From positions 1-63,641 of the IMG/VR virus record IMGVR_UViG_3300024502_000002: a DNA stretch of 63,641 bases; one strand, given 5' to 3'. How positions within the stretch are numbered: the stretch's first letter is position 1; each line of letters opens with the position of its first letter. Origin of the DNA: a virus. The translations under genes and the position numbers were made by a program. Below are positions 1 to 63,641 of the stretch, piece by piece. The notes under the pieces are model-generated. The model worked only from the letters and a program-made list of their open reading frames with translations. It was not told the origin of the DNA and did no database searches.

Positions 1-46
1 GGGTGATTTCAAATGGATCAATCAGCCAGCCACGGAGACGAAGTAA
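1..46 (+). CDS. 3' end of the 92-residue protein at 63282-63560 (circle junction)
   Basis: Codons from base 2 to the TAA at 44-46 repeat the last residues of the gene at 63282-63560. It is the same gene seen again through the circular overlap, not a separate gene. Confidence 0.9.
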   Translation, partial: GDFKWINQPATETK

Positions 47-127
47 CTTATGACCTACGAAGAACAAACCCTAGAGGACGCCATCATCGAAGGACTCCAC
101 GAATCCGTGTTCAACCCTGAGAGGGCC
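1..127. repeat. Terminal direct repeat, left copy (circular assembly overlap)
   Basis: These bases are identical to 63515-63641. The sequence runs through the end of one gene and the start of the next in both copies, so joining the ends restores two intact reading frames. A length of exactly 127 matches a common assembler k-mer size. I read it as the overlap of a circular contig (a circular or circularly permuted genome), not as a biological terminal repeat. Confidence 0.95.
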
Positions 128-277
128 GCACGTTTGATCCGGCGCAATCTTGACCAAGGCATCGCCTGCAAATACGTCGTGGACTTTTACAAGACTGAGG
201 CCGGAATGATCGTCATGGAGACGAACCTGCACACCAAGGTTGAGCCTAAGAAGCTGGGGAGGAGGGTTGTGGTGTGA
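50..277 (+). CDS. Small hypothetical protein, 75 aa
   Basis: A complete 75-residue protein, acidic at the N-terminus and basic at the C-terminus (GRRVVV end), with no family I recognise. The ATG lies three bases after the stop of the upstream gene, so it is the last gene of the plus-strand operon that starts near 62.0 kb across the circle junction. Its TGA directly abuts the stop codon of the convergent minus-strand gene at 278, leaving no room for a terminator. Confidence 0.75.
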   Translation: MTYEEQTLEDAIIEGLHESVFNPERAARLIRRNLDQGIACKYVVDFYKTEAGMIVMETNLHTKVEPKKLGRRVVV

Positions 278-469
278 TTACCTCATCTCCTCCACCCACC
301 GAACCATGATCGGCGTGACGCCCGGATTGTCGCCATCGTGCATTGAGCAGCCTTTCGGGCACTCGATGAACCACACGCCGTCAAAGCCAATGTGAGGCCG
401 CTCCTTGTGCTGGCGGCAGACAGGGGCGGTTTTGTTGAAGTCCTGCATGAGGTGTTCGATTGGGGTCAT
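278..469 (-). CDS. Small hypothetical protein with Cys/His residues, 63 aa
   Basis: Sixty-three residues with a C...H...C...C...H pattern (CRQH, ECPKGC, MH) that could bind a metal. Its start overlaps the endolysin stop in an ATGA arrangement, suggesting translational coupling as the last gene of the lysis operon. It ends exactly where the plus-strand gene at 50-277 ends. Function unknown. Confidence 0.65.
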   Translation of the reverse strand: MTPIEHLMQDFNKTAPVCRQHKERPHIGFDGVWFIECPKGCSMHDGDNPGVTPIMVRWVEEMR

Positions 470-1029
470 TGTGTAGCTTGGAAGTGCATACTATCGCGAC
501 TCCAGAAAGCTCCTGCTGGCATCCACCCATCCTTGGCAAAGATTTCCATCACCTCAAGGGGCATGGTGGCTCGCGTAGGCCAAGGAACCAGATTGCCATT
601 GTCATCAGGATCAAGGTCAACAGCGGCTCCACGGGCATGCAAGCTAGGCAGGCTTCCTCCACGCATTTTGCGGTTGTTGAAGCATCCAGCATACTTTTCC
701 AAGATGCGCTTGTGTGGCGAGGCAGCAATGGCCTCCAGAATGCGCCTTAAACTCGCCGCCACCTTCTTGTGGCATCGGATGATCTTGACGGGCTTGCCAT
801 CGTAAAAAATGCCCAAATCAGCAACAGCGAGCGGCGTCAGTTGAGACTCATCACCCGGTTCGCCATAGAACTTGGTAAGGCTGGCTTGATCCGTCTTGGG
901 CCAAGGATTCGTTTTCGGCATCAGCTTACGCAAGTAGGCTTGGCAGGCGGCGATGCTTTTCGGACCCCAAAAACCATCTGGTTCGACGCCGATTTTGCTC
1001 TGGATTTTCTTGATGTCGTTCTGGTTCAT
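466..1029 (-). CDS. Endolysin, M15-family D,D-/L,D-peptidase
   Basis: A 187-residue cell-wall hydrolase. Residues 1-45 resemble a short peptidoglycan-binding helical repeat (IGVEPDGFWGPKS). The catalytic part has the M15 (VanY/L-alanyl-D-glutamate peptidase) zinc signature: S...H131-A-R-G-A-A-V-D138 and H182 in the terminal MHFQ. The family cleaves peptide cross-links of peptidoglycan. There is no signal peptide, so export by a holin is expected. ATGA overlaps on both sides couple it to the small membrane protein upstream and the 63-residue gene downstream. Confidence 0.85.
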   Translation of the reverse strand: MNQNDIKKIQSKIGVEPDGFWGPKSIAACQAYLRKLMPKTNPWPKTDQASLTKFYGEPGDESQLTPLAVADLGIFYDGKPVKIIRCHKKVAASLRRILEAIAASPHKRILEKYAGCFNNRKMRGGSLPSLHARGAAVDLDPDDNGNLVPWPTRATMPLEVMEIFAKDGWMPAGAFWSRDSMHFQATQ

Positions 1030-1127
1030 ACGTCTTGATTAAAAATGATGATAAGACCCCAAATGGTAAGCGCAACCGCCGTGAAGAGTAGGCCGCAAAA
1101 CATAGCTGGTGGAAATTCTGCAATCAT
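1026..1127 (-). CDS. Mini membrane protein, 33 aa, holin-like
   Basis: A 33-residue protein that is almost one hydrophobic segment (about residues 8-28, rich in L, I, F, A). The ATG at 1127 overlaps the stop of the gene upstream and its TGA overlaps the endolysin ATG, so the gene sits tightly inside the lysis operon. Size and position suggest a holin or lysis accessory protein; this is inferred from context only. Confidence 0.6.
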   Translation of the reverse strand: MIAEFPPAMFCGLLFTAVALTIWGLIIIFNQDV

Positions 1128-1381
1128 GGCTCCATGTCCTCCTCGATCATTCGTGCTTTGTGCTTGTGAAGGAACTCTGCCATATCGGTGCTTAGTTTGT
1201 CCACCACTTCCTCGGGAAGTGCCCATTCCCATTCGTGAAGGAACTCATGGATGAGAATGCGGAGGTGGGGCTTCCCACGAAGGCGGTCGTCAATCTCAAT
1301 TCGTCCGTTTCCATGAGCAAGCCCGAGAGCACGATGTCTCCCGAGCTTGCGACGTAGAACGGTAATGGAGCTTGGTTTCAC
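1124..1381 (-). CDS. Mini HExxH zinc-metallopeptidase-like protein, 85 aa
   Basis: Eighty-five residues containing ILIHEFLHEWEW (about residues 43-54), which holds the zincin signature HEFLH with further acidic residues after it. The N-terminal part is basic and followed by a short beta-like stretch. It is far shorter than normal zincins, comparable with minimal SprT or small phage peptidase-like proteins. The substrate is unknown. It lies between a helix-turn-helix gene and the lysis genes, overlapping both by ATGA. Confidence 0.6.
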   Translation of the reverse strand: MKPSSITVLRRKLGRHRALGLAHGNGRIEIDDRLRGKPHLRILIHEFLHEWEWALPEEVVDKLSTDMAEFLHKHKARMIEEDMEP

Positions 1382-1779
1382 TTACTTCTCAGCTTGGCAA
1401 CCATTGTTGCATTTGCGCCGTTGACACGTTTGGCGATGTAGCTGTTGTTTTTACCCTTATGGCGTTCAATGGCTGCCAAAATGCGATCTTCGAGGGACAT
1501 TCCCTGAAACCGGGCCGCTTCGCCTTGCTTGGGGGCTTCTTTGCTTTCATCGGATTTCTGACGGTAGCAACGCACCCGGACCGTCATCCGGCGCTTCATG
1601 TCCCAAACTGGAAACTCTTGCGTCTCGAAAGCTCCTGATGTCAGACCACCCTTGAGCAGATCGTGAACGCGCTCTGGAGAGCATTGAAGCTCGGCTGCGA
1701 TCTTGTCTTTGGTGTCCCAACCTGCTGGAATGCTGAACTTCTGGACGTTGATTTTATCGACTGCTTTTTGCCAATTCAT
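1378..1779 (-). CDS. Putative DNA-binding protein, 133 aa
   Basis: The start at 1779 (MNWQKAVD) is preferred over a longer frame because upstream codons are unconvincing. Two helix-turn-helix-like stretches are visible: KDKIAAELQCSPERVHDLL near residues 25-43, and IAAIERHKGKNNSYIAKRV near the C-terminus. The central part is rich in charged residues. It is probably a small regulator; no known family is assigned. Confidence 0.65.
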   Translation of the reverse strand: MNWQKAVDKINVQKFSIPAGWDTKDKIAAELQCSPERVHDLLKGGLTSGAFETQEFPVWDMKRRMTVRVRCYRQKSDESKEAPKQGEAARFQGMSLEDRILAAIERHKGKNNSYIAKRVNGANATMVAKLRSK

Positions 1780-1796
1780 AGTGTGGTTTGCGTGGT

Positions 1797-1943
1797 TTAT
1801 GGTCTTGTTATTGCGTTGTAGATTGACACCGAGATAAAAATCAACGGTGTCAAAATTAGTAGAACTTCCCACCATTCGAGAGGCTCTTGTGGCTCCTCGT
1901 CAGGATCGTAATCGTTGGGGGAATTTGGAAATCCTTCAAACAT
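1797..1943 (-). CDS. Small membrane protein, 48 aa
   Basis: Starts at the ATG at 1943, two bases after the phosphoesterase stop. The N-terminal half is acidic and proline-rich (NDYDPDEEPQEP). Residues about 26-45 form one transmembrane helix (WWEVLLILTPLIFISVSIY). Topology and position in the lysis region allow a holin or antiholin role, but nothing proves it. Confidence 0.6.
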   Translation of the reverse strand: MFEGFPNSPNDYDPDEEPQEPLEWWEVLLILTPLIFISVSIYNAITRP

Positions 1944-1945
1944 TG

Positions 1946-2941
1946 TTATACGAAGATCGGGAAGGTGACTGTTCTTCCGTAGCGTTTGTCGAAGATGAAT
2001 CCCGTTTGGGATGGTGGCTCGTATGGGGCTTTGATGACAACCGAGTAGGCGTTGTATCCAATCAAACTCCCATTGCAAATCCACTTCGGGTTCTGCTGGC
2101 TCTGATGCCAATGACCAAAGATGTCGAGGTCTGCCTGAACACCCTTATTCCAAGACGCGATGGCTTTCTCAACTGGGATGGTCAAGCCACCAACGCCACC
2201 TTGATATTGCAAGCCGTCTCCGTGGTGAATACGGAGAGTCTTGCCGTAGAGGTCAAGAAGCAGGTGGTAGCCATCGGAAACGTGCCATTCGGCCTTGCTG
2301 CCCATGTGCTTCGCCATCGTTTTGTAGAGCATCCACTCGTAGGAATTGGCGGCACCTGTGGCATGTCGTGGTTTGCGCGTGTTGCGACCATGATTTCCAT
2401 AGACACATGGAATTACTATCTCTCCGAAGTGTTTTGACAAAAGCTCAACCCCACTAGCAATCTGATCTTGAAGCCACAGAACCGTCTGTGTGGGCGACAG
2501 GGCGTTGTTCTCCATCAGTTCCTCATGGATATAACCCGTCATCAAATCGCCTCCCAAAACGAGCACAAGGCGGTCAATTTTGGCTCCGTGACGCTGAATC
2601 TCAGCCATTCGGACAATGGATTGCCAGAAACGATTGATGCGCTGCTCGGCGATGTCCAGATTGAACTCGTTTAGATTGTTGATTGTCTTGCCCTCAACTG
2701 TCTCTTCAACGTGCCAGTCGGACGCCACGGCTACAAAAGTGGCCTCGCCGTCTGCTAATGGAGAAACCTTGATCTTAGATGGCCTTGGCTTTTCCGAACA
2801 AATACCAAGAGCTGTATTAAGCTGCTGGTCTTTTTCCGAGATGATGGCTAAGAGGTTTTTACGCTCGGTTTCAAAGTCAGCCACGGTCTTTTTGTGGCGA
2901 ATTTCCTGTGTTTCGTGAACGGCGGTTGACCAGTTTTTCAT
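1946..2941 (-). CDS. Calcineurin-like metallophosphoesterase, 331 aa
   Basis: A two-metal phosphoesterase with the expected motifs in order: D75-W-H77, GGD132, G-N183-H184, H240 and G-H277-W-H279. The first ~60 residues are a charged coiled-coil-like extension. Phage members often act on nucleic acids or nucleotides; the substrate here cannot be read from sequence. It lies between the Rz1-like lipoprotein gene and small lysis-region genes in one minus-strand operon. Confidence 0.85.
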   Translation of the reverse strand: MKNWSTAVHETQEIRHKKTVADFETERKNLLAIISEKDQQLNTALGICSEKPRPSKIKVSPLADGEATFVAVASDWHVEETVEGKTINNLNEFNLDIAEQRINRFWQSIVRMAEIQRHGAKIDRLVLVLGGDLMTGYIHEELMENNALSPTQTVLWLQDQIASGVELLSKHFGEIVIPCVYGNHGRNTRKPRHATGAANSYEWMLYKTMAKHMGSKAEWHVSDGYHLLLDLYGKTLRIHHGDGLQYQGGVGGLTIPVEKAIASWNKGVQADLDIFGHWHQSQQNPKWICNGSLIGYNAYSVVIKAPYEPPSQTGFIFDKRYGRTVTFPIFV

Positions 2942-2942
2942 A

Positions 2943-3170
2943 TTATTTTTGGTTAAGGGCTTCTTGAACGCGCTTCATGTAAAGGTCAGCCGAATACCAA
3001 CGCTCGTTCACCTGAGCCTTGTAAAGGCCGTTCTTGGTCTGGATGGTCGTTCCAGCCTCAATCTCCAGTGTGTCGGGACTGAAGAGTTGCATTGAGTTGG
3101 CGACGGTAGGCGAGGTTTGAGCGCAGCCTGTCAGCAATACTGCGATCAAGAGGAGTGCCTTTGTTTTCAT
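2943..3170 (-). CDS. Rz1-like outer-membrane lipoprotein (o-spanin candidate), 75 aa
   Basis: Begins with a lipoprotein signal (MKTKALLLIAVLLTGCAQ) with a lipobox at about residues 13-16, so the mature protein would be lipid-anchored at Cys16. Its 5' part overlaps the 3' half of the gene at 3058-3297 in another frame, the classic nested spanin layout. It would span the periplasm with its partner and fuse the envelope membranes at lysis, which implies a Gram-negative host. Confidence 0.7.
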   Translation of the reverse strand: MKTKALLLIAVLLTGCAQTSPTVANSMQLFSPDTLEIEAGTTIQTKNGLYKAQVNERWYSADLYMKRVQEALNQK

Positions 3171-3297
3171 GGTCGATGATCTTTTCAGTGAGGTTCTCGC
3201 ATTCCTTTGTCACCTGCCATTGGAGCCACAAAGGAAAAGCCTTCGCGAGGGACGCAAAGGCTTCGAAAGCGGCAGTAATGGCGGCTAAGATGGTCAT
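3058..3297 (-). CDS. Rz-like inner-membrane protein (i-spanin candidate), 79 aa
   Basis: The N-terminal 30 residues are moderately hydrophobic (MTILAAITAAFEAFASLAKA), followed by a charged helical domain. The start overlaps the stop of the next upstream gene. The o-spanin-like lipoprotein gene begins inside this gene in another frame. The pair is called from layout and topology, not from sequence similarity. Confidence 0.6.
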   Translation of the reverse strand: MTILAAITAAFEAFASLAKAFPLWLQWQVTKECENLTEKIIDHENKGTPLDRSIADRLRSNLAYRRQLNATLQSRHTGD

Positions 3298-3479
3298 TCC
3301 GGCTTCTTGTCGGTGACGTTGAGGCCAACGTGGCGAAGCAGACCAACGATCTTTTCGAGGATCGTGTCATCCTTCGGAGTCGGCGTGAGCTTCACAATGA
3401 TGCGAGCGCCACCCATAATGAGGCCGATTGCAGCGCCGATTTCAACCCAGTGAGAGGAGATGTAGGTGATAATACTCAT
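3294..3479 (-). CDS. Holin-like single-span membrane protein, 61 aa
   Basis: Residues 9-30 are a glycine-rich hydrophobic span (VEIGAAIGLIMGGARIIV), followed by a charged tail. It sits directly above the Rz-like gene and beneath a second membrane protein. A clear promoter (TTGACA-N17-TAAGGT) ends only nine bases before its ATG, so the lysis genes can be transcribed separately from the tail genes with almost no leader. Confidence 0.65.
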   Translation of the reverse strand: MSIITYISSHWVEIGAAIGLIMGGARIIVKLTPTPKDDTILEKIVGLLRHVGLNVTDKKPE

Positions 3480-3934
3480 GGTGAGGTAACCTTACGTTTA
3501 TGATTTTGATGTGTCAAGTCGTCGTTTTTGGAAGCCTTGGAAGCTCCTTTGAGGGCATCAAGAGACAGGTTTTGGAAATCCCTGAGAGAGTTCTTTTGAT
3601 CCTCCTGAAGGTCTTTAATCCCCTTTTCAATATCCTTGAGCAGCTTCGTAAGCTCATCCAAACAATCAGCAAACCTGTTCATTGTGGACAGCCCCTTTCC
3701 CCACACCGCCCGGAGAATGAGGGCGATGAACGTAGCAAGGGCAACAATGAAGAGAATCAACACGACATGCAGAGGTTGAAGGGCTAGTTCTTCCGGCGAA
3801 ATCACGGCGATTTTAGCATAACATCCGTATGCTGTCGTGGCGATTATTCCTAACCCAGAGATGAAAGCTCCGGTGATCTGGTATGCCAAGGCCACAGGTA
3901 GGTCAAAATGATGGGGGTCAATGGGTATCCTCAT
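3476..3934 (-). CDS. Two-span membrane protein, 152 aa (holin-like)
   Basis: The ATG at 3934 (MRIPID) is chosen; the frame extends upstream without good support. There are two hydrophobic segments, about residues 17-37 and 58-80, then a long charged helical tail with coiled-coil character (LTKLLKDIEKGIKDLQEDQ). The last codons (KRKVTSP) contain the -10 box of the promoter for the next gene. The role is probably in lysis. Confidence 0.6.
   Translation of the reverse strand: MRIPIDPHHFDLPVALAYQITGAFISGLGIIATTAYGCYAKIAVISPEELALQPLHVVLILFIVALATFIALILRAVWGKGLSTMNRFADCLDELTKLLKDIEKGIKDLQEDQKNSLRDFQNLSLDALKGASKASKNDDLTHQNHKRKVTSP
3489..3517 (-). promoter_or_regulatory. Promoter for holin/spanin genes, TTGACA-N17-TAAGGT
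   Basis: On the minus strand TTGACA (3517-3512) is followed after exactly 17 bases by TAAGGT (3494-3489), then nine bases to the ATG at 3479. The same CGTAAGGTT core occurs in five other places, four of them with a matching -35 box. It lies inside the end of the upstream coding sequence. Confidence 0.7.
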
Positions 3935-3986
3935 GGTATTTTTGACTATTGTTGGGTTAACCTTTCCGTGTGAAAAAAGGGGATTT

Positions 3987-4373
3987 TCATGGGGTGGATG
4001 TGATTTCGGTTTTTCGTTGCTCTGAAATAATGCCAAGCTCGACAAGTTTGCTGAGTCCCATGACGACGCGGGGATCATCGGCATGGACGGCGGAAAGCCA
4101 AGTGGTTAGCTCAAAACGAAGGGTTGCGATGGTTGGGTCTTCCGATAGGGCAATTTGAGCCTTTTCTGGCATCGTGAACTCCGCCATGAAATCCTCCACA
4201 TTGAGCCACTTTTTAACCTGTTGCTCGAATTCAGCGTCCACCCATTCATTAAGGGTCCGAAGCCTTTCATCATCACTCATGGCAACAGGCTCGCCGTTCA
4301 CCATCTTAATCATGGTGGAGTAACGGGGATCGGCCAAAAGGTCCGCTAGAATCTGTTCTTTAGTTTTCATCAT
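3987..4373 (-). CDS. Hypothetical protein after the tail fibre, 128 aa
   Basis: An acidic, mostly helical 128-residue protein (KEQILADLLADPRYS at the start). Its ATG overlaps the stop of the tail-fibre gene, so it is translated with it. The position suggests a fibre-assembly chaperone or a tail accessory protein, but no motif confirms this. Either of the first two Met codons could be used. Confidence 0.65.
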   Translation of the reverse strand: MMKTKEQILADLLADPRYSTMIKMVNGEPVAMSDDERLRTLNEWVDAEFEQQVKKWLNVEDFMAEFTMPEKAQIALSEDPTIATLRFELTTWLSAVHADDPRVVMGLSKLVELGIISEQRKTEITSTP

Positions 4374-7303
4374 TCAGTCCACCCAAATAGGCGAATTTTG
4401 CCAGAAGTGAAAGTTCCAACGCTCCAAAAGAGACGAATAGCATTGACTACCGCTGCCGAATCACGAACACCACTTCCGATGATGATGTTGGATGCTGCGG
4501 ATGACCAAACCTGACCTAGCAAGTTCCATTTACAAAAAGTCTTCTTTGTAGAGGCCAGCGGGTCGTAAAACTCGACCTCTCCCCACAGTCCGACAGTGCT
4601 TTTACCAACGGTGGCGGATGCTTGAAACTGAATGTAAGTCCCGGTGGTTTGAACCGGCCCATACGTCCCCAGCGGACCGTAGGCGTAACCGTAGTTTGCC
4701 GAGCCGCTGTCAAACGAACTACCGCCGTTTGAAGAGGTCTGCATTCGGAGAATGAAATTTAGATCAGATGAGCCAATAACGTCCTCAAATTGGAGCATGT
4801 AGTTCCGGTAGCTGCCGCTAAATGAGAAGTCGATATTGGTTGGACTACCACTGATGGTTGTGGTGGAGATGAGAACCCAATTACCGCCACCGCTGCCACT
4901 GGCACTGAGTGTCGTTCCACTCATGGAAAGGCCAGAGCCAAGGGTGATTTCCTCAAAGTCTCCCCCGCCAGATGCCGAGCCACGCCCAAGGAGCTTGGAT
5001 GCTGCGGAGGCCTGCGCCAGATTCGAGAGAGGCAAATCGCCCGTCACATCGGTTGTCAGGTCAATCAGGCCGCGAGTGATCGTCTGCCCGCTGATGGTGA
5101 TGTAGTCTGGAGTGCCGGAAAGGCTTACGTCGCCAGAGTTGCTTCCAGAAAGAGTTCCACTTGCTCCATCCGCAATGGTGATTCCGCTGTTTTGTATCAG
5201 TTTACCAGTTGTGGAATCAAACCGGACAATCGCATTGTCGGTGGCGGATGCAGGACCAACCACATCGCCAGAACCACTAGCTGTTGAGTTGATCGTGATG
5301 GAATCTGTGGATGCGTCGGTAGTGATGGTAATGTTGCTGCCAGCCACCAAGGTCAAAGTGTCGCTGGTTGAGTCTGCAACCACATTGCTTTGGCCACTTA
5401 CCGCAAAGGTAGAAAAGACATTTTGGTCGCCCGAGTTTGTCCCGCTCAAATCAAGCGTGGTCTTCATCGTGGCGGCATCGACTCCTAGCTGAATGGTGCC
5501 GCTGCTGGTTATCGGAGAGCCTGAATCGACTTGGATACCATCGGTTCCGCTGATTGCCACGCTGGTAACACCGGGAGATGGCAAGTAGGCTCCAAGGGTG
5601 TTGCCGGTCAGATACAACCCGGTGCCCACAGTGATTTCCGTAACGGCTGCGCTGGAATCATTTGAGCCAAGCAGGATGGCCGATCCTGACAGGTCCTCAA
5701 GATTCGAGATCGGGAGCTGACCAGTCACATCGGTTGACAGGTCAATTTGCTGCATCTCAATTTGTTGGTCCGTAATGGAGAGATAATCGTAACCCACCGA
5801 AAACAATGTTACATCGCCACTATTTGTGCCAGCGAGGTCGAGCGTCGTTTTCATCGTCGCCGCATCCACGCCAAGCTGAATCGTGCCAGAGGTCGTGATG
5901 GGTGAACCAGAGTCCACCTGAATGCCGTCTGTGCCCGAGATGGCAACGCTGGTGACTGTGCCGGAGCCTCCGCCGCCAGAACCGTTTGCAGCGGCAGTGA
6001 TGCGACCTTTTGAATCCACCGTGATATTGGCAGATGTGTAGCTGCCGGGGGTTACGGCGGTATTTGCCAGCGTCAAAGCCCCAGTATTTGCCAAGGTGGC
6101 ATCACCAGAGATAGACTTGTTCTCGAAGACCGTTCCTGCCGCGTTTGCGACAAGAATTTGGCCGGAAGAAAGGCTGGTGATTGTAACACCTTCGTCGTCC
6201 TTGATATTGCTGCCAAGAGTGGGTCGGATGAAAAAAGTCCCGTTGCTCGCGTGGGCGCTGACAACAGCCAGAACTTGAATGTGCGGATTGGGTGCCGCTG
6301 GCTGAGTCTTGGTCAGGTATCCAGTCGTTGTGGAGGCATAGATGATCTGTCCGTCAGCCCAAGACTCGCCGTAGTTGCCTCCGTTGGTTTGAATGCCACG
6401 GAGCTTGCCAAAAGCGATGACAAAGCCTTCCTCGCCGTTGCTGAGTTCTTCAGCGGTCAGGCCCATGAAGTAGGTGGATGGACCCGTGCCATTCCAAGGC
6501 TGGATAAGCAGCTTGCCGCTGTTGCCATCCGTCCCGCTGAACATGACGGGGACACCTTTGGCAATCGTGGAGCCAGTGCTGTTTTTGACGTGGTAAACGA
6601 CATGCTCGCCAACATGGAGGGCAAATCCGTTAAGCTGAATATCCAGCGTTTCCTCGCCGTTGTTCCACATCATCTGTCCTTGCGTGGACAGCGATCCAGA
6701 TGGCGTCGTGTCCATTGCGATGCTGTTCACGTTCGCAAGGTCGCCAGTGTCAGATTCGGTGATTTGGCCGTTTTGAACCAGTTTCCCAGTCGTTCCGTCG
6801 AAGCGGACCAGAGCATTGTCTGTCGAGGATGCCGGACCAACGACATCGCCACTTCCGGTCGCAGTAATGGTGGTGCCAGTAATCGACAGGCCACTACCAA
6901 CTGTAAGCGAGGTAAGTTTGCTTTGAGATTCGTCCCAAAACACCAGTTTGTCTGAACCTTGATCGTCTGCCGAGATAGCCTGACCAGTGATGGTGAGAAT
7001 GTCTGTAACCGTTGAGTCCAGCGTCACATCGCCTGTATTCGTGCCAGAAAGCGTGCCAGACGCGCCATCGGCAATCGTGATGCCGCTGTTTTGGATGACC
7101 TTGCCGCTCGTCCCATCAAAACGGACAATCTGGTTGTCGAGGGACAGGCTGGAAGAGGTGACATCGCCTGTTCCGCTTACAGGAGTTGAGACATCCACGG
7201 TGATGCTTGGAGCGGCCTCGCCAATGTTCACGATCACATCGCCCGTATCCGTAACCTGCACAGTTGGGGATGTGTCTCCGGTGACGGTGATATTCGGCGT
7301 CAT
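4370..7303 (-). CDS. Repetitive tail fibre/spike protein, 977 aa
   Basis: A glycine/serine/threonine-rich beta-repeat protein. One module (VRFDGTSGKVIQNSG-type, then a SGTNTGDVTL tail) occurs three times, near the N-terminus, near residue 155 and near residue 700. A second module (VAISGTDGIQVDSGSPI through TMKTTLDL) occurs twice about 130 residues apart. The middle has a domain with aromatic and glycine-rich stretches. The last ~150 residues (from GGGNWVLIST) are non-repetitive and probably form the receptor-contact domain. The ATG overlaps the stop of the upstream tail gene. Confidence 0.85.
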   Translation of the reverse strand: MTPNITVTGDTSPTVQVTDTGDVIVNIGEAAPSITVDVSTPVSGTGDVTSSSLSLDNQIVRFDGTSGKVIQNSGITIADGASGTLSGTNTGDVTLDSTVTDILTITGQAISADDQGSDKLVFWDESQSKLTSLTVGSGLSITGTTITATGSGDVVGPASSTDNALVRFDGTTGKLVQNGQITESDTGDLANVNSIAMDTTPSGSLSTQGQMMWNNGEETLDIQLNGFALHVGEHVVYHVKNSTGSTIAKGVPVMFSGTDGNSGKLLIQPWNGTGPSTYFMGLTAEELSNGEEGFVIAFGKLRGIQTNGGNYGESWADGQIIYASTTTGYLTKTQPAAPNPHIQVLAVVSAHASNGTFFIRPTLGSNIKDDEGVTITSLSSGQILVANAAGTVFENKSISGDATLANTGALTLANTAVTPGSYTSANITVDSKGRITAAANGSGGGGSGTVTSVAISGTDGIQVDSGSPITTSGTIQLGVDAATMKTTLDLAGTNSGDVTLFSVGYDYLSITDQQIEMQQIDLSTDVTGQLPISNLEDLSGSAILLGSNDSSAAVTEITVGTGLYLTGNTLGAYLPSPGVTSVAISGTDGIQVDSGSPITSSGTIQLGVDAATMKTTLDLSGTNSGDQNVFSTFAVSGQSNVVADSTSDTLTLVAGSNITITTDASTDSITINSTASGSGDVVGPASATDNAIVRFDSTTGKLIQNSGITIADGASGTLSGSNSGDVSLSGTPDYITISGQTITRGLIDLTTDVTGDLPLSNLAQASAASKLLGRGSASGGGDFEEITLGSGLSMSGTTLSASGSGGGNWVLISTTTISGSPTNIDFSFSGSYRNYMLQFEDVIGSSDLNFILRMQTSSNGGSSFDSGSANYGYAYGPLGTYGPVQTTGTYIQFQASATVGKSTVGLWGEVEFYDPLASTKKTFCKWNLLGQVWSSAASNIIIGSGVRDSAAVVNAIRLFWSVGTFTSGKIRLFGWTE

Positions 7304-7668
7304 GTCGTGGTCGTGTAGTTGTTGAGGACTTCTGCGGTTCCTTCGAGGTAGGTCTGAACGTAAGCCGGAGATGAATCATCGGAAGCCTCAATCTGCCAGA
7401 TGTATTTGCCGACAGGAAGTGAATACCGCCCCGGATTGATGGTAAACGTCCAGTTTGCGGCATCTGTGATGGTGATGTCAGCATTGTCCGTCGTAAGCTC
7501 CAAGGCGGGGACGGTGTTTGTGGGGCTCACTTTGAAGCCCATCTTTACCGACGCCAAATCACCCGGAGCAAGGGGGTTTTGGATAACAATGCTCGAAAAG
7601 CCGTTCCAAGTGTCGCCCGACACCCAGACAACCATTGCGTTGACATCTGGTGATACTCCGGGGCGCAT
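7300..7668 (-). CDS. Tail/baseplate structural protein, 122 aa
   Basis: A beta-rich protein with a pattern common in phage tail proteins placed before fibres (DITITDAANWTFTI, then LPVGKYIWQIEASD). Neighbouring fibre and collar genes, with ATGA coupling to the fibre, support a structural role. The exact place in the tail is unknown. Confidence 0.7.
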   Translation of the reverse strand: MRPGVSPDVNAMVVWVSGDTWNGFSSIVIQNPLAPGDLASVKMGFKVSPTNTVPALELTTDNADITITDAANWTFTINPGRYSLPVGKYIWQIEASDDSSPAYVQTYLEGTAEVLNNYTTTT

Positions 7669-7677
7669 AATAACTGA

Positions 7678-8214
7678 TTAGGTTTTGATGATGAAGTTTA
7701 TAACCAGAGAAGGCTGAATGTTGCCGGGATTGGCAGTTGGCGCGTAGTTAACGCCGGTCAACGCGTTGAAATCTGATCCAGATGTCGCTCCGCTTGAGTT
7801 TGTTTCCAAAGTATTTGGGTTCTCGTCGCCAATAGCCTCGGCAAGGGTGTCAAATGTTCCTGATGAGGATTTGCCAACTGGCGCTCTCCCTTGAAAGTCG
7901 GGCAGATTGAAAGTAGTGGATGAATCTCCAGCGCCGTAAGTTGTTCCAATAACTGCAAAGAGGTCTGCGTAGGTTGTTCGACTTACAGCAGCGCCATCAC
8001 AAATCAGCCAGCCACTAGGGGCGGTATTGGTAAACCACAGCTTACCTTCGCCAGTTGTGGCTGATGCGGAACCTCCAGTGGAGATGTTGCCAAGAGCTAC
8101 AACAAGCTGCTGAAGCAGTGGAACGATGTCGTAGGCGATGAAACCGTTGGGAGTGCCAAGGTTATTGAGCGCCGTCTGAATCTTTTCGGCTGAAGCAACA
8201 GGGGAAACAGTCAT
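7678..8214 (-). CDS. Phage tail collar-domain protein, 178 aa
   Basis: Residues about 55-115 match the tail-collar fold: GEGKLWFTNTAPSGWLICDG, then TYADLFAVIGTTYG and FNLPDFQGRAPVG. This family forms short-fibre or collar knobs. The first 45 residues are nearly repeated by the separate small gene just upstream (8218-8355), pointing to duplication of an attachment module. Confidence 0.85.
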   Translation of the reverse strand: MTVSPVASAEKIQTALNNLGTPNGFIAYDIVPLLQQLVVALGNISTGGSASATTGEGKLWFTNTAPSGWLICDGAAVSRTTYADLFAVIGTTYGAGDSSTTFNLPDFQGRAPVGKSSSGTFDTLAEAIGDENPNTLETNSSGATSGSDFNALTGVNYAPTANPGNIQPSLVINFIIKT

Positions 8215-8217
8215 GGG

Positions 8218-8355
8218 TTAAATGAGGTTGGCCGCCAGAACGACAGCTTGTTGAAGAAGAGGCACGATGTCATACGCAACAAAGCCGTTCGGCGTGCCGA
8301 GGGCGTTCATCGCGTTTTGAATCGCAGTAGTTGAACCAACAGGTGAGACAGTCAT
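8218..8355 (-). CDS. 45-aa partial duplicate of the collar protein N-terminus
   Basis: Starts at 8355 (MTVSPVGSTTAIQ) and ends in TAA at 8218-8220. The 45 residues align over their whole length with the first 45 of the collar protein next door (both contain LGTPNGF[VI]AYDIVPLLQQ). The stop falls where the collar domain would begin. It is therefore either a stand-alone oligomerisation/attachment peptide or a relic of a collar gene whose distal part was lost. The start overlaps the stop of the gene at 8352-8750. Confidence 0.75.
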   Translation of the reverse strand: MTVSPVGSTTAIQNAMNALGTPNGFVAYDIVPLLQQAVVLAANLI

Positions 8356-8750
8356 GCGTGCATTTTTTGGCGGAATTTGCGAATCGAGGCCATCAGTCCT
8401 TCGCCTTCGTCATCTTCCTCGCCGCCTGTTTCGCGGAAGGTTTCGTTGGCGTCCTCGTCAGATTCTTCATCGGCGTAGGTCTTTCCAGACTCCTCGCCGG
8501 TTTCCTCCTCAGTTTCCATTGCCTGTTCCGGCTCTTCGGTTTCCATCGCGGGTTCAGGTTCGGAGGCAAATTCAAACCCGTCAGCCGAGTGAAGATGAAG
8601 CTGGTCGCCAACTTTCTTGGCCTTGACCATGATTTCAAATTCTTCGCCGTCCTTTTTGTTTTCGGGGACTTTGAAGCCGTTCGGGACGGGGATCAGAACT
8701 CCACCCATTTCGGAGGGTTCGTCAGAGAGGGAAAGGGAGGGGAGTTTCAT
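8352..8750 (-). CDS. Acidic virion-associated protein, 132 aa
   Basis: Residues 1-60 are mixed beta-like; residues 62-120 are strongly acidic (EPEPAMETEEPEQAMETEEE and more); the end is basic (IRKFRQKMHA). It is the first gene after the capsid-gene terminator and has its own promoter six bases before the ATG. It may be a head decoration or a scaffold-like helper; no family is assigned. Confidence 0.65.
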   Translation of the reverse strand: MKLPSLSLSDEPSEMGGVLIPVPNGFKVPENKKDGEEFEIMVKAKKVGDQLHLHSADGFEFASEPEPAMETEEPEQAMETEEETGEESGKTYADEESDEDANETFRETGGEEDDEGEGLMASIRKFRQKMHA

Positions 8751-8756
8751 AAAATT

Positions 8757-8784
8757 GAGTTAAGCGTTTGCAGTGAATTTGCAA
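8757..8784 (-). promoter_or_regulatory. Promoter after the capsid terminator, TTGCAA-N16-TAACTC
   Basis: On the minus strand TTGCAA (8784-8779) is followed after 16 bases by TAACTC (8762-8757), then AATTTT and the ATG at 8750. The predicted start of transcription falls at or next to the ATG, so the message would be leaderless or nearly so. Confidence 0.5.
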
Positions 8785-8785
8785 G

Positions 8786-8823
8786 GAAAACCGGCCCCAC
8801 CTCGACTTGAGGCAGGGCCGGTA
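8786..8823 (-). terminator. Rho-independent terminator after the major capsid gene
   Basis: An eight-pair GC-rich stem (ACCGGCCC with GGGCCGGT), with an inner CCTC/GAGG pair around the loop, is followed on the minus strand by TTTTCCTT. It lies 11 bases after the capsid stop, separating the abundant capsid message from the tail genes. Confidence 0.8.
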
Positions 8824-8833
8824 TGAGAGCTAA

Positions 8834-10009
8834 TTAGTAGCTCGGGCAAACCGTGCCGGTCACAGCGGTGCAACGCTTGACCATCAATGCGTATGCGTAT
8901 TTTCGCTTTACCGTCGGTTTCCAGCCAGCGACCATCCAAGCCCACCAGCGACCGTTGTTCTCAAGCGGGTTGAGAGTTTCGTTCGCGATGTTGCGCCAGA
9001 CGATTTCACCGTTGTAGTTCGGAGCGAGGAACTTGGTGTCCTCACCGACCGTGGAACGGGAAGGCGGAGTCTGACGGATGACGGCCTCGGGGTGCCACAG
9101 GTAGATGACTTCGTAGCCAGCGGTCAGGTAGTCCGGGTTCACGATGCTCTGCGTGCCGATGGTAGCAGAAGCGGTCGTGTAGTAGGGGACTGCGACGTAA
9201 GCGCCGTTCACGAAGTTGTAGCGGGGCATACGATAGTCGATGCAGTGCATGAAACCACCGTAGGGTTTATCCACGCCCCAAGCCTGAAGGAGCTGAGCGC
9301 CTTCGTAGCCCTTGCCCATCTGAGCGAAGCGGAAGTCCTCACGGACCGAGCTAGAACCCTTGATGATCTGGCGGTGAGCCTCGGGGGACATGATGGCCGT
9401 GATGAGCGCAGCACCATTGGACATGGCGTAAGGCTCTTCACCACCACCATCCTGCATGATACGGTCCCAAAGAGGATCAAGCTGATCCTGAGAGGCCATA
9501 TACTCGGCAGGGACGTTCGGGAAAGTCGAGCTTGTCCCTTCGGTCTGCGAGGTGTTGTTGACGATCTTGGTGCCAGCGTAATACTGGAACCAATACTTCG
9601 AGCGGTCCTCCCAAGTATCAACGATGGTGTCGCTGAAGTTGGCGCGGATGTTCTTGACCTGCTCCTCGAAGAGGTAGCCGAACTGGGCATCTGTAAGACA
9701 GATGGTGTCCGATTTGGTCATGTTCTGCTCGATGGTGTAAGCCTCCGTGCTGAGAGCAGGAGAGACAACAGAGGGTTCCGGTGTGCAGTTGTTGTTGCTG
9801 CCGTCCGGTTGGGTAACTTGGACCCAGCCATCACCGCCAGAAGGATTCGAGCGGAGAGTGTTGACGGTTACCGGAGAAAAACCTATACCCAATGGGAAAT
9901 TTTCCTTCTGGATAAGGGCTGCGACGCGGCCTTTGGCACGCATCAAACGACGGACGCGTCCTTCAAGACGGGATGCGTCATAAGCAAAGGCTTGTGAGAG
10001 GTTGGCCAT
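8834..10009 (-). CDS. Major capsid protein, 391 aa
   Basis: Called from size, position and composition: it lies below portal and scaffold genes, has its own terminator, and is aromatic- and glycine-rich with a mixed alpha/beta pattern typical of HK97-type shells. An early helix with basic residues (SRLEGRVRRLMRAKGRV) resembles a capsid N-arm. No signature was matched by tool. A 336-base gap and an inserted HNH gene separate it from the scaffold gene. Confidence 0.75.
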   Translation of the reverse strand: MANLSQAFAYDASRLEGRVRRLMRAKGRVAALIQKENFPLGIGFSPVTVNTLRSNPSGGDGWVQVTQPDGSNNNCTPEPSVVSPALSTEAYTIEQNMTKSDTICLTDAQFGYLFEEQVKNIRANFSDTIVDTWEDRSKYWFQYYAGTKIVNNTSQTEGTSSTFPNVPAEYMASQDQLDPLWDRIMQDGGGEEPYAMSNGAALITAIMSPEAHRQIIKGSSSVREDFRFAQMGKGYEGAQLLQAWGVDKPYGGFMHCIDYRMPRYNFVNGAYVAVPYYTTASATIGTQSIVNPDYLTAGYEVIYLWHPEAVIRQTPPSRSTVGEDTKFLAPNYNGEIVWRNIANETLNPLENNGRWWAWMVAGWKPTVKRKYAYALMVKRCTAVTGTVCPSY

Positions 10010-10264
10010 AAGTATTTTTTCTAGTTTGTGTGTTGTTGTTTAACGGAGGAGTTTGGTTTTGGCTCACCAACACGACACAATTCGACGGCAAGAAATGCAG
10101 TCGCCGGACGTGCGGCGAATTTCTTAACCGGCGAGCTACCGATTCACCATTGCTGGTGCTTTAGGCTCAATCTCCTCTTTAGTGTTGAGCACACACTCCC
10201 GAGGAAGGGTTTTTATGCTCTTTGCGTGATAACTATATGGAAGTTAGAATCTTGCAAGGAAAAT
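10010..10264. other. Gene-free stretch upstream of the capsid gene
   Basis: There is no convincing coding sequence here. On the minus strand it must hold the 5' leader, and possibly a promoter, of the capsid gene, but I could not fix a clear -35/-10 pair. An open frame on the plus strand has no protein-like features. The stretch also lies where an HNH gene was inserted. Confidence 0.5.
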
Positions 10265-10339
10265 TTGCATATCGCCTCTAAATGGGCGAAAATAGCAAAG
10301 CCGCAAAGAGCTGGAACTCCGTGCGGCTTCTAACCTCAA
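10265..10339 (+). promoter_or_regulatory. Leader cassette copy 1: promoter, 5' hairpin, CTAACCTCAA
   Basis: TTGCAT (10265-10270), 17 bases, then GAAAAT (10288-10293). A seven-pair hairpin (AAGCCGC 10298-10304 with GCGGCTT 10323-10329) begins where transcription should start, followed by CTAACCTCAA and the ATG at 10346. The same order of elements, with similar sequence (AAAATAGC[AG]AAGCCGC, GGAACTC), precedes 62007; a related copy precedes 41251. Confidence 0.65.
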
Positions 10340-10345
10340 ACACCC

Positions 10346-11287
10346 ATGTCAATGTCTGAAGCTGATTCTAGTATCGCATCCCAACCTGCTCGACTCAAGT
10401 ATGGATTTGTCCGTGAAGATGGAAAAATCTTTGTAAACTATCGGGCAAAAGGCCCTCCATACTGGGTTAGCCCTCAAAAGTTCGAGGAGTTGAGGCAAAA
10501 GGGCAGAGACAGGCGGAAAAACAGAACCCCCGAACAGAAGAAAATTCTCGCTAAAAAGTGCAAGGAGTGGCGCGCTAAAAATCCAGAAAAGAACGCTGAA
10601 TTGAAAAAGGCATGGAGGGCCGCCAACAGGGGTAAAGAGCTGCTTTATGCCAAGTCATGGCGACAAAACAATCCAGATAAGGTGGCTCAACACGAAAGAA
10701 CCAAATATCTTAGACATAAAGAAAGCATCTTGGCTAAGAACAGGGTTTACCGTCAGAAAAACAAAGATGTCATCTCTGCCCAAAAGAGGGAATATATCGC
10801 TCGGCGCAGAAGGGGCTTTTCTCCATATGCAATACAAATGAGAGTTCGTGCTCGTTTTGCTAACGCCATGAACCGCAAGGGCTGGTCAAAAGACGCACCT
10901 ATGCAGGCAATCGTTGGCTGCTCTTGGGAGGAATTGAAATCTCACTTGGAGTCGAGATTTTTACCCGGCATGACATGGGAGAATCGTTCTGAGTGGCACA
11001 TTGACCATATTATCCCATGCTCCACCGCTTCCACTGAGGAGGAGATGAAGAAGTTATTTCACTTCTCCAACCTCCAACCCCTCTGGAAAGAAGACAACCT
11101 CAAGAAAGGCGCGAAACTACTCAATACCTCCCCTGATGCGCCCGAATCGACTGGAACAGCCCATCGTCGTCATCATCAGATTCCGCTTTCTTCGTCTCCG
11201 CCTGTCGCCCATTTGAGCTTGGTGATGCCGCAGAAAGCGCCTTATTGGCCTTCTTTAGCTCCGCCATCTCTTTCTTCATGGAGTTAA
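10346..11287 (+). CDS. HNH homing-type endonuclease inserted between scaffold and capsid genes
   Basis: A basic protein with repeated R/K-rich blocks (KSWRQNNPDKVAQHER type) in residues 50-165, then an HNH core: EWHIDHIIPCS near residues 217-227 and FSNLQPLWKEDNLKKGAK near 240-257. It is on the strand opposite to the capsid operon. The last ~50 residues run antisense through the end of the scaffold gene and look unlike protein, as expected for a gene that landed beside the scaffold and reads into it. It has its own leader cassette. A second start codon lies six bases in. Confidence 0.8.
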   Translation: MSMSEADSSIASQPARLKYGFVREDGKIFVNYRAKGPPYWVSPQKFEELRQKGRDRRKNRTPEQKKILAKKCKEWRAKNPEKNAELKKAWRAANRGKELLYAKSWRQNNPDKVAQHERTKYLRHKESILAKNRVYRQKNKDVISAQKREYIARRRRGFSPYAIQMRVRARFANAMNRKGWSKDAPMQAIVGCSWEELKSHLESRFLPGMTWENRSEWHIDHIIPCSTASTEEEMKKLFHFSNLQPLWKEDNLKKGAKLLNTSPDAPESTGTAHRRHHQIPLSSSPPVAHLSLVMPQKAPYWPSLAPPSLSSWS

Positions 11288-12344
11288 GCTGCTCGATGAG
11301 AACAGCCGCCAAATGCGGTGCCTGAGCCTGTAAGGCGCGATCTTCCGGCGTGTCGGCGATCTTGGCCTCCTTCAGCGCCCCCATAAGCTCGTCACGCTGC
11401 TCTTTGGGCAGGTTTTTGAGCAACGGAGCCATCTGCGACTCGATCATCTTGGTGGAGCTTTCCAGCGCGTCATTCCATGCCTTTTGCTCCTCAAGAGTCT
11501 GCTTCGTCACCTTCTGTTTGTGCTCATGCTCGTAGGCGGCACGATGTTTTCCGGCATCCTCTTCAAGTTCCGCTTCGCGCTTCCACAGCTTGTGAAGCTC
11601 GCCAGCCTTGTCGAGAATGGTCTTGGCAATGGCGGAAGGCACGGTTTCATCGGAGTTTTCGAGCACCTTCTCAATGGCGAGGTTGCGCTTCCATTCCGTT
11701 GTCTCCATGAAAGCCTTTGCCAGCCCATCCTTGTCGATCTTGAACTCCGTAACCATCTCGCTGATGTCGGAGTCAATAGACTGCATCGGAGCGGCGATTT
11801 CCTTCTGGTAGGTTTCAGACAGCTTAAAATCCGTGATGTCGCGGAAACGGCGAAGCTCCTCAAGCTCCTTTGTCACCTCGTCATCAAAGACAGGCTTCTT
11901 CTTGAACTCCTCATACTCGGCTTTGAGCTTCTCGTATTCGGGCTTCAACTTATCGAACTCCGCCTTGGTTTGCTTCAAGCCCTTCCAAGTGGCCTTTTCC
12001 TTGTCGGTCGGAACACGGTCCTTGTAGGTCGGGATGTCCTCCTCGTCACCATCTTGCTTAACTTCCTCGGTAGGTTCTTCCTCGACAGGCTCATCCTCCA
12101 CCTTCAGCTTGTCCTTGAGAGACTTGGGCTGCTCTTTTGCGCCCTCCTCTTTCTCAATGGGCTTCTGCTCTTGCTTGGGAGCCTTTTCGGCAGGCTTGGG
12201 CTTAACCGAATCCATCACGGGATCGGGTTGCTTTTTCGCCTCCGGTGCCTGCTGAATGGCGGAACGAAGGGCGCTGAAATCATCGTCTCCTCCAACGTCG
12301 ATTGAAGGTTGAACGTCTCCTTGGGGTGCTGCTGCGGGGTCCAT
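11121..12344 (-). CDS. Capsid scaffolding protein, 407 aa
   Basis: A highly charged helical protein. Residues 30-115 are Lys/Glu/Pro-rich and residues 115-170 are strongly coiled-coil (KAEFDKLKPEYEKLKAEYEE). A second coiled-coil part ends with a basic/acidic tail (ESDDDDDG). This composition and its place between portal-side genes and the capsid gene are typical of scaffolds that shape the procapsid and then leave. Its last 167 bases are overlapped antisense by the HNH gene. Confidence 0.75.
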   Translation of the reverse strand: MDPAAAPQGDVQPSIDVGGDDDFSALRSAIQQAPEAKKQPDPVMDSVKPKPAEKAPKQEQKPIEKEEGAKEQPKSLKDKLKVEDEPVEEEPTEEVKQDGDEEDIPTYKDRVPTDKEKATWKGLKQTKAEFDKLKPEYEKLKAEYEEFKKKPVFDDEVTKELEELRRFRDITDFKLSETYQKEIAAPMQSIDSDISEMVTEFKIDKDGLAKAFMETTEWKRNLAIEKVLENSDETVPSAIAKTILDKAGELHKLWKREAELEEDAGKHRAAYEHEHKQKVTKQTLEEQKAWNDALESSTKMIESQMAPLLKNLPKEQRDELMGALKEAKIADTPEDRALQAQAPHLAAVLIEQLNSMKKEMAELKKANKALSAASPSSNGRQAETKKAESDDDDDGLFQSIRAHQGRY

Positions 12345-12353
12345 AGTGGGTGT

Positions 12354-12707
12354 TTATTTCAGGTTGTCTCGGATTTCTTTGGGGAGGTTTTCCAGCCGAA
12401 GCTCGGGCGGAAGATTGTGCTCAAATGGCTTTTCTTCAGCCTGCTCATCGGGGGCGGCATTCAGGGGGAACGTCATCGCAATCAAGGCACTCAAAACCTC
12501 GTTGATGCCCACCTTCTTGTAGTAGTCATGGGCGATGATCGTGTCTGGATGCACGCCAGCGTAAATCTCCGGCATAGACTTCGGAATCCCGGCTTCACGA
12601 ATAGCGTCAAGGGCGCTTTTCATCACCGGATGATTGAGAAGCTCCTGAAGTTGCGCCCGGTTGGTGGCTACCTTCCGAAACGCGAGGGTTTTGGTATTGT
12701 TAATCAT
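12354..12707 (-). CDS. Hypothetical morphogenesis protein, 117 aa
   Basis: The start at 12707 (MINNTK) is chosen because it overlaps the end of the upstream gene and precedes sequence with normal protein character. The protein is helical with an acidic C-terminal half. Lying between portal and scaffold genes, it may be a head-assembly accessory. No family recognised. Confidence 0.65.
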   Translation of the reverse strand: MINNTKTLAFRKVATNRAQLQELLNHPVMKSALDAIREAGIPKSMPEIYAGVHPDTIIAHDYYKKVGINEVLSALIAMTFPLNAAPDEQAEEKPFEHNLPPELRLENLPKEIRDNLK

Positions 12708-13023
12708 GTGGTTTATGTGGTCCTGAGACGCAAACGAAGCGTGCGACATGGAAAGCACCCGGCTCTTTTTCGATAAAGAACGTCGGGTTTTTCGTGTGAC
12801 CGTCCATGAGACAGTCAAAATGAAAATCAGTCAGAGTGTCCGAAACGGACTTCCAGAACTTCGCTCCAAAACAGATGTCGGCGGTGCAAATGGGCCGCGA
12901 TTCAGTTCTAGCGCCTTCTCCCCATTTGGCGTGCGGAGAATCAATCGGAAATGCGCTCATCTGCGCCATCAAGGAAAGGGCGTCCAAGATGGAATCGGGG
13001 TGTAGTTGGTATTCGTGGATCAT
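12700..13023 (-). CDS. Hypothetical protein, 107 aa, between portal and scaffold genes
   Basis: A soluble protein with scattered Cys and His (CTADICFG, HFDCLMDGH) and a FFIEKEPG stretch. The start is one base past the portal stop, and it overlaps the next gene by eight bases. Context suggests a role tied to head assembly; nothing in the sequence shows a reaction. Confidence 0.6.
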   Translation of the reverse strand: MIHEYQLHPDSILDALSLMAQMSAFPIDSPHAKWGEGARTESRPICTADICFGAKFWKSVSDTLTDFHFDCLMDGHTKNPTFFIEKEPGAFHVARFVCVSGPHKPHD

Positions 13024-13024
13024 A

Positions 13025-15292
13025 TCACTGTTTTCTTTGCATCTGATTGGCCTGCATCCGCAATTTCAGAGCATTCTGAGCGGTCTGCTGGGCGAACTTG
13101 GCGTCATTCTGAGCAAGCTGTTGAGCATTCTTTTTGGCGGCAAAATCCAGTTCAAGAGCCTTCTTTTGCACATCAAGAGTGGCGAGTCGTGCCGCCGCAT
13201 CCACGGCCTGACGGTCGGTGGAGAGCATCGGGGCTTCACCCTCCTGTCCAGCTGCCTCTGCCGCTTTACGCTGCTCGGCTTCGAGATGTTTCGCACCGTT
13301 GATGACTGTTTCTCCAAGCTGTTGAAGAGCTTCTTTGTAGATTGGGAAGAGGGGATTGTTTTGCGACACAAACTGCATGTGCTCACCGGCATGAGTCCAT
13401 ATCATTTGCATTTGTGGAATAGAATCCTCAAGCTCAACCTGAAGTTGCTTAATCTGTTCGTTAATCTGCTCAAGAAGATTTAAATGTGCCCCAACATGGA
13501 TGACGTGGTTCTGGTTCGGCTCAATGACGGCTGGCTGACCAAGGCCCATCAGGGCGTTCTCCATGTTCGCAATCTGGAGGTCCATCGGAGGACGCTGACC
13601 GGGCTGCTTCGGAACAAGCATGTTCGCGTAGGCGACATCTGTGTAGGAGGCAAGATAGGTGCGAAGGGCGAGTTGCTGACCATCGGTGTCCAGACGGTCC
13701 ATGACGCTCATTACGGCACCAGCGGCGGTCCTGCGCTCCTGAACACTGCCCTTCCCAAGCCCCTGATTGATTTCGATACCGTCGATGTCCACGGCGTAAA
13801 TCGCTTCCATCGGGACTCCGCGATTCTTGCAGCGTTTGCGGAACTGAAGCACTTCCTTCCAGCCCCCGTGTCCAGCCGGGTAATCCTTGTTGCAGGCGCG
13901 GCGAACAATCTCCTTGAAGTCGTTCTTCCAGCTATCGAAGAAAAGGTCAATACCACCCGTAGCGAGGCGACCCTGAACGGCATTCGCACTCTGGATTTCC
14001 TCGGCGGTCTTAGGCGTCTTGCCGTCCTGACTCATTCCCACACGGAACGAACTGGTCCGCATGTTGAAGATGTTGGTCAGCGAGCCAATGGCTGGAATCA
14101 GGCTTTGCTGAAACGGAACATGTGGCATTTCAAGGAAAGTTGTTCCCTGAGTCACCACATTGTAAGGCCCACGAGGCTGAATCATCTGGTCGATCACCGC
14201 ATCTTCAGACGAAGATTGCAGGGTTGGTGTCGATGCAACAATCGTCTGATCCATGAACTTACAAGTCAGAAGATTCAGCATCACCGAGCCGTTGTGGCCG
14301 TTCCACGCATTGCCGCGAAGGGCGTAGAAGTCACCATTGCTGCCCACGCCGTAGGTGTAGGCCGTGATGAGTTCGCTCATGTGGTTGTAAACGCCCTCAC
14401 AACGATAAAGCCAGTCGCCCTGACCGTCATAACGCCCAATGACATGAGTAATGGTGCCGTCCACTTCAGCCACCCATCCGTGGATTAGCTGGACCGTCGT
14501 GGCGGAAAGACCGCTGAAATAGTCCTGATCCTTGTAGGTTTCCTGCGTTTCCTGCGGATTCGAGGTGTCAGGCGAACGCTGCTGGGCGGTCTTGATTGCC
14601 TCAAGCACGGCATCGGGATTCCAGCCAGCCTTGATAGCTGCATCCCGGTTCTCAATCTTGCGATAAAGCTCGGACGGAAGCATGTCCACCTTGCAAACAA
14701 CGAGGTCCACATCGTTGATGGTCGCCCGAGTGCGGCGAGGGAGTTTCAGGTATTGCAGGTCGTAAACCTTCCAGCGCCAGTCGTATTTGTCCTCACGGAA
14801 CGTAAACGACACACCGAACATGGTGAATTGGTGGACGCAAAGCTGAATGTTGAAGTTGAAGTCACTCCAATTCTTGACCATTCGGGAGATTTCCTCCGAG
14901 ATGATCTGCCCCCATTCGAGGCGCTGTTGCTCGTCCCCGTAGGTGGTCGGAACGCTACCAAACTGGTCAATCGCGTGGAAAAGCTGGATGTAAGGCTCCT
15001 CAACCTCCTTTTGGCTCTGAGTCAGGTAGCCAAAGTTGACGTTGGTGCGACCCGCCATTCCGTGAATGCGGTCCCGGTTGTCGGAAAAAGGCGGATTTCC
15101 GTCCACCTCGGACTGAACGAGCGCCCTTGCTCGCATGGCTTGGAAATCAGCGATAAACAGGCCGTTCCAGACGCTTTGGAGTGCAGACGGGTTCTTAACT
15201 CGATTCCGAAGGATGATTTCGCCGTCCTCTGCATCAACGATGGGCGGAAGAGTCGATGGATTGTTCGGCTGATTAGAAAGCTGCAAGGACAT
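13025..15292 (-). CDS. Portal protein, 755 aa
   Basis: A large portal of the podovirus-like type. The ATG at 15292 (MSLQLSN) is preferred to an upstream start. The order is N-terminal wing, a clip/stem-like middle (residues 330-450), and a long Gln/Ala/Lys-rich helical C-terminus (LDFAAKKNAQQLAQNDAKFA) expected for the barrel inside the head. Portals form the DNA-entry ring and bind terminase and neck proteins. Called from length, composition and head-module position. Confidence 0.75.
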   Translation of the reverse strand: MSLQLSNQPNNPSTLPPIVDAEDGEIILRNRVKNPSALQSVWNGLFIADFQAMRARALVQSEVDGNPPFSDNRDRIHGMAGRTNVNFGYLTQSQKEVEEPYIQLFHAIDQFGSVPTTYGDEQQRLEWGQIISEEISRMVKNWSDFNFNIQLCVHQFTMFGVSFTFREDKYDWRWKVYDLQYLKLPRRTRATINDVDLVVCKVDMLPSELYRKIENRDAAIKAGWNPDAVLEAIKTAQQRSPDTSNPQETQETYKDQDYFSGLSATTVQLIHGWVAEVDGTITHVIGRYDGQGDWLYRCEGVYNHMSELITAYTYGVGSNGDFYALRGNAWNGHNGSVMLNLLTCKFMDQTIVASTPTLQSSSEDAVIDQMIQPRGPYNVVTQGTTFLEMPHVPFQQSLIPAIGSLTNIFNMRTSSFRVGMSQDGKTPKTAEEIQSANAVQGRLATGGIDLFFDSWKNDFKEIVRRACNKDYPAGHGGWKEVLQFRKRCKNRGVPMEAIYAVDIDGIEINQGLGKGSVQERRTAAGAVMSVMDRLDTDGQQLALRTYLASYTDVAYANMLVPKQPGQRPPMDLQIANMENALMGLGQPAVIEPNQNHVIHVGAHLNLLEQINEQIKQLQVELEDSIPQMQMIWTHAGEHMQFVSQNNPLFPIYKEALQQLGETVINGAKHLEAEQRKAAEAAGQEGEAPMLSTDRQAVDAAARLATLDVQKKALELDFAAKKNAQQLAQNDAKFAQQTAQNALKLRMQANQMQRKQ

Positions 15293-15349
15293 TCGGCAGA
15301 GTATTCCCAAAGTTGGGCATCACAAGCCGATTATTTCGTTGACTAACTC

Positions 15350-15682
15350 ATGGCGTCAAGCACTCTTTTCACGGAAATGGCAGAAAAACCCTCAAGCAGG
15401 CAGCGAAAATGGCAACTCAAACAGCGAGATGCGGGACTGTGCTCAATCTGCCCAAATCCCATCGAGAAGTGGGGATTATGCCAGACTCATGCTGAGATTG
15501 CCACAGAGCGAAGGCGTAGATCAAAAGGAGTTTCGCGTCCTTACCTGCCAAAATGGGTATGGCAGGCTGTCGATTGGAGCATGGGACACAAAAAAATTGC
15601 CTCCATGATGGGCGTCACGGAGGCAACTGTCAGGTATCACTGGAAGAAGACTACTGTTTCTCCACCCAAGCCTCAATCTTAG
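15350..15682 (+). CDS. Zinc/helix-turn-helix protein on the opposite strand, 110 aa
   Basis: Residues 25-50 hold a CSICPNPIEKWGLCQTH cluster (Cys2-Cys-His type metal site). Residues 78-100 are a helix-turn-helix (KKIASMMGVTEATVRYHWKK). It is a lone plus-strand gene among minus-strand ones and overlaps the end of the next gene by 32 bases. Probably a regulator, or a relic of a mobile endonuclease's DNA-binding half. Confidence 0.7.
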   Translation: MASSTLFTEMAEKPSSRQRKWQLKQRDAGLCSICPNPIEKWGLCQTHAEIATERRRRSKGVSRPYLPKWVWQAVDWSMGHKKIASMMGVTEATVRYHWKKTTVSPPKPQS

Positions 15683-15959
15683 CAAGATATTTGTCGCCGA
15701 TGTTGTAAAGGCCGTTGGCAAGCAGTGATAGAACAGCCTCAGAGATACCAATCTCTGCCGCAAGCTGGTAGTTTTTCATACGACGATCTTTGCCAGACTG
15801 CCGGATGAGCTTGCCAAGCTGAATTACCGTGGCCTTCATCGCCTTGTTGTGATCGCGGAAAGTCTTCCTTGCTTTGGCCTCAAGCTCCGCCACCTCACGG
15901 TCACGGGTTTTTATTTTGGTTTTGAGTTCGCGGAGGTGTATTTTGAGTTCTCGGTTCAT
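15651..15959 (-). CDS. Coiled-coil plus helix-turn-helix protein, 102 aa
   Basis: The first 50 residues form a charged coiled coil (RELKTKIKTRDREVAELEAKA). Residues 60-85 resemble a helix-turn-helix (MKNYQLAAEIGISEAVLSLL). Probably a dimeric DNA-binding regulator. The 131 bases between it and the next gene contain no further gene that I can support. Confidence 0.65.
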   Translation of the reverse strand: MNRELKIHLRELKTKIKTRDREVAELEAKARKTFRDHNKAMKATVIQLGKLIRQSGKDRRMKNYQLAAEIGISEAVLSLLANGLYNIGDKYLAKIEAWVEKQ

Positions 15960-16090
15960 ATAGGTGGGAAACTATGCCTCGTTTATTCAACAACTGGCTC
16001 CGACGAGGCTCGCGGAAGTTGCGTGTCTGATTCTTTTTGCTAGGTCCATCATCACGCACGAGGCGTCCATAGGTCCATCGTCAAAATTAC

Positions 16091-16333
16091 TTAACAACCC
16101 CAACGCTTGCGGGCTGCTTTGCCGCGCTCACCAGTCCATGAAGCAGAGCGGGCACAGAAACTGGCCTTTCGAGCTTTGTCGGCCTCAGTTTTAGGGTGTG
16201 GAGCTGGGGCTTTAAGATTACTGCCAGTAGCAGCGTTATACTTTGCGCGGCCCTTAGCGGTCAAACCCGCGCCCTTCGACACAGGAAGTTTCTCGCCTCG
16301 ACCGACTGATAGTGATGGGGATTTCTTTGCCAT
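16091..16333 (-). CDS. DUF6321-like small basic phage protein, 80 aa
   Basis: Contains the block GLTAKGRAKYNAATGSNLK followed by a KASFCARS...W..GERGKAARKRW-C end, which I recognise as the pattern of the phage family DUF6321. It is strongly basic, with two Cys residues near the C-terminus. The function of the family is unknown. Confidence 0.75.
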   Translation of the reverse strand: MAKKSPSLSVGRGEKLPVSKGAGLTAKGRAKYNAATGSNLKAPAPHPKTEADKARKASFCARSASWTGERGKAARKRWGC

Positions 16334-16363
16334 GAGTAAATGTGCTTTCTATTCCCGTAAACT

Positions 16364-16771
16364 TCAAGCGGAAAGACGCTGTTTCAACTGGTATTGGCGC
16401 ATCTCACTTTGATCGCAGATTCCTTGAAGCAAGTTCTGCGTGCCCTGCGAAGCCTTCTTCACCGCCTCATCAATCATGCCACAAAGGTCTTTTTCCCCTT
16501 TAAGAATGGCGCGGAAGAAAGGCTCGGGCTTTGTCTCGTCAGGCAGGATGTCGGACATCTTGGACGCCGCGATGTTGATCTTGGCGAGGCTCAACTTCTC
16601 AGTCCCAAGGCCAATCACACGCTCCACGGCGCTGTCGTAGGCCGCTTCATAATCCGGGTAAAGTTTGCCAAGGAACTTATGGTCCTCGAAAAAAGTCGGT
16701 CCTTTGATGACGTTGTGCGCCCGATGAGCAAGGAATTGAAGGGCGCGAAGCTGGGTGATGAGTGAGTCCAT
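16364..16771 (-). CDS. Dps/ferritin-like protein, 135 aa
   Basis: Residues 5-55 match the Dps start: a helix with LQFLAHRAHNVIKGPTFFEDH, then GKLYPDYEAAYDSAVERVIGLG. The spacing of H16/H19, D30/H31 and the acidic pair near 47-51 resembles ferroxidase-site residues of Dps dimers. A further helical half completes a four-helix length. Dps proteins store iron and protect DNA. The gene sits in an accessory region beside unknown small genes. It could also be a ferritin-like protein with another role. Confidence 0.6.
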   Translation of the reverse strand: MDSLITQLRALQFLAHRAHNVIKGPTFFEDHKFLGKLYPDYEAAYDSAVERVIGLGTEKLSLAKINIAASKMSDILPDETKPEPFFRAILKGEKDLCGMIDEAVKKASQGTQNLLQGICDQSEMRQYQLKQRLSA

Positions 16772-16783
16772 GAGGGAGGATAC

Positions 16784-16954
16784 TCAAGTTTGCCGGATCG
16801 CAACTCGTTCATTCACGGGCCGTGGTTCCTTTTCAGGCAGCATCGACAGTCCAGTCATCAGCCGAAAACGATTGCCGGGGTGAATCTGCTGGAAACTACG
16901 ACGCTCCTCGCGGCGTTCCGACTCGGATTTAGGGGTGGCAAGTTGGTGGTTCAT
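16784..16954 (-). CDS. Short basic hypothetical protein, 56 aa
   Basis: Starts at 16954 in an ATGA overlap with the stop of the zinc-module gene and ends in TGA at 16784-16786. The protein is rich in Arg, Glu and Gln (ESERREERRSFQQ) with no known family. The tight coupling and the filled gap support it as a real gene. Confidence 0.6.
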   Translation of the reverse strand: MNHQLATPKSESERREERRSFQQIHPGNRFRLMTGLSMLPEKEPRPVNERVAIRQT

Positions 16955-17169
16955 TTCTTCTTCGGTTTAACCCCTCGCTTCACCAGACCGCATTTCCCGC
17001 ACGACTTCTTTTCGCCACGGGTGAGGTGTTGGTAGTAAGCCTCGGTTTCCTTGCCGCAGTCGCAGCGACAAAGCCATTTGGAGTTTGAGTGTTCATTGCG
17101 TTCAAGGAAGCTGACTACTTTCAGACGGCCAAAGCGACGGTTTACGAGGTTTTTGGGAGGGTATGCCAT
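16951..17169 (-). CDS. Stand-alone zinc-module protein, 72 aa
   Basis: Carries NRRFGRLKVVSFLERNE, then WLCRCDCGKETEAY, then LTRGEKKSCGKCG: four cysteines in C-C-C...C-C layout after a short beta strand. The same module occurs alone at 22202-22414 and as the N-terminal part of larger proteins at 23687-24187 and 41251-41943. Probably a nucleic-acid-binding zinc domain. Confidence 0.75.
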   Translation of the reverse strand: MAYPPKNLVNRRFGRLKVVSFLERNEHSNSKWLCRCDCGKETEAYYQHLTRGEKKSCGKCGLVKRGVKPKKK

Positions 17170-17177
17170 TTAGGCGA

Positions 17178-17205
17178 TACTTACGGTAATTTGAGGGGAT
17201 GGCAA
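17178..17205 (-). promoter_or_regulatory. Promoter, TTGCCA-N16-TAAGTA
   Basis: On the minus strand TTGCCA (17205-17200) and TAAGTA (17183-17178) are 16 bases apart, eight bases before the ATG at 17169. The spacer and -10 (TTACCGTAAGTAT) resemble the CGTAAGGTT promoters. Confidence 0.5.
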
Positions 17206-17221
17206 GAAGAGAACCGTGTCG

Positions 17222-17965
17222 CTACTCCGAACGCTGCGCGTCGGAGAGCTGGGTGTTATGCAGAACGGAAAGAACAGCCCGCCCAAGGTATTCGGTGTAA
17301 GCGGGCGGGATGCACTCTTTCAGCCCCTCGCATGTCATCCAGTCGATGCCGTAGGCGAGCGGGGCGTTTTTCACGCTCTTCGGTTTCATCCCGAGGGCGA
17401 AGCGTTTGGCGCGGCTCGCCTTGCTGGCGGTCGTCACCAGAAGCGGGATTTGCGAGTGGTCGCAGGCGCACGGTGCCGCAATCGGAAAGCTCGTCTCGAA
17501 ATAGCGGTGCCTTTGCGTCCGCAGCCCGAACATCGAGCCGCAGAGCATCACAGGGTTTTCCAGTTCGTGCCGCGCCCCAGCTACGTTCTCGATGATGTAG
17601 GGCTTGCCCAGTTCGCGGAGCATCGCCCGCAGTTGCGGAATCAGCTTCGGATAGTTGGCGCGGTGAGCTTCCGGCGTCAGGTGAGAGTAGCCCTGGCACG
17701 GTGGCGAGGCGTGGATTGCGTCGTATTCGTGGCCATGATCGCGCAGGTATTCTAGGGCATCGGCCAGTATGAAGCGGTGTGGGTTGCGCGGTTGCGGTTC
17801 GATGTCCACGCCTGTTATATCGAAGCCCGCCCGAGCGTATCCGGCCCCCGCGCCGCCTTCGCAGCAGAAAAGGTCGAGCAAACGGAAAGACGGAGCATAA
17901 CAAGTCGCCAGAGGCAACGAGCCGCAGCCGTCCGTTTTCGATGGGTTCTCAGCGAGATTTATCAT
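17222..17965 (-). CDS. DNA (cytosine-5) methyltransferase, 247 aa
   Basis: Motif I (LLDLFCCEGGAGAGYARAG, residues 29-47), motif IV with the catalytic Cys (ASPPCQGYS, C90), motif VI (ENVAGA, 126-131) and motif VIII (QRHRYFE, 151-157) are all present. It ends in the G..ECIPPAYTEYLG pattern typical of compact phage enzymes. The target-recognition region is very short. It transfers a methyl group from S-adenosylmethionine to carbon 5 of cytosine, probably to hide phage DNA from restriction. No partner nuclease is seen. Confidence 0.9.
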   Translation of the reverse strand: MINLAENPSKTDGCGSLPLATCYAPSFRLLDLFCCEGGAGAGYARAGFDITGVDIEPQPRNPHRFILADALEYLRDHGHEYDAIHASPPCQGYSHLTPEAHRANYPKLIPQLRAMLRELGKPYIIENVAGARHELENPVMLCGSMFGLRTQRHRYFETSFPIAAPCACDHSQIPLLVTTASKASRAKRFALGMKPKSVKNAPLAYGIDWMTCEGLKECIPPAYTEYLGRAVLSVLHNTQLSDAQRSE

Positions 17966-18007
17966 GGTTAGTATTCTGTGCGGCTCGCGCCTCAGCTTGG
18001 GTGTTCA

Positions 18008-18075
18008 GGGCACTCACGAAAGTCTTTCGGCCTGCGTGAGTGCCCGTCACAGTGCGTTCACAGTGCGTTCACAGT
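18008..18075 (-). repeat. Strong hairpin and 11-base tandem repeats
   Basis: An 11-pair stem (GGGCACTCACG 18008-18018 with CGTGAGTGCCC 18035-18045) is followed by 2.6 copies of the 11-mer TCACAGTGCGT (18047-18075), the last of which includes the stop codon of the gene at 18069. The stem could end or protect the upstream message, but no T-run follows, so it is not a typical terminator. It lies upstream of the methyltransferase start. Confidence 0.6.
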
Positions 18076-18467
18076 TTCAGGCCGTCGGCGGTGGGTTCGA
18101 TCTTCGTGTTGCTCGGGTCTTTGGAGTTCGGATACGGGTTTTCCTGTGCTCCTGGGTTTTCTTCGTTGATGGCTTTTAGGTCCATCCCGAGCCACATCAC
18201 TGCCTCTTGCAGCTTAGTGACGCAGATGGAGCGTTCACGGCTTGCACGAGGGTTATCATCAGACGTGAGCCTTTCGCGCTTCGTGTCAGATGCGAGTTTG
18301 AGGCGTTGGATGATGGCGTCGATGTCGCGGCGCAGTTCTTTGTCTTGGATGATGGCGGTTTCGATTGCTGTCATGTTGTCGTTTGCGTTTTGGTTTTTAC
18401 TTCGGCAGCCTGGGGTGCCGTGCCCTGAACCATCGGCTGATGCCAACGGCTCGAAAGTATCTGTCAT
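18069..18467 (-). CDS. Acb2/Tad1 hairpin-domain protein (candidate signal-nucleotide sponge)
   Basis: The core ASRERSICVTKLQEAVMWLG (about residues 79-98) on two helices, and the tail NPYPNSKDPSNTKIEPTADG, match the pattern I associate with the Acb2/Tad1 hairpin family. Members bind cyclic di-/trinucleotides or gcADPR and so disarm CBASS or Thoeris defence. I infer the same role. The start at 18467 is in an ATGA overlap with the upstream repressor-like gene; a shorter start at 18374 is possible. Neighbours are a cytosine methyltransferase and a Cro/XRE-like protein, consistent with a defence-evasion and regulation block. Confidence 0.65.
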   Translation of the reverse strand: MTDTFEPLASADGSGHGTPGCRSKNQNANDNMTAIETAIIQDKELRRDIDAIIQRLKLASDTKRERLTSDDNPRASRERSICVTKLQEAVMWLGMDLKAINEENPGAQENPYPNSKDPSNTKIEPTADGLKL

Positions 18468-18778
18468 GTAAGCGGAGGTCTATCGCTCGCCGTCGGCATA
18501 GCCGGGTCGTTCAACCTCGCATCCACCTTTTCCAAGTAGCACTCCTTCATCGGATACTTGCCCTGAAGAATGCGGAAGATGAACTGGGGTTGAAAACCAA
18601 TCACCTTGGCGAGGTGGCTTTTTGACCAGCCTTGGCGCATGCGGAGCTGTTCAATGGCGTTGATGCGCGTTTGATTGGCTTTTTTTAGCAGTTCGGCAGC
18701 TTGGCTCTCAAGATTGGAGGCGCAAACAAACTCAGTGTGAATGAACGGGTGTTGGGACTGGATGTTGGGGAGGTTCAT
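18464..18778 (-). CDS. XRE/Cro-type helix-turn-helix regulator, 104 aa
   Basis: Residues 43-75 contain a five-helix XRE-like pattern (LRMRQGWSKSHLAKVIGFQPQFIFRILQG). The N-terminal 40 residues are probably for oligomerisation. The gene may repress a local promoter. No integrase accompanies it, so it does not by itself imply lysogeny. Confidence 0.75.
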   Translation of the reverse strand: MNLPNIQSQHPFIHTEFVCASNLESQAAELLKKANQTRINAIEQLRMRQGWSKSHLAKVIGFQPQFIFRILQGKYPMKECYLEKVDARLNDPAMPTASDRPPLT

Positions 18779-18790
18779 ATTGTGTTGCGA

Positions 18791-19516
18791 TTAACTATAT
18801 GGTGGTAAATCAGCTTGGTCAAGAACCCATCTAGGACTTTTTAGAATCATTTCGTTGTCACCTTCCAACAAGAAGCGGTCCCTGTGTCTTCCAAGAAAGA
18901 CTCTTTTCCTTTTGGCTAAAACGTCGATAATTTCATCGTCTATAAGAGATGAGTTATATTCAGCTACAGCATGTATGAAAATTTCATCAATAGATGCCTG
19001 AAGAGCAAGCAATCTACGGTCCGATATAATCTTGTCCAAAACCACATCGGCATTATCTACACTTTTATGAATCTCCCAAAAAATATCAATAAATCCCTTC
19101 ATCGCTTTTTCAGACCTTGATGCCAAGGTTGCCATCAAAGTATCGAATGAACGCTTCTTCTTACCCCTTTTGCCTTTGCATAGACCCCTAGCGTGAGCGT
19201 CCTTAATGTTTTGAACATTGGTTCCTAATTCAAGATGGTCTGGATTTGTGCAGACCTTATTGTCGCAGCGGTGCATTACGACCATACCATTAGGTATGTC
19301 TCCTTTATGGATCATATAGGACAACCTGTGGGCCAATACGTTTCTATTCTCCACCTTGAGTGTGCCATACCCATTTACCAACGACCCCTTCCAGCCCCAG
19401 CATTGACCTAATCCGGCATAATGATGATTAGACTGATCTGGCATGACGCCAGAGTCCCTATCAAGGTTGTAAAAATACAATTCACTACCATGCTCGATGA
19501 TTTTGTTTTTATCCAT
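18791..19516 (-). CDS. HNH homing endonuclease, 241 aa
   Basis: Shows the pattern CWGWKGSLVNGYGTLKV, then LAHRLSYMIHKGDIPNG, VMHRCDNKVCTNPDHLELGT and N..DAHARG, the classic freestanding phage HNH endonuclease with H-N-H residues in the MHRCD...CTNPDHL segment. The C-terminal ~110 residues are helical and carry no known motif. A/T content is higher than in neighbours, a sign of recent transfer. The start overlaps the end of the next upstream gene. Confidence 0.85.
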   Translation of the reverse strand: MDKNKIIEHGSELYFYNLDRDSGVMPDQSNHHYAGLGQCWGWKGSLVNGYGTLKVENRNVLAHRLSYMIHKGDIPNGMVVMHRCDNKVCTNPDHLELGTNVQNIKDAHARGLCKGKRGKKKRSFDTLMATLASRSEKAMKGFIDIFWEIHKSVDNADVVLDKIISDRRLLALQASIDEIFIHAVAEYNSSLIDDEIIDVLAKRKRVFLGRHRDRFLLEGDNEMILKSPRWVLDQADLPPYS

Positions 19517-19703
19517 TGTGGTATTTTTGGTTAAATTTGATCCGCATTCCGCTCATCCACGCTTTCCATTCAATTCTGTCTCGTTCCCACTCCTCCTCGG
19601 CGATTTGATTGATGATTCGATTCCGCCTCAATTCATCCACAACGCCATTCAAAAGCCTTTCAGCCTTTTCCTTGGCTTTTGGTCTGAAATAGTCCGGTAT
19701 CAT
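19509..19703 (-). CDS. Small charged helical protein, 64 aa
   Basis: Helical and rich in Arg/Glu/Trp (KAKEKAERLLNGVVDELRRN, EEEWERDRIEWKAW). It overlaps the gene upstream by four bases and the HNH gene downstream by eight. It may be the original next gene of the replication-associated protein at 19700, with the HNH gene inserted after it. Function unknown. Confidence 0.6.
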   Translation of the reverse strand: MIPDYFRPKAKEKAERLLNGVVDELRRNRIINQIAEEEWERDRIEWKAWMSGMRIKFNQKYHNG

Positions 19704-20371
19704 TTAAAAATGGAGGTAAAGTGGGGTGAGCGGTATCCGGCAATCGCCGCCGACCTTAGTTTGGAAGCAACCTCTTGTGGAGTTTGAGTGGTCAAAGCAG
19801 CCTCAGTGTCTTGAAATAGCGCCTTGACCATCGCAGCGGAAAATCGAACTCGATCTTGTTTTCTCTTTGGCTCAGTCGCCTTTGCGTATCGGACGTTGAT
19901 AAAATTGATTAAGCCTTCTTCGACATCTGGACCGAAATGAGCAGGTATGGGCAACGTCATTGCATCATCTGCCTCGTTTTTGTATGATTCTTGCCATGTC
20001 AGGCCGTTTTTACGATCCTCACGATACCGTTTCATGTAGTCTCGCATGTATTTGTTCTTCTGCTCAGGCGTGCGAATGTCTCGATACTTGAAGTAATTCA
20101 GCAGCTTGAAGCCACCACTAACTCTCTCAATTCTGCGACCGTCGTAATCTGGCGTTCTGGATTTAGGGTCTGGTGAGGTAAAGGCTCGGATGGCGTCATC
20201 GGCCTCCTCTTTTGTGATATTTGCCACCCGATAGAGAGAGGCTTCCGTAACCGGACTGATTCCATCAGTTCCGCAAGTAACCATGAGGGCGGTCCAAGCG
20301 ATACGGTGATGATACGGACCCTCCCAAACTGAAGATGAAACTAGCTCGCAATGAGCTTTGATGAACGACAT
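19700..20371 (-). CDS. Phage replication-associated winged-helix protein, 223 aa
   Basis: The N-terminal 120 residues show a pattern common to phage proteins near replication genes: HRIAWTALMVTCGTDGISP, SLYRVANITKEEADDAIRAF, SPDPKSRTPDYDGRRIE, GGFKLLNYFKYRD. This reads as a winged helix followed by a conserved beta part. The C-terminal 80 residues are helical. Perhaps a replisome-organiser or regulator. Its own promoter lies just upstream, with an inverted repeat in the spacer. Confidence 0.7.
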   Translation of the reverse strand: MSFIKAHCELVSSSVWEGPYHHRIAWTALMVTCGTDGISPVTEASLYRVANITKEEADDAIRAFTSPDPKSRTPDYDGRRIERVSGGFKLLNYFKYRDIRTPEQKNKYMRDYMKRYREDRKNGLTWQESYKNEADDAMTLPIPAHFGPDVEEGLINFINVRYAKATEPKRKQDRVRFSAAMVKALFQDTEAALTTQTPQEVASKLRSAAIAGYRSPHFTSIFK

Positions 20372-20376
20372 TTCAT

Positions 20377-20405
20377 CATGTAGCGTTAATTGTGTTAATC
20401 GTCAA
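20377..20405 (-). promoter_or_regulatory. Promoter with possible operator, TTGACG-N17-TACATG
   Basis: On the minus strand TTGACG (20405-20400) and TACATG (20382-20377) are 17 bases apart, five bases before the ATG at 20371. The spacer holds TTAACACAATTAA, a near-palindrome that could be a repressor site. Confidence 0.55.
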
Positions 20406-20430
20406 CTGTATTTTACAAATAAATCAGTGA

Positions 20431-20457
20431 ACCCCTAGCTTGGTGAAAACTAGGGGT
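20431..20457 (-). terminator. Hairpin terminator between 20556 and 20371 genes
   Basis: ACCCCTAG (20431-20438) pairs with CTAGGGGT (20450-20457) around an 11-base loop, and the minus-strand side leads into an A/T-rich run (TCACTGATTTATTTG). It would end transcription of the gene at 20556-21215. Upstream lies a diverged inverted repeat, TTAACGCGTGTAAA (20482-20495) and TTTACACGTTAA (20543-20554). Confidence 0.6.
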
Positions 20458-20555
20458 CCTCATCTTATATATTATGTTAGATTAACGCGTGTAAATCCTT
20501 GGCCATCAAGGAAATACCCCATGTTTTTGACTAACTTTGACTTTTACACGTTAAG

Positions 20556-21215
20556 CTACGAAAAGTCCTCCCCATACTCCAGCTTCAGGATCAGCCTCAA
20601 CTCATGCATGGCCTTGCGGATGTCCTCGGCCTTGTTCTTCGCTCGGTGACGGCAGACGCGCTTTACTACACAGCCCTCCAGAAACGACAGCTTGTTGGCA
20701 TGGATGAACTCGACCGGCTGGATGGCGAGGCCCTTGTAGTGGTCGCCGCCTTCTTGTTGGGAGAGTGGGTTGCAGGACTCGATGGCCTCAACGTGCAGTT
20801 TTTGATGAACTTTGGCGTCATCGGCTTTGATGGCGAACCAGACATCTTCGGGTGTAAATGCACTCAATTTTTTAGCAGTGGATACATACCACTCGGAACA
20901 AGTAGCAGGCCAAGACATATAGTTATTTGGCAACTCCTCCGGCATCTCGCTCCGATGCCTCAAAACGTAGCCCTTGGGAGGCTGCGGTCCTACTTCGGGA
21001 ATGACGGACTCAGGTTTTGTTTCCGGGATGGCGTAGAGGGATTTTACCTCAAAGCCATAAAGCTGACCGCCAATGCGACCGGAAGGAACCCATTCAGGCT
21101 CATCCTCAAGACATTGCGAAGACGACCAGATTAGCGCCCCTTCCGGCACGCAGTCCTTGATGTCCTCTCCTTTGACGAGCTTGTATCCTGCGGGTGGTGT
21201 GGGTGTGTTGCTCAT
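20556..21215 (-). CDS. Two-part protein with a DUF3310 C-terminus, 219 aa
   Basis: Residues 145-215 match DUF3310 (GGDHYKGLAIQPVEFIHANK, then CVVKRVCRHRAKNKAEDIRKA), a phage domain sometimes called a nucleotide-kinase-like protein. The first 130 residues contain two repeats of a module starting PP.GY.L with an aspartate- and tryptophan-rich body. The two parts appear fused. The biochemical role is unknown. Confidence 0.75.
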   Translation of the reverse strand: MSNTPTPPAGYKLVKGEDIKDCVPEGALIWSSSQCLEDEPEWVPSGRIGGQLYGFEVKSLYAIPETKPESVIPEVGPQPPKGYVLRHRSEMPEELPNNYMSWPATCSEWYVSTAKKLSAFTPEDVWFAIKADDAKVHQKLHVEAIESCNPLSQQEGGDHYKGLAIQPVEFIHANKLSFLEGCVVKRVCRHRAKNKAEDIRKAMHELRLILKLEYGEDFS

Positions 21216-21478
21216 GGCTTAATCCGGTAAATGTTGCGTTTTGCTCCGTGGAATCCCTCTGATCCTTTCTCAACAGTGAGAAATCCAGCCCCAACAAGGG
21301 CTTTGAGGGTGTTGTTTGCCGTCTCCCGTGAGAGCTTCAGCCTGTCTGCCACGTCGTAAATGGTGGCTTGGCCCATTTCGGCAATCACTGCCAAGGCAGC
21401 GACTGTTGATGCGGAGCGGATGTTGTTCTCCATTGCGAAGAACAGGTCAATGATGGTCGTGGTCTGGATGTGTGTCAT
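21212..21478 (-). CDS. MarR/winged-helix regulator, 88 aa
   Basis: The start at 21478 (MTHIQTT) is chosen. Residues 25-80 form a winged helix (LAVIAEMGQATIYDVADRLK, SRETANNTLKALVGAGFL, then a YRI strand). The start lies inside the end of the small lipoprotein gene, and the stop overlaps the DUF3310 gene start. Likely a local transcription regulator. Confidence 0.75.
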   Translation of the reverse strand: MTHIQTTTIIDLFFAMENNIRSASTVAALAVIAEMGQATIYDVADRLKLSRETANNTLKALVGAGFLTVEKGSEGFHGAKRNIYRIKP

Positions 21479-21596
21479 GGGGCTTAAAAGGATTCTCAGG
21501 CACGACAAACCACAGGTCGAGGTAGTCGCGGAAGGTCGGTCGCTCCCTACTCTGGCATGAGGCCAGCAAGAGGCAGAGGGCTAGGAGTGGTTTCAT
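21447..21596 (-). CDS. Small lipoprotein, 49 aa
   Basis: MKPLLALCLLLASCQSRE gives a lipoprotein signal with Cys14 as the lipid-anchor site. The rest is short and ends in His/Asp-rich residues (HDTHPDHDHH) that could bind metal. It is coupled by ATGA to the gene upstream. A superinfection-exclusion or spanin-like role is possible but unproved. Confidence 0.65.
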   Translation of the reverse strand: MKPLLALCLLLASCQSRERPTFRDYLDLWFVVPENPFKPHDTHPDHDHH

Positions 21597-21790
21597 CGCT
21601 TGAGTTGCTGAAGAAGGTCGTAGCAGGCGGCTTCGTAGGAGGGGCCTTTGCCAGCATGAAGCAAATCCATGCCAAGCGGGTCTTTGTAGATTTCCGCATA
21701 CCAGCGACGGCATAACTGGTCTTTGAAGACAACCAATGCGTAATCGGAGTCATCAACTAATTGAAGAAGGGATGCGTGGGCTGAGTTCAT
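21593..21790 (-). CDS. Hypothetical protein, 65 aa
   Basis: A soluble acidic protein (LQLVDDSDYALVVFKDQLC, AACYDLLQQLKR) whose ends overlap both neighbours by ATGA. No family recognised; the operon context supports it as real. Confidence 0.6.
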   Translation of the reverse strand: MNSAHASLLQLVDDSDYALVVFKDQLCRRWYAEIYKDPLGMDLLHAGKGPSYEAACYDLLQQLKR

Positions 21791-22164
21791 TTGAGGAAGG
21801 GTTGGAGTTTGGCGAGGGCATGATGGGCGTCGTCCATTGTTTCACATTCTAAGTCTAGATTGCAAACTGACACGCCGAGCATGTATTTTAGACATCCATC
21901 AAGAGCTGCATGCGCCTCCCGGATCGCCTCGCGCATGGCGGCAATCTCCTTCGCCGGATCAGCCATTTTGGAGCAGGCGTTGACGCAGGCAATGATTCGC
22001 CCTGCTTTAGCCCATGCAACAGAACTATCCTCACCAACAAGCTCATGGATGTCGGCAAAGTAAGCTCCTTTGCCATCAAACAGGCTTGTGGAAAAATGGC
22101 CTTCTTGAATAGTCCACGGCTCGCCGTAGTCGGATGTTGAGGTATTCATATCGTGGTGTGTCAT
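21787..22164 (-). CDS. Conserved phage hypothetical protein, 125 aa
   Basis: Contains WTIQEGHFSTSLFDGKG, then AGRIIACVNACSKMADPAKEI and a helical end, a pattern shared with phage proteins that have a GPW/ARLIAAAP-type body. A shorter relative, without this Cys pair, is at 26597-26875. Two starts are possible (22164 or 22149); the first is closer to the promoter's predicted transcription start. Confidence 0.7.
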   Translation of the reverse strand: MTHHDMNTSTSDYGEPWTIQEGHFSTSLFDGKGAYFADIHELVGEDSSVAWAKAGRIIACVNACSKMADPAKEIAAMREAIREAHAALDGCLKYMLGVSVCNLDLECETMDDAHHALAKLQPFLK

Positions 22165-22176
22165 ATCGAGGTGGTA

Positions 22177-22205
22177 ACGCTACTCGCTTAATTGATAAGA
22201 TTCAA
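22177..22205 (-). promoter_or_regulatory. Promoter, TTGAAT-N17-TAGCGT
   Basis: On the minus strand TTGAAT (22205-22200) and TAGCGT (22182-22177) are 17 bases apart, 12 bases before the ATG at 22164. The spacer starts with CTTATCA; an ATCTTATCA element also lies at the -35 end of two other promoters (near 23674 and 24226). Confidence 0.6.
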
Positions 22206-22414
22206 GTGGAAGGAGGTTCTTTTTTCTTCCGTGGCATGCACCCACAGGAGCGAACATGTCCTCGCGTGAGGTTCTGGTAGTAGGCTGAAATCTTCGTGCC
22301 GCATTTACACTCGCAGGTCCATCGGGAGTTGCCGAATCGGTTGCGGCTTTCGTAGGCGATGACGGTCAGAAGGCCGAAGGTCTGCTTGAGAAGGGATTTG
22401 GAGGCGCGGCCCAT
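22202..22414 (-). CDS. Stand-alone zinc-module protein, 70 aa
   Basis: LLKQTFGLLTVIAYESRN, then WTCECKCGTKISAYYQNL and HVRSCGCMPRKKK: the same Cys pattern as at 16951-17169, with a basic tail. It ends immediately before the promoter of the next gene. Probably a small DNA- or RNA-binding protein. Confidence 0.75.
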   Translation of the reverse strand: MGRASKSLLKQTFGLLTVIAYESRNRFGNSRWTCECKCGTKISAYYQNLTRGHVRSCGCMPRKKKEPPST

Positions 22415-22419
22415 TTGGT

Positions 22420-22917
22420 TTAGTCCTTCACAAGTTGACGCGCCTGTTCCACCTGTTCCTCGGTGATGTGGCCTGCCGCGATGAGGATGGCGAGGATGCG
22501 GTCGGTGGTGGGAGATTCGGTCTTCATGGGGGCGGATTCGTGGGGGCGGTAGAAGAGGATGTCGAGATCACCTCTGGTAGTTACTTTCCATTCTGGAGAA
22601 AGTTGACTAGAAAAAACCAATCCATTTCGACACACAATATCCACATTCACTTCGTCCCCCACAGGCGCAGGATCACCCGGCTTGTGAGCATGCCAAGGCT
22701 GGCCATTGCCGGGTAGGTCGGGGGTGATGTAGGTGAAAAGTAGGCAATCAGCCATTAGTTTTATGGAGTCAGAAAACGATGCTTGGCTGCATTTAACTCT
22801 CCCTTCATTCCACACTCGGACTGGAATCATCTTTCCATACTCCTCATTACATACCATCCTCCAGCCAGCGGGGATTTTATCGAGAGGGGCGTTTTCGGGG
22901 TTTGCGGGTGTTTTCAT
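22420..22917 (-). CDS. Hypothetical protein with W...PGDPAPV...D[IL]YR module, 165 aa
   Basis: Starts at 22917 (MKTPANPEN) in an ATGA overlap with the gene upstream. Residues 80-130 contain WHAHKPGDPAPVGDEVNVDI, an NGLVF strand, and DLDILFYRP, resembling the WIEWHGGECPL...DDIYKAYR module of the protein at 38211-38741. The C-terminus is helical. The module appears to be a small beta domain seen in phage accessory proteins; the ligand is unknown. Confidence 0.6.
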   Translation of the reverse strand: MKTPANPENAPLDKIPAGWRMVCNEEYGKMIPVRVWNEGRVKCSQASFSDSIKLMADCLLFTYITPDLPGNGQPWHAHKPGDPAPVGDEVNVDIVCRNGLVFSSQLSPEWKVTTRGDLDILFYRPHESAPMKTESPTTDRILAILIAAGHITEEQVEQARQLVKD

Positions 22918-23213
22918 GGGCGCTTGTAGCGAGGGAACAAATGGCAGATTAAAGGGATGTAGGACATCAAGGTGCGACGGCCTTTGCCGAGATATGATGG
23001 TTGTTTCTCCCAAAACTCTTGGAGTGACATCCAGACGCCACTGCTAGAAAGCCAGTTTGGTCTGGTGAAATAAACGACTTCAGGAGTGGATTCTGTGATG
23101 TAGAAAAGATCGCGGTTGAATTCCCATTTGAGGACATACCACTCGCCGGGTAGTGGCTGCTTGGGCGAACCGATGAGAATGACTTCGGGGTAAGATGGTT
23201 GGTGTGTTTTCAT
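22914..23213 (-). CDS. Hypothetical protein, 99 aa
   Basis: Starts at 23213 (MKTHQPSYP), giving a beta-rich, aromatic protein (GEWYVLKWEFNRDLFYITES) with a basic end. No family recognised. Coupled to the gene downstream by overlap. Confidence 0.6.
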   Translation of the reverse strand: MKTHQPSYPEVILIGSPKQPLPGEWYVLKWEFNRDLFYITESTPEVVYFTRPNWLSSSGVWMSLQEFWEKQPSYLGKGRRTLMSYIPLICHLFPRYKRP

Positions 23214-23264
23214 GCGTTTTGATCGGTGTATTTGGCCTTCCATTCACGGGCTAGGGTGACGGCA

Positions 23265-23627
23265 TCATTGAGTGCTCCTGAGCCACGAATAATAGGCGCT
23301 GACAGAACTGAATCCTAGATCGGATGCCTTCTTTTCATTCTTCTCGTAGGCTAGGAACTGCCGGAAGTTGTCGAATGCGCCGTCACTTTCCCGGTAGCGT
23401 TGCCACCGTAGCTGGCTGCGGGTGAGTTTTGGCACCTCACCCATACCAAGGTAGGTGATTCCATCGGTGGGGTGGAAAGGCCCGGATGGCTTCTTGTCAC
23501 CGTCGAAGTGAATCTCAATGTATTGGTTGCGGGAGCGGGTAATGACGCCCTCTTTGTCCTTGTAGCGGACGCGACGGCCTGTTTCTGCCGGAATTTTGTA
23601 GTATTGCTGGATGTAGTCGAAGCTCAT
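23265..23627 (-). CDS. Conserved phage protein with SH3-like part, 120 aa
   Basis: Residues 1-60 resemble a small beta-barrel seen in phage proteins (YKIPAETGRRVRYKDKEGVI, then IEIHFDGDKKPSGPFHP). The C-terminal half is helical and basic (LTRSQLRWQRYRESDGAF). In the next frame an open stretch continues to 23215 with normal protein composition (ALNDAVTLAREWKAKYTDQ) but lacks a start codon, which could mean a frameshifted longer product. Confidence 0.65.
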   Translation of the reverse strand: MSFDYIQQYYKIPAETGRRVRYKDKEGVITRSRNQYIEIHFDGDKKPSGPFHPTDGITYLGMGEVPKLTRSQLRWQRYRESDGAFDNFRQFLAYEKNEKKASDLGFSSVSAYYSWLRSTQ

Positions 23628-23636
23628 ATTCTGGTA

Positions 23637-23665
23637 ACTCTACTCTGCCGGTGGATGGATGGCAA
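23637..23665 (-). promoter_or_regulatory. Promoter, TTGCCA-N17-TAGAGT
   Basis: On the minus strand TTGCCA (23665-23660) and TAGAGT (23642-23637) are 17 bases apart, nine bases before the ATG at 23627. ATCTTATCATTTACC lies directly upstream of the -35 box, as in the promoter at 24196. Confidence 0.65.
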
Positions 23666-23686
23666 GAGGTAAATGATAAGATATAT

Positions 23687-24187
23687 TCAGGGGATGGGTG
23701 GATTCCGCCAGAAGCAGTTGTCGGGGGTGAAGTCGATGGAAGGGTTGAGGCGGGCTAGGCGGGTGCCTGCCGGGTATGGCCCCATGTCATCCACAAAGGC
23801 GTCAAAGCTGTCCCTCCACCTCTGGCAGACCCTGATCCCCTTCGCCCCGTAGTTGCGGTAGCCGGGATTGCGCTCGTTGTAGCAGCGGGTGAGCATCGAG
23901 TAGTAGATGCGGCAAAGAGGGTTCTTGTTCGTGCGCTGATGGCCTTCTGGACGCTCACGACGCTTGGCATGGACTTCTGCACGGTAGCAGCCACAGGACG
24001 TTGTGGAGCCTCGCATGAGGCCGGAGTAGCGGACCTTCTTTTCCTTCCCACAGGAGCACCGGCACAGCCAGAGGGAGTCGTGGGAAGCCCGCCCTTCGTA
24101 GGACAGGACCGTCAGGCGGGAAAAGACTTGGCCTGTCAGGTCGTGGTAGCGAGGAAGGGGTGGGTCTTCGAGTTGATCTTCGGTCAT
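23687..24187 (-). CDS. Zinc-module plus HNH/AP2-type phage protein, 166 aa
   Basis: The start at 24187 (MTEDQLEDPP) lies 8 bases below a promoter. Residues 12-65 are the zinc module (LTGQVFSRLTVLSYEGRA, WLCRCSCGKEKKVRY, TTSCGCYRAE). Residues 85-160 carry the common phage pattern LCRIYYSMLTRCYNERNPGY, NYGAKGIRVCQRW, FDAFVDDMGPYP and DNCFWR. It resembles 41251-41943 but is shorter at the end. Likely a mobile-endonuclease relative. Confidence 0.75.
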   Translation of the reverse strand: MTEDQLEDPPLPRYHDLTGQVFSRLTVLSYEGRASHDSLWLCRCSCGKEKKVRYSGLMRGSTTSCGCYRAEVHAKRRERPEGHQRTNKNPLCRIYYSMLTRCYNERNPGYRNYGAKGIRVCQRWRDSFDAFVDDMGPYPAGTRLARLNPSIDFTPDNCFWRNPPIP

Positions 24188-24195
24188 ATAAAACA

Positions 24196-24224
24196 ACTCT
24201 AACGCGGAAGGAGAGAGGTGGCAA
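24196..24224 (-). promoter_or_regulatory. Promoter, TTGCCA-N17-TAGAGT
   Basis: On the minus strand TTGCCA (24224-24219) and TAGAGT (24201-24196) are 17 bases apart, eight bases before the ATG at 24187. ATCTTATCATTT lies directly upstream. The remaining 24225-24410 stretch holds no gene that I can support. Confidence 0.65.
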
Positions 24225-24410
24225 ATGATAAGATTGAAGGAGGGGAGATTTGTTGGATGGGGCTGATACGCATACCAAGGGCCACGTTTTACCCCCGCCA
24301 CACCCCCGGCGCGGTCGTCTCCCGCTCAGACTGGACGCACTAACAAAAGAGCACTAACACGGCAGTTCCCAACAAGATCACTAAGCCAGACTTTCTCGGT
24401 GTTCACCCGA

Positions 24411-24983
24411 TCAGCTCTCAGCCTCGTTTCCGCTCAAATTGAAAGCGTCTCCATAGTTTCCAGCGTCCTCGATGATTACCGTCTCACATTCCAGAATTGA
24501 ATCGTCGGCTTGCCCGCCTCCAAACGCGAAAGCCTGCTGGACGTTGACCTGCGGTTGCGCCCATTTTCCAGCAATTGCGGCCATTTTGAAAATTCGTTCA
24601 ATGTCGGCAATGTTTTCGAGCGGCAGGTGGTCAATTTCACCGGCGGCACGCTTGAGGCCTTTCTGTGCGATCTGCGAGGCTAAAAGGAGGTTTGAGCTGC
24701 TCAGACTCTCCGCGTTTTCGGAAATCGTGGCGGCCACTTTTTTCGCTAAAAAAGCCGAATCAGGCCCCTTCGTTAAACTTTCCGTTAAACCTACCGGATT
24801 AGTCGACAATTCCTCTCGCTTAGCTTGCACTGCCGCTTTCCATACAGGATCAAGAAAACGCCTTTGCCTGATAGCGTTCCCGTTAATACCGAAGGACTCG
24901 GCTAGTTGGCTATCTGGCACGCCTTTGATGCTGGCAGCTTTTACGGCGTCCCATTGTTCAGGACTCAAGATAGGATCGGGCAT
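24411..24983 (-). CDS. Helix-turn-helix protein, putative small terminase subunit, 190 aa
   Basis: The start at 24983 (MPDPILSPEQW, in an ATATATG context) is preferred; 24995 is possible. Residues 10-40 form a helix-turn-helix (WDAVKAASIKGVPDSQLAES, FGINGNAIRQRRF). A long central helical region and an acidic C-terminus follow. This order (DNA-binding, oligomerisation, acidic tail) fits a small terminase subunit that would select DNA for the large subunit at 38778. It is unusually far from that gene, so a transcription regulator is the main alternative. It diverges from the plus-strand cluster. Confidence 0.5.
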   Translation of the reverse strand: MPDPILSPEQWDAVKAASIKGVPDSQLAESFGINGNAIRQRRFLDPVWKAAVQAKREELSTNPVGLTESLTKGPDSAFLAKKVAATISENAESLSSSNLLLASQIAQKGLKRAAGEIDHLPLENIADIERIFKMAAIAGKWAQPQVNVQQAFAFGGGQADDSILECETVIIEDAGNYGDAFNLSGNEAES

Positions 24984-25084
24984 ATATCCCGCCATCCTTA
25001 CGCCTATTCGCTCAAAAACAAAACAAAACTTTCGCTTGCTTCTATGCCGCAATCTACTACACTATAAGCCCACACCTCCTTTAT

Positions 25085-25264
25085 ATGACATTCCAAGAAT
25101 TCAAAGACATGATCGAAGATGCGGCAGCTATCAAGCAAGCTGAAAGCCTCGCAGACTTCCGCGCCTTGCACCGTGCAAATGGTAATTGGGGCGAGGAGGA
25201 CGACGATAATTCATGGCGTAACGATCAAGCCGTTAATGAGGACGGCACCCCGGTAAATCTTTAA
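25085..25264 (+). CDS. Small acidic protein, 59 aa
   Basis: First gene of the plus-strand cluster. Acidic, helical then polar (MTFQEFKDMIEDAAAI, WGEEDDDNSW). The start has the TATATG context common here. Function unknown. Confidence 0.6.
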   Translation: MTFQEFKDMIEDAAAIKQAESLADFRALHRANGNWGEEDDDNSWRNDQAVNEDGTPVNL

Positions 25265-25301
25265 TCCCCTAACTCTCCCCACGCCAAACGGCTCCCACTA
25301 T

Positions 25302-25457
25302 ATGCACTCCTACGATCAACTTCTCCAAGCCGTCATTCGTTACATCGACAAGCACGGCCAAAATCAGGCCACCCTAGACAAGGTGGAAACAATGCTTCCG
25401 GGCGCTTGGTCTGCTAACCTAATTGCAGATGCTCTCGACATTATCGCGGCTCGCTAA
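25302..25457 (+). CDS. Small helical protein, 51 aa
   Basis: A helical soluble protein (YDQLLQAVIRYIDKHGQ, LIADALDIIAAR). The TATATG start and the flanking short genes support it. No family recognised. Confidence 0.55.
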   Translation: MHSYDQLLQAVIRYIDKHGQNQATLDKVETMLPGAWSANLIADALDIIAAR

Positions 25458-25475
25458 CCCTTCACCTTTCCACAC

Positions 25476-25598
25476 ATGACACGCTCCCAAAAACGCGCCC
25501 TCCGCACATCCCTCCTAGAACTCGCCCGACTCATCACGGGCACGCTCCTAATCGCTGCCGCCATCGCCTCTCTTCCGTTCCTTTTTGCCATCCTATGA
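25476..25598 (+). CDS. Small membrane protein, 40 aa
   Basis: A basic N-terminus (MTRSQKRALR) followed by one hydrophobic helix to the end (LITGTLLIAAAIASLPFLF). The stop overlaps the next start (ATGA). Perhaps a membrane-acting takeover peptide; unknown. Confidence 0.55.
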   Translation: MTRSQKRALRTSLLELARLITGTLLIAAAIASLPFLFAIL

Positions 25599-25792
25599 AA
25601 CCCCAGGAACCAACCCACGAAACAAAGTCGGACCTTGGATTGACTCAATACAATGTTTCAACCTGCCCCGAATGCGGCCTTGCACTCGTCAAGCAGGTCC
25701 AGGTCTATTTCGGCAAGCGTCACGTTCAAACGCTCCCAAGTCTGCCCCGCTTCCAGGCGCATGAATTGTGCGATGGCGACTGCGCGGCCTGA
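25595..25792 (+). CDS. Zinc-ribbon-like protein, 65 aa
   Basis: CPECGLALVKQ near residue 24 and ELCDGDC near the end give two Cys pairs, suitable for a zinc ribbon. Coupled by ATGA to the membrane peptide upstream. Confidence 0.6.
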   Translation: MKPQEPTHETKSDLGLTQYNVSTCPECGLALVKQVQVYFGKRHVQTLPSLPRFQAHELCDGDCAA

Positions 25793-25833
25793 CCTTTCCT
25801 TTTGCCATTCGCTAACCTCAATCTCGCCAAAAT

Positions 25834-26127
25834 ATGAACTCACGCAAATCTGCCCTCGCTAAACTTCAGCCCGTTCTACCCTCTGCCGCCGTTGACTATT
25901 GGGGAGACATAACGGCCACCGAGAACGAATGCCGCGTGATGATCTTCGCGCGAGGCCCGCGCCGTTCCCCGTCCTGTGCTCAGGTTTACTCAACGGCCAA
26001 GTGCCCTTCCGGGGAGCGTCTGACGCGGCCCTTTAAGCTCGCCAAGCTCATCTCCGCCACCCTCAAGATGCCCGTCACATTCTCCGGCGCTGGCCGCTGG
26101 CTTTCGGCAGAGATTAAGCCCCGCTAA
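25834..26127 (+). CDS. Hypothetical protein, 97 aa
   Basis: A basic beta-rich protein (VDYWGDITATENECRVMIFA, GERLTRPFKLAKL). The leader contains CTAACCTCAA as in the three leader cassettes, here after a weak hairpin. No family recognised. Confidence 0.6.
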   Translation: MNSRKSALAKLQPVLPSAAVDYWGDITATENECRVMIFARGPRRSPSCAQVYSTAKCPSGERLTRPFKLAKLISATLKMPVTFSGAGRWLSAEIKPR

Positions 26128-26128
26128 A

Positions 26129-26302
26129 ATGACACCCGCACAAGAGCAAACCCGACTAGAATCCGCCCTCGCTCGCATCTTCGCAATCTGCGATGCAAAC
26201 CGCGCCGCGATGCTCAAAGCCCGCGAAGATCAGAAACTTTCCCGCCGCCGCTTCTGGTGGCAGGACAACGACAACGACAACGAAACACAAAACAAACGCT
26301 AA
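26129..26302 (+). CDS. Small charged protein, 57 aa
   Basis: Helical N-terminus, Arg/Trp-rich middle (KLSRRRFWWQ) and an Asp/Asn repeat end (DNDNDNE). The start follows the upstream stop by one base. Function unknown. Confidence 0.55.
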   Translation: MTPAQEQTRLESALARIFAICDANRAAMLKAREDQKLSRRRFWWQDNDNDNETQNKR

Positions 26303-26304
26303 AT

Positions 26305-26568
26305 ATGAAGCAACTCAACAATATGCCGATCACTGAAAACCACGCGCCCGACACGCGTGTTAAGCACTCCGGTTATGCCTTGCAGCGCCAGCGGGATTAT
26401 TGGCTCAGTTTGGGCCGTGAACCTGCCAAAACCTACGCCCGCCAAGCATACGAGGAAAAAGCCGCCATGCGTGGCACTTTGACCGAGAATAACGAAAAAG
26501 GCTGCCGCGTGCGCTGGGAGGATGGCAGTGAAAGTAGCTGCCTCTCTTACATGATTGTCACGGCTTAA
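26305..26568 (+). CDS. Hypothetical protein, 87 aa
   Basis: The start at 26305 follows the CGCTAAATATG pattern. The sequence ends in a small beta part (CRVRWEDGSESSCLSYMIV) and has a QRQRDYWLSLGREPAKTYAR helix. Conserved-looking but unassigned. Confidence 0.6.
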   Translation: MKQLNNMPITENHAPDTRVKHSGYALQRQRDYWLSLGREPAKTYARQAYEEKAAMRGTLTENNEKGCRVRWEDGSESSCLSYMIVTA

Positions 26569-26596
26569 ACAGCACCAAAACACAAAACACGCTAAT

Positions 26597-26875
26597 ATGA
26601 AACGCCCACAAATCACACCCGGCCCTTGGACGCAAAACGCCGACACCGTTTGGCGTAAAATCGGAAGCGCAAATCAACCCATTATTATTCACCCTAATTA
26701 TTCCGCGATGGCTCAAAATGACGCCCGCGCCATCGCCGCCCTTCCCGCCTTGCTTGAGGCTTTGGAGCTGGCAGAGGCAACCATTCAGCGCCTAGCGCCG
26801 GACGGCTCGAGAGCCACGCAAGGCACGCGTGATGTGATAGCGAACGCCCTCCGCCTCGCCGGTTACGAATTTTGA
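26597..26875 (+). CDS. Conserved phage hypothetical protein (GPW...AIAALPALLEALE), 92 aa
   Basis: Starts ITPGPWTQNADTVWRK and continues NDARAIAALPALLEALELAE, a widespread small phage pattern. It shares the GPW/GEPW opening and the A...IA..NA/ALP part with 21787-22164. Function unknown. Confidence 0.65.
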   Translation: MKRPQITPGPWTQNADTVWRKIGSANQPIIIHPNYSAMAQNDARAIAALPALLEALELAEATIQRLAPDGSRATQGTRDVIANALRLAGYEF

Positions 26876-26901
26876 ACCCTTTCACCATCACTAAATACGC
26901 C

Positions 26902-27333
26902 ATGAAACTATCAAGCATCAATCAAGAGCAACGTCTTTACGTTCAAGAATGCGGCCCCGGCTTCACCTGCCTCGGCTTTGAATACGCCCACAAGCAAACA
27001 GTAGCCGTTGCTAAATGGCTAAACCGTCCCGACCTCATGCCGCCGGATGAAACAGGCACGGAAACCGCATTTAACGCCTACCATGCCGCCATGAAAGCGG
27101 GAGCCGAGCACCACGCCAAAACGGGCCAGCGGTGCAATGCAAACCTCACGCCGCAACTTTTCGGTTTTGAGGGGTGCCGCGTTGAAGTCATTTCAACCGA
27201 TGGCGACAAACGCCGCTTCCAAGTCGGGAAATCAACGGGCTGGATGCCTTGCCACCTTGAGCTTGCAAACCGTCGCTCTAGTGGCGGCATTTCCGCTTAT
27301 GTCCTGCCATCCGATAAAGTCCGCCTTGTTTAA
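26902..27333 (+). CDS. Conserved hypothetical protein, 143 aa
   Basis: RLYVQECGPGFTCLGFEYA, a helical middle, then GCRVEVISTDGDKRRFQVGK and STGWMPCHLELANRRS. This full pattern is known to me from mobile-element proteins of unknown function. The start at 26902 is chosen; 26872 is an in-frame alternative. Confidence 0.7.
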   Translation: MKLSSINQEQRLYVQECGPGFTCLGFEYAHKQTVAVAKWLNRPDLMPPDETGTETAFNAYHAAMKAGAEHHAKTGQRCNANLTPQLFGFEGCRVEVISTDGDKRRFQVGKSTGWMPCHLELANRRSSGGISAYVLPSDKVRLV

Positions 27334-27359
27334 TCCACCCACAACCAAACCACGCCACA

Positions 27360-27509
27360 ATGCACGATCCAAACCAAACCCGCTCTCATTATCGACGCAC
27401 GTCAGAACGCCTCGCGAGGGAAAAGCGCCTTCGCCAGACCTTCAACGGCTTCTGTCTCACTACCGGAGCCGTCCTTCTAGCCGTTATTATCGCTCTACTT
27501 CACTCGTAA
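27360..27509 (+). CDS. Small membrane protein, 49 aa
   Basis: A basic N-terminal half (HYRRTSERLAREKRLRQ) is followed by one hydrophobic helix (CLTTGAVLLAVIIALL). It resembles 25476-25598 in layout, perhaps anchoring a basic tail to the inner membrane. Confidence 0.55.
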   Translation: MHDPNQTRSHYRRTSERLAREKRLRQTFNGFCLTTGAVLLAVIIALLHS

Positions 27510-27535
27510 CCCCAACTCCACATCACTGAAACGCT

Positions 27536-27991
27536 ATGAATACACAAGATACCGCCACCGAATACGCCGCCGAAGTTCTCGCCCTCGCCCAATACCTCGA
27601 TTGCGACCCCTCAGAACTCAGCGAGGAAAGCCACGACTATTACGGCCTGCCTGTTTACTCGCTAGGCTCGCAAGAATACGCCATCGGCGACGACTCACAG
27701 GCCGACGATGCCGCCCGCGCCTATGTCGAAAGCTCACTCTGGGCATTTAATGCTGATTTCATCCTGTCAGAATGCGAGCTTCCCTCAGAGCTTGAGGATG
27801 GCATTCGCGCCATGCAAGAAAAGCAGTGTGAGAGCTGCAATGATGCAATCCTCTCCCTTGTGGAAAAGACATGCGGCCTCAATTCGTTCGTCCAGTCCGC
27901 CATTTCAGCCGATGGGCGCGGGCATTTCCTCGCCTCCTATGACGGCGACGAATGCGAAACGGGCGAGTTCTACGCCTACCGAATCAACTAG
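27536..27991 (+). CDS. Conserved acidic protein, 151 aa
   Basis: A long acidic protein with a middle helix around FNADFILSECELPSEL and an ending SADGRGHFLASYDGDECETG then FYAYRIN, typical of an antirestriction-region or plasmid hypothetical family. Its acidity could suit DNA mimicry, but this is a guess. The 118 bases after it hold no clear gene. Confidence 0.65.
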   Translation: MNTQDTATEYAAEVLALAQYLDCDPSELSEESHDYYGLPVYSLGSQEYAIGDDSQADDAARAYVESSLWAFNADFILSECELPSELEDGIRAMQEKQCESCNDAILSLVEKTCGLNSFVQSAISADGRGHFLASYDGDECETGEFYAYRIN

Positions 27992-28109
27992 TGACCCCAT
28001 ACACGGCGCATGCCTCGTGCGTGCGTCGTCATGGCTTCACCGCCTCGCGATGGCCTGCCCTGCCAGCGCGAACATCCACGGGCAAACCAAACCACAAAAC
28101 ACACGCAAT

Positions 28110-28436
28110 ATGATCCACATACCACAAAACCCCGCCGCCTATATCGCAGCAAACCACGTCATAGGCCTCTCCCTTGACCGCCTCCCTTCCGGGCAAGTGC
28201 TCGCCTGCGAGATTCGAGAGGACGAGGCCGGGCAGCTACGCGTCCCGCTCGGCTCCATGACCACGCAGGACTTTTACACGCTCGCCGCTCGCTTGCGTGT
28301 GGACATTCTGCCCTCTCAATTCGCCACGGCTCAAGAGCGCATGGCCCACCGCCAACAAATCGCCCGCAACGAGGAACGCGCCGCGATGGCTGCCGATCTT
28401 CGCGCCACGCGCAAAGATGGAAAGGGGGAGGTTTGA
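28110..28436 (+). CDS. Hypothetical protein, 108 aa
   Basis: A soluble protein with a short beta part (LSLDRLPSGQVLACEIRED) and a long basic helical tail (QERMAHRQQIARNEERA). The start at 28110 has an AATATG context; longer upstream reading in this frame belongs to the antisense shadow of the previous gene. Confidence 0.6.
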   Translation: MIHIPQNPAAYIAANHVIGLSLDRLPSGQVLACEIREDEAGQLRVPLGSMTTQDFYTLAARLRVDILPSQFATAQERMAHRQQIARNEERAAMAADLRATRKDGKGEV

Positions 28437-28438
28437 TC

Positions 28439-28633
28439 ATGGCGCCTTCTCACGTTTTCACCGCTGGCGAGGCTGAAATGATGCTGGCCGCTTCTCAGCG
28501 GGCAAAAGATCATCAAGGCGCCTTGTTTTTCCAAGGTGTCCTTGAGTCCATCTCAAAAGGCTCGCCATGCTCTCAACAATCCCGCCTTAAGGCTAGTGGC
28601 GGTCAATCCCTCAAACGTCACCGCCATGAATAA
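28439..28633 (+). CDS. Small hypothetical protein, 64 aa
   Basis: Starts two bases after the previous stop. Helical first half (FTAGEAEMMLAASQRAKDHQG), polar and basic second half. Weak evidence; supported mainly by position in the operon. Confidence 0.45.
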   Translation: MAPSHVFTAGEAEMMLAASQRAKDHQGALFFQGVLESISKGSPCSQQSRLKASGGQSLKRHRHE

Positions 28634-28736
28634 CCCCGACTTTGACCCTAACGAAGGGATGGCCCTCGCCGCCTTTTGCTTCGCTGGCCTGCTCATCCTC
28701 GCCGCCCTCGCCGCTTTTGTGGCGTGCTGGCGTTAA
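28626..28736 (+). CDS. Small membrane protein, 36 aa
   Basis: MNNPDFDPNEGMALAAF then one Leu/Ala-rich span to the end. It overlaps the previous gene by eight bases. The third small single-span protein in this cluster. Confidence 0.55.
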   Translation: MNNPDFDPNEGMALAAFCFAGLLILAALAAFVACWR

Positions 28737-28787
28737 ACCTAAACCCCCTCGCCGCTCCCTTCACCGGGGAGCGGCTTCTTTCTCCCC

Positions 28788-28997
28788 ATGTTCTCCCGCC
28801 CTCGTTCCCCTGCTCGTTTCCTTGTCTCCTACGCCATCGGCCCGCGTTCCTACTCGATCACGATTCCCGGCCAGTCTGCCGCCGCCGTTCGCCAGAGCTG
28901 GAACCGCCCCGGCTCGCGCCTGCTCTCGGTTGTTGAATGCGATCACAACGGAATGCCGGTCGAAGAGCCGCGAAATAAAGAGCCGCAAACCTCTTGA
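28788..28997 (+). CDS. Small basic protein, 69 aa
   Basis: An Arg/Ser/Pro-rich protein with a short beta part (SYSITIPGQSAAAVRQSW). The end overlaps the -35 box of the next promoter. Function unknown. Confidence 0.55.
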   Translation: MFSRPRSPARFLVSYAIGPRSYSITIPGQSAAAVRQSWNRPGSRLLSVVECDHNGMPVEEPRNKEPQTS

Positions 28998-29022
28998 ACT
29001 CCTCGCTGAATTAACGTAAGGT
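28994..29022 (+). promoter_or_regulatory. Promoter, TTGAAC-N17-TAAGGT, leaderless start
   Basis: TTGAAC (28994-28999), exactly 17 bases, then TAAGGT (29017-29022), with the ATG at 29028 only five bases later. Transcription should start at or inside the start codon, so the message would be leaderless. Confidence 0.65.
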
Positions 29023-29027
29023 TACTC

Positions 29028-29216
29028 ATGCGCTTCACCCCATACGGCGAACCATCCGACAAGGAAATTGACGCTTTGAAACAGCCTCCGGCCTGCGAGC
29101 AATGCGGCGAACCTGTTCAAGAATACGGCGACCTATGCGAAGATTGCGAAGATCAAAACGAGGCTGAACGCCGAGCTGACATTCTCATGGACGATCTCAA
29201 ATACCCTGACGACTAA
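29028..29216 (+). CDS. Zinc-ribbon-like acidic protein, 62 aa
   Basis: ACEQCGEPVQEYGDLCEDCE has two CxxC pairs, a good zinc ribbon. The rest is acidic. First gene after a promoter whose start coincides with its ATG. Confidence 0.65.
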   Translation: MRFTPYGEPSDKEIDALKQPPACEQCGEPVQEYGDLCEDCEDQNEAERRADILMDDLKYPDD

Positions 29217-29218
29217 AT

Positions 29219-29398
29219 ATGAAACCCCTACTCAAAGCCCAAGAGCCGCAAAAACCTCAAAACCTCCGCGCAGGCGACCGAATTCGTCATCCTCTTCGCG
29301 GTGAAGGCGAAGTCATCGCCGTGGATAAACAACTCATCCGCGTCTCGTTTGGCGAGACTTGGGGCGTATTGCCGGAAAACTCAGTCAAAAAAATATGA
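29219..29398 (+). CDS. Small SH3/KOW-like protein, 59 aa
   Basis: LRAGDRIRHPLRGEGEVIAV then VSFGETWGVLP reads as a compact beta barrel of the KOW/SH3 type that often binds nucleic acid or protein. The stop overlaps the next start. Confidence 0.6.
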   Translation: MKPLLKAQEPQKPQNLRAGDRIRHPLRGEGEVIAVDKQLIRVSFGETWGVLPENSVKKI

Positions 29399-29700
29399 AA
29401 CCTGAATTACAACAAATCGCCATCGCGGAGGCATGTGGGTGGAAGCCGGACATACGCGGACTTGGTTGGTTGTCCCCAAGCGGGGAATACGCGGTGCTTC
29501 CCGACTACCTCAACAGCCTCGATGCCATGCACGAAGCAGAAAAGGTGCTGATTGAGAAGGGCGTGAATGCGTGGTGGGAATACGTCGGACACATTAACCG
29601 ACACAACCCTGCTCCGCTTGGTGTTGAAACCGCAGTTCACGCCACCGCCGCCCAACGTGCAGAAGCCTTCCTCCGAACCCTTTCACTCTGGCAAGAATGA
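29395..29700 (+). CDS. Conserved phage hypothetical protein, 101 aa
   Basis: The start at 29395 gives a pattern common in phages: IAIAEACGWKPDIRG, YLNSLDAMHEAEKVL, then ATAAQRAEAFLRTLSLW. Function unknown. ATGA overlaps at both ends. Confidence 0.7.
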   Translation: MKPELQQIAIAEACGWKPDIRGLGWLSPSGEYAVLPDYLNSLDAMHEAEKVLIEKGVNAWWEYVGHINRHNPAPLGVETAVHATAAQRAEAFLRTLSLWQE

Positions 29701-29885
29701 CACTACGCCCATCCATCCAGATCGACGCGGCCACTCGCTACTGCCTCGACCGCCAGATCACCTTCGACAAGCCTGTGTGCCTGCTCGATGCCTCGCTTCT
29801 CCGAAAGCTGCGACTCCCCGGCTTTTTCAAGCCACGAAAACGCAAAGTAAAACGCCTCGCCCTACCTGAATGCCGACACCCCTGA
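29697..29885 (+). CDS. Small basic protein, 62 aa
   Basis: A basic C-terminus (FFKPRKRKVKRLALP) after a short helical part. Coupled by ATGA to the gene upstream, overlapping the next. Possibly nucleic-acid binding. Confidence 0.55.
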   Translation: MTLRPSIQIDAATRYCLDRQITFDKPVCLLDASLLRKLRLPGFFKPRKRKVKRLALPECRHP

Positions 29886-30076
29886 AAACAACCTCTCTTT
29901 ACGACGAAGCCGCCGCCGCCCTTGATGCTGTGATTAAAATCCATACCGACAGGCATCCTGACCGTGATCGAATGGCAATCCAAAACGGCGCGATGCGTGC
30001 TATCATCTGCTCATGGGCCGCACAGCCCTCCCGATTCCCCAACTGCCTCGAAACACTCAAGAACCAACTCCAATGA
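29870..30076 (+). CDS. Small helical protein, 68 aa
   Basis: A helical soluble protein (SLYDEAAAALDAVIKIH, NGAMRAIICSWAAQP). It overlaps both neighbours. No family recognised. Confidence 0.55.
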   Translation: MPTPLKTTSLYDEAAAALDAVIKIHTDRHPDRDRMAIQNGAMRAIICSWAAQPSRFPNCLETLKNQLQ

Positions 30077-30291
30077 ACCCCGAACTCGAACTCTTTCTCA
30101 TCGCCTTCGTCTCAGGAGCCGCTACCATGCTGCTGATCCTGTTTCCCATTTGGATTCGATATGACCGCAACGTGAACATTGAGCGCATCAAGAACACCGC
30201 CGAGGCCTTTGATCGCGGCTATGACCTTGCGCGGAAACAAGGCGAATTAAAGCCGTATTCGGTGCTTGCAAACCTCAACCAATTACCGTAA
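30073..30291 (+). CDS. Single-span membrane protein, 72 aa
   Basis: The start at 30073 (MNPELELFL). One transmembrane helix at about residues 7-28, then a basic cytoplasmic helix (RYDRNVNIERIKNTAEAF). Its stop codon forms part of the -10 box of the promoter for the RNA that follows. Confidence 0.6.
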   Translation: MNPELELFLIAFVSGAATMLLILFPIWIRYDRNVNIERIKNTAEAFDRGYDLARKQGELKPYSVLANLNQLP

Positions 30292-30294
30292 GGT
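30266..30294 (+). promoter_or_regulatory. Promoter for the gene-free block, TTGCAA-N17-TAAGGT
   Basis: TTGCAA (30266-30271), 17 bases, TAAGGT (30289-30294). No open frame begins after it; the predicted start near 30301 leads straight into the 630-base gene-free block. Confidence 0.65.
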
Positions 30295-30300
30295 TACTCC

Positions 30301-30930
30301 GTGACCGACACACGCCAAGGTATTAGCGTTACCTAGTGAAGGCTGACCCTCCAGTCTGGAATGTCGGAGAGGGCATTTTGATCTTTGAAAGTTTTTTTCC
30401 AAATGACTCGGCGCATGGTCCGCAAGACCATCCCGCGACACTAAAAGCAGGAAGTAACGCGTTCTTGCCTGTTCAATGAGTGTAGGGAGCTTCTCCGGTG
30501 AAAGCCGAATGAGAGGCCCGAGTCGCCAATTTGCCTGCCGTGCCTGTGCTGGCCTTCTGTGAATCACCCGCGACTTGCCTCGTTGGCATGAGTGAGCAGA
30601 AAGCGCGAAAGAGCACAATGAACTAATGCTGCATGTTGATGATCCCGAGTGTTGCAGTTTCTCGGACTCTCGCGGCGGCAGGCAACCAATTTGAGCGCGT
30701 GGCGGAATTAGACGCAGATGCGGGTATCATCGCACGAAAACCCTCAGTGAAATCAAGCTCGGATACATGGACCGAGTAAACGCTGTGCAATTTGCAGGTA
30801 TCCAGTCCTGCCGCGCTCAACGCTTGCTGGTAGCAGTGCTAAACCAGATAGTGATGCCATCACGAATTCTGCTCGAATAGAGCTATGGCAAGACAACCCG
30901 CTTGTTCACGCAGGCGGGTTGTTCTTTTTC
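30301..30930 (+). ncRNA. Candidate large structured non-coding RNA, ~630 nt
   Basis: Between a promoter and a strong terminator lies a block with no plausible gene on either strand. It is rich in local stems: CCGACA/TGTCGG (30305/30362), TCCA/TGGA, ATGGTC-CGCAA-GACCAT, CGGT-GAAA-GCCG with a GNRA loop, CCGAG/CTCGG twice, and a long-range GAGCGCG (30693) with CGCGCTC (30812). Size and phage setting resemble the large ornate phage RNAs GOLLD and ROOL, but I cannot match their consensus by eye. The GAGCGCG part resembles a tRNA-Leu start, yet the anticodon arm does not fit. Confidence 0.5.
30893..30930 (+). terminator. Rho-independent terminator of the non-coding block
   Basis: A nine-pair stem, ACAACCCGC (30893-30901) with GCGGGTTGT (30914-30922), a 12-base loop and then TCTTTTTC. 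A perfect intrinsic terminator on the plus strand. A sixth CGTAAGGTT copy (30931) follows without a matching -35 box. Confidence 0.9.
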
Positions 30931-31005
30931 CGTAAGGTTGAGGTTGTAAACATTGCGGCCTTGTGTTAAACTTGAAATCTACTCATCAACACCAAACAAA
31001 ATACT

Positions 31006-31034
31006 TTGACAAACCCTAACGGTTGGGATATTCA
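31006..31034 (+). promoter_or_regulatory. Promoter of the recombination operon, TTGACA-N17-TATTCA
   Basis: TTGACA (31006-31011), 17 bases, TATTCA (31029-31034). This is the best consensus match in the window. Two ATGs in different frames follow at 31037 and 31041, on top of the predicted transcription start, so the first product would again be leaderless. An AACC...GGTT inverted repeat lies in the spacer. Confidence 0.7.
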
Positions 31035-31036
31035 TT

Positions 31037-31195
31037 ATGAATGAACTTTCAAAAATCGCATCTCTTCTTGGCAAGATTGGCGGCTCCTCGAAAAGCGAAA
31101 ATAAGAAAAGGGCGGCTCGCGCAAATGGAAAAAAGGGAGGTAGACCGCCAAAAACTAATAAACGATCCAAATCTAAGGCCGATAAAAGGGTATGA
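31037..31195 (+). CDS. Small basic GKKGGRPPK protein, 52 aa
   Basis: MNELSKIASLLGKIGG then a Lys/Arg-rich end with ANGKKGGRPPKTNKRSKSK, the AT-hook-like pattern of a small phage family. Probably binds DNA. It starts at the predicted transcription start and overlaps the HNH gene in another frame. Confidence 0.65.
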   Translation: MNELSKIASLLGKIGGSSKSENKKRAARANGKKGGRPPKTNKRSKSKADKRV

Positions 31196-31658
31196 AGACT
31201 TGTATCGAGCAAGCCTTTGTGGAAATATCATCAGCCTTAGAAGCACAAAAACTCTGATTGGATCAAAAAACGGTTTTGGCTATCTTCATATAACATTATG
31301 CCGCCATAAAAACGATCAAAAGCAGTTTCAAGTTCACCGCTTAATATGCCAAGCGTTTCATGGAAAAGCACCATCCAACCTGCATCAAGTAAACCATAAA
31401 AATGGAATCAAAAATGATAACCGCCCTGACAATCTTGAATGGGTAACAGTAAGTGAAAACCGCCTACACGCTTATCAATTCGGCCTCAATGCTTCCGGCG
31501 AAGCGCATCATTGGTCTGCTTTAACAAAAGACCAAGTTGAAGAAATACGAAAAATAGGAAGATCAATACCTCAACAAAAGATAGCTAACATTTTTGGAGT
31601 CAGTCAAACCTGCATCAGTAAAATACTAAACAACAAACACTGGAGACATCACCAATGA
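31125..31658 (+). CDS. NUMOD4-HNH homing endonuclease with helix-turn-helix tail, 177 aa
   Basis: The start at 31125 (MEKREVD) is preferred; an in-frame ATG at 31041 is possible. The order is NUMOD4-type motif (IKGYEDLYRASLCGNIISL), HNH core (QVHRLICQAFHG, NHKNGIKNDNRPDNLEWVT), and a C-terminal helix-turn-helix (PQQKIANIFGVSQTCISKIL). A/T-rich codons differ from those of neighbours, a sign of recent entry. It overlaps the GKKGGRPPK gene and the next gene by ATGA. Confidence 0.8.
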   Translation: MEKREVDRQKLINDPNLRPIKGYEDLYRASLCGNIISLRSTKTLIGSKNGFGYLHITLCRHKNDQKQFQVHRLICQAFHGKAPSNLHQVNHKNGIKNDNRPDNLEWVTVSENRLHAYQFGLNASGEAHHWSALTKDQVEEIRKIGRSIPQQKIANIFGVSQTCISKILNNKHWRHHQ

Positions 31659-32458
31659 GCGAACACACTGAACTAGAAATCCTAAAACCCGAACGCATCA
31701 CCGCCATCGAGCAAGTCACCCGAGCCGAGGTGGACACACAAATCAGCACGGCCAAAAAGTATCCACGCACGCTGTCCAAGGTGAAGGCCGACATGCTTTC
31801 CTTTGCCACGCTGGATCAAGAAACTGCCGAGAACTGTTTCTACACGTTGCCTCGCGGTGGCAAAAGCATTCAAGGTCCATCCGTTCGATTGGCTGAAATC
31901 GCCGTTTCGTGCTACGGCAACCTGCGTGCTGGCAGTCGCATCATCGACACTGTCTCCAGTGGAGACAGTCCGCACGTTGTTATTCAGGCAGTTTGCCATG
32001 ACCTCGAAAAGAACGTGGCCGTCACGGTTGAGAAACGTCGTCGCATCGTTGGCAAGAAGTCCAAAGGTGGAGCAATCGACGAAGATGACATCAACCTCGC
32101 GGCCAACGCAGGTGCCGCCATCGCTTTCCGTGACGCTGTATTCAAAGTTGTTCCCGGCGCTCTCATCAAGCCCATCTTTGAGCAGGCCAAGCAGGTCGCC
32201 ATCGGTGATGCCAAAACACTCGCAGAACGCCGCCAGCGTGCGGTTGAATCGTTTGGGAAAATGGGCGTGCAGAAGGACAAGATTCTGGCTTTGCTTGGCA
32301 AACGTTCTGTGGACGACATCGACCTCGCTGACCTCGAAACACTTTTTGGTCTTCACACAGCCATCAAGGACGGCCAGACCACCATTGATGAAGCCTTTAC
32401 TAAGGATGCGCCCAAAGCCGATCTGAAACTTCCATCCTCTCAGGAGGCCGCTGAATGA
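31655..32458 (+). CDS. Putative single-strand annealing protein, 267 aa
   Basis: The body contains SIQGPSVRLAEIAVSCYGNL, then DDINLAANAGAAIAFRDAVF and KVVPGALIKPIFEQAKQVA, a pattern of phage proteins encoded beside RecE-like exonucleases. Such partners anneal complementary single strands during phage recombination (RecT, Erf or Rad52-like). The assignment rests on this neighbourhood and on pattern memory; no fold was computed. The C-terminus is low-complexity. It overlaps the exonuclease gene by ATGA. Confidence 0.55.
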   Translation: MSEHTELEILKPERITAIEQVTRAEVDTQISTAKKYPRTLSKVKADMLSFATLDQETAENCFYTLPRGGKSIQGPSVRLAEIAVSCYGNLRAGSRIIDTVSSGDSPHVVIQAVCHDLEKNVAVTVEKRRRIVGKKSKGGAIDEDDINLAANAGAAIAFRDAVFKVVPGALIKPIFEQAKQVAIGDAKTLAERRQRAVESFGKMGVQKDKILALLGKRSVDDIDLADLETLFGLHTAIKDGQTTIDEAFTKDAPKADLKLPSSQEAAE

Positions 32459-33249
32459 TCCTTCTCGAAGACGACATCTACCGGCCACATCCGGCGCTCA
32501 ACTACTCGGCAGCCAAGGCGTTGCTGAAGTCTCCCAAGCACTTTCAAGCGGCCATCAATCGCAAGTTTGAGCCATCGCGTGAGATGCAGATTGGCACCTA
32601 CGTCCACGAAATCGTTCTGGAAGGTAAGTCACCGTCCTACATCGTGCGCCCTGCTAACATCGACCTTCGCACCAAAGAGGGTAAGGCATGGCGAGACAAG
32701 AACGCAGGCCGTGAAATCCTGTCGCCAGAAGATGATCTGGCCGTCCGCATGGCCGCTGATGCCGTTCGCAAAAGCGCGGACGCCCAGTATCTTCTTGGTC
32801 GTTGCCCCAATCGTGAGCATGGCATCGTGCAGACATTCGGCGGCGTGGAAATCAAGGGCAAGCTGGATGCCTACGGGACGGATGAGGCTGGCAAACCGAT
32901 CGTTCTGGATTTTAAGACAACATCCAATGCCGATCCTGAAGAGTGGGGCCGCAAAGCCTTTGGCCTTCGTTACCCGATGCAGACTGCATGGTATCAATCT
33001 CTACTCGCCTTGGAACTTGGCCTTGATGAACCGCCAGCCTATTTCTGGCTGTGTGTCGAGACGCAAGAGCCTTACGACGTTGTGATCTACCAACCTCCCG
33101 AGGAGGCTCTTGATATTGGTCGCGCTCAAATGAAGCATTGCATTGAGCTTTACAAGACTTGCAAGGAGTCTGGCAAATGGCCCGGATACTCTCGCGGCAT
33201 CATTGAACTCGAAGTTCCTGCATGGGAACGCAAACGCTGGATCAAATAA
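32455..33249 (+). CDS. RecE-like PD-(D/E)XK exonuclease, 264 aa
   Basis: Contains the nuclease core GKLDAYGTDEAGKPIVLDFKTT (about residues 136-157: D139, D152-F-K154) and then YPMQTAWYQSLLALEL with the helix Gln/Tyr expected of the YqaJ/Cas4/RecE group. N-terminal LNYSAAKALLKSPKHFQAAI and GTYVHEIVLEG fit exodeoxyribonuclease VIII-like proteins. It would resect double-strand ends for the annealing protein encoded just upstream. Confidence 0.8.
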   Translation: MILLEDDIYRPHPALNYSAAKALLKSPKHFQAAINRKFEPSREMQIGTYVHEIVLEGKSPSYIVRPANIDLRTKEGKAWRDKNAGREILSPEDDLAVRMAADAVRKSADAQYLLGRCPNREHGIVQTFGGVEIKGKLDAYGTDEAGKPIVLDFKTTSNADPEEWGRKAFGLRYPMQTAWYQSLLALELGLDEPPAYFWLCVETQEPYDVVIYQPPEEALDIGRAQMKHCIELYKTCKESGKWPGYSRGIIELEVPAWERKRWIK

Positions 33250-33265
33250 TCACCCACCCAAACAC

Positions 33266-33658
33266 ATGCCTAATAACAACATCAACATCAGCTTTGACAT
33301 CCTCAAAGTTCAAGGAGCCAAGAAAATTACCGGCAAGGACGGCAAGGAATACGTTGCCATCTGCATCCCGGAAAGTCGCATCAAGCGTTTTCAGCGCAAA
33401 GATGGAACCGAAAGCCTGTTCTTTGAATTGGATGTGAAATCCAATCGAGACGGTGAGGACAAGTTTGGCAAGACTCATTTTGTTGCCGAAGCCGCTTCCA
33501 AAGAAGAGCGCATGGCTAAAACGCGTCTGCCAATCATCGGAAACGCCAAGGAGTTCGTCTTTGGTGGATCGTCTGGTGGCAATCGTCCAACTCCGGCTCG
33601 TCAGCAAATCGCGCAGGCTCAAGATGACAGCCTTGAACAGGACTCGATCCCCTTCTGA
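33266..33658 (+). CDS. SSB-like single-stranded-DNA-binding protein, 130 aa
   Basis: The start at 33266 (MPNNNINISFD) is chosen over a longer frame. A beta-rich body (GKDGKEYVAICIPESRIKRF, SLFFELDVKSNRDGE) fits an OB fold. The end, a Gln-rich linker plus DSLEQDSIPF, mimics the acidic DDDIPF tail by which bacterial SSBs recruit partners. Position after exonuclease and annealing protein supports the call. Confidence 0.7.
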   Translation: MPNNNINISFDILKVQGAKKITGKDGKEYVAICIPESRIKRFQRKDGTESLFFELDVKSNRDGEDKFGKTHFVAEAASKEERMAKTRLPIIGNAKEFVFGGSSGGNRPTPARQQIAQAQDDSLEQDSIPF

Positions 33659-33728
33659 TGTAAAATACTACACAACAACCGAGGGGCGCGACTCGACAAC
33701 GCGCAAAACTCAGCTTACAGTTACCTAT

Positions 33729-34085
33729 ATGACCTCCGACGAAATCAACCTCATCAACAAAATTGCCTCCGAGTGCTACCAGAACGCCAAACGTAAAGGC
33801 TTTCACGACAGCGATGGAGACAAAGACAACGTGGAACTCATGGCTGCATGGACGGCCAACCTCCACGGCGAAATCTCCGAGCTTTGGGAAGCAGCTCGCA
33901 AAGGCCAGCTTAACCAGCCTTGCGACAAAGAAGTTCCCCTCACTTGCGCCGAAGAAGAGTTCGCCGACATCGCCATCCGCTGCATGGATTCCAGTCGTGC
34001 TTTTGGCATCGACCTTGGCCGAGCCATCCACATCAAGATGCAATACAACGCCAGCCGTCCGCACATGCACGGTAAACTTGCCTGA
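33729..34085 (+). CDS. MazG-like nucleotide pyrophosphohydrolase, 118 aa
   Basis: The start at 33729 follows a TATATG context. ANLHGEISELWEAARKG (E52, E55 region) and CAEEEFADIAIRCMDSSRAF provide the EExxE...ExxD metal site of the MazG/all-alpha NTP hydrolases. These enzymes hydrolyse NTPs or ppGpp-related signals, tuning the host nucleotide pool during infection. Confidence 0.8.
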   Translation: MTSDEINLINKIASECYQNAKRKGFHDSDGDKDNVELMAAWTANLHGEISELWEAARKGQLNQPCDKEVPLTCAEEEFADIAIRCMDSSRAFGIDLGRAIHIKMQYNASRPHMHGKLA

Positions 34086-34087
34086 AT

Positions 34088-34270
34088 ATGCCAATCTCCG
34101 AACTAATCTCACAGCTTCAAGCCATCCAAGCCACGCACGGCGACGTTCCTGTTGAAATCAAACTCCAGTTCCTCGGCTCTCACGCCTGCGGTCTGGTGAT
34201 TGACCTCCGCTATCGCTCGACTGGCATTGGCAAACCTTTCGTTCAAATCATAGCACAAGAAAAAGCATGA
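34088..34270 (+). CDS. Small hypothetical protein, 60 aa
   Basis: A helical start (ELISQLQAIQATHGDVPVEI) then beta strands (GLVIDLRYRS, FVQIIAQE), a pattern of small phage proteins of unknown function. It overlaps the next gene. Confidence 0.6.
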   Translation: MPISELISQLQAIQATHGDVPVEIKLQFLGSHACGLVIDLRYRSTGIGKPFVQIIAQEKA

Positions 34271-34377
34271 ATACTTTTATTTTAGCCTGCGAATCTTCTG
34301 GAAACTGGCCCGCCGCTTTGGTTATCAGCGTGGCTATTATTTGCGGAACAATCTTTTTACTCAAAGTTTTGAAATGA
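34267..34377 (+). CDS. Small membrane protein, 36 aa
   Basis: One hydrophobic helix (WPAALVISVAIICGTIF) after a short polar start. ATGA overlaps on both sides join it to its neighbours. Confidence 0.55.
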   Translation: MNTFILACESSGNWPAALVISVAIICGTIFLLKVLK

Positions 34378-34754
34378 AACCCGGCTATCATGGCATCCTC
34401 AGACTCTTCCCAAACGCCAGTCCTGATCTTCTCGCTCGAAATACCGGGACGTCTGCCGTCGTGGAACGAAGTTCTGTCGATGAACCATTGGCGCAGGAAG
34501 AAGTTCAAAGACCAACTGGCGGCAGAGTTCTTGTCCGCGTTGAAAGCGTCCGCAAACGACTCCTCGATGAAGATAATCTGTGCGAGAAGTATCATGTTGA
34601 CCTACTGCGCTACGCTGGAGTCATATCTGGCGACGAAGCGGACAAAACAAAAATTGAGACAAGCCAGCGCAAGGCTCAAAAAGGCGAAGAAGAAAAAATC
34701 ATCATAACCGTGGAATCATGCCCAACACCAAAGCCTCGCCAGCCCATCGCCTAG
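34374..34754 (+). CDS. RusA-like resolvase, catalytic C-terminal part (frame B), 126 aa
   Basis: Residues 45-110 match the RusA catalytic half: VRVESVRKRLLDEDNLCEKY with LDEDN for the two catalytic Asp, K in CEKY for the lysine, then LRYAGVISGDEADKTKI with the third Asp, and an IIITVE strand. The first ~45 residues look random and lack the RusA N-terminal fold. That fold appears, one frame away, in the gene at 34390-34707. It starts by ATGA overlap with the preceding membrane gene. Confidence 0.65.
   Translation: MKPGYHGILRLFPNASPDLLARNTGTSAVVERSSVDEPLAQEEVQRPTGGRVLVRVESVRKRLLDEDNLCEKYHVDLLRYAGVISGDEADKTKIETSQRKAQKGEEEKIIITVESCPTPKPRQPIA
34390..34707 (+). CDS. RusA-like resolvase, N-terminal part (frame A), 105 aa
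   Basis: Residues 10-50 match the RusA start (LIFSLEIPGRLPSWNEVLSM, NHWRRKKFKDQLAAEFLSAL), the strand and helix that precede the catalytic half. After about residue 55 the frame turns into Lys/Arg-rich, non-RusA sequence, while the matching continuation lies in frame B (34374-34754). A -1 shift near 34540-34560 would restore a whole enzyme of about 120 residues. No canonical slippery heptamer is evident. Confidence 0.6.
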   Translation: MASSDSSQTPVLIFSLEIPGRLPSWNEVLSMNHWRRKKFKDQLAAEFLSALKASANDSSMKIICARSIMLTYCATLESYLATKRTKQKLRQASARLKKAKKKKSS

Positions 34755-34957
34755 CGCACCGTCTGGCGTCCACGCTGTCAGCCACCAAAGCCGACAAGGA
34801 GGAGGTGACAAAAATCCTCATCGACCTGCTGGCGCATCAAATTTCAAGCTACCACCCCATCCACCGGGACTGCATTTGGGACGCCGCCGTTGACGAACTC
34901 GATGAGATGGTGGAGATTTTCTCAACCATAGGAGACAAGCAATATGAACGAAACTGA
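34718..34957 (+). CDS. Hypothetical helical protein, 79 aa
   Basis: Helical and acidic in its second half (KADKEEVTKILIDLLAHQ, WDAAVDELDEMVEIFSTI). It overlaps frame B of RusA and the membrane gene after it. No family recognised. Confidence 0.6.
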   Translation: MPNTKASPAHRLAHRLASTLSATKADKEEVTKILIDLLAHQISSYHPIHRDCIWDAAVDELDEMVEIFSTIGDKQYERN

Positions 34958-35105
34958 ATCCAACTACCCCGAACAACCACCCGTCGATAAAACCGAAAAG
35001 GCCATCATGGCAGGAAGCTGCCTCGTCGTAGGCGCGATGGCCCTTGGATGGCTGGCGCTTGGCCTGCTAGTCGTTGTGGCGCTGATTAAGTTTGTGGCGG
35101 GATGA
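34944..35105 (+). CDS. Small membrane protein, 53 aa
   Basis: A polar start (TESNYPEQPPVDKTEK) and one or two hydrophobic helices (CLVVGAMALGWLALGLLVVV). The start overlaps the end of the upstream gene. Confidence 0.55.
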   Translation: MNETESNYPEQPPVDKTEKAIMAGSCLVVGAMALGWLALGLLVVVALIKFVAG

Positions 35106-35110
35106 ATTAT

Positions 35111-35257
35111 ATGAAAACCCTAGCCTTTTGGCATGAATATCCGGGTAGCCAACCGGAACCTGATAAGCCCGTGGAGGTTGATGCCACGGTTATCTTGTGG
35201 GCCATCTACTTCTTTTTGATTACAATGGTCGCGACGGGAGGCTTTAGCAGGCGATGA
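35111..35257 (+). CDS. Small membrane protein, 48 aa
   Basis: A polar N-terminus and one aromatic hydrophobic helix (VILWAIYFFLITMVATG) close to the C-terminus. The end is part of an eight-pair hairpin, GGAGGCTT/AAGCCTCC (35237-35264), that may reduce read-through into the promoter region downstream. Confidence 0.55.
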   Translation: MKTLAFWHEYPGSQPEPDKPVEVDATVILWAIYFFLITMVATGGFSRR

Positions 35258-35267
35258 AGCCTCCGGT

Positions 35268-35295
35268 TTGACAGCGATTTGCGTTGTGGTATAGG
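35268..35295 (+). promoter_or_regulatory. Promoter, TTGACA-N16-TATAGG
   Basis: TTGACA (35268-35273), 16 bases, TATAGG (35290-35295). It is followed after ~60 bases by a large hairpin and terminator, so its product may be a short RNA rather than a message. Confidence 0.55.
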
Positions 35296-35301
35296 CGGTC
35301 A

Positions 35302-35418
35302 AAGCTGTGTGGAAACAGCAAGCCTAGAAGACCTTGAAATCTAAACTTACATCCTCCCCACCTAACAGGGCCGCCGTCTTCCGGTTTCCACCCCTGTTTG
35401 CGTGGGGAGGGCCTTTTT
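35302..35418 (+). ncRNA. Candidate small RNA or attenuated leader before the initiator gene, ~117 nt
   Basis: The segment from the predicted start of the TTGACA-N16-TATAGG promoter to the terminator's U-run has no open frame. Its 3' half forms a two-part stem: CCTCCCCAC (35353-35361) with GTGGGGAGG (35402-35410) and, inside, AACAGGG with CCCTGTT. The gene for the replication initiator starts seven bases after the U-run. It may be an antisense/trans RNA or an attenuator controlling initiator supply. Confidence 0.4.
35353..35418 (+). terminator. Terminator/attenuator before the initiator gene
   Basis: A nine-pair outer stem and a seven-pair inner stem end in GCCTTTTT. Strong intrinsic-terminator geometry on the plus strand, immediately before the ATG at 35425. 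Confidence 0.75.
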
Positions 35419-35424
35419 AGAGTC

Positions 35425-36237
35425 ATGCAAATCCTCCAAGATCAGAATGAGTTCAACGTCATCTTCGTTCACTCTAAGCTCGATGACGCAGGTTTAACCC
35501 CATACGCTTTTCGCGTTTACTGCCACATCGCCAGACGTGCGAATCGAGCTAAATCCGCTTGGCCCGGAATCGGCAGTATTGCCAAGATATGCGAGATGTC
35601 TGAAAGCACCGCTCGCAGAGCCATTCAGGAGCTTGAAGATCGAGACATGCTGATGGTCCAGAGGTGCGCTGGTATCAACTACACCAATCTCTACACTCTA
35701 ACATCCACAGATCAATGGAAGGAGAAAAAGGAAAATACCCCTGTCTCACAGACACCACCCCCCTTTCCCACAGACACCCCTCCCCTGTCTGTGGGACACC
35801 CTAAGGTAATCCAAGAAGGTAATCCATATATTCCCGAATTAAAAAATTCGGGCCACGCGCCCCTTGAGTTATTCTCTTTTTCCAATCCAGTCGAGAAGGA
35901 AGCAATTCTAGCACCACAGACCAAACGACGCGGCAGACCACCGAATACCAGCAAACCGGCTGATCCTCGCCACAAGGAAGCGATAGACATGTGGACGACC
36001 CTCTGGAATCAGCGATTCTCGACCACCTACTCATTTCACCCCAAGGATGCCAAGCACCTCCAGACTTTTTTGGCCGCAAATCCATCCATAACAGTCGCAA
36101 AAATGAGAGAAGCCTTGGAGGGAATTTGGTCGCTCGAAGTCGAAAAGGGCGCTTTTGCCCCTAATTCCATCCGAATCCTCAACCTCTGCGACCTTTGCCT
36201 TCGCTGGAACACCATCATCGGGAACCTTGAAAAATGA
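35425..36237 (+). CDS. Replication initiator/helicase-loader-like protein, 270 aa
   Basis: The start at 35425 (MQILQDQN) lies just after the terminator. Residues 20-95 are a winged helix of the phage O/DnaD type (LTPYAFRVYCHIARRANRAK, GSIAKICEMSESTARRAIQE, DRDMLMVQR). A proline-rich linker (TPPPFPTDTPPLS) and a C-terminal helical domain that could bind helicase follow. The stop overlaps the DnaB gene by ATGA, as for initiator-helicase pairs. Confidence 0.75.
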   Translation: MQILQDQNEFNVIFVHSKLDDAGLTPYAFRVYCHIARRANRAKSAWPGIGSIAKICEMSESTARRAIQELEDRDMLMVQRCAGINYTNLYTLTSTDQWKEKKENTPVSQTPPPFPTDTPPLSVGHPKVIQEGNPYIPELKNSGHAPLELFSFSNPVEKEAILAPQTKRRGRPPNTSKPADPRHKEAIDMWTTLWNQRFSTTYSFHPKDAKHLQTFLAANPSITVAKMREALEGIWSLEVEKGAFAPNSIRILNLCDLCLRWNTIIGNLEK

Positions 36238-37598
36238 CAAACCTCACCACCGAAGAACTCCTCGCCACGCTAAACGCCCCTCTTCCTGCCTCAAAGGAAG
36301 CCGAGGAGGGCATGATTTCGTGCCTGTTCTTCAACCCCAACTGGTGCGAACAAGCTCCTCCGGCTGAGCAGTTCTACCATCCCTCGCGCCGTCTGATCTA
36401 CTCCACGATCATCAACCAGTTCAACAAAGGACTCCCGGTGGACGTGATGGCAATTACGCACGTTTTCCGAGAGATGGGCAAGCTGGACGAAGTTGGCGGA
36501 CCTCATTACATCTCCGACCTTTACTCGTTCGCCATCCTCCAATCTCATTTTTCATACTATTCAGAGATTCTGAAAAGGAACTACCAGTTTCGTTGCATGA
36601 TTCATGCCTGTGCCGCTGGAATCCACGCTATAAGGCGATTTAACGAGTCGGAGGACGTTTCCGCTATGGACATACTCGGAGGGGTCCAAAAGGCTGTAAA
36701 TGAGGCTATTCTGGACGACGGAAGCCCCGATGTAGAATTTCGGCCACTCCCCGACATCATTCACGCGGTTGTTGACCAAATGGAGGACCGGGCAAAGAAC
36801 CCCGGAAGGATTCCCGGCGTCTCGACTGGTTTTCTCAAACTTGACGAGTATTCCGGCGGCTTGGAGGACGGAACTCTTACTGTCATCGCCGCCAAGCCAT
36901 CGGAGGGTAAATCGGCCCTTTGTCGCCAGATTGTCGAGAATGCCTGCCTCAGCAACCATCTTTGCGACATCTTTACCGTGGAAATGACGGATATTCAGGA
37001 GGTGACGCGTCTTTTGTGCTCTCAGGCAGGGGTTGACGCCCAAAACATGAAGCTGGGAATGCTTACCCGAGGCGAGCAACTGAGCCTAACCGCCAAGATG
37101 GCAAAGGTGGCGCAGTGGAATCTGCGGGTAATTGATTCGGCAAACCTAACCATTGAGAAGATTTGCCGCGCCGTGATCCGACGCTCGAAACAGCGGAAAC
37201 CGGGCCAGAAATACATTGTCGTAATCGACTACATCCAGATTTGCTCGACGGCTGAAAACACCGCGAACCGGGAACGTGAGGTGGCTCACATCACCAAAAC
37301 GGCCAAACAATGTGCCAAGGCCACCGGGGCTTGTTTCTTGATGCCCTCACAGCTTAATGACGCCAACGAGGCCCGAGAATCCCGCGCCATCGAGCAGGAC
37401 GCAGACAACTTCTGGATGATTGTCGATGTTGAGGACAAGGAACCAAAGAAGCCGTGGCAGAAAAAGAAGGAAGATGAACCAACCGATGATCGCGACCTGT
37501 TCCTGAAAAAGACCCGCAACGGCCAGCGGCGAAAGAGGGTTCCGCTTCGTGCCAACATGCGCTACTTCCGATTTGAACCGAGAGGGACTGAAGAATGA
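36234..37598 (+). CDS. DnaB-like replicative helicase, 454 aa
   Basis: The N-terminal DnaB domain (KEAEEGMISCLFFNP, RRLIYSTIINQFNKG, DVMAITHVFREMGKLDEVGG) covers residues 15-110. The RecA-like core has Walker A (AAKPSEGKSAL, ~219-228), the H2-like EMTDIQEVTRLL and Walker B (YIVVIDYIQI, ~328-337), then an arginine-rich C-terminus. It unwinds DNA ahead of the host or phage replisome. The phage has no polymerase gene that I can see, so it must recruit the host enzyme. Confidence 0.9.
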   Translation: MTNLTTEELLATLNAPLPASKEAEEGMISCLFFNPNWCEQAPPAEQFYHPSRRLIYSTIINQFNKGLPVDVMAITHVFREMGKLDEVGGPHYISDLYSFAILQSHFSYYSEILKRNYQFRCMIHACAAGIHAIRRFNESEDVSAMDILGGVQKAVNEAILDDGSPDVEFRPLPDIIHAVVDQMEDRAKNPGRIPGVSTGFLKLDEYSGGLEDGTLTVIAAKPSEGKSALCRQIVENACLSNHLCDIFTVEMTDIQEVTRLLCSQAGVDAQNMKLGMLTRGEQLSLTAKMAKVAQWNLRVIDSANLTIEKICRAVIRRSKQRKPGQKYIVVIDYIQICSTAENTANREREVAHITKTAKQCAKATGACFLMPSQLNDANEARESRAIEQDADNFWMIVDVEDKEPKKPWQKKKEDEPTDDRDLFLKKTRNGQRRKRVPLRANMRYFRFEPRGTEE

Positions 37599-38197
37599 AA
37601 AAGCCATTTTACACACCAAACCGAAACGAAAAATTAGCCGCCGATTGGGGTTACACCGTATCAAATGACGGCTCTGTAATTACTGGTCCAAACGGTAATA
37701 TTTACGCACAGAGTCGCAACTCATCCGGCCATCTGGTGTTTTCTTTTGGTCCCAAAAAGGACAGGAAGAAATGCCAAGTTCATCGCTTTGTGGCGTGGTT
37801 TAAGTTTGGTGAAGCGATTTACGAACCAAACATTGTGTGTCGGCATCTGGACGGAAATCCGGGTAACAATCATCCAGACAACATTGCTTTAGGTAGCCAA
37901 TCAGACAACATGATGGACAGGCCCGCGAAAGATCGCCACTCTCACGCTTGGAATACTTCAAGGCATACTCTAAAACACGACCATGAGGCAGTGATTGAGT
38001 TCTATAAACAAAATGGGTTCAAAAAGACGATGGTTCAATTCGGCATATCAAGCAAAGGAACCTTGTCATTCATTATAAACAAAACACAGACCGCAAAGCC
38101 AGTTTTACCAAGCGAGAGGCCGAAGAGGAAGACTAATACGACCCCATCCGCCGAACCTACTCCAAACTCGTTTGACACACTCCACCAATTAACGTAA
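37595..38197 (+). CDS. HNH homing endonuclease, 200 aa
   Basis: SNDGSVITGPNGNIYAQSRN and VHRFVAWFKFGE, then VCRHLDGNPGNNHPDNIALG: the H-N-H core. The C-terminal part has a helix-turn-helix-like stretch (EFYKQNGFKKTMVQFGISSK). It overlaps the helicase stop by ATGA, so it rides on the replication operon. It ends inside the next promoter. Confidence 0.8.
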   Translation: MKKPFYTPNRNEKLAADWGYTVSNDGSVITGPNGNIYAQSRNSSGHLVFSFGPKKDRKKCQVHRFVAWFKFGEAIYEPNIVCRHLDGNPGNNHPDNIALGSQSDNMMDRPAKDRHSHAWNTSRHTLKHDHEAVIEFYKQNGFKKTMVQFGISSKGTLSFIINKTQTAKPVLPSERPKRKTNTTPSAEPTPNSFDTLHQLT

Positions 38198-38200
38198 GGT
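38172..38200 (+). promoter_or_regulatory. Promoter, TTGACA-N17-TAAGGT
   Basis: TTGACA (38172-38177), 17 bases, TAAGGT (38195-38200), ten bases before the ATG at 38211. It lies within the 3' end of the HNH gene, giving the packaging genes their own transcription. Confidence 0.7.
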
Positions 38201-38210
38201 TGGATTCGAT

Positions 38211-38741
38211 ATGACACCCGCCGAAACCGCCGCACAACTCCGCCTCGCTGCTGACTGGCTTGAGAAAAATATGCTTGATCAGCAAAAGCCCTTTACCCTT
38301 CCAACGCCACCCCCGTGGATCGAGTGGCACGGCGGCGAGTGCCCGTTGAATGATGAGGAGGTGGAGGAGTGGGAAGTTCGTTACAGCAACAATGGCACTG
38401 CAATTTTTTATATGCCTCCATCGCTCGGCGCAGGCTGGATTGGTGACGATATATACAAAGCCTACCGCGTCCTTAAATGGCGCGAGAAGAAGCCGAAGGT
38501 GCCGCTTGGACCGGAGGATGTCACCCCGTTTACTAGGCTTCGTGTAAAGGTGCAATCGCCTGATTACAGGTTTATTTCTTGGATTGCGCCTCTTTCTGTA
38601 AATCAGGATGGCATCCTCGTGGCTGCTCGATCAAATGTTGTGGAAATTAGCTGGGAAACACTCAAGTTAGATTACGAACGCAACGACTCTCTTGAAACCG
38701 GCAAATGGGACGCAAACGCTTGGCAGGCTTGCGAGAAGTAA
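38211..38741 (+). CDS. Hypothetical protein with W...GG..P...D[IL]Y module, 176 aa
   Basis: Residues 40-95 carry WIEWHGGECPLNDEEVEEWE, a NNGTAIF strand and DDIYKAYRVLKWR, resembling the module in 22420-22917. The N-terminus is helical (TAAQLRLAADWLEKN). The second half has a similar beta pattern. It lies just before the large terminase; its role is unknown. Confidence 0.6.
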   Translation: MTPAETAAQLRLAADWLEKNMLDQQKPFTLPTPPPWIEWHGGECPLNDEEVEEWEVRYSNNGTAIFYMPPSLGAGWIGDDIYKAYRVLKWREKKPKVPLGPEDVTPFTRLRVKVQSPDYRFISWIAPLSVNQDGILVAARSNVVEISWETLKLDYERNDSLETGKWDANAWQACEK

Positions 38742-38777
38742 TTTGCAAATCTCACCTTGACGCCTAATCTGCCTTGA

Positions 38778-40649
38778 ATGGCAGGCAAAACAGCAGACAA
38801 CCGCGTCATCAAGTATGGGCGCGTCTGGCCCAATAAACCTTGGGGACCAAAGAACAGGATCATCCCCTGTCCCGATTGGTATATCGAGCTTTGCATTCTT
38901 CGTGATTACGAGCGGATGAAGTCCCTGCCGGGAAACAAGCTGGTTAGCTGGCAGCAGCATTTTGTGAACTTCACAAAGATCATCTTTGGTGATCCAAGGG
39001 GGATTTTTTACTTTGAGTGGAATCCGAACGCCATGCGGATTCTGGACAACTTTTACAGACACAACATACTTGCGATTGCTGGTCACAAAAGTTCAGGAAA
39101 AACTGAAAGTTTGGCCCTCATTGGTGCCATGTGGTTTTTCCTCTTCCCAAAAGACACCAAGGTAATCGTCACCTCAACTACGGTAGCCGCCGCCAAAGAC
39201 AAGGTATGGGGTAAAATCAAGCTCATTTGGATTCACCTCGAAAAGTTCTTCGGTCCCAACGTCATGCCGGGGAAGCTGGTGGATTCGCAAAACCGCATTC
39301 GCTACGAGTTCCAAGGTGTCAAATCCGAAACGCGAGGCATCGTTCTCTTGGCCTCCGAAAGCTCCTCTGAGAAAGAGTCTGCCGACAAACTCCAAGGAAC
39401 GAAGGCTGAACGCATGATCGTGATGGGGGATGAGTTCGCCACACTGAAGCATTCCCTGCTCAACACGGTTCTGAACAACCTCACGGCCAACAAGCAATGT
39501 AAGCTGGCGGGCGCATTCAACCCGAATAGTTACTACGATCCGGGTGGCATCATCTCCCGACCCAAAGGGGGCTGGTCAACTGTAACAGAGGATGACATTG
39601 AATGGGAGACGGAGATCGAACCATTTGGCCTCAAAGGATACTGCATCCGTTTTGACGGTGAAAAATCCCCCAACGTCGTCCTTGGCGAGGAAAGGTGGAA
39701 GGGGCTGCTCACACTCGAAAAGCTGCAACAGATCGGCCCCATTGGAACCAAGACCAAGGGCTACTACGAGCAGATTCGTGGCTACTGGAGTCCGGCTGGC
39801 GACCTCGATTCCATCTACACCGAGACGGAAATCGTCAAGTATGGGGCAGACCGCCCGGTTACGACATGGGTTGAGCCTCCCGTGATGGTGGCCGCTCTTG
39901 ACCCCGGCTTCGTGCATGGTGGCGACCGTGCTGCTCTCGCCATCGGGAAATCTGGTGTGGCTGTTAACGTGGACACACAAACTCGGCAAAAGGTGTTTGA
40001 ACTGACGCACATCTACGTTCTTGATGACGACATCACGAACAAGACCATTTCCAAGGTTGAATGGGTGGTGAAGCTGACCAAGGAGAAGCTCAAAGAACAT
40101 GGTGTGGACATCCGAAACTTCGCCATTGACGCAACAGGCGGCGGCGAGCCTTTCAGCGCCCTCATTGCCCGCGACATTGGCATGGGATTCATCAACGTAT
40201 GCTTCTCGGGTAGGGCCTCTGACATGCCAGTTTCCCGCAATGACAATCGCAAAGGAAGCGAGCGGTTCTTCAACATGGCCTCCGAGCTTTGGTATGTGGG
40301 CCGGGAACTCGTCAGAACAGGCCAGCTTCGAGGATTGAAGCCAGACGTGGTGGCGGAGCTTTGCGCCCGAACCTACAAGGAGAAAGCCAACGTGGTTCAG
40401 ATCGAGTCGAAGAAGGACATGAGGCTAAGGACTAAGAAAAGTCCCGACATCGGAGATTGCACACTTATGGCACTTTTTGTCGCCCGTGTCCGCCACGGTC
40501 TGTCCTCCAACGAGAAAGCCGCTGTTGTGATCCGGCCTCGCAAAATGGCGGAGTTTGACCTTGCCTTCTTGACCAAGAAACCAACGCAGAGTATGCTTCC
40601 TGACAGCCGACTCATCTCATTCGGAGGTGGGTGGGCGAAACAGATATGA
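38778..40649 (+). CDS. Terminase large subunit (ATPase and nuclease), 623 aa
   Basis: Walker A is AGHKSSGKTE (101-110). Walker B is RMIVMGDEF (212-220). The coupling motif lies in the following TLKHSLLN region. The C-terminal nuclease has VAALDPGFVHGGDRAALAIG (around residue 372) and NFAIDATGGGEPF (around 451) as acidic metal ligands. It powers DNA packaging into the procapsid through the portal and cuts the concatemer. The next gene overlaps its stop. Confidence 0.9.
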   Translation: MAGKTADNRVIKYGRVWPNKPWGPKNRIIPCPDWYIELCILRDYERMKSLPGNKLVSWQQHFVNFTKIIFGDPRGIFYFEWNPNAMRILDNFYRHNILAIAGHKSSGKTESLALIGAMWFFLFPKDTKVIVTSTTVAAAKDKVWGKIKLIWIHLEKFFGPNVMPGKLVDSQNRIRYEFQGVKSETRGIVLLASESSSEKESADKLQGTKAERMIVMGDEFATLKHSLLNTVLNNLTANKQCKLAGAFNPNSYYDPGGIISRPKGGWSTVTEDDIEWETEIEPFGLKGYCIRFDGEKSPNVVLGEERWKGLLTLEKLQQIGPIGTKTKGYYEQIRGYWSPAGDLDSIYTETEIVKYGADRPVTTWVEPPVMVAALDPGFVHGGDRAALAIGKSGVAVNVDTQTRQKVFELTHIYVLDDDITNKTISKVEWVVKLTKEKLKEHGVDIRNFAIDATGGGEPFSALIARDIGMGFINVCFSGRASDMPVSRNDNRKGSERFFNMASELWYVGRELVRTGQLRGLKPDVVAELCARTYKEKANVVQIESKKDMRLRTKKSPDIGDCTLMALFVARVRHGLSSNEKAAVVIRPRKMAEFDLAFLTKKPTQSMLPDSRLISFGGGWAKQI

Positions 40650-40834
40650 ACATCAAAAAACTTTTCAGTCCATCATCTCATTCCGATCCTGACGGAGTGC
40701 CCACTGAGCCTAAATCAGGTTGGGCGTCTATCAACACAGAGGAAGGCACTCCGAGCGCCGATCATCAAATCGCAGAAAAGGTCAAAATACACCGCGAGGA
40801 ACAACTGAAAGCTCACATTTTAAGCAAGCTCTGA
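40646..40834 (+). CDS. Small charged protein, 62 aa
   Basis: Starts at 40646 in an ATGA overlap with the terminase. Polar first half (SSHSDPDGVPTEPKSGW), helical second half (HQIAEKVKIHREEQLKAHIL). Possibly a packaging accessory; no evidence beyond position. Confidence 0.6.
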   Translation: MNIKKLFSPSSHSDPDGVPTEPKSGWASINTEEGTPSADHQIAEKVKIHREEQLKAHILSKL

Positions 40835-41169
40835 TGAACCGCCGCTCTATTTTCAAGACTACTGCTGGTGCTCTTTGCGCTTCTGCTATTGAGGTTTGCG
40901 GCGTTGAGCCTACAATGCCCAAAGTAGGAAAGGTTGTCGCTAATCCAGAGTGGATGACTGCTGAATATGAAGACTTTTTACTCGCCTGCATTGATCCTCG
41001 AAATTCAAATTATACGTTTGTCCGGGTAAAAAGAGAGATGGGGACAACATCGTCTGCTATCACGCTTGATGATCCCATGAAAGGCATTTACGCCACTCAA
41101 ATTGGTAGATCAAATCTCATCGACGGCCAGTATGTTGAAGTTTACCCTTACATTGTTGAACAAATTTGA
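40834..41169 (+). CDS. Secreted-type protein with twin-arginine-like N-terminus, 111 aa
   Basis: MNRRSIFKTTAGALCASAIEV has two arginines before a short hydrophobic segment, similar to a Tat or lipoprotein leader, though the match is imperfect. The rest is a beta-rich body. It begins by ATGA overlap and ends in the -35 box of the leader cassette. Confidence 0.55.
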   Translation: MNRRSIFKTTAGALCASAIEVCGVEPTMPKVGKVVANPEWMTAEYEDFLLACIDPRNSNYTFVRVKREMGTTSSAITLDDPMKGIYATQIGRSNLIDGQYVEVYPYIVEQI

Positions 41170-41236
41170 CATCTGCCATCAAATAGCATAAATGGCGCTG
41201 GCCTGATCGCGTCAACAATCAGGCCAGCTAACCTCA
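41166..41236 (+). promoter_or_regulatory. Leader cassette copy 2: promoter, 5' hairpin, CTAACCTCAA
   Basis: TTGACA (41166-41171), 16-17 bases, then ATAAAT/TAAATG near 41188-41194. A ten-pair hairpin, CTGGCCTGAT (41198-41207) with ATCAGGCCAG (41218-41227), starts at or next to the predicted first base, followed by CTAACCTCAA. A four-codon ORF (ATG at 41240, stop overlapping the next ATG at 41251) intervenes. Confidence 0.65.
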
Positions 41237-41250
41237 ACCATGAAAACACC

Positions 41251-41943
41251 ATGAATGAAGCGTCCAATAACGAACAGTCCATTGCCCTACCAGTCAAGTT
41301 TAGAAAACCTGAAAAGAACATTGTTGGAAGAAGATTTGGCAAATTACAGATCGTCAACTTTAGCCACATTGGTAAGCATTACGTTAAATTTTGGGACTGT
41401 ATTTGCGACTGCGGGGCTTCAAAGAAAATCTCAGGAGACAATTTGATTAAAGGGCGCACCAAAAGTTGCGGCTGCCTTAACAGGGAACTAAAGCCAACAT
41501 TTAAGCATGGGCACCATCCTAGAACTGGAGCTAGCCCCGAGTATGCAGTTTGGCGGTCAATGAAAAGACGGGTTTTGAACCCAAAATGCGAACATTTTGA
41601 CCGGTATGGAGGTCGTGGTATCAAATGCTGTGATAGATGGCTCAACAGTTTTGAGGATTTCTTTGCTGATATGGGTAAAAGGCCATCATTATTACATTCC
41701 ATAGACAGAATTAACAATGATGGTGATTACGAGCCTAATAATTGCAGGTGGGCAACAAAGAAGCAACAGGCCAGATCGCGTTGCAGTAGTAGATATATTG
41801 AATACAACGGAGAAACAAAAACTCTGGCCGAATGGGCCGAAGGGGCTAATATGGATTTACGAGCCTTGTGGCAAAGATTAAAGCGCGGATGGAGCATGGA
41901 AAAATCACTAACAACATCACTGGATAGGAAAAAGCAGCCATGA
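41251..41943 (+). CDS. Zinc-module plus HNH/AP2-type phage endonuclease relative, 230 aa
   Basis: Residues 25-85 are the zinc module (VGRRFGKLQIVNFSHIG, WDCICDCGASKKIS, TKSCGCLNRE). Residues 95-190 follow the common pattern: EYAVWRSMKRRVLNPKC, RYGGRGIKCCDRW, DFFADMGKRP, SIDRINNDGDYEPNNCRWAT. The C-terminal ~40 residues are helix-turn-helix-like (TLAEWAEGANMDLRALWQRL). Codons are A/T-rich. It is probably a homing endonuclease with its own leader cassette, downstream of terminase. Confidence 0.8.
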   Translation: MNEASNNEQSIALPVKFRKPEKNIVGRRFGKLQIVNFSHIGKHYVKFWDCICDCGASKKISGDNLIKGRTKSCGCLNRELKPTFKHGHHPRTGASPEYAVWRSMKRRVLNPKCEHFDRYGGRGIKCCDRWLNSFEDFFADMGKRPSLLHSIDRINNDGDYEPNNCRWATKKQQARSRCSSRYIEYNGETKTLAEWAEGANMDLRALWQRLKRGWSMEKSLTTSLDRKKQP

Positions 41944-44330
41944 TTATAAGCCTGATACATGCAACGAGGAGGCAGGCGGAAGCAAAAGCCTGTCAAAAAC
42001 TGTGGATGGATCGCTGCGAACACGATCCTAATGTCGAAATCATAACTGCTGTCGATCACGATGATGTTGAATCACAGAAGGCATTTCCTGATGCGGTTGT
42101 GGCTTATGGTCAGGAAGGTGTGTGCAAGGCATGGAATGCTGCCGCAGAGAAGGCCACTGGAGACATTTTGGTTGTAGTAGATGACGATTTTGAGCCCTGT
42201 TTTGGTTGGAATGAAGTCATTCGATCATATATGGCGAACGGAGCTGATGTCCTGCATGTTGGAGACAAGCATCGCAAAGATCAGCTCCTTTGTCACCCGA
42301 TTGTATCTAGACGCTTTTACGAATCGGTTGGCTACATTTTTCACAAAAGTTTCCGTAGCGTGTATTCCGACAACTGGTTTACCGAAGTAGCAAAACGCTG
42401 GGGCTACGTTGATGCCACACAGGGCGGTAAGGTTGACCTTGGCTTTGTTCACAAGAATCCCTCACAAGGATATGGCACCGAGGACGAAGTAGCCCGCAAA
42501 TCCAACTCCAAGGAACGCTACGCGCACGGCAAAGCGGTTTTCGACAAGCTCCAGAACCAAACCATTCTTGCGTTCACCTGCGCTGATCGTCCGCAATACC
42601 TCAAGCCTACGCTGGATTCATGGCTTGGCACCGATCTAAACCTCGCCTCATCCGTCCATTTCTTCATCGAGCCAACGGACAAGCGTGATGAATGCGTGGC
42701 GGTTATTGACGAGTTCGCCGCCAAGTCTCCTGTTCCGATTATCAAGCACTTCAACAAGGAGAAGCTCGGAGTTCTTCGCAATCCTTGGCATCTGTTTGAC
42801 CACTGTTTCCGCATCGAAGGCGCGAAGTATGTGATCCTTGGCGAGGACGACTTTTTGGTTTCGCCGGATGTGCTAGACTTTTTCACTTACTCCAAACTTG
42901 AGTTTAGCACAAAAACGATGGCCGTTTGCGCCAAATGGGTAGGAAAGAATGCAGACAACAACCCGGCAACGTGGCATCGCACGACCGAGTTCACGGGAAA
43001 CATCTGGATGGTTGACGACATTAGCTGGAGTCGTCACCTCCGTGACACTTGGGACTTCGACTATTCGAGCGGTGCTGCTGATGAATCCCCTAGCGGATGG
43101 GACTGGAATATCCAGCTTCGCGTCATGCCGAAGAACGATCTTCACTGCATCGTTCCGACCGCCTCTCGATCAAAGCACATCGGTATTTCCGGCGTCCATT
43201 GCACCGATGAGGTTTTTAAGGACACTGTGGCGTGGAACTTCGTAGAGAAGCCTTACAAGGGCGAGTATCGAGCCTTCGAGAAAGTTGAAATCAAGGATGT
43301 GGCAGGTCGGGATTACCCCATCAGCGGTGATCCTGTCGTTGTCTCATCATCGGGCGACTTGGGGGATTGCGTCGTCTCCCTCGCCACGCTGGTTCACAAG
43401 GGCAATCCAGCCATCTACCACCTTTGGGACGATGGACTCACCAAGGGTATTGTTGCCCGCGAGAAATTTATCCGCCCGTTCCTTGAAAGCCAGCCGATCA
43501 TCAAGGAGGTCAAGATCGGTCGCCCCGAGCAATGCGATTGGCGTTCGGAGGACTTCCGCAACCGTCGAATCCATGATGGCACCTCGAATCTGGCCTCAGT
43601 TCATGCCATACACGCCAAGATGTTTGGCTTCATTGATGAAGTTCCGGTTTTCGACAAGCCTTGGCTGGTGATTTCTGACTTCGAGAAGCATGGGCGCATC
43701 GTGGTGAATCGCAGCCCACGTTATCATAATGACAGTTTCCCGTGGATGAAAGTCGTCCAGCACTACGGAAGTCGCCTGCTTTTTGTTGGTCTTGACGAGG
43801 AATACGCCGCCTTCAGCCAGTTCGGAAACGTGGAAAGGGCGAAAATTGGCTCCATGCTAGAACTCGCCAAGCTCATCGCCGGAAGCTCGCTATTCATTGG
43901 CAATCAGTCCGTTGCCATGACGATTGCCGAGGGCTTGAAGCATCCTCGCATCCAAGAAGCCTGCCTGACACTGCCAGACTGCATCTATCCGCCTTCCAAT
44001 GCTCAATATGTGGGCAATGGCAAGGTGACGCTGCCAGACATCAACGGCTCTGGCGTGCTCGAAATCACCCCTCCTGTGGCGCTTCCTGATGGAACGGAAA
44101 CCCCTCCCGGTGGATGGCAGTTCCGAGGCCTGCCGAAGGGCTTGATGCACCCGAACGCGGCGATTGCGCTGATGAAACAGCAGATGCCGCATTTGCCCAA
44201 ATACGAGCTAATCACGATGCTCATGGAGTTCAACCGTGATCGCTGCCCGGACTTCTTCGATAAAAGTGCGCTTGACAGAGGGCAGGCTAAGTTTAGGCTC
44301 GCCATGCGAAACGCCGGACATCAAATATGA
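41940..44330 (+). CDS. Three-domain glycosyltransferase, 796 aa
   Basis: Domain 1 (residues 1-205) is GT-A-like with a D-D-D near 81-83 (DILVVVDDDFEP) and a VCKAWNAAAEKATG approach typical of family-2 enzymes. Domain 2 (about 207-430) is a second GT-A with YVILGEDDFLVSPDVLDFF. Domain 3 (about 455-796) looks GT-B/heptosyltransferase-like, with SSSGDLGDCVVSLATL and a C-terminal AGSSLFIGNQSVAMTIAEGL. It would modify a sugar, perhaps on capsid, fibre or host surface. Its start overlaps the HNH gene. Confidence 0.75.
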   Translation: MIISLIHATRRQAEAKACQKLWMDRCEHDPNVEIITAVDHDDVESQKAFPDAVVAYGQEGVCKAWNAAAEKATGDILVVVDDDFEPCFGWNEVIRSYMANGADVLHVGDKHRKDQLLCHPIVSRRFYESVGYIFHKSFRSVYSDNWFTEVAKRWGYVDATQGGKVDLGFVHKNPSQGYGTEDEVARKSNSKERYAHGKAVFDKLQNQTILAFTCADRPQYLKPTLDSWLGTDLNLASSVHFFIEPTDKRDECVAVIDEFAAKSPVPIIKHFNKEKLGVLRNPWHLFDHCFRIEGAKYVILGEDDFLVSPDVLDFFTYSKLEFSTKTMAVCAKWVGKNADNNPATWHRTTEFTGNIWMVDDISWSRHLRDTWDFDYSSGAADESPSGWDWNIQLRVMPKNDLHCIVPTASRSKHIGISGVHCTDEVFKDTVAWNFVEKPYKGEYRAFEKVEIKDVAGRDYPISGDPVVVSSSGDLGDCVVSLATLVHKGNPAIYHLWDDGLTKGIVAREKFIRPFLESQPIIKEVKIGRPEQCDWRSEDFRNRRIHDGTSNLASVHAIHAKMFGFIDEVPVFDKPWLVISDFEKHGRIVVNRSPRYHNDSFPWMKVVQHYGSRLLFVGLDEEYAAFSQFGNVERAKIGSMLELAKLIAGSSLFIGNQSVAMTIAEGLKHPRIQEACLTLPDCIYPPSNAQYVGNGKVTLPDINGSGVLEITPPVALPDGTETPPGGWQFRGLPKGLMHPNAAIALMKQQMPHLPKYELITMLMEFNRDRCPDFFDKSALDRGQAKFRLAMRNAGHQI

Positions 44331-44349
44331 ATTTCCAGCACACACACCA

Positions 44350-45438
44350 ATGAACCTAGTCCTCCCAGTTATCACAAACGACGCCGAACGCTTCAAGCTC
44401 CGCAATGATCTTCTGATCCAGTTTGGAGGTCTTCTTGACCACACAGCGACCATTATTCACGCTCCTAGCGTAAAAAAGGTGGCTCAATCTGAATACGACC
44501 GCCTTCGTGGTGTGTTTGGCGATGTCCAGATCGTGCAAATCACCGCCGAACTGAGCGATCCCAAGCCTGTCGTGAACCAGAATGTCATGTTCTACCATGC
44601 TGTGATGGCCCTCGGACGCCTGCGGAACAACCAGCCTTGGATTTACCTCGAAGCCGATGCAGCGCCTACCCAAAAGGACTGGGCAAATCGCCTCCAAAAC
44701 GCCTACCGGGCCAGTGGAGCGCACTACTTCGGGAACATCGTCCAGATGCCGGTTATCATCAACGGGCAGCTTGAAATCGAGTCCGGCGAAGAAATGATGA
44801 TGGGCGTTGGTGTTTACCCGCCTGACATGCTCAACCTCGACAATGGCATCCGTCCTCTGGTGATTGACCTTGGCAAGCAAGTCGGCAATCCCGGCGTTCC
44901 TTTTGACATCTACCTGCGTGGTGAGATGCGCCTGAAGGGCTGGGCCAACACGGACCTGATTGCTGACCAGTGGAACACGCACAAATACCGCGCCGTTCAG
45001 GGTGGTTTTGAGTGTGAAGCCGTCCCAACGGATCGTCTGGTTCGCAATCGTGGGGGCTTTGTGTCCTCCAAGGCGCTCGTCATTCACGGGTGCAAGGATG
45101 ACAGCCTTTACCAAATCCTGAAAGGCAACACCTTGTATGGGTGGACAGTGGAACGTGTGAATGGCGGATTTTCGCACAATATCGAAAATGTGGATGCGCC
45201 AGAACCCGCCAAAACCTCGGAAAAAGTGAGTGAAAAGGCTGTGGAAGCCGAAGCTCCCGCCCTCACCGAGGAGGAACTCGACATCCAGCGCCAAGTTGAG
45301 GAACGACTGGCCCGTGGCTCCTTGCGCCTGAACGTGTTTGCTGACGAGCTCGGGAAGACCACCAAGGAGGTGTCAGACATCCTCGCCAAGGTCGGTTTTG
45401 CCGTCCAGAAGCCTAGCGGTTGGGTTAAGAAAGCGTAA
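44350..45438 (+). CDS. Glycosyltransferase with IF2-N-like tail, 362 aa
   Basis: The start at 44350 (MNLVLPV) follows a short gap; upstream in-frame codons are out of character. Residues 1-270 are GT-A-like (FYHAVMALGRLRNNQPWIYL, then EADAAPTQKDWANRL). After an acidic Ala/Glu linker, residues ~318-362 (LRLNVFADELGKTTKEVSDI) resemble the N-terminal helical domain of initiation factor 2, which binds nucleic acid or protein. Its function here is unclear. Confidence 0.7.
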   Translation: MNLVLPVITNDAERFKLRNDLLIQFGGLLDHTATIIHAPSVKKVAQSEYDRLRGVFGDVQIVQITAELSDPKPVVNQNVMFYHAVMALGRLRNNQPWIYLEADAAPTQKDWANRLQNAYRASGAHYFGNIVQMPVIINGQLEIESGEEMMMGVGVYPPDMLNLDNGIRPLVIDLGKQVGNPGVPFDIYLRGEMRLKGWANTDLIADQWNTHKYRAVQGGFECEAVPTDRLVRNRGGFVSSKALVIHGCKDDSLYQILKGNTLYGWTVERVNGGFSHNIENVDAPEPAKTSEKVSEKAVEAEAPALTEEELDIQRQVEERLARGSLRLNVFADELGKTTKEVSDILAKVGFAVQKPSGWVKKA

Positions 45439-45440
45439 TT

Positions 45441-45812
45441 ATGAAACTCTATACTCTCGCACGCACACGGTCGGAATGCTTCGGACAAGGAGATTTCCGT
45501 GATGTCCAGTCGATCAGCCGGTTTAAGGACCAGTTTCCGCCTGTTTTCCTAAGTGAGGACGCCGCGAAGGAATGGCGGGAGCAGATCACCAACCCCCTGA
45601 CCAACGACGACCTTTTGGAGCGTTTTCATTGGTGTGAGTGTCAAGTGATTGAACTTGATCTTCAACGCGGCTCGTTCATCACTGAGGTAGAGAAGGCTGC
45701 TATCGCGTTTGCGAATGCCTTTACCGCCGAAAACGAGGACGCTGCGGAGGTTGAAAAGACCGTCCATGCCTTGATTGGGAGTCTGGAAGCAAATGGATGG
45801 AAGGCCGCTTAG
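45441..45812 (+). CDS. Hypothetical acidic protein, 123 aa
   Basis: An acidic helical protein (WREQITNPLTNDDLLERFH, IAFANAFTAENEDAAEVEK). It ends the plus-strand block, overlapping the last four bases of the convergent minus-strand gene. No family recognised. Confidence 0.65.
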   Translation: MKLYTLARTRSECFGQGDFRDVQSISRFKDQFPPVFLSEDAAKEWREQITNPLTNDDLLERFHWCECQVIELDLQRGSFITEVEKAAIAFANAFTAENEDAAEVEKTVHALIGSLEANGWKAA

Positions 45813-46381
45813 GCTTTCTGCCAGCAATGGTCGGGGAATTTTTTAGCCCCGGTATTGTCAATTGCATCCAAAGGCAACTGCACCTTCAGCTTTAAAACAC
45901 ATTTGCACCGAGTGCAGCCTCTTAGCTCATGGTCCCGGCTAGTTTCAGGCCATCCTGTGCGCTCGCCCATCCATTTGAGCAGGCTGTGGCAGTTCCAGCA
46001 GATGCCAACGGGTTTGTTGTAGTGACATGAGGCACAAATAGCGGCCCTTCGCTCTGCCTCTTCGTTGCTGACAAATTGAGCGCCGCCAGCAATCCACTTG
46101 GTCACGCTTGCCCCAAAACGGTAGGCATCCGCCAGCGTCATGTGCTCTTCCGCCTCTCCCTCTTCGCGACACTCGATATGCGGGTTTTGCTCGCACATCT
46201 CATGGATCACGACGGCCTTCCAGTTCTCAGGAGGCTCGATACCATTTGCCTCCCAAGACTTCGCCACCTTTGGAAAGATCGCAAATAGCGACAAGTCCTT
46301 GTGGACGATGCCAGTCCGGCTGTCGGTAAAGACAAATCCCGGCTGCGGAGGTGTGGTATTCTTGTTTACGATGTCTTTCAT
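45809..46381 (-). CDS. Zinc-cluster hypothetical protein, 190 aa
   Basis: Residues 115-180 carry several Cys pairs: CASCHYNKPVGICWNCHSL, then CTRCKC and a later HCW. This resembles a double zinc ribbon used in small host-takeover or virion proteins. The first 100 residues are mixed and carry no signal. ATGA overlap with the giant virion gene. Confidence 0.7.
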   Translation of the reverse strand: MKDIVNKNTTPPQPGFVFTDSRTGIVHKDLSLFAIFPKVAKSWEANGIEPPENWKAVVIHEMCEQNPHIECREEGEAEEHMTLADAYRFGASVTKWIAGGAQFVSNEEAERRAAICASCHYNKPVGICWNCHSLLKWMGERTGWPETSRDHELRGCTRCKCVLKLKVQLPLDAIDNTGAKKFPDHCWQKA

Positions 46382-49300
46382 CGGACGATCTTCTTCAGCG
46401 CACGGTCACGCACTTCATCCGCCTTGTCCATCAGGAAGGCTCGGGCGCGTTCTGTCGGCATCTGTTCAAGCCTGCTACCATAGCGAAGGAGCATCTGCCT
46501 GTATCCTTTGCCAGTTTCCAGCGAGTAGGCATCAGCCTCTTCCTGCGTCAGCTTGCGCTTGTTGCGTCCTTTACCCACCATGCGGTGCTCGGCATTGGCG
46601 GGAGTAAGCCAGATTCCACGGCTGTTCAGCTTGCCAAGGGTGCGGTATTCAGGTTCGGTTTCAAGCTCCATGAACTCACGCGATCCGGGCCAGACCTTGC
46701 GCTCAATCTGCTTGCCAAGGATGTCGTAGTATTCCTTACCTGAGTAGCGGCGGTAAACCGGGATATGAGACGCCGTTTGCTCCCAAAGTGACTCGTATTT
46801 ACGCAGCCCCGGATCAGTCATAAAGTCGATGTCCTTTAGGATGCGAGGAACAAAGCCACCGCCCCATCCGGCCATCACCTTAGCGAAACGGTCAAGACGT
46901 TTCTCGTTCGGGTCTTTGGAGGAAAGGTTGTTGCCAAAGAGGGTCTGGAAGCCGGAGAGAGCGGGAATTTCACCGGCAGAAAACACGCCAGATGCAGCAG
47001 CAGAAACCAATCGGTCAGTAATAGACTTCTCGTTCCATTGCTCGGGCGAGTGGCGAACAAGGTCGGACAGACTTCCAATGGCGGCAAATACCGATGACGG
47101 GGGCCAGTTTTGGTAGTTGAATGCAACCACGCCGGGGATGCCAATAGTGTATTCCTTCTGACCGGATGCGAGTTTTTGCTGCTTTTGATCTGGCGTTAGA
47201 TTTGCCCATCCGCCATTCCAGAAAAATCCACGCTTCTCATCATCTGGCTCGTCCATGATGGCTTTAATTGCCATTCCACCGATTATAGCAAAGAGAAGGC
47301 CAGCCGTCTGATTACGCAGAATCATGTCGGTGAAGGCTTCTTTGGCCTCAATCTTGGAGTCTTTGACCGTCGCCTCATACATGCGGAACATGCCAATACC
47401 CGGAATGAAGCTCAGACCTTGGTTGAACTTGTTTCCAGCGAAGCGGGCAAAGCGAAGGCCAGCCAAATTCGCGCTGTTGTAGGCTATAAACTGACGAATG
47501 TAAGCGAATGCAAGCTGAAGACCTTTGGCTGTCTTGTCTGCGCCATCAACCTGATTCCACTCGCGTTGAGCATCTGCGAGGAATTTGTCTGCCTTGGTGG
47601 TGGCACCTCCTGTGAAGTATTTTATGCCCGAGTAGATCGCTCCACCAACGCCAGTCGGATCAAGCGTCATGGCTCCGTTTTGAGCGATGAAATCGGCATT
47701 CTCGCTGAATTTTCCGAACTCTTGCAAATCGGCCATCATTCGAGCCTTGGCGTAGGAGTCAACAAGCGCCTTTTCATGCTGATTGGTTGGCTGCTTATTG
47801 TTGAAATCCTCTTGGATAGCCTTCTCGCGGTAGAGCTTGAGGTTATACTTCTCGGCTGCTCGCTGCAAATCCTCGCCGCTCAGGTTAAGTTGGCGGAAAA
47901 CGATTGGCAAAGCTCCAGCCTTTGTGACTCCAGTGTTGAAGTTGTCGAGGGCGCTAAGCAAACGGCTCACGGAACGCATCCAGATACCCATTACCTTCTC
48001 CAACACCTTGTCCGACTTTGCCATCTTTTCAGCGAGTGAAACGGTCTTGCCGATGCTTTCGTAGTTCAGGTCGTTTCTGAAATTATGAAGCGATGGGTCA
48101 AGCAACGCCCTGTCTCCAGTAACAAGATACTGCCACGCCAGACGACCTTCACGACCGAAGGCCTTCAAGAACTCATACATCGCCTTGAACGAGGCCTCAA
48201 TTTCAGCCGGAACCTCCTTCGGATTGGTGAATCCAGCTCGGAGGACGCGGAATACTCCGACGGTAAGCTCGAAGCCACCGTTCGCCACAGCCATCGCAAT
48301 AGATGCTGCGGTGTTTAAACCTGAAAGAACAGCAGTAACCCATAGATCGGCGAGCCATTTTACAAAAGGAATCTTCGTTGATGCGCTCAGAGCCTCAAGA
48401 AGTTCATAGCCAGCCTTGTTGCGCTTCACCTCGTTGAGCTTGTCGTCCTGAAGGATGTCGAGCAGGCGGTCGATGTTGGCCCGCTCGGCTTCGGTGAACT
48501 CGGACTTGATGCCAAACTTGTCCGCGAGGTGCTTCATCAGGCGGTCTTCATCAAGGATGCCAAGGTTGATGTCCTCGACCAGCTTTTGACGCTGTGAACG
48601 GAGGGCATCTGCGCCTTCTTTGGTGAGGCGTCCAGCGGCTTGTTCCTGATTGATGGCGTTATCCACCATGCGGTCCAAGATCGCCTTCCGCTTGGATTCC
48701 CATGCCTGCGTGAACAGGTCTGCGAGTTTGTTTCTCTGAGCGTCATCAAGGTTAGCCAAAGATTCCTCGGAGGAAATTGCGTCAAAGATGCGCTGGCGGT
48801 AAATCTCGACGGTGGAGGCTTTTTGAGAGAGCAGCTTGCGCCAAGGGATTTGCTTTTTAAGCGGAGCTTTCTCGCCGGGACGCGCTTGATTGATGGCGCG
48901 AATCATCTCAGCCAATGCGGATTCTCCTTCGAGCTTGGAAACATCCAGAGACTTGCCCTGTTCCGCACGTTTCTTGGCCGTGGCGACCATCTTTTCGCGC
49001 TTCTTGCGGGTGGCTGGAGTCTTGGTGAACTCGTCAAAAACACCAGCCATTTCCTTGTCGATGCCAGCGATGAACTTAACCAGCTCTTCCTCCGACATTT
49101 GCGAGATGGCATTCCGCTCCTCGCTGGAAATGGAGGCTTTTGCCTTATTGCCAGCACGCAAGGCATTTAAAGCCCTCATGGCAATGCCACGCTTACGAAT
49201 CAGGTCTTTGAATTTCTCCCAAAGGGTTTTGCCCTTTTGATCCAGAGTTGCCTCACCTTCGGCAAGATCAATCGCGTCCTGATTATCTTCCAAATCATCC

Positions 49301-52300
49301 GCCACCTGCTCACCAGCATCTTCGCCAGCCTTAGCGTCGGTCTTTTGCAAGGTTTCGGCAGTCTGTGGCAGATCGGAGGCAACTCGGGTGGCTGCCAGCT
49401 TGCCTTCCTTCTCTAGGTTTTCGTTCGCCCTGTCGAAGATGAACATCCAGCTAAACTCGGGGCTTTTAGTGATGTAGCTGCGAATACCTTGAGCACGGCC
49501 TGAGTTGGTCCCCAAGTTCTGCCAGTAACCAGCCAGCTTGCGATCCAGCTTTTGAAGTTTGACTTGGCGAGCGCCAGTTGTGCCCCTGTCTCGGGACTGT
49601 TTAGAAACGCGATCCTTGACCACGGCAACAAGCATGACCAAGGCTGGCATGTTGTTTTTGATGCCAATTTTCTGAAGGAAGTCTTCCGAAAATAGAGATT
49701 CGCCGATGCTCTCAATCGAGTTCCCTTCGTCTATGAGCTTGTTGACGAAATCATTGGCGACCTGTTTGTAGAATTTGCTGGGCTTAACGGTGTAGATTTC
49801 AGCGTCAGCGCCTTCCATTGGCCTAGCCTTGGAGAATGCGTTGAGAGAGTTGCTCTCAATCGCCTCAATCCCTTCTTGGAAGTTCTTTACAGCCTCACCT
49901 TCCGTCTCAACCCGCGAGGCCACAGCACGCTTCGGCATGATGACGGCGAATCCAGCGCGACGGCCTTCGGGGGTGAAGACGTCGAAAGCAGACTCACCCT
50001 CCTGCAACACTGCCCCATTGTCCTCGTAAAGGTCTTGAAGGATGTTGCCGAACTCGTTCTCAGTCATGTCAGGCGCAAGCTCCTTGGCCTTCGCGTAAAG
50101 ATCATCCAAAGGCATCGCCACGCCAGCCTCGGTGTTTGACTGCTCATAGGCACGCCGGATGGCATCGCGCATCTCGATGATGCGGTCGTCGTAAACGGTG
50201 TCTCGTGCAAGCTGTGCGCCTGCGCTGGATGCGGCGGAGTAGTCGGAGGCGTATTCTACTCGGGAGAAACCAGCATTAGATGATATTACTTTTTTGATTT
50301 TACCAGCCAACGATCTAGCCGCTTTTCGGGCTTTTGTTACATCTGATGAACTAGCGCCATTGCTCTTATAGTCATCTATCATGTCCTCCATCTGCTCGGA
50401 TAAGCGATAGTAAGCATCTTCAGCAAAATCATCACCAATGATAATGAGTTCATTCCCCTGAATAAACGGCAATTCAACTTCCGAAACCTCACGATCCAAA
50501 ACTTCAGACATTGCATAAGTGTCACTCATTGGGCCGCCAATAAGCCATGCAGCAAAATCTATCTCGGATGGAGACAAGCTAACAACATACCTTTTGTCAT
50601 CGGAAAGGCTCAACTTCACCTCGCCACCATCCTTCGTCGTGAAGCTAGGAACAGTAGTCCGGCGCATGGCGTTTCGCAGCAGGCGAACCACGTCCTTCAT
50701 GTCTTGAAGCGTAGGATCACCTTTGCGTCCGGTCAGACGACGCCAGACGCGCTTCAGGAATTGAACGATGTCGTCCCAAATGCCCCCGGTGGGTATTTTT
50801 ACAAGACGCTCGAACTTCTTCTGGAAAATCTCCTCCAAGGCTTCATTGCGGCTGACTGGGTTGGTTCTCCAATCGGCAAATTCAGTGTAGAGGCGAACGA
50901 GGTTGTCGATTTCCTCGGTGGTGTAGGTGCGATTAACGAAGCTGCGGAACTCGCGCAATTCCCAAGGCTCAAACAAATCAACTCCGCGATGACCGTTTTC
51001 ATGGGCAATGACGCGACGTGCTGCGGCTTGCTCTGCGGAAATGCCGCGAGCTTCTGCAATACCTCGGTCCAAGTCAGAAACGCCAACATTGCTGGCGAAA
51101 ACAAAGGTGGTCTTGTCGGCATACAATCCCTCTACATTCGGCTCAGCCATGATGCGTGCATAGGCGGCTGGAAAATAACGCTGATTTGAGCGGTCAGCCA
51201 AGAACGCTTCCGGTGAGGCATAGATTCGAGTCAGGATGGCATTCGGAATCTCGCCGGAGTTTTGCAACTGGCGACGTGCGGACTCGACAATGGCTGTGGT
51301 AACTTTGTCGTATTCGATGTTTGTCTTTGCTGGATCAATGACAGACTTCCTAGCTCGCCTTACTTTTTGACCATCCTTGATTTCCTCAGCCTCACGATCC
51401 CTGTCCTCCTTGGTAATAGCGTCATTTTCCTTAGTTGACGGCTGCGTTTCTTGTGTTTCACTTGGCGTAACCTCGGGAATCGACCCTCCCGAGGGCTGAC
51501 GTTCAGTAACACCGGCTGCCCCAGCCCCTTTTCGCGAGGGGGCTGGGGTTTGTTTTTCGGCTGCTGTGGTTTGTTGGGAAGATGGATATGCCGCGTCGAG
51601 GAAGTCTTTGAAGGCTTTTTGAGATGCCTTGAGTCCAACTGGAAGTGCTTTGCCGGTCCACTCTTTCCAGACTTTGCGAGAAACCTTGTTGTCGGGATGA
51701 AGAAGATCGGTCCACTGCTTATTCTGAATGGCAGACATCAGAGCCTCGCCATTTTTTGCGGCTATCTCGGGGCGAATATCCTCACCCTCGTAAATTTGGG
51801 CAAACCTTTCGGCCTTGGGTGCCCAGTTGGGCTTAACGCCGCGTGCCTGCTCAAGCTCTTGCCTTGCAAGGTCGAGAGTAGTTGGCTTTTCCCCCGAAAC
51901 AGGTCCGGGGGCGGTCGCTTTCACGGCCTGTGCAGCGGGAGGTGCTGCCTGAACTGGTTCGTCAGTTGCCCCCGGTTGAAATACATAGAGGTCGCCAGCT
52001 TCATTTAAAACATATCCAGCTGGTAATCCCAATGCTGACCGTTGAAGGTTTTTTAATTTTTCCTTCGCCTTGGATAGTCTGGCGCTTTTACGACTGCCGG
52101 GAGATTCTGGCTCATTCTCAATGCTAGAAATTTCATTCTGAACATCAGAAATCTTTTCGTAATGGTTGCGAACCTCGGCTTCAAAAAGAGAAACCGAAAC
52201 GGGTTCATTTTTTGAAAATGCCGCCGAGATAACATCTCGCTTTCCAGCACGCATTGGAGCTGGTTTTCCAGTTCTGAGATACTCTTCTCGTCCAGATTCA

Positions 52301-54462
52301 AATACAAACTTATCAAACTCATCCGGCGTCATCTGCTCCGGCTTCGTAGCATCCCGCTCGGTGCCCACGTCTCGCGACGTTGGCGTGCCTTCGGTAGCGA
52401 GCGTCGGCGTCCCGGATGGGGTGATTACTTCTTCTTCGCGGCCTTCTGCGGCAACTTCTTCAGGCTGGGCGTTTCCTTCGCCCATTCCCGGCAGTTCCAT
52501 TTCGGGTCTTTCTTCGCGAAGCAGGCTTTGACTTGGGATTTGCTTTTGAACGGCATTTTCTTGTGGGGTTTGTTGTGGAATCGCGGCTTGAAGGCCGGGG
52601 GAAATTCGCCCCCCACCGCTCAGTTTGGCGGCGGCTTCGGCGGCCATAGCGGTGATACCGGGGAATTGATTTGAAATAGTTGCTGCCTGAACTGGCGTCC
52701 CAGCGGGGGCTTCTTGATCCACGACGGACTGCATTTCCGTCTCAGGCAGCGAAGGTGTTACTGAGGAGATTTGCGACAAGGAAGTCGGAACATAATCAAT
52801 GATTGGATAGTTTTTGACTCCAGATTTCTTCCATCGTTGAAGATCGCCAATGGGATTGTTAATATCTACATCCTTTCCAATCCTTCTTAGAGCTTGCCTG
52901 TAAGCTGCAAACCTCCCCAGCACAAGATTGCCATTCTCATCAAGAAAACCGCCAAAGAACGGTCTATTTTCATTGACTGCTTGTTGTGCGTTTTTCGCAA
53001 TAGATTCAGCCATCCCTTTCGGTTGAGTTGACAACCAAGTATCCGCCACCTCGTCCACATCATAGTCGGAAATGGATGATGTTGGCTCAATGCCGGTTAC
53101 TTCCGGTTCAACCGCTTCAGCCGTTTTGACAGGCGAAACTGCTGGCTCGGTTGATTTAACGATTCCCTCGACGACTTTGGTAAACTTATCTTCGGCTTCG
53201 GCTGCGAGTGGGCTGTCGGCATTGTTGAGGTCATTGGCGGCTGCGCTGGACAATTTAACAGCCACTTCTTCCGGTCGAAACATGTATTGAGCACCTTCGA
53301 CCGTTTTGGTGGCAGCAGCCATTGGCAGAGAGAGCGCTGCATCACCAAGCATTTCCATGAATGCTTCCTTGGTGCTGATGTCCTGACCAGCGGCAGCTTG
53401 AGCGGCGATTTCACCGACACCGGCAGAACCCGTGTCAATAGCAGCCGCGCCAGTCAAACGGGCAATGTTCCCTGCGGAAGAGAACTGGCTTTTGGCGGCT
53501 TCGGCAGCGGCCTTTGTGGTGGCTTTCAAAGCAGGGTCAAGCAACGCCTGATCCACAGCTTCCTTGGAGGCGACATCCACGCCAGCGGCAACCAGTTCCT
53601 TTTGAACAGCACGGGCTGCGGCACGCTCAGGCATGGTCAGCAGACGACCAGAACCCTTGACCCCAAGAGCCTCAATCGCTCCGATGACAGAGCCTCGAAT
53701 GGCTCCGGTCTTCATGCCCTCGTCAACAACATCGGGATTCTGTTGAAGGTAAGCGGAAATCTCATCCGCCGTCATGTTGGATGCGGCCCCTTGGGTGCGC
53801 TCGTTCAGCACGTCAAAGATGGCAGGACCAGCCTCCATGAGGGTATTTGACACCGCTCCGCCAGCCATAGCACCAGCGATGCCTGTCAGAATGGCTCCGG
53901 GGCCGGTTTCGATGCCAGCCGCGCCACCAACAAGACCACCAAGGCCGTAACCAGCCAGAGAGGTAGCGCCACTGATGAGAGCGTTTGGCGCGGATTGAAC
54001 AGCGGTTTTGAATGCCGCTCCCGGTTGAGCCAAGACGGCAGCCGGGTATTCAGCCAGAGCGCCAATGGTTTCCAGCGGGCCGCTGGCCTTGTCGAAACTC
54101 TTTTCGGCCTCATCAAGACCGCGCATAAATGCCACGTCCTCGGGGGTTTGCAGAGCTTGCTGCTCACGTTGCAGCTTGGACATTTCCGCCATTTCAGCGG
54201 CCACATCCGGCATATCTCCGGTCAACGCATTGAAGGTAGCGCCCACACCGGATTTCATCTGCCGGTAGCCAAGACCCAAAGCGGAACCAAGTTGAGACAG
54301 GTATCCGGGCGTCTCTTGTTCCGGTGCTGGAGCGGCCTGCGCTTTCTGGCTCAGAATTTGCTGAACGGCATCGTCGTAATCCTGTTGGCTAGGCTCACCT
54401 TCCGTGTTGAAGGTCACGGGGTATTCAAGACCGTCAACGGTGATGGGGACTTGCCAAGGCAT
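46378..54462 (-). CDS. Giant polyvalent virion protein with HExxH peptidase site, 2,694 aa
   Basis: The order is a small N-terminal domain (MPWQVPITVDGLEYPVTF), glycine/alanine-rich hydrophobic segments near residues 165-215 that could cross a membrane, a long disordered linker (about 640-730), helical domains, and a zincin-like site RRVIAHENGHRGVD near residue 1155 with a downstream NEALEEIF. More helical and coiled-coil domains follow to the end. Large injected virion proteins of this kind carry several enzyme domains into the host. A second gene is printed inside at 52425-52556. Confidence 0.75.
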   Translation of the reverse strand: MPWQVPITVDGLEYPVTFNTEGEPSQQDYDDAVQQILSQKAQAAPAPEQETPGYLSQLGSALGLGYRQMKSGVGATFNALTGDMPDVAAEMAEMSKLQREQQALQTPEDVAFMRGLDEAEKSFDKASGPLETIGALAEYPAAVLAQPGAAFKTAVQSAPNALISGATSLAGYGLGGLVGGAAGIETGPGAILTGIAGAMAGGAVSNTLMEAGPAIFDVLNERTQGAASNMTADEISAYLQQNPDVVDEGMKTGAIRGSVIGAIEALGVKGSGRLLTMPERAAARAVQKELVAAGVDVASKEAVDQALLDPALKATTKAAAEAAKSQFSSAGNIARLTGAAAIDTGSAGVGEIAAQAAAGQDISTKEAFMEMLGDAALSLPMAAATKTVEGAQYMFRPEEVAVKLSSAAANDLNNADSPLAAEAEDKFTKVVEGIVKSTEPAVSPVKTAEAVEPEVTGIEPTSSISDYDVDEVADTWLSTQPKGMAESIAKNAQQAVNENRPFFGGFLDENGNLVLGRFAAYRQALRRIGKDVDINNPIGDLQRWKKSGVKNYPIIDYVPTSLSQISSVTPSLPETEMQSVVDQEAPAGTPVQAATISNQFPGITAMAAEAAAKLSGGGRISPGLQAAIPQQTPQENAVQKQIPSQSLLREERPEMELPGMGEGNAQPEEVAAEGREEEVITPSGTPTLATEGTPTSRDVGTERDATKPEQMTPDEFDKFVFESGREEYLRTGKPAPMRAGKRDVISAAFSKNEPVSVSLFEAEVRNHYEKISDVQNEISSIENEPESPGSRKSARLSKAKEKLKNLQRSALGLPAGYVLNEAGDLYVFQPGATDEPVQAAPPAAQAVKATAPGPVSGEKPTTLDLARQELEQARGVKPNWAPKAERFAQIYEGEDIRPEIAAKNGEALMSAIQNKQWTDLLHPDNKVSRKVWKEWTGKALPVGLKASQKAFKDFLDAAYPSSQQTTAAEKQTPAPSRKGAGAAGVTERQPSGGSIPEVTPSETQETQPSTKENDAITKEDRDREAEEIKDGQKVRRARKSVIDPAKTNIEYDKVTTAIVESARRQLQNSGEIPNAILTRIYASPEAFLADRSNQRYFPAAYARIMAEPNVEGLYADKTTFVFASNVGVSDLDRGIAEARGISAEQAAARRVIAHENGHRGVDLFEPWELREFRSFVNRTYTTEEIDNLVRLYTEFADWRTNPVSRNEALEEIFQKKFERLVKIPTGGIWDDIVQFLKRVWRRLTGRKGDPTLQDMKDVVRLLRNAMRRTTVPSFTTKDGGEVKLSLSDDKRYVVSLSPSEIDFAAWLIGGPMSDTYAMSEVLDREVSEVELPFIQGNELIIIGDDFAEDAYYRLSEQMEDMIDDYKSNGASSSDVTKARKAARSLAGKIKKVISSNAGFSRVEYASDYSAASSAGAQLARDTVYDDRIIEMRDAIRRAYEQSNTEAGVAMPLDDLYAKAKELAPDMTENEFGNILQDLYEDNGAVLQEGESAFDVFTPEGRRAGFAVIMPKRAVASRVETEGEAVKNFQEGIEAIESNSLNAFSKARPMEGADAEIYTVKPSKFYKQVANDFVNKLIDEGNSIESIGESLFSEDFLQKIGIKNNMPALVMLVAVVKDRVSKQSRDRGTTGARQVKLQKLDRKLAGYWQNLGTNSGRAQGIRSYITKSPEFSWMFIFDRANENLEKEGKLAATRVASDLPQTAETLQKTDAKAGEDAGEQVADDLEDNQDAIDLAEGEATLDQKGKTLWEKFKDLIRKRGIAMRALNALRAGNKAKASISSEERNAISQMSEEELVKFIAGIDKEMAGVFDEFTKTPATRKKREKMVATAKKRAEQGKSLDVSKLEGESALAEMIRAINQARPGEKAPLKKQIPWRKLLSQKASTVEIYRQRIFDAISSEESLANLDDAQRNKLADLFTQAWESKRKAILDRMVDNAINQEQAAGRLTKEGADALRSQRQKLVEDINLGILDEDRLMKHLADKFGIKSEFTEAERANIDRLLDILQDDKLNEVKRNKAGYELLEALSASTKIPFVKWLADLWVTAVLSGLNTAASIAMAVANGGFELTVGVFRVLRAGFTNPKEVPAEIEASFKAMYEFLKAFGREGRLAWQYLVTGDRALLDPSLHNFRNDLNYESIGKTVSLAEKMAKSDKVLEKVMGIWMRSVSRLLSALDNFNTGVTKAGALPIVFRQLNLSGEDLQRAAEKYNLKLYREKAIQEDFNNKQPTNQHEKALVDSYAKARMMADLQEFGKFSENADFIAQNGAMTLDPTGVGGAIYSGIKYFTGGATTKADKFLADAQREWNQVDGADKTAKGLQLAFAYIRQFIAYNSANLAGLRFARFAGNKFNQGLSFIPGIGMFRMYEATVKDSKIEAKEAFTDMILRNQTAGLLFAIIGGMAIKAIMDEPDDEKRGFFWNGGWANLTPDQKQQKLASGQKEYTIGIPGVVAFNYQNWPPSSVFAAIGSLSDLVRHSPEQWNEKSITDRLVSAAASGVFSAGEIPALSGFQTLFGNNLSSKDPNEKRLDRFAKVMAGWGGGFVPRILKDIDFMTDPGLRKYESLWEQTASHIPVYRRYSGKEYYDILGKQIERKVWPGSREFMELETEPEYRTLGKLNSRGIWLTPANAEHRMVGKGRNKRKLTQEEADAYSLETGKGYRQMLLRYGSRLEQMPTERARAFLMDKADEVRDRALKKIVR
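52425..52556 (-). CDS. Small basic protein printed inside the giant gene, 43 aa
   Basis: MPFKSKSQVKACFAKKDPKW then REWAKETPSLKKLPQKA: the KSKxQ...W...ETPxxKxLP pattern of a known small phage protein family. It lies in a different frame from the giant protein, on the same strand, at a low-complexity linker of that protein. Either a truly overprinted gene or a captured one whose other frame reads through as linker. Confidence 0.6.
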   Translation of the reverse strand: MPFKSKSQVKACFAKKDPKWNCREWAKETPSLKKLPQKAAKKK

Positions 54463-54465
54463 GGT

Positions 54466-55377
54466 TTACTGCGGAATTTGAATTGGGGTGCCGATGATGA
54501 TTTTCGGCTTCTTTTCAAAGCTAGCATCTGCCGGAATTGGAGCAACTGGCTTTTGAATTGGGATGCTTGGTTGTGCTAAATTAGGTGCCTGTCCACCGCC
54601 AAATCGCTGCAAAATGTTCTGGCGGATGAGGTTTTTCTTTTCGGCGACATCCATCGCTATTTCAATAGGGTCAATAACCCCATCGGGAGGCATGTAGTTT
54701 TCATCAAAACCAGACCAAGCCTGCTGAACCAGCTTGTCCGTGAAGTCGTCGCCCGTCAGAGGCTTTTTATGTTGCAAAACCATTTCCTCAAACTCAATGG
54801 GCGAATAGCTCTTGGAGCGGTCGATCTTGGCAAGAGGAATGCCAGCCTTGACGAGTTCGCCATGCTGTTTCTCGCGTTCTTCATCTAGTTGCACCTGCGT
54901 CATTGCGCCAAGGGGATCGTTGGCAAATTGAGGCGTCTGGATGAGGCTGAAGAACTTCTCCCGGCTTTGTGGGGCAAGGCTTTTTGCCAAGCTGGGAGCA
55001 AGAGTGGAAGTGGCTTTCGACGGCTGAACCATCTGTGCCATGTTCGCAAACTGGTTGAAATTGCGGCTCAAGACCAGCCCGGGGCGCTGTTTGAACACAT
55101 TTCCGATGTCAGCACCAGCTTCAATGTCGGCAATCGCGGCATCTTCGGCCTCCATCACACGGCGCTGACGGTCCATCTGCGCCTGCTGATCGGCTAAGGC
55201 TTGCTCCTGCATCAGCGTCTCTTGTTCGGAAACGGCATTTTGACGCACCATTGGGTTCAGATTGCGACGTTCTTCATAGATCGGAGTCTCGAAAAAGGTC
55301 GCTGGTGGCAGGCTGCTACGACGTGGAAGTCCCATGCCGAAAACGCGAGAAGCAGGTGTTTGTTTGAAGTCAGCCAT
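54466..55377 (-). CDS. Virion structural protein, 303 aa
   Basis: The start at 55377 (MADFKQTPASR) is chosen, one base after the previous stop. It is Gln/Ala-rich with a helical middle (EQETLMQEQALADQQAQM) and a proline-rich end (IPIQKPVAPIPADASFEK). Position above the giant virion gene suggests an internal or neck protein. Confidence 0.65.
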   Translation of the reverse strand: MADFKQTPASRVFGMGLPRRSSLPPATFFETPIYEERRNLNPMVRQNAVSEQETLMQEQALADQQAQMDRQRRVMEAEDAAIADIEAGADIGNVFKQRPGLVLSRNFNQFANMAQMVQPSKATSTLAPSLAKSLAPQSREKFFSLIQTPQFANDPLGAMTQVQLDEEREKQHGELVKAGIPLAKIDRSKSYSPIEFEEMVLQHKKPLTGDDFTDKLVQQAWSGFDENYMPPDGVIDPIEIAMDVAEKKNLIRQNILQRFGGGQAPNLAQPSIPIQKPVAPIPADASFEKKPKIIIGTPIQIPQ

Positions 55378-55378
55378 A

Positions 55379-56332
55379 TCAGAGAGAAACGAGTCCGGGT
55401 TGTGTCCATCCTGTGCCGAAGCATCCACCCATCACACCCCAGTTGATGAACGAGGTGGAAGGAATACCGCCTCCACGGGAGTATTTAGCCTCTTGATTCA
55501 GGAGATTCAGGCATCGCGCCCAGTTTTCCTCGGCTTTCTGGCTGTCGGAACCGTCCTCAAACTTCCACGCCCAAAAACCGGCACGGAGAGCGGGGATGTT
55601 GCCGGGAATCACCCAATCCGTCTCATTCCGCATACGGATGAACCTGCGTTGACAGATGAGTCGGATGGCGTTTTCAGCCTGACCCGTGCGGTAGCGGCGG
55701 TAACAAGGACGGCTTTCACCGGGGTAGTAGGCTCCAATCAAGGCGTTTCCAGCATCGTAGAGCGACCACGACCGCTGCATCACCGTGGATGGGTCTGGCG
55801 TTGCCTGAATGCCCGTCACCTTGCTAAAGCTGTTGGTGGTATTAACGAATGGAGCTGCGCAAGTCACCAACTCGCCGGGGAGGCCATCGTTGTCGAAAAC
55901 CTCCACGCCGTTGTATTCGCCGAAGATGCGAATCTGCTTGCCGTCATCGGCTGCGTTTGTGGCAACCTTGAGGACGCCATCGGTGGAAATATCCGACTGC
56001 GTGGCGAATCCATCACCCATGTCAATGAGCACGCCGGGCCAGTTTAGCGTATCTTGAATCTCGCCGGGTCCATTGATGGTATAGGTGTGGAACTGCGTGT
56101 AGGTCAACGCAGGCATCCGGTTGTAAGTCATGGCGAGCACCGACTCAAACTCGTAGGGCAGTGTGATGAATCCATCCGATGAGGGGAAATCCACCTCCAA
56201 GATGGCCCCGTTCCATTTGCCGGACTTGGTGATACGCTCGCACACCTCGTTGAGGATTTGAAGGAAACTTGCTTCGCCAAACTGCGGCTCAAGCTGCTGC
56301 CGAACGTCGGCTACTGTGAGTTGGGTGTTCAT
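55379..56332 (-). CDS. Neck/head-tail connector-like protein, 317 aa
   Basis: MNTQLTVADVRQQLEPQFGE then a helical and beta-rich body with aromatic residues, a pattern of connector or tail-tube-A-like proteins encoded beside internal virion genes. Its Arg/Tyr-rich middle (YYPGESRPCYRRYRTGQAE) may contact DNA. The exact family is not confirmed. Confidence 0.6.
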   Translation of the reverse strand: MNTQLTVADVRQQLEPQFGEASFLQILNEVCERITKSGKWNGAILEVDFPSSDGFITLPYEFESVLAMTYNRMPALTYTQFHTYTINGPGEIQDTLNWPGVLIDMGDGFATQSDISTDGVLKVATNAADDGKQIRIFGEYNGVEVFDNDGLPGELVTCAAPFVNTTNSFSKVTGIQATPDPSTVMQRSWSLYDAGNALIGAYYPGESRPCYRRYRTGQAENAIRLICQRRFIRMRNETDWVIPGNIPALRAGFWAWKFEDGSDSQKAEENWARCLNLLNQEAKYSRGGGIPSTSFINWGVMGGCFGTGWTQPGLVSL

Positions 56333-56346
56333 CTCGGGTTTGTGAA

Positions 56347-57804
56347 TTAACGGACACCTGCCCGGCTGCTAAGTTCAAGCCACTCCTTCATGGCTTCTTC
56401 TGGAATCTTACGCTTGTTTCCAAGCTCCTGAGATTTGGCTTGGTTTTCTTTAATCATTCGAGTAATTTCTTCAGCCTTGCTGGCTCTGGCTGCCAATTCT
56501 TGTGGCGTAAGTGGGCGAGAAACAGTTTTTGAGGTTTGTGGGCGACCAAACATGAATCCAGACGGGTCCTGACCACCAGCAGGTTGCATAGTCTGCTGAC
56601 CTGATGCAATTTCATCCTGAAGATTTTTCAAGATTTGATAAAGAGAAGATCGCTCGGCATCCATCTCGCGCATCTCATCGGAGGCGAGTCCTTGCGCCCC
56701 ATACTTGGCTTCCAAGAGGGTGAGTTTGCGTTGCTCGTTGGCAGTGAGCGGCTTCTGATTGACAGCAGCCTTACCACCTGCGGCCTTCGCCACTTTCTTG
56801 ACGGCGGTTTTGGCAGCTTCCACCGGCTTGCTTTCTGCCACTTTGACAGCGGGAGCTTCCCTCACAGCAGCTTTTTGAGACGGAAGTGGATTCGGCGGCA
56901 AAATGCTCGTTCTGGCTGGGGCATTGCCACCCAAAACGGATGAGCCACCCGTCATGCCTTGAGTGCCTTGAACGTAGTTTTTGCGCTCAAGGAACGGACG
57001 CATTGGGACCATTTTGCCAAAGTCATCACGAACCATGCTTTGAGGTTTTTGAGAGGGGTCTGCAAACGTGGTCACGCTGCCACGCCCATAAGGCGACGTA
57101 AACGAACTGACGCCATCGCGGCTAGAACGCTGAATGCCACGATTGAAATCGCTCATCATCGCCTTCTCTTCAGCGAGATTCTTGGCGGCAATGGTAGGAT
57201 CGCGGGAGATATTGCCCTCTTTGTCCATCACCATACCAGTTGCTTCATTCCGCTTGTTGTAGTCAGCACGAACCTTGCCGAACTCACCAGCCGCCTTGGC
57301 GTTGGCGATGTTTTGCTGACGGGCGCTCATGTAGGGATTTGGGGCTGGGGCCACTTGAGCTTGAAGGGACGGCTGTTTGGATGGAAAATTGTAGCCAGCG
57401 CGGTATGGTCCAACCGCCGCCATTTTCTCGCCCATTTTGCCCAACGCGCCAGCGCCAGTCTGCTTTTCTTGAGCTTTCCGCGCCCATTCCATCTGAGGTT
57501 CAGTCATGGCGGGGGCTTGAGGCTGTCCCATCCCTGCGTAAGGGTTCTGATACCCCATGCCAGAGCGGTTATACATGGAGTCGTTGAGGTAGCCACCAAG
57601 ATTGGGGTTGTAAAGCAAGCCCAACTGATTGCCGATGGACGCCTCACGATTGATGTCAGCCATTGAGCGGGTTTTATCCCGTTGAGCCAGATAGAAGGCA
57701 TTTAGGCCGGTTGGCGCGTCTCCCTGCCTGCGAGCAAGAAGCCCAGTTCCCGGACCGGTTCCGGGGATATAACTTACATTTCGGGGGCGTGCATCAATAG
57801 CCAT
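56347..57804 (-). CDS. Virion-associated protein, 485 aa
   Basis: Low-complexity and Gly/Asn/Gln/Pro-rich in residues 1-330 (MGYQNPYAGMGQPQAPAMTE), then a Lys/Ala segment and a helical C-terminus (EARASKAEEITRMIKENQAK type). Composition fits an internal or minor head protein. No enzyme motif seen. Confidence 0.6.
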   Translation of the reverse strand: MAIDARPRNVSYIPGTGPGTGLLARRQGDAPTGLNAFYLAQRDKTRSMADINREASIGNQLGLLYNPNLGGYLNDSMYNRSGMGYQNPYAGMGQPQAPAMTEPQMEWARKAQEKQTGAGALGKMGEKMAAVGPYRAGYNFPSKQPSLQAQVAPAPNPYMSARQQNIANAKAAGEFGKVRADYNKRNEATGMVMDKEGNISRDPTIAAKNLAEEKAMMSDFNRGIQRSSRDGVSSFTSPYGRGSVTTFADPSQKPQSMVRDDFGKMVPMRPFLERKNYVQGTQGMTGGSSVLGGNAPARTSILPPNPLPSQKAAVREAPAVKVAESKPVEAAKTAVKKVAKAAGGKAAVNQKPLTANEQRKLTLLEAKYGAQGLASDEMREMDAERSSLYQILKNLQDEIASGQQTMQPAGGQDPSGFMFGRPQTSKTVSRPLTPQELAARASKAEEITRMIKENQAKSQELGNKRKIPEEAMKEWLELSSRAGVR

Positions 57805-57861
57805 AATACCCGCAGATTATTCCCCTAATCCGAGGGTTGGCAATGGGGATTTTAGGCGGTT

Positions 57862-58713
57862 TTAGGACTGATAAGGCACTCCTAATCGAGAAAGAGCGGA
57901 CTCAATACCGATCCTCAAATCTTCCAACGTCACATTCTCCTTCCAATATCTCGTCATCTCGACGCATTTTGGATGCATCAGGTCGCCGTAAAGTTCGAGA
58001 AATGCCACATAGTAGTTGGTTATCTTGTCTCGAAGATTAACGGGAAACGTGCGCTTGGGCCAGTCGAAGCGGTGATTCCACTTCATGTCGGGGTGGCAAA
58101 TTACCTTGCCTCCTTGTTGGCGCGTTTTCTCCGCCATATACCACTCCTCGCCACCAAAGCCTAAGAAGTGCGGGCTGACTCTAGGTGCATGCTTTTTCAG
58201 GAACGAGAAGCACCCCATGCCTTGCGCTGGAATCTCAAATGGTTCCAATGGCATTTTGCCGTTCTCATCCTTGCGGTTTCCCCAAATGCCGTAGTCGTGA
58301 CCTCGCCAGACAGGCTCAATGAGTTCGCTGGTATGCTTGAGGTCGTCATACCAAAGGGGTCCGGTGAGCATGTTTGGAGCATCGTTCTTCACCCAGTAAT
58401 CCATCATCGCTTTAATGAATCCCGGCTGAAGCAGGACGTGACAATCGAGGCCGAGGATCACATCGCCTTTGGCCTCATCGAAGGCCCGATATTTGACGAA
58501 GCTGCTGGTCTTATCCGTCACGTCCACCACTCGCATGCTTGGAGCTGACTTGGCGAAGTGCTTAATCTGCCTGCCGTGGTCGGAATCTGGATTGTTGTCG
58601 AGAATCAAAAACTCGGTGTCAGGCGGGAGTTCTTGGTAGATGCGAAGAGATTGAATGGAAAAAAACACCCCATCATAGTCCGAATGGGTTGCCATTGAAA
58701 TAGTAAGATTCAT
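57862..58713 (-). CDS. Glycosyltransferase family 2-like protein, 283 aa
   Basis: A GT-A enzyme: MNLTISMATHSDYDGVFFSI, FLILDNNPDSDHG, then the metal/nucleotide site GDVILGLDCHVLLQPGFI (D90, H92) and GFGGEEWYMAEKTRQQG with the acidic catalytic region. First of the four-gene cluster beside the mucin-like protein. The donor sugar cannot be read from sequence. Confidence 0.8.
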   Translation of the reverse strand: MNLTISMATHSDYDGVFFSIQSLRIYQELPPDTEFLILDNNPDSDHGRQIKHFAKSAPSMRVVDVTDKTSSFVKYRAFDEAKGDVILGLDCHVLLQPGFIKAMMDYWVKNDAPNMLTGPLWYDDLKHTSELIEPVWRGHDYGIWGNRKDENGKMPLEPFEIPAQGMGCFSFLKKHAPRVSPHFLGFGGEEWYMAEKTRQQGGKVICHPDMKWNHRFDWPKRTFPVNLRDKITNYYVAFLELYGDLMHPKCVEMTRYWKENVTLEDLRIGIESALSRLGVPYQS

Positions 58714-59303
58714 GCAAATCGAATCAATACTTGTTGGTGATTGAGGTTTGTTGCCTCCACAGAAAAATCCATTCCGGTTCGATTCGCAAATTCGATGAAT
58801 GCCCTGAACTCGCCATCAAGAAATTCCTTGTAGTTGAAGAACTCATCGAAGAGAATCAATGGTTTTGAGTTACTGATGACCCCTTCAAGCTCGGTGAGGA
58901 TTGTTTGGGTTGACGAAAACAAATCGCAATCAACATGAATTCCGGCGATGGTTGGTGGCATTGCCTGTTTCCATTGTGGAATTGTCACATCAAACCAACC
59001 CTTCCTAATAGACACATTTGATTTAAATGTGAGCTTTGTGAGGTCTGTTGAGAAGTGCCCCTTTGGATGGCTTGGTGTCCACTTTTCAGGCAGCCCTTCA
59101 AAAGAGTCAAACCCGTGAAACCAACAGTCCGGCCTTACATCTGCCATGTAATTGATTGATCTGCCATTCCAAACGCCAAACTCCAAAAAAGAACCACTGG
59201 AGGGAGCTTCTTTGAGATAGTGGTGCCAAATGTGCGGCCTGCTAAGGCATCGAACCTTTGGGCTTAATACCATGTGATACAGTTCATCTTTTGTGAGATT
59301 CAT
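58710..59303 (-). CDS. SAM-dependent methyltransferase (TylF-like), 197 aa
   Basis: Motif I is SGSFLEFGVWNGRSINYMAD (36-55). A metal-binding-like IHVDCDLFSSTQTILTEL follows near 122-139, then PLILFDEFFNY. This layout matches the TylF/MycF sugar O-methyltransferases. It could cap or decorate the glycan built by its neighbours. Overlaps both genes beside it. Confidence 0.8.
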   Translation of the reverse strand: MNLTKDELYHMVLSPKVRCLSRPHIWHHYLKEAPSSGSFLEFGVWNGRSINYMADVRPDCWFHGFDSFEGLPEKWTPSHPKGHFSTDLTKLTFKSNVSIRKGWFDVTIPQWKQAMPPTIAGIHVDCDLFSSTQTILTELEGVISNSKPLILFDEFFNYKEFLDGEFRAFIEFANRTGMDFSVEATNLNHQQVLIRFA

Positions 59304-59925
59304 ATTGTGGAAATGAGTTTAATCCATTCATTACACCAGAGGCATTAAAGCATTCACAGTTAAGACGTGCTAGAGTTTCCTTCGCCCTGTCGAACAATTC
59401 CATCAAATACTCCACCTTTAGTCTTAGTGGGTCTGGAGTGCCATGACCGTAAAAAGCATCGGGCTTGTATTCTGAAAACACCTCATTAGCCGACTTTCCG
59501 CAAAAGCCCTTAAATTGATCCTGTGGGTTTGGCCTTCCAATCTCCTCCCACTTTGCCACCTTTTCCTGATTGTAATCGTGGTCAAATCCAAGAAGAAGAA
59601 TGCGGCACGGTCGAAAGTTCCATGCAATCCAGTTCAAACCTTGGAAGAATATAGTGTATCCAACATAATGCTCTGGAGATGCGGTTTTGATGGAAAGGTG
59701 CTTGCAGGTTTTTCTTGCCGCATCAGAGTATTCTGGATGTGAGATGGATAATGATTTGGGTATCTCAAAATCGGGTTTAACCGGGAAGTCTCCGGAGCGA
59801 ATCCAAGTGTCACCATCCCTCCAAAGCCTCCATGCGTTGTTAGCCACAACCGTTTGCCTACCATCCCTTAAATCATCTATCTTCAAAGCGGATATACCGC
59901 TCCCAACGTATAGAACTTCTTTCAT
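59284..59925 (-). CDS. Putative sialyltransferase/DUF115-like sugar enzyme, 213 aa
   Basis: MKEVLYVGSGISALKIDDLR then VANNAWRLWRDGDTWIRSGD resembles nucleotide-sugar transferases with a GSGxS loop and an N-terminal Rossmann-like fold. CRILLLGFDHDYNQEK is a further conserved-looking part. Neighbours are a glycosyltransferase, a methyltransferase and a Ser/Thr-repeat protein, consistent with protein glycosylation. Confidence 0.55.
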   Translation of the reverse strand: MKEVLYVGSGISALKIDDLRDGRQTVVANNAWRLWRDGDTWIRSGDFPVKPDFEIPKSLSISHPEYSDAARKTCKHLSIKTASPEHYVGYTIFFQGLNWIAWNFRPCRILLLGFDHDYNQEKVAKWEEIGRPNPQDQFKGFCGKSANEVFSEYKPDAFYGHGTPDPLRLKVEYLMELFDRAKETLARLNCECFNASGVMNGLNSFPQYESHKR

Positions 59926-60341
59926 TATGGGGCCGGGGTTGTCGTCGTTGTCGGCGACGGCGTAGTAGTTGTAGTGCTACTTGTTGTAGTTGTTGAACTC
60001 GTTGTCGTCGTGGAGCTGGTTGTAGTCGTGCTACTCGTTGTTGTAGTCGAACTTGTGCTTGTTGTAGAAGAAGTGGTTGTTGGCGCGGCAGTTGTTGATG
60101 ATGATGTCGATGGGCTGCTGCCAACATACGTTACCACCCCGCCAACGATAGACAGGTATGTTCCGACCTGAATCGGAACAGGCTGAACCGGGCTAGGAAT
60201 GGACGAAGCATTGCTCGTCACCCTTGGCCGATCCAACTGCGAAATCATCACGCCATTTGATCCTTGGTAGGCGGTAATTCCATCATTCCCCCACACCCAA
60301 GGCCTGTTGGTGATGCTCGAATTGCCTAGATACTCGCTCAT
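59925..60341 (-). CDS. Mucin-like Ser/Thr-repeat virion protein, 138 aa
   Basis: Residues 1-74 are a folded-looking part (WGNDGITAYQGSNGVMISQL, VPIQVGTYLSIVGGVV). Residues 75-138 are almost only Ser, Thr and Pro, mainly SSTTTT repeats ending TTTTTPAP. Such tails are natural O-glycosylation sites. The gene lies between two structural genes and the sugar-enzyme cluster, so it is the obvious target of those enzymes. Confidence 0.75.
   Translation of the reverse strand: MSEYLGNSSITNRPWVWGNDGITAYQGSNGVMISQLDRPRVTSNASSIPSPVQPVPIQVGTYLSIVGGVVTYVGSSPSTSSSTTAAPTTTSSTTSTSSTTTTSSTTTTSSTTTTSSTTTTSSTTTTTPSPTTTTTPAP
59928..60119 (-). repeat. Tandem coding repeat for the Ser/Thr tail
   Basis: Degenerate 18-base units reading SSTTTT recur five times with synonymous changes, flanked by shorter TTTTT runs. 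The codons differ between copies, so the protein repeat is kept while the DNA varies. Confidence 0.75.
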
Positions 60342-61132
60342 TGTATGACTCGTTTAGGTGAAACAGGCGGGTAAATCGTGATCTTGCGCCGATAATACTG
60401 ACCGTTCACCAACTGGACATCATCTTCAATGACAAATGGTGCCCAATCGAGGAAATTGGTCGCCGGGAAAATCTGCTTGTTCGGGTTCCAGCTCCCTGTT
60501 TCATCCACGGTGCCTTGCCCAAAGACCTTTTGCGCTCCCGGCACGTTGTTGTCGAAGATCACCTTCGGATGCAGACAGCGGGGGAAGTTGATTTCTTTTC
60601 CAAGAAAGTCTCCGTTGATGTCAGTCGGAATCGGCTGGACGTGGGTAATCTCGGACTGCGAGAACGGCTTGTCGCTCAGATACTCCTCAATCTTGACCAC
60701 CGAGGACACGTTCGGCGTAGGCTTGTAAACATACTTGGCGAAGTAACGAGGGGCTGTGTCGGTCGTGGTGCCATTGTAAACGGCCTGCGGGAAGTCCGTG
60801 GTCTTGTAGATGTCCAGCGAGTAGAGCACGCCGGGCCAAGGATACTGGCGCGTGGCAAAGGACGTGCGAAAGGGCGTTTGGCGTTGCTCTGGCGTCTTTG
60901 ACTTGGCGTAGTAGAACCAGATATCATCCCCTTCCTTGGAGCTATCACAATAGACGTAGGAGGCGAAATCCTGACGCCGTGGCAGGGTCGGGATGCTCGA
61001 CTTGGAGTAAAGCTCGCCAAGCGTCGGCGTGGCGTCCAGCTTCATCTGGTTCGCATCCTGCCAAACCCGGACGCTAAACTCGTCTGGATTCGGCGTCGGA
61101 ATGACTTCGAGCTTGATTTCAGGGGAGGCCAT
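60338..61132 (-). CDS. Virion structural protein, 264 aa
   Basis: A beta-rich, aromatic protein (PNPDEFSVRVWQDANQMKL, YVYCDSSKEGDDIWFYYAKS). It overlaps the repeat-protein gene by ATGA and shares its last base with the gene upstream. Position suggests a tail or decoration role. Confidence 0.65.
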   Translation of the reverse strand: MASPEIKLEVIPTPNPDEFSVRVWQDANQMKLDATPTLGELYSKSSIPTLPRRQDFASYVYCDSSKEGDDIWFYYAKSKTPEQRQTPFRTSFATRQYPWPGVLYSLDIYKTTDFPQAVYNGTTTDTAPRYFAKYVYKPTPNVSSVVKIEEYLSDKPFSQSEITHVQPIPTDINGDFLGKEINFPRCLHPKVIFDNNVPGAQKVFGQGTVDETGSWNPNKQIFPATNFLDWAPFVIEDDVQLVNGQYYRRKITIYPPVSPKRVIQ

Positions 61133-61860
61133 TAGGGAACTTGTGGCGGACTGGTGGCGATAATGTCGCCTTCTTGGTATTCAGCCGGGAGGTAGCGAGG
61201 CTGTGCGCTGGCACCCATGTCAAACAGCCAGAAGGTCTTTTGCAGGAGGGTTTGACGCAGCGGGAAATGGTTGATTTCGTCCGACACACTGGCGGTAAAG
61301 GCGTCTGCCGTGAGACGCCATATCGTCGCTTCTGCCTGAACTCCGGTGATATTGACAACGCTATCGTAGTTCTTGAGTCCAGTGGGTAGGGCCGCGACGG
61401 GGGATGTGACTTCCTGACCCCCATACCAATTTCCAGATGGTTCAATCTCTTCAAGATTGGTCTGGATTGGCGTGCTGGCGGTGAAGATGTCCCGGAACTC
61501 ACTCGACCAAGCCCGCATGGCATCCGTTGAGACAACCGCCGTTCCATCGGTGATGTCCGTTCCGAGTCCAACAACACTGCCTCCGGGCGTTTGGGCCAAT
61601 TTGCAGGTCGAACCACTGGAATTAACTGTGTAGTAAGGCACGCCAGCAGAAATTCCTGAGCCGCCTGTCAGCGTCGGGAAAACGACCACCATTCCGTCAA
61701 CCAGCGTTGCGCCAGTGATTGTCACCACATTTGTTGAGGACACGCCAGCCACGGAAGCGTAAGGCGTCTCCTTCGTGGAGAGGAAAACATCGACCACGCC
61801 GGAGTATTTCGCCCACGTCAGGTTGTTGTTACGGATGAGGTAAAGATTGGTCCCGGCCAT
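61132..61860 (-). CDS. Virion structural protein, 242 aa
   Basis: The start at 61860 (MAGTNLYLIRNNN) is chosen because it follows a promoter by eight bases and the longer frame needs a TTG start. A beta-rich sequence with a Gly/Thr-rich region (VVTITGATLVDGMVVVFPTL). First gene of the 16-kb minus-strand virion operon. Confidence 0.65.
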   Translation of the reverse strand: MAGTNLYLIRNNNLTWAKYSGVVDVFLSTKETPYASVAGVSSTNVVTITGATLVDGMVVVFPTLTGGSGISAGVPYYTVNSSGSTCKLAQTPGGSVVGLGTDITDGTAVVSTDAMRAWSSEFRDIFTASTPIQTNLEEIEPSGNWYGGQEVTSPVAALPTGLKNYDSVVNITGVQAEATIWRLTADAFTASVSDEINHFPLRQTLLQKTFWLFDMGASAQPRYLPAEYQEGDIIATSPPQVP

Positions 61861-61868
61861 AATTTCGG

Positions 61869-61896
61869 AGAATATCACTTGCGCGGGTGAGGGCAA
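61869..61896 (-). promoter_or_regulatory. Promoter of the virion operon, TTGCCC-N16-TATTCT
   Basis: On the minus strand TTGCCC (61896-61891) and TATTCT (61874-61869) are 16 bases apart, eight bases before the ATG at 61860. It drives the long operon of structural genes and is divergent from the cassette at 61919. Confidence 0.6.
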
Positions 61897-61918
61897 GCCG
61901 AGATTTGACCGTTACCTG

Positions 61919-61992
61919 TTGCTTTTGAGGATGTGGCGTCTAAAATAGCGAAGCCGCTGGAACTCGTAATTCCCAGCGGCCTCTAACCTCAA
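61919..61992 (+). promoter_or_regulatory. Leader cassette copy 3: promoter, 5' hairpin, CTAACCTCAA
   Basis: TTGCTT (61919-61924), 16 bases, TAAAAT (61941-61946). An eight-pair hairpin, GCCGCTGG (61953-61960) with CCAGCGGC (61973-61980), starts exactly at the predicted first base (seven after the -10 box), followed by CTCTAACCTCAA and, 15 bases later, the ATG at 62007. Confidence 0.7.
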
Positions 61993-62006
61993 CAAGCTCC
62001 ACGTCC

Positions 62007-62861
62007 ATGAAAAAGCTCATCGAAGCTGGGTCAAATTTATGCCCGGAAGAAGAAGTAATCAATCACACAAATCTACTGATTGATGATGAACCACTCCAAG
62101 TCCTGCCAAAGCTGGCAGTAAGCATGGGGCTGGATGAAGCCATTGTAATCCAACAACTTCATTACTGGCTAAATCCGAGGCGGAAGTCCGGTAAAGTTAT
62201 TGGGGGAAGGAGATGGATTTATAATACCTATAAGGAGTGGCGGGAAACAAACTTCCCATTTTGGAGCGAAATACACATCAAGCGTTTATTCCTCAGCCTA
62301 GAGAAGGCGGGTGTTATTGTCTCCTGTCAGCCCGAAGGAAGGATGAGCCGTCGCAAATACTATCGACTGAGCGACGCTTTCGTTTTGAGGGCAAAAAGAG
62401 GAGAAATTGACAAGCCTGATAGTATCTCAAACGAACCATCATCGTATCAAGTGGATACCATCGTCGTATCCAAACGATCCGTTCCTATTACAGAGACTAC
62501 TAGCAGAGATAACAAGCAGAGAGTCTTAGTCGAAGACACCTCTAGCCGAGGTGCTCACGAATCTGAATCTTTTCCGTCATACAAGCCAGTCTGGAGTCCT
62601 AGAGATGGAACCAAGGAGGAAAAGTTAGACCGAATCAAACCAAGTCCAAACTTCCCATCGGAAGTTGAGTTTGACCGCTTTCTGGAGGACGCTTGCCTAT
62701 ACAACGTCATCAGCAATCGACCGGACCTATATTCTCAACTTTGCGACCATAAATGGCATCAATGGAAAGAACCGCTTAAAAAGTGGATTCCGATCAAAAG
62801 CTGGAAATCCTATGTGACGGCCCTCTCCGAAAAGATGGAGGATGATCTAGCTCATTCTTGA
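62007..62861 (+). CDS. Winged-helix replication-initiator-like protein, 284 aa
   Basis: The pattern PLQVLPKLAVSMGLDEAIVI, QQLHYWLNPRRKSG, RRWIYNTYKEWRETNFPFWS, HIKRLFLSLEKAGVIV is a common phage DNA-binding domain. A polar linker and a C-terminal domain (FDRFLEDACLYNVISNRPDL) follow, like DnaD/replisome organisers. It may be the early initiator, distinct from the one at 35425. The leader cassette upstream suggests dedicated control. Confidence 0.7.
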   Translation: MKKLIEAGSNLCPEEEVINHTNLLIDDEPLQVLPKLAVSMGLDEAIVIQQLHYWLNPRRKSGKVIGGRRWIYNTYKEWRETNFPFWSEIHIKRLFLSLEKAGVIVSCQPEGRMSRRKYYRLSDAFVLRAKRGEIDKPDSISNEPSSYQVDTIVVSKRSVPITETTSRDNKQRVLVEDTSSRGAHESESFPSYKPVWSPRDGTKEEKLDRIKPSPNFPSEVEFDRFLEDACLYNVISNRPDLYSQLCDHKWHQWKEPLKKWIPIKSWKSYVTALSEKMEDDLAHS

Positions 62862-62886
62862 CCACCCCTCCGAATAAGCGTAAGGT
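62858..62886 (+). promoter_or_regulatory. Promoter, TTGACC-N17-TAAGGT, leaderless start
   Basis: TTGACC (62858-62863), 17 bases, TAAGGT (62881-62886), with the ATG at 62894 seven bases later, at or next to the predicted transcription start. The -35 lies at the end of the upstream gene. Confidence 0.7.
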
Positions 62887-62893
62887 TGAGGAT

Positions 62894-63067
62894 ATGACAC
62901 CCTACTCCTGCCCCAAGTGCAAAGCCGATCTAACCGACAAAGAGATACCTGAAAAGTCACGGCATCTGTTTGGTAACTCCACCCACTTCTCGAAAGTAAT
63001 TGGCGAAATTCGCAACGACCGCCATTGGAGTTGGCATTGCCCTTTTTGTAACCATGAATGGAAGTGA
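62894..63067 (+). CDS. Zinc-ribbon protein, 57 aa
   Basis: The start at 62894 (MTPYSCPKCKADLTD) follows the promoter directly. Cys pairs CPKC and CPFC with a His-rich middle (WSWHCPFCNHEWK) form a zinc ribbon. The stop overlaps the next start. Confidence 0.7.
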   Translation: MTPYSCPKCKADLTDKEIPEKSRHLFGNSTHFSKVIGEIRNDRHWSWHCPFCNHEWK

Positions 63068-63285
63068 TGCCTGACCTCTGCCCCACCTGCCACAACGCCG
63101 GACGTTCCTTGTGGAACACATCCTGCCTCTGCACAGGTGATGCCATGCTTCCAACGGCCTTCCATGAATGGTCCGCAAAGAACCGCGTGCCTTACAGCAT
63201 TTCGCAGCCTAAAATTGAGGCTCCAAAAGTGGTTGTCAGCAAGCCGAAGTTGGTGTTTGGTCAGGGTATACCGAAGAAGATATGA
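63067..63285 (+). CDS. Zinc-cluster small protein, 72 aa
   Basis: The start at 63067 (MPDLCPTCHNAGRSLWN) overlaps the previous stop. CPTC and CLC near the N-terminus, then a Lys/Val-rich tail (KVVVSKPKLVFGQGIPKK). Function unknown. Confidence 0.6.
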   Translation: MPDLCPTCHNAGRSLWNTSCLCTGDAMLPTAFHEWSAKNRVPYSISQPKIEAPKVVVSKPKLVFGQGIPKKI

Positions 63286-63560
63286 GTAACGCCAGATATA
63301 TTCCATACCAAAAGCCCATTCCCGTTGAGGAAGCTGAAAAACGTCGCAAGAAGGAAGCTGAGCATCTCCTTGATAGGATTGCAGCTCTTCAAAAAGAGTT
63401 TGTATCGCTAGTAAGTTCCGAGCTTCCGACCACCGAACCAGCCATGCGGGAAGTGTATCCCGGCGATGAGGAGTATGAGGATGCGCCATACACATTCAAC
63501 CACTTTGAATACGCGGGTGATTTCAAATGGATCAATCAGCCAGCCACGGAGACGAAGTAA
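63282..63560 (+). CDS. Small charged protein, 92 aa
   Basis: An acidic helical protein (KRRKKEAEHLLDRIAALQKE) with an acidic end (YPGDEEYEDAPYTFNHFEY). ATGA overlap upstream. Its last codons recur at 1-46 across the circle. Confidence 0.65.
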   Translation: MSNARYIPYQKPIPVEEAEKRRKKEAEHLLDRIAALQKEFVSLVSSELPTTEPAMREVYPGDEEYEDAPYTFNHFEYAGDFKWINQPATETK

Positions 63561-63641
63561 CTTATGACCTACGAAGAACAAACCCTAGAGGACGCCATCA
63601 TCGAAGGACTCCACGAATCCGTGTTCAACCCTGAGAGGGCC
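63515..63641. repeat. Terminal direct repeat, right copy (circular assembly overlap)
   Basis: An exact copy of 1-127; see the left copy. It contains the end of the 92-residue gene and the start of the gene at 50-277. Confidence 0.95.
63564..63641 (+). CDS. 5' part of the gene at 50-277, cut by the contig end
   Basis: Base 63564 corresponds to base 50. The frame is open to the contig end and continues in the left copy, so it is the same gene counted twice. Confidence 0.9.
   Translation, partial: MTYEEQTLEDAIIEGLHESVFNPERA

Follow-up and report, generated by a model that had tools for sequence, protein, structure and literature searches.

A phage cassette pairing a mucin-like repeat tail with a GalNAc-transferase-like enzyme, probably one version of an exchangeable surface-glycosylation system

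Introduction

Phages can glycosylate their own virions, as shown by mycobacteriophages (PMC12363180), among which virion glycosylation is reported for Che8, Corndog and Myrna (Freeman et al. 2023, as cited in PMC12363180 and PMC12619734). In these citing accounts, the phage-encoded glycosyltransferases are thought to act on the phages' own virion proteins, as we propose for the locus described here; they place the targets at the C-terminal ends of capsid and tail tube proteins, whereas our locus encodes a dedicated Thr-rich tail that is exchanged together with its enzyme. Phage virion glycosylation is known from a few isolates, in which matching enzymes to targets needed experiment.

Gram-positive serine-rich repeat glycoproteins are low-complexity repeat adhesins encoded beside their own glycosyltransferases, the GT-B enzymes GtfA/GtfB, and beside accessory secretion genes. 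In the present locus the enzyme is instead of the GT-A DxH kind, and secretion genes are absent. Known GT27 polypeptide GalNAc-transferases work in the eukaryotic Golgi. The phage enzyme resembles them in its predicted GT-A fold and in a DxH motif followed by a later His (PMC4202792), and a Thr/Ser/Pro repeat lies alongside as presumed acceptor; it differs from them in its size of 283 aa, in having neither a lectin domain nor a membrane anchor, and in that its sugar and acceptor are putative. Bacteria such as Bacillus have collagen-like proteins that come with a prolyl hydroxylase or are glycosylated (PMC8968730). These are comparable to related phage loci in which Gly-X-Y tails adjoin a 2OG dioxygenase and the Y-position proline is the likely substrate, with the difference that the latter are phage-borne and belong to several exchangeable tails on a common anchor, our locus being the Thr-rich version. 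We found no description of these tail/enzyme cassettes in the open-licence literature. What is new here is that the mucin-like substrate is a dedicated one, that the enzyme is GalNAc-transferase-like, and that substrate and enzyme are exchanged as a matched pair.

Results

Organization of the locus

The window, meaning the whole stretch of DNA analysed, is a 63.6-kb IMG/VR virus record. GenBank phages contain no relatives of the region or of its encoded proteins, and tblastn against the phage collection at E 0.01 gave no match to the region's glycosyltransferase. Minus-strand genes for proteins of 254, 264 (BB264), 138, 213, 197 and 283 aa follow one another with small overlaps that suggest co-transcription of the cassette genes, and a promoter scan returned sites no more numerous than in shuffled sequences. 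The features of the locus are as follows.

60338–61132, minus strand: BB264, a conserved 264-aa neighbour forming the fixed upstream flank of the swap site (relatives in 69 loci, 25–92% identity)
59925–60341, minus strand: 138-aa tail protein with ATG start, composed of an anchor (about residues 1–74) and a Ser/Thr-rich tail (residues 75–138); its neighbours are overlapped by 4 nt and 1 nt
59964–60053, minus strand: five SSTTTT units within the tail, used for unit-to-unit codon comparison
59284–59925, minus strand: 213-aa protein of unassigned type, occurring only in cassettes with a DxH glycosyltransferase
58710–59303, minus strand: 197-aa TylF-like methyltransferase (PF05711, E 1.1e-7, 31.8 bits against a cut-off of 23; PHROG 6608, E 4.8e-38)
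57862–58713, minus strand: 283-aa GT-A glycosyltransferase, GalNAc-transferase-like, with DxH (D90, H92) and a conserved H214 (PF00535, E 1e-5)
56347–57804, minus strand: 485-aa backbone gene after the cassette, with a backbone-like gene at the cassette end also in L002–L004
55379–56332, minus strand: 317-aa backbone gene, downstream marker of the swap site, with a homologue after the cassette in most loci

BB264 is probably structural, and a search of bacterial genomes with it gave no match. The original prediction had placed three enzyme genes after the tail gene; all three are present, in the order 213-aa protein, TylF-like methyltransferase, glycosyltransferase, which is not the order proposed. 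Its identification of a glycosyltransferase holds with the PF00535 match, and that of a TylF-like methyltransferase with a PF05711 score above the curated cut-off.

Two further large proteins of the window were noted. The 796-aa protein at 41940–44330 (plus strand), far from the cassette, has two GT2-type regions (PF00535, E 1e-6; PF13641, E 2e-6) and a weak GNT-I match. The 2694-aa protein at 46378–54462 (minus strand), in the same gene block as the cassette, has no Pfam match.

A mucin-like tail maintained at the protein level

The final 64 residues of the 138-aa protein, 46% of its length, consist of T35 S20 P6 A3. Ser and Thr thus fill 55 of 64 positions, against a background of 13.6% in the 11 long genes of the window (binomial P ~1e-38), and the richest 40-aa stretch in those genes holds 18 S/T residues compared with 40/40 in the tail. 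Among the five SSTTTT units, identity at codon positions 1, 2 and 3 is 90, 90 and 33%, and TRF detects an array at 59979–60053 with a period of 18 nt and merely 71% matches, both of which indicate that the repeat is maintained as protein and did not arise by recent expansion of the DNA. The tail therefore has one hallmark of a mucin-like domain, namely tandem Ser/Thr/Pro repeats conserved as protein. These results bear out two earlier statements on this gene, that nearly half of the protein is Ser/Thr/Pro repeat with SSTTTT units and that the repeat is conserved as protein while its codons vary.

The anchor is common to L002–L004, whose tails differ, and matched no Pfam or PHROG family above noise. 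A search with the whole 138-aa protein returned no relative because anchors differ and the tail is of low complexity; relatives were reached through the neighbouring BB264.

The 283-aa glycosyltransferase resembles polypeptide GalNAc-transferases

In this enzyme a DxH motif takes the place of DxD. When a profile of 15 homologues was compared with all PDB sequences, GalNAc-T4, T10 and T12 ranked 1–3 (E 4e-4 to 1e-3); a separate profile of the GT469 family also placed GalNAc-T12 (E 0.0016) and T4 (E 0.004) first, and GT487, which carries TDAH, had no PDB match. D90, H92 and H214 are invariant in the 15 homologues, and in the profile alignment the LDCH motif and the GHVF histidine align with GalNAc-T4. 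The metal ligands of GALNT1 are Asp209, His211 and His344 (PMC4202792), and the three invariant residues of the phage enzyme fall on positions aligned with GalNAc-transferase metal ligands.

A first AlphaFold2 model built with close homologues only was too poor to use (pLDDT 52); adding L069, L089 and L090 raised this value to 71. The resulting model (m5ab757a3beae; pLDDT 70.6, pTM 0.72) is of moderate confidence and weak at residues 119–167. With VIA-align, GalNAc-transferases occupied ranks 1–29 (Z 13.5–15.4, ~235 residues, rmsd 3.1–3.7), with other GT-A enzymes close behind (RmlT, Z 13.3). Foldseek placed TarS and a mannosyltransferase first, mixed with RmlT and GalNAc-T2, so the fold alone cannot choose between GT-A families. 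The protein stops after its catalytic domain, Pfam gives GT2-type matches only, and the C-terminal ricin-type lectin domain is absent, for which reason we term the enzyme GT27-like and do not file it under GT27. By profile and predicted fold together, it is closest to the polypeptide GalNAc-transferases, with which animals initiate mucin O-glycans.

Accessory enzymes

Homologues of the 213-aa protein at 46–47% identity occur in L003, L017–L019, L029 and L044; these came via the cassettes, a search with the protein itself giving no confirmed viral relative. It has been described as probably sialyltransferase-like, which the searches do not show: Pfam and PDB gave no match, and its N-terminus has just a weak 31-residue profile resemblance to a GT29 domain (hhalign probability 6.5). 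That domain belongs to L107, where a single gene (2620–3714) encodes a methyltransferase fused to a GT29 sialyltransferase-type domain (PF00777, E 6e-11) and adjoins a Pro/Ser/Thr tail of intermediate Thr content. A proposed relationship to the 206-aa protein of L035 was dropped, the comparison giving no support. The 213-aa protein, restricted to cassettes with a DxH enzyme, is a possible sugar transferase, and the domain match of the 197-aa protein is consistent with O-methylation of a sugar.

Tail type and enzyme type are matched at a swap site

Successive BB264 searches reached 32, then 44, then 69 loci, and some 70 related uncultivated phage contigs show the swap site. In most loci, the gene directly downstream of BB264 combines a short anchor (e.g. 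NRPWVWGNDxIT) with a variable C-terminal part that is Thr-rich, Ser/Pro-rich, collagen-like (Gly-X-Y) or missing. Enzyme genes come after the tail gene, up to conserved backbone genes such as that for the 317-aa protein.

We tabulated 69 contigs, recording the composition of the tail and the homology of the genes after it. Among complete cassettes, a DxH glycosyltransferase is present in 28/28 with Thr-rich tails (T fraction ≥0.29) and in 0/17 with other or absent tails. Leaving out the contigs found through the glycosyltransferase gives 23/23 against 0/17. After merging repeats within backbone clades, the counts are 17/17 and 0/14, the 17 including three contigs without BB264 for which further merging is possible. 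T fractions reach at most 0.22 without DxH and start at 0.29 with it, so the split does not depend on one threshold. Contig-level p-values range from 5e-16 to 1e-11 and are descriptive only, because the contigs are related to one another and because we drew up the tail classes and the DxH grouping with the data already in view.

The pairing extends to subfamilies. LDCH enzymes accompany SSTTTT-like, TTTTED or TTTTEEP tails, TDAH enzymes (GT487) PTTxPPTT tails, and VDAH enzymes (GT469) PTPTPT tails. Thr-rich tails, with several repeat motifs and with lengths that vary among relatives, occur in at least seven backbone clades, and GT487 is found with PTT-type tails in two distant ones (L043 and the L101–L109 group). 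All phage homologues of the 283-aa enzyme with readable upstream sequence are preceded by a Thr-rich tail gene, even at 49–55% identity.

Tail-less anchors (L005–L007, L034, L037–L040, L115, L120) are followed at the same site by DxD glycosyltransferase-like and methyltransferase genes, from which it follows that sugar enzymes at this site do not need a repeat tail; L041 and L042 have neither tail nor sugar enzymes. The notion that all sugar enzymes at the swap site serve a repeat tail is thereby ruled out. The site serves more generally as a slot for surface-modifying genes, and only for repeat tails is the pairing a firm rule.

Collagen-like tails and joint exchange

A second pairing, independent of that between Thr tails and DxH enzymes, involves collagen-like tails. 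Those with Y-position proline (L002, L004, L008, L009) lie beside a 2OG-Fe(II) dioxygenase (PF13640, E 4.5e-14) with an invariant HxD...H motif (H107, D109, H166), whereas the dioxygenase is absent from collagen tails without Y-position proline (L035, L129, L130). A search with the dioxygenase returned nine contigs, and in 8/8 of those with a readable upstream gene this gene is collagen-like with Y-position proline. Bacterial prolyl hydroxylation reportedly favours the Y position (PMC8968730), and the enzyme beside these Gly-X-Y tails is likely of prolyl-hydroxylase type, with the Y-position proline as likely substrate. In four of these eight, L152–L154 and L157 (~4119–5567), the collagen tail and dioxygenase lie elsewhere in the genome, close after a probable capsid gene and with a different anchor.

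Comparison of the window with three loci reveals how cassettes move. Against L047, the glycosyltransferase is 90% identical while BB264 and the 317-aa protein are only 35% and 34% identical. Against L003, the flanks are 91% and 87% identical while the glycosyltransferase and the 213-aa protein reach 67% and 46%. Against L002, with flanks at 92% and 87%, a collagen tail and dioxygenase replace the Thr-rich tail and sugar enzymes. Tail and enzymes therefore travel together between otherwise distant phages, and close phages differ by replacement of the whole set.

Location of the tail protein

In L089 and L090, a single protein of ~1000 aa combines a BB264-like region with Ig-like domains, a beta-propeller (DUF5122) and a TTTTEEP tail, and its gene directly precedes those for a methyltransferase and the DxH glycosyltransferase. 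Together with the gene block of the window, this architecture supports the tail protein as a putative particle appendage. In both contigs (L089, 2379–9902; L090, 2322–9920), the Thr tail and the two enzyme genes lie within an apparent single long fibre gene, and the ORF after the enzyme genes begins with sequence resembling the beta-propeller repeats that precede the tail.

Discussion

We consider it probable that with this locus the phage encodes its own mucin-type O-glycosylation of a virion appendage, and that the cassette is one version of an exchangeable tail-plus-enzyme system. Under this model, the product of the 138-aa gene would be a small appendage protein whose fixed N-terminal anchor leads into a disordered tail rich in Thr and Ser. 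Much as in mucin-type O-glycosylation, the DxH glycosyltransferase would, in the cytoplasm of the host, put a first sugar on many Thr/Ser residues of this tail, and the 213-aa protein and the TylF-like methyltransferase might then extend or cap the sugars, yielding a sugar brush on the particle that could serve adhesion, protection or avoidance of recognition. Tail and modifying enzymes would form one exchangeable cassette in the phage group, its versions being Thr-rich tails with DxH glycosyltransferases, collagen-like tails with prolyl-hydroxylase-type dioxygenases, and Ser/Pro tails with other sugar enzymes. The initial suggestion that this phage glycosylates its own Ser/Thr-rich protein through adjacent enzymes gains strong comparative support from the prediction of enzyme type by tail type, from joint exchange and from the likeness to GalNAc-transferases.

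The main counter-evidence is that tail-less relatives carry other glycosyltransferases, with methyltransferase genes, at the same site. The enzymes could accordingly have a different target (a further virion protein, phage DNA or, in seroconversion, the surface polysaccharide of the host), the Thr tail being an unmodified flexible spacer and both merely gathering in a hypervariable region. Action on DNA or on host serotype is known for phage glycosyltransferases (PMC12619734), and the window encodes a second glycosyltransferase (41940–44330) far from any such tail. Chance gathering, however, does not predict that repeat type fixes the enzyme family in all complete cassettes, nor the joint movement of tail and enzyme, nor a dioxygenase accompanying collagen tails with hydroxylatable prolines, and we regard this explanation as unlikely.

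Somewhat less likely again is that the tail is glycosylated and the protein released or kept on the host cell, for instance as a surface blocker or biofilm component, instead of being a stable part of the virion. An anchor matching no Pfam or PHROG family above noise would allow this, but the gene is embedded in a block with conserved backbone genes, an export signal is not evident in the sequence, and in L089/L090 the Thr tail ends a protein with the domain architecture described above. A functionless, microsatellite-like DNA expansion, in frame by chance, would fit the visible tandem 18-nt units and the variable tail length; it is already contradicted by third codon positions that diverge far more than the first two, and by the recurrence of Thr-rich tails across backbone clades and motifs, always with DxH in complete cassettes, and we judge it very improbable.

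Beyond the window, our results suggest that these viruses make surface brushes of differing chemistry and exchange them. We give roughly even chances to the broader proposition that this uncultivated phage group owns a true viral mucin-type O-glycosylation pathway, with GalNAc-transferase-like enzymes, and uses one site to swap complete brush chemistries at the surface (glycosylated Thr repeats, hydroxyproline collagen, Ser/Pro repeats), every one of them being a cassette of substrate plus enzyme on a common anchor. In these loci the matching is done by natural exchange and repeat chemistry predicts the enzyme family, so that substrate and enzyme can be read from the genome. If confirmed, the system would provide compact enzymes by which repeats could undergo mucin-type glycosylation or proline hydroxylation in bacteria, would mean that phages diversify their surface chemistry as well as receptor-binding sequence, and would show that the mucin-initiating enzyme has relatives in both phages and bacteria.

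Searches of bacterial genomes gave seven clear homologues of the DxH glycosyltransferase (34–42% identity). A Thr-rich protein is encoded nearby in 3/7 loci (L143, 4519–4900, plus strand; L145, 7849–8545, plus strand; L148, 529–1317, minus strand), with a Tat-like N-terminus in L143 and L148, and 4/7 are without a clear one. Tracts of six Thr codons form about four clusters in the 5.6-Mb L143 genome and about ten in the 8-Mb L145 genome, one of which lies at the glycosyltransferase locus in each. These loci are a possible bacterial counterpart of the phage system. A six-Thr-codon tract near the Devosia homologue (L146) was rejected as a Thr-rich gene, as no open frame translates it as Thr.

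Inspection by eye showed small ORFs similar to HNH-type or related mobile nucleases in or near the cassette of L035 (8192–8731), L036 (9037–9777), and L037 and L038 (9728–9955); they represent a possible vehicle for cassette exchange. A 608-aa ORF lies on the opposite strand between the glycosyltransferase and 317-aa genes in L047 (5854–7680), L058 (1752–3578) and L062 (1631–3457), on the minus strand of each contig.
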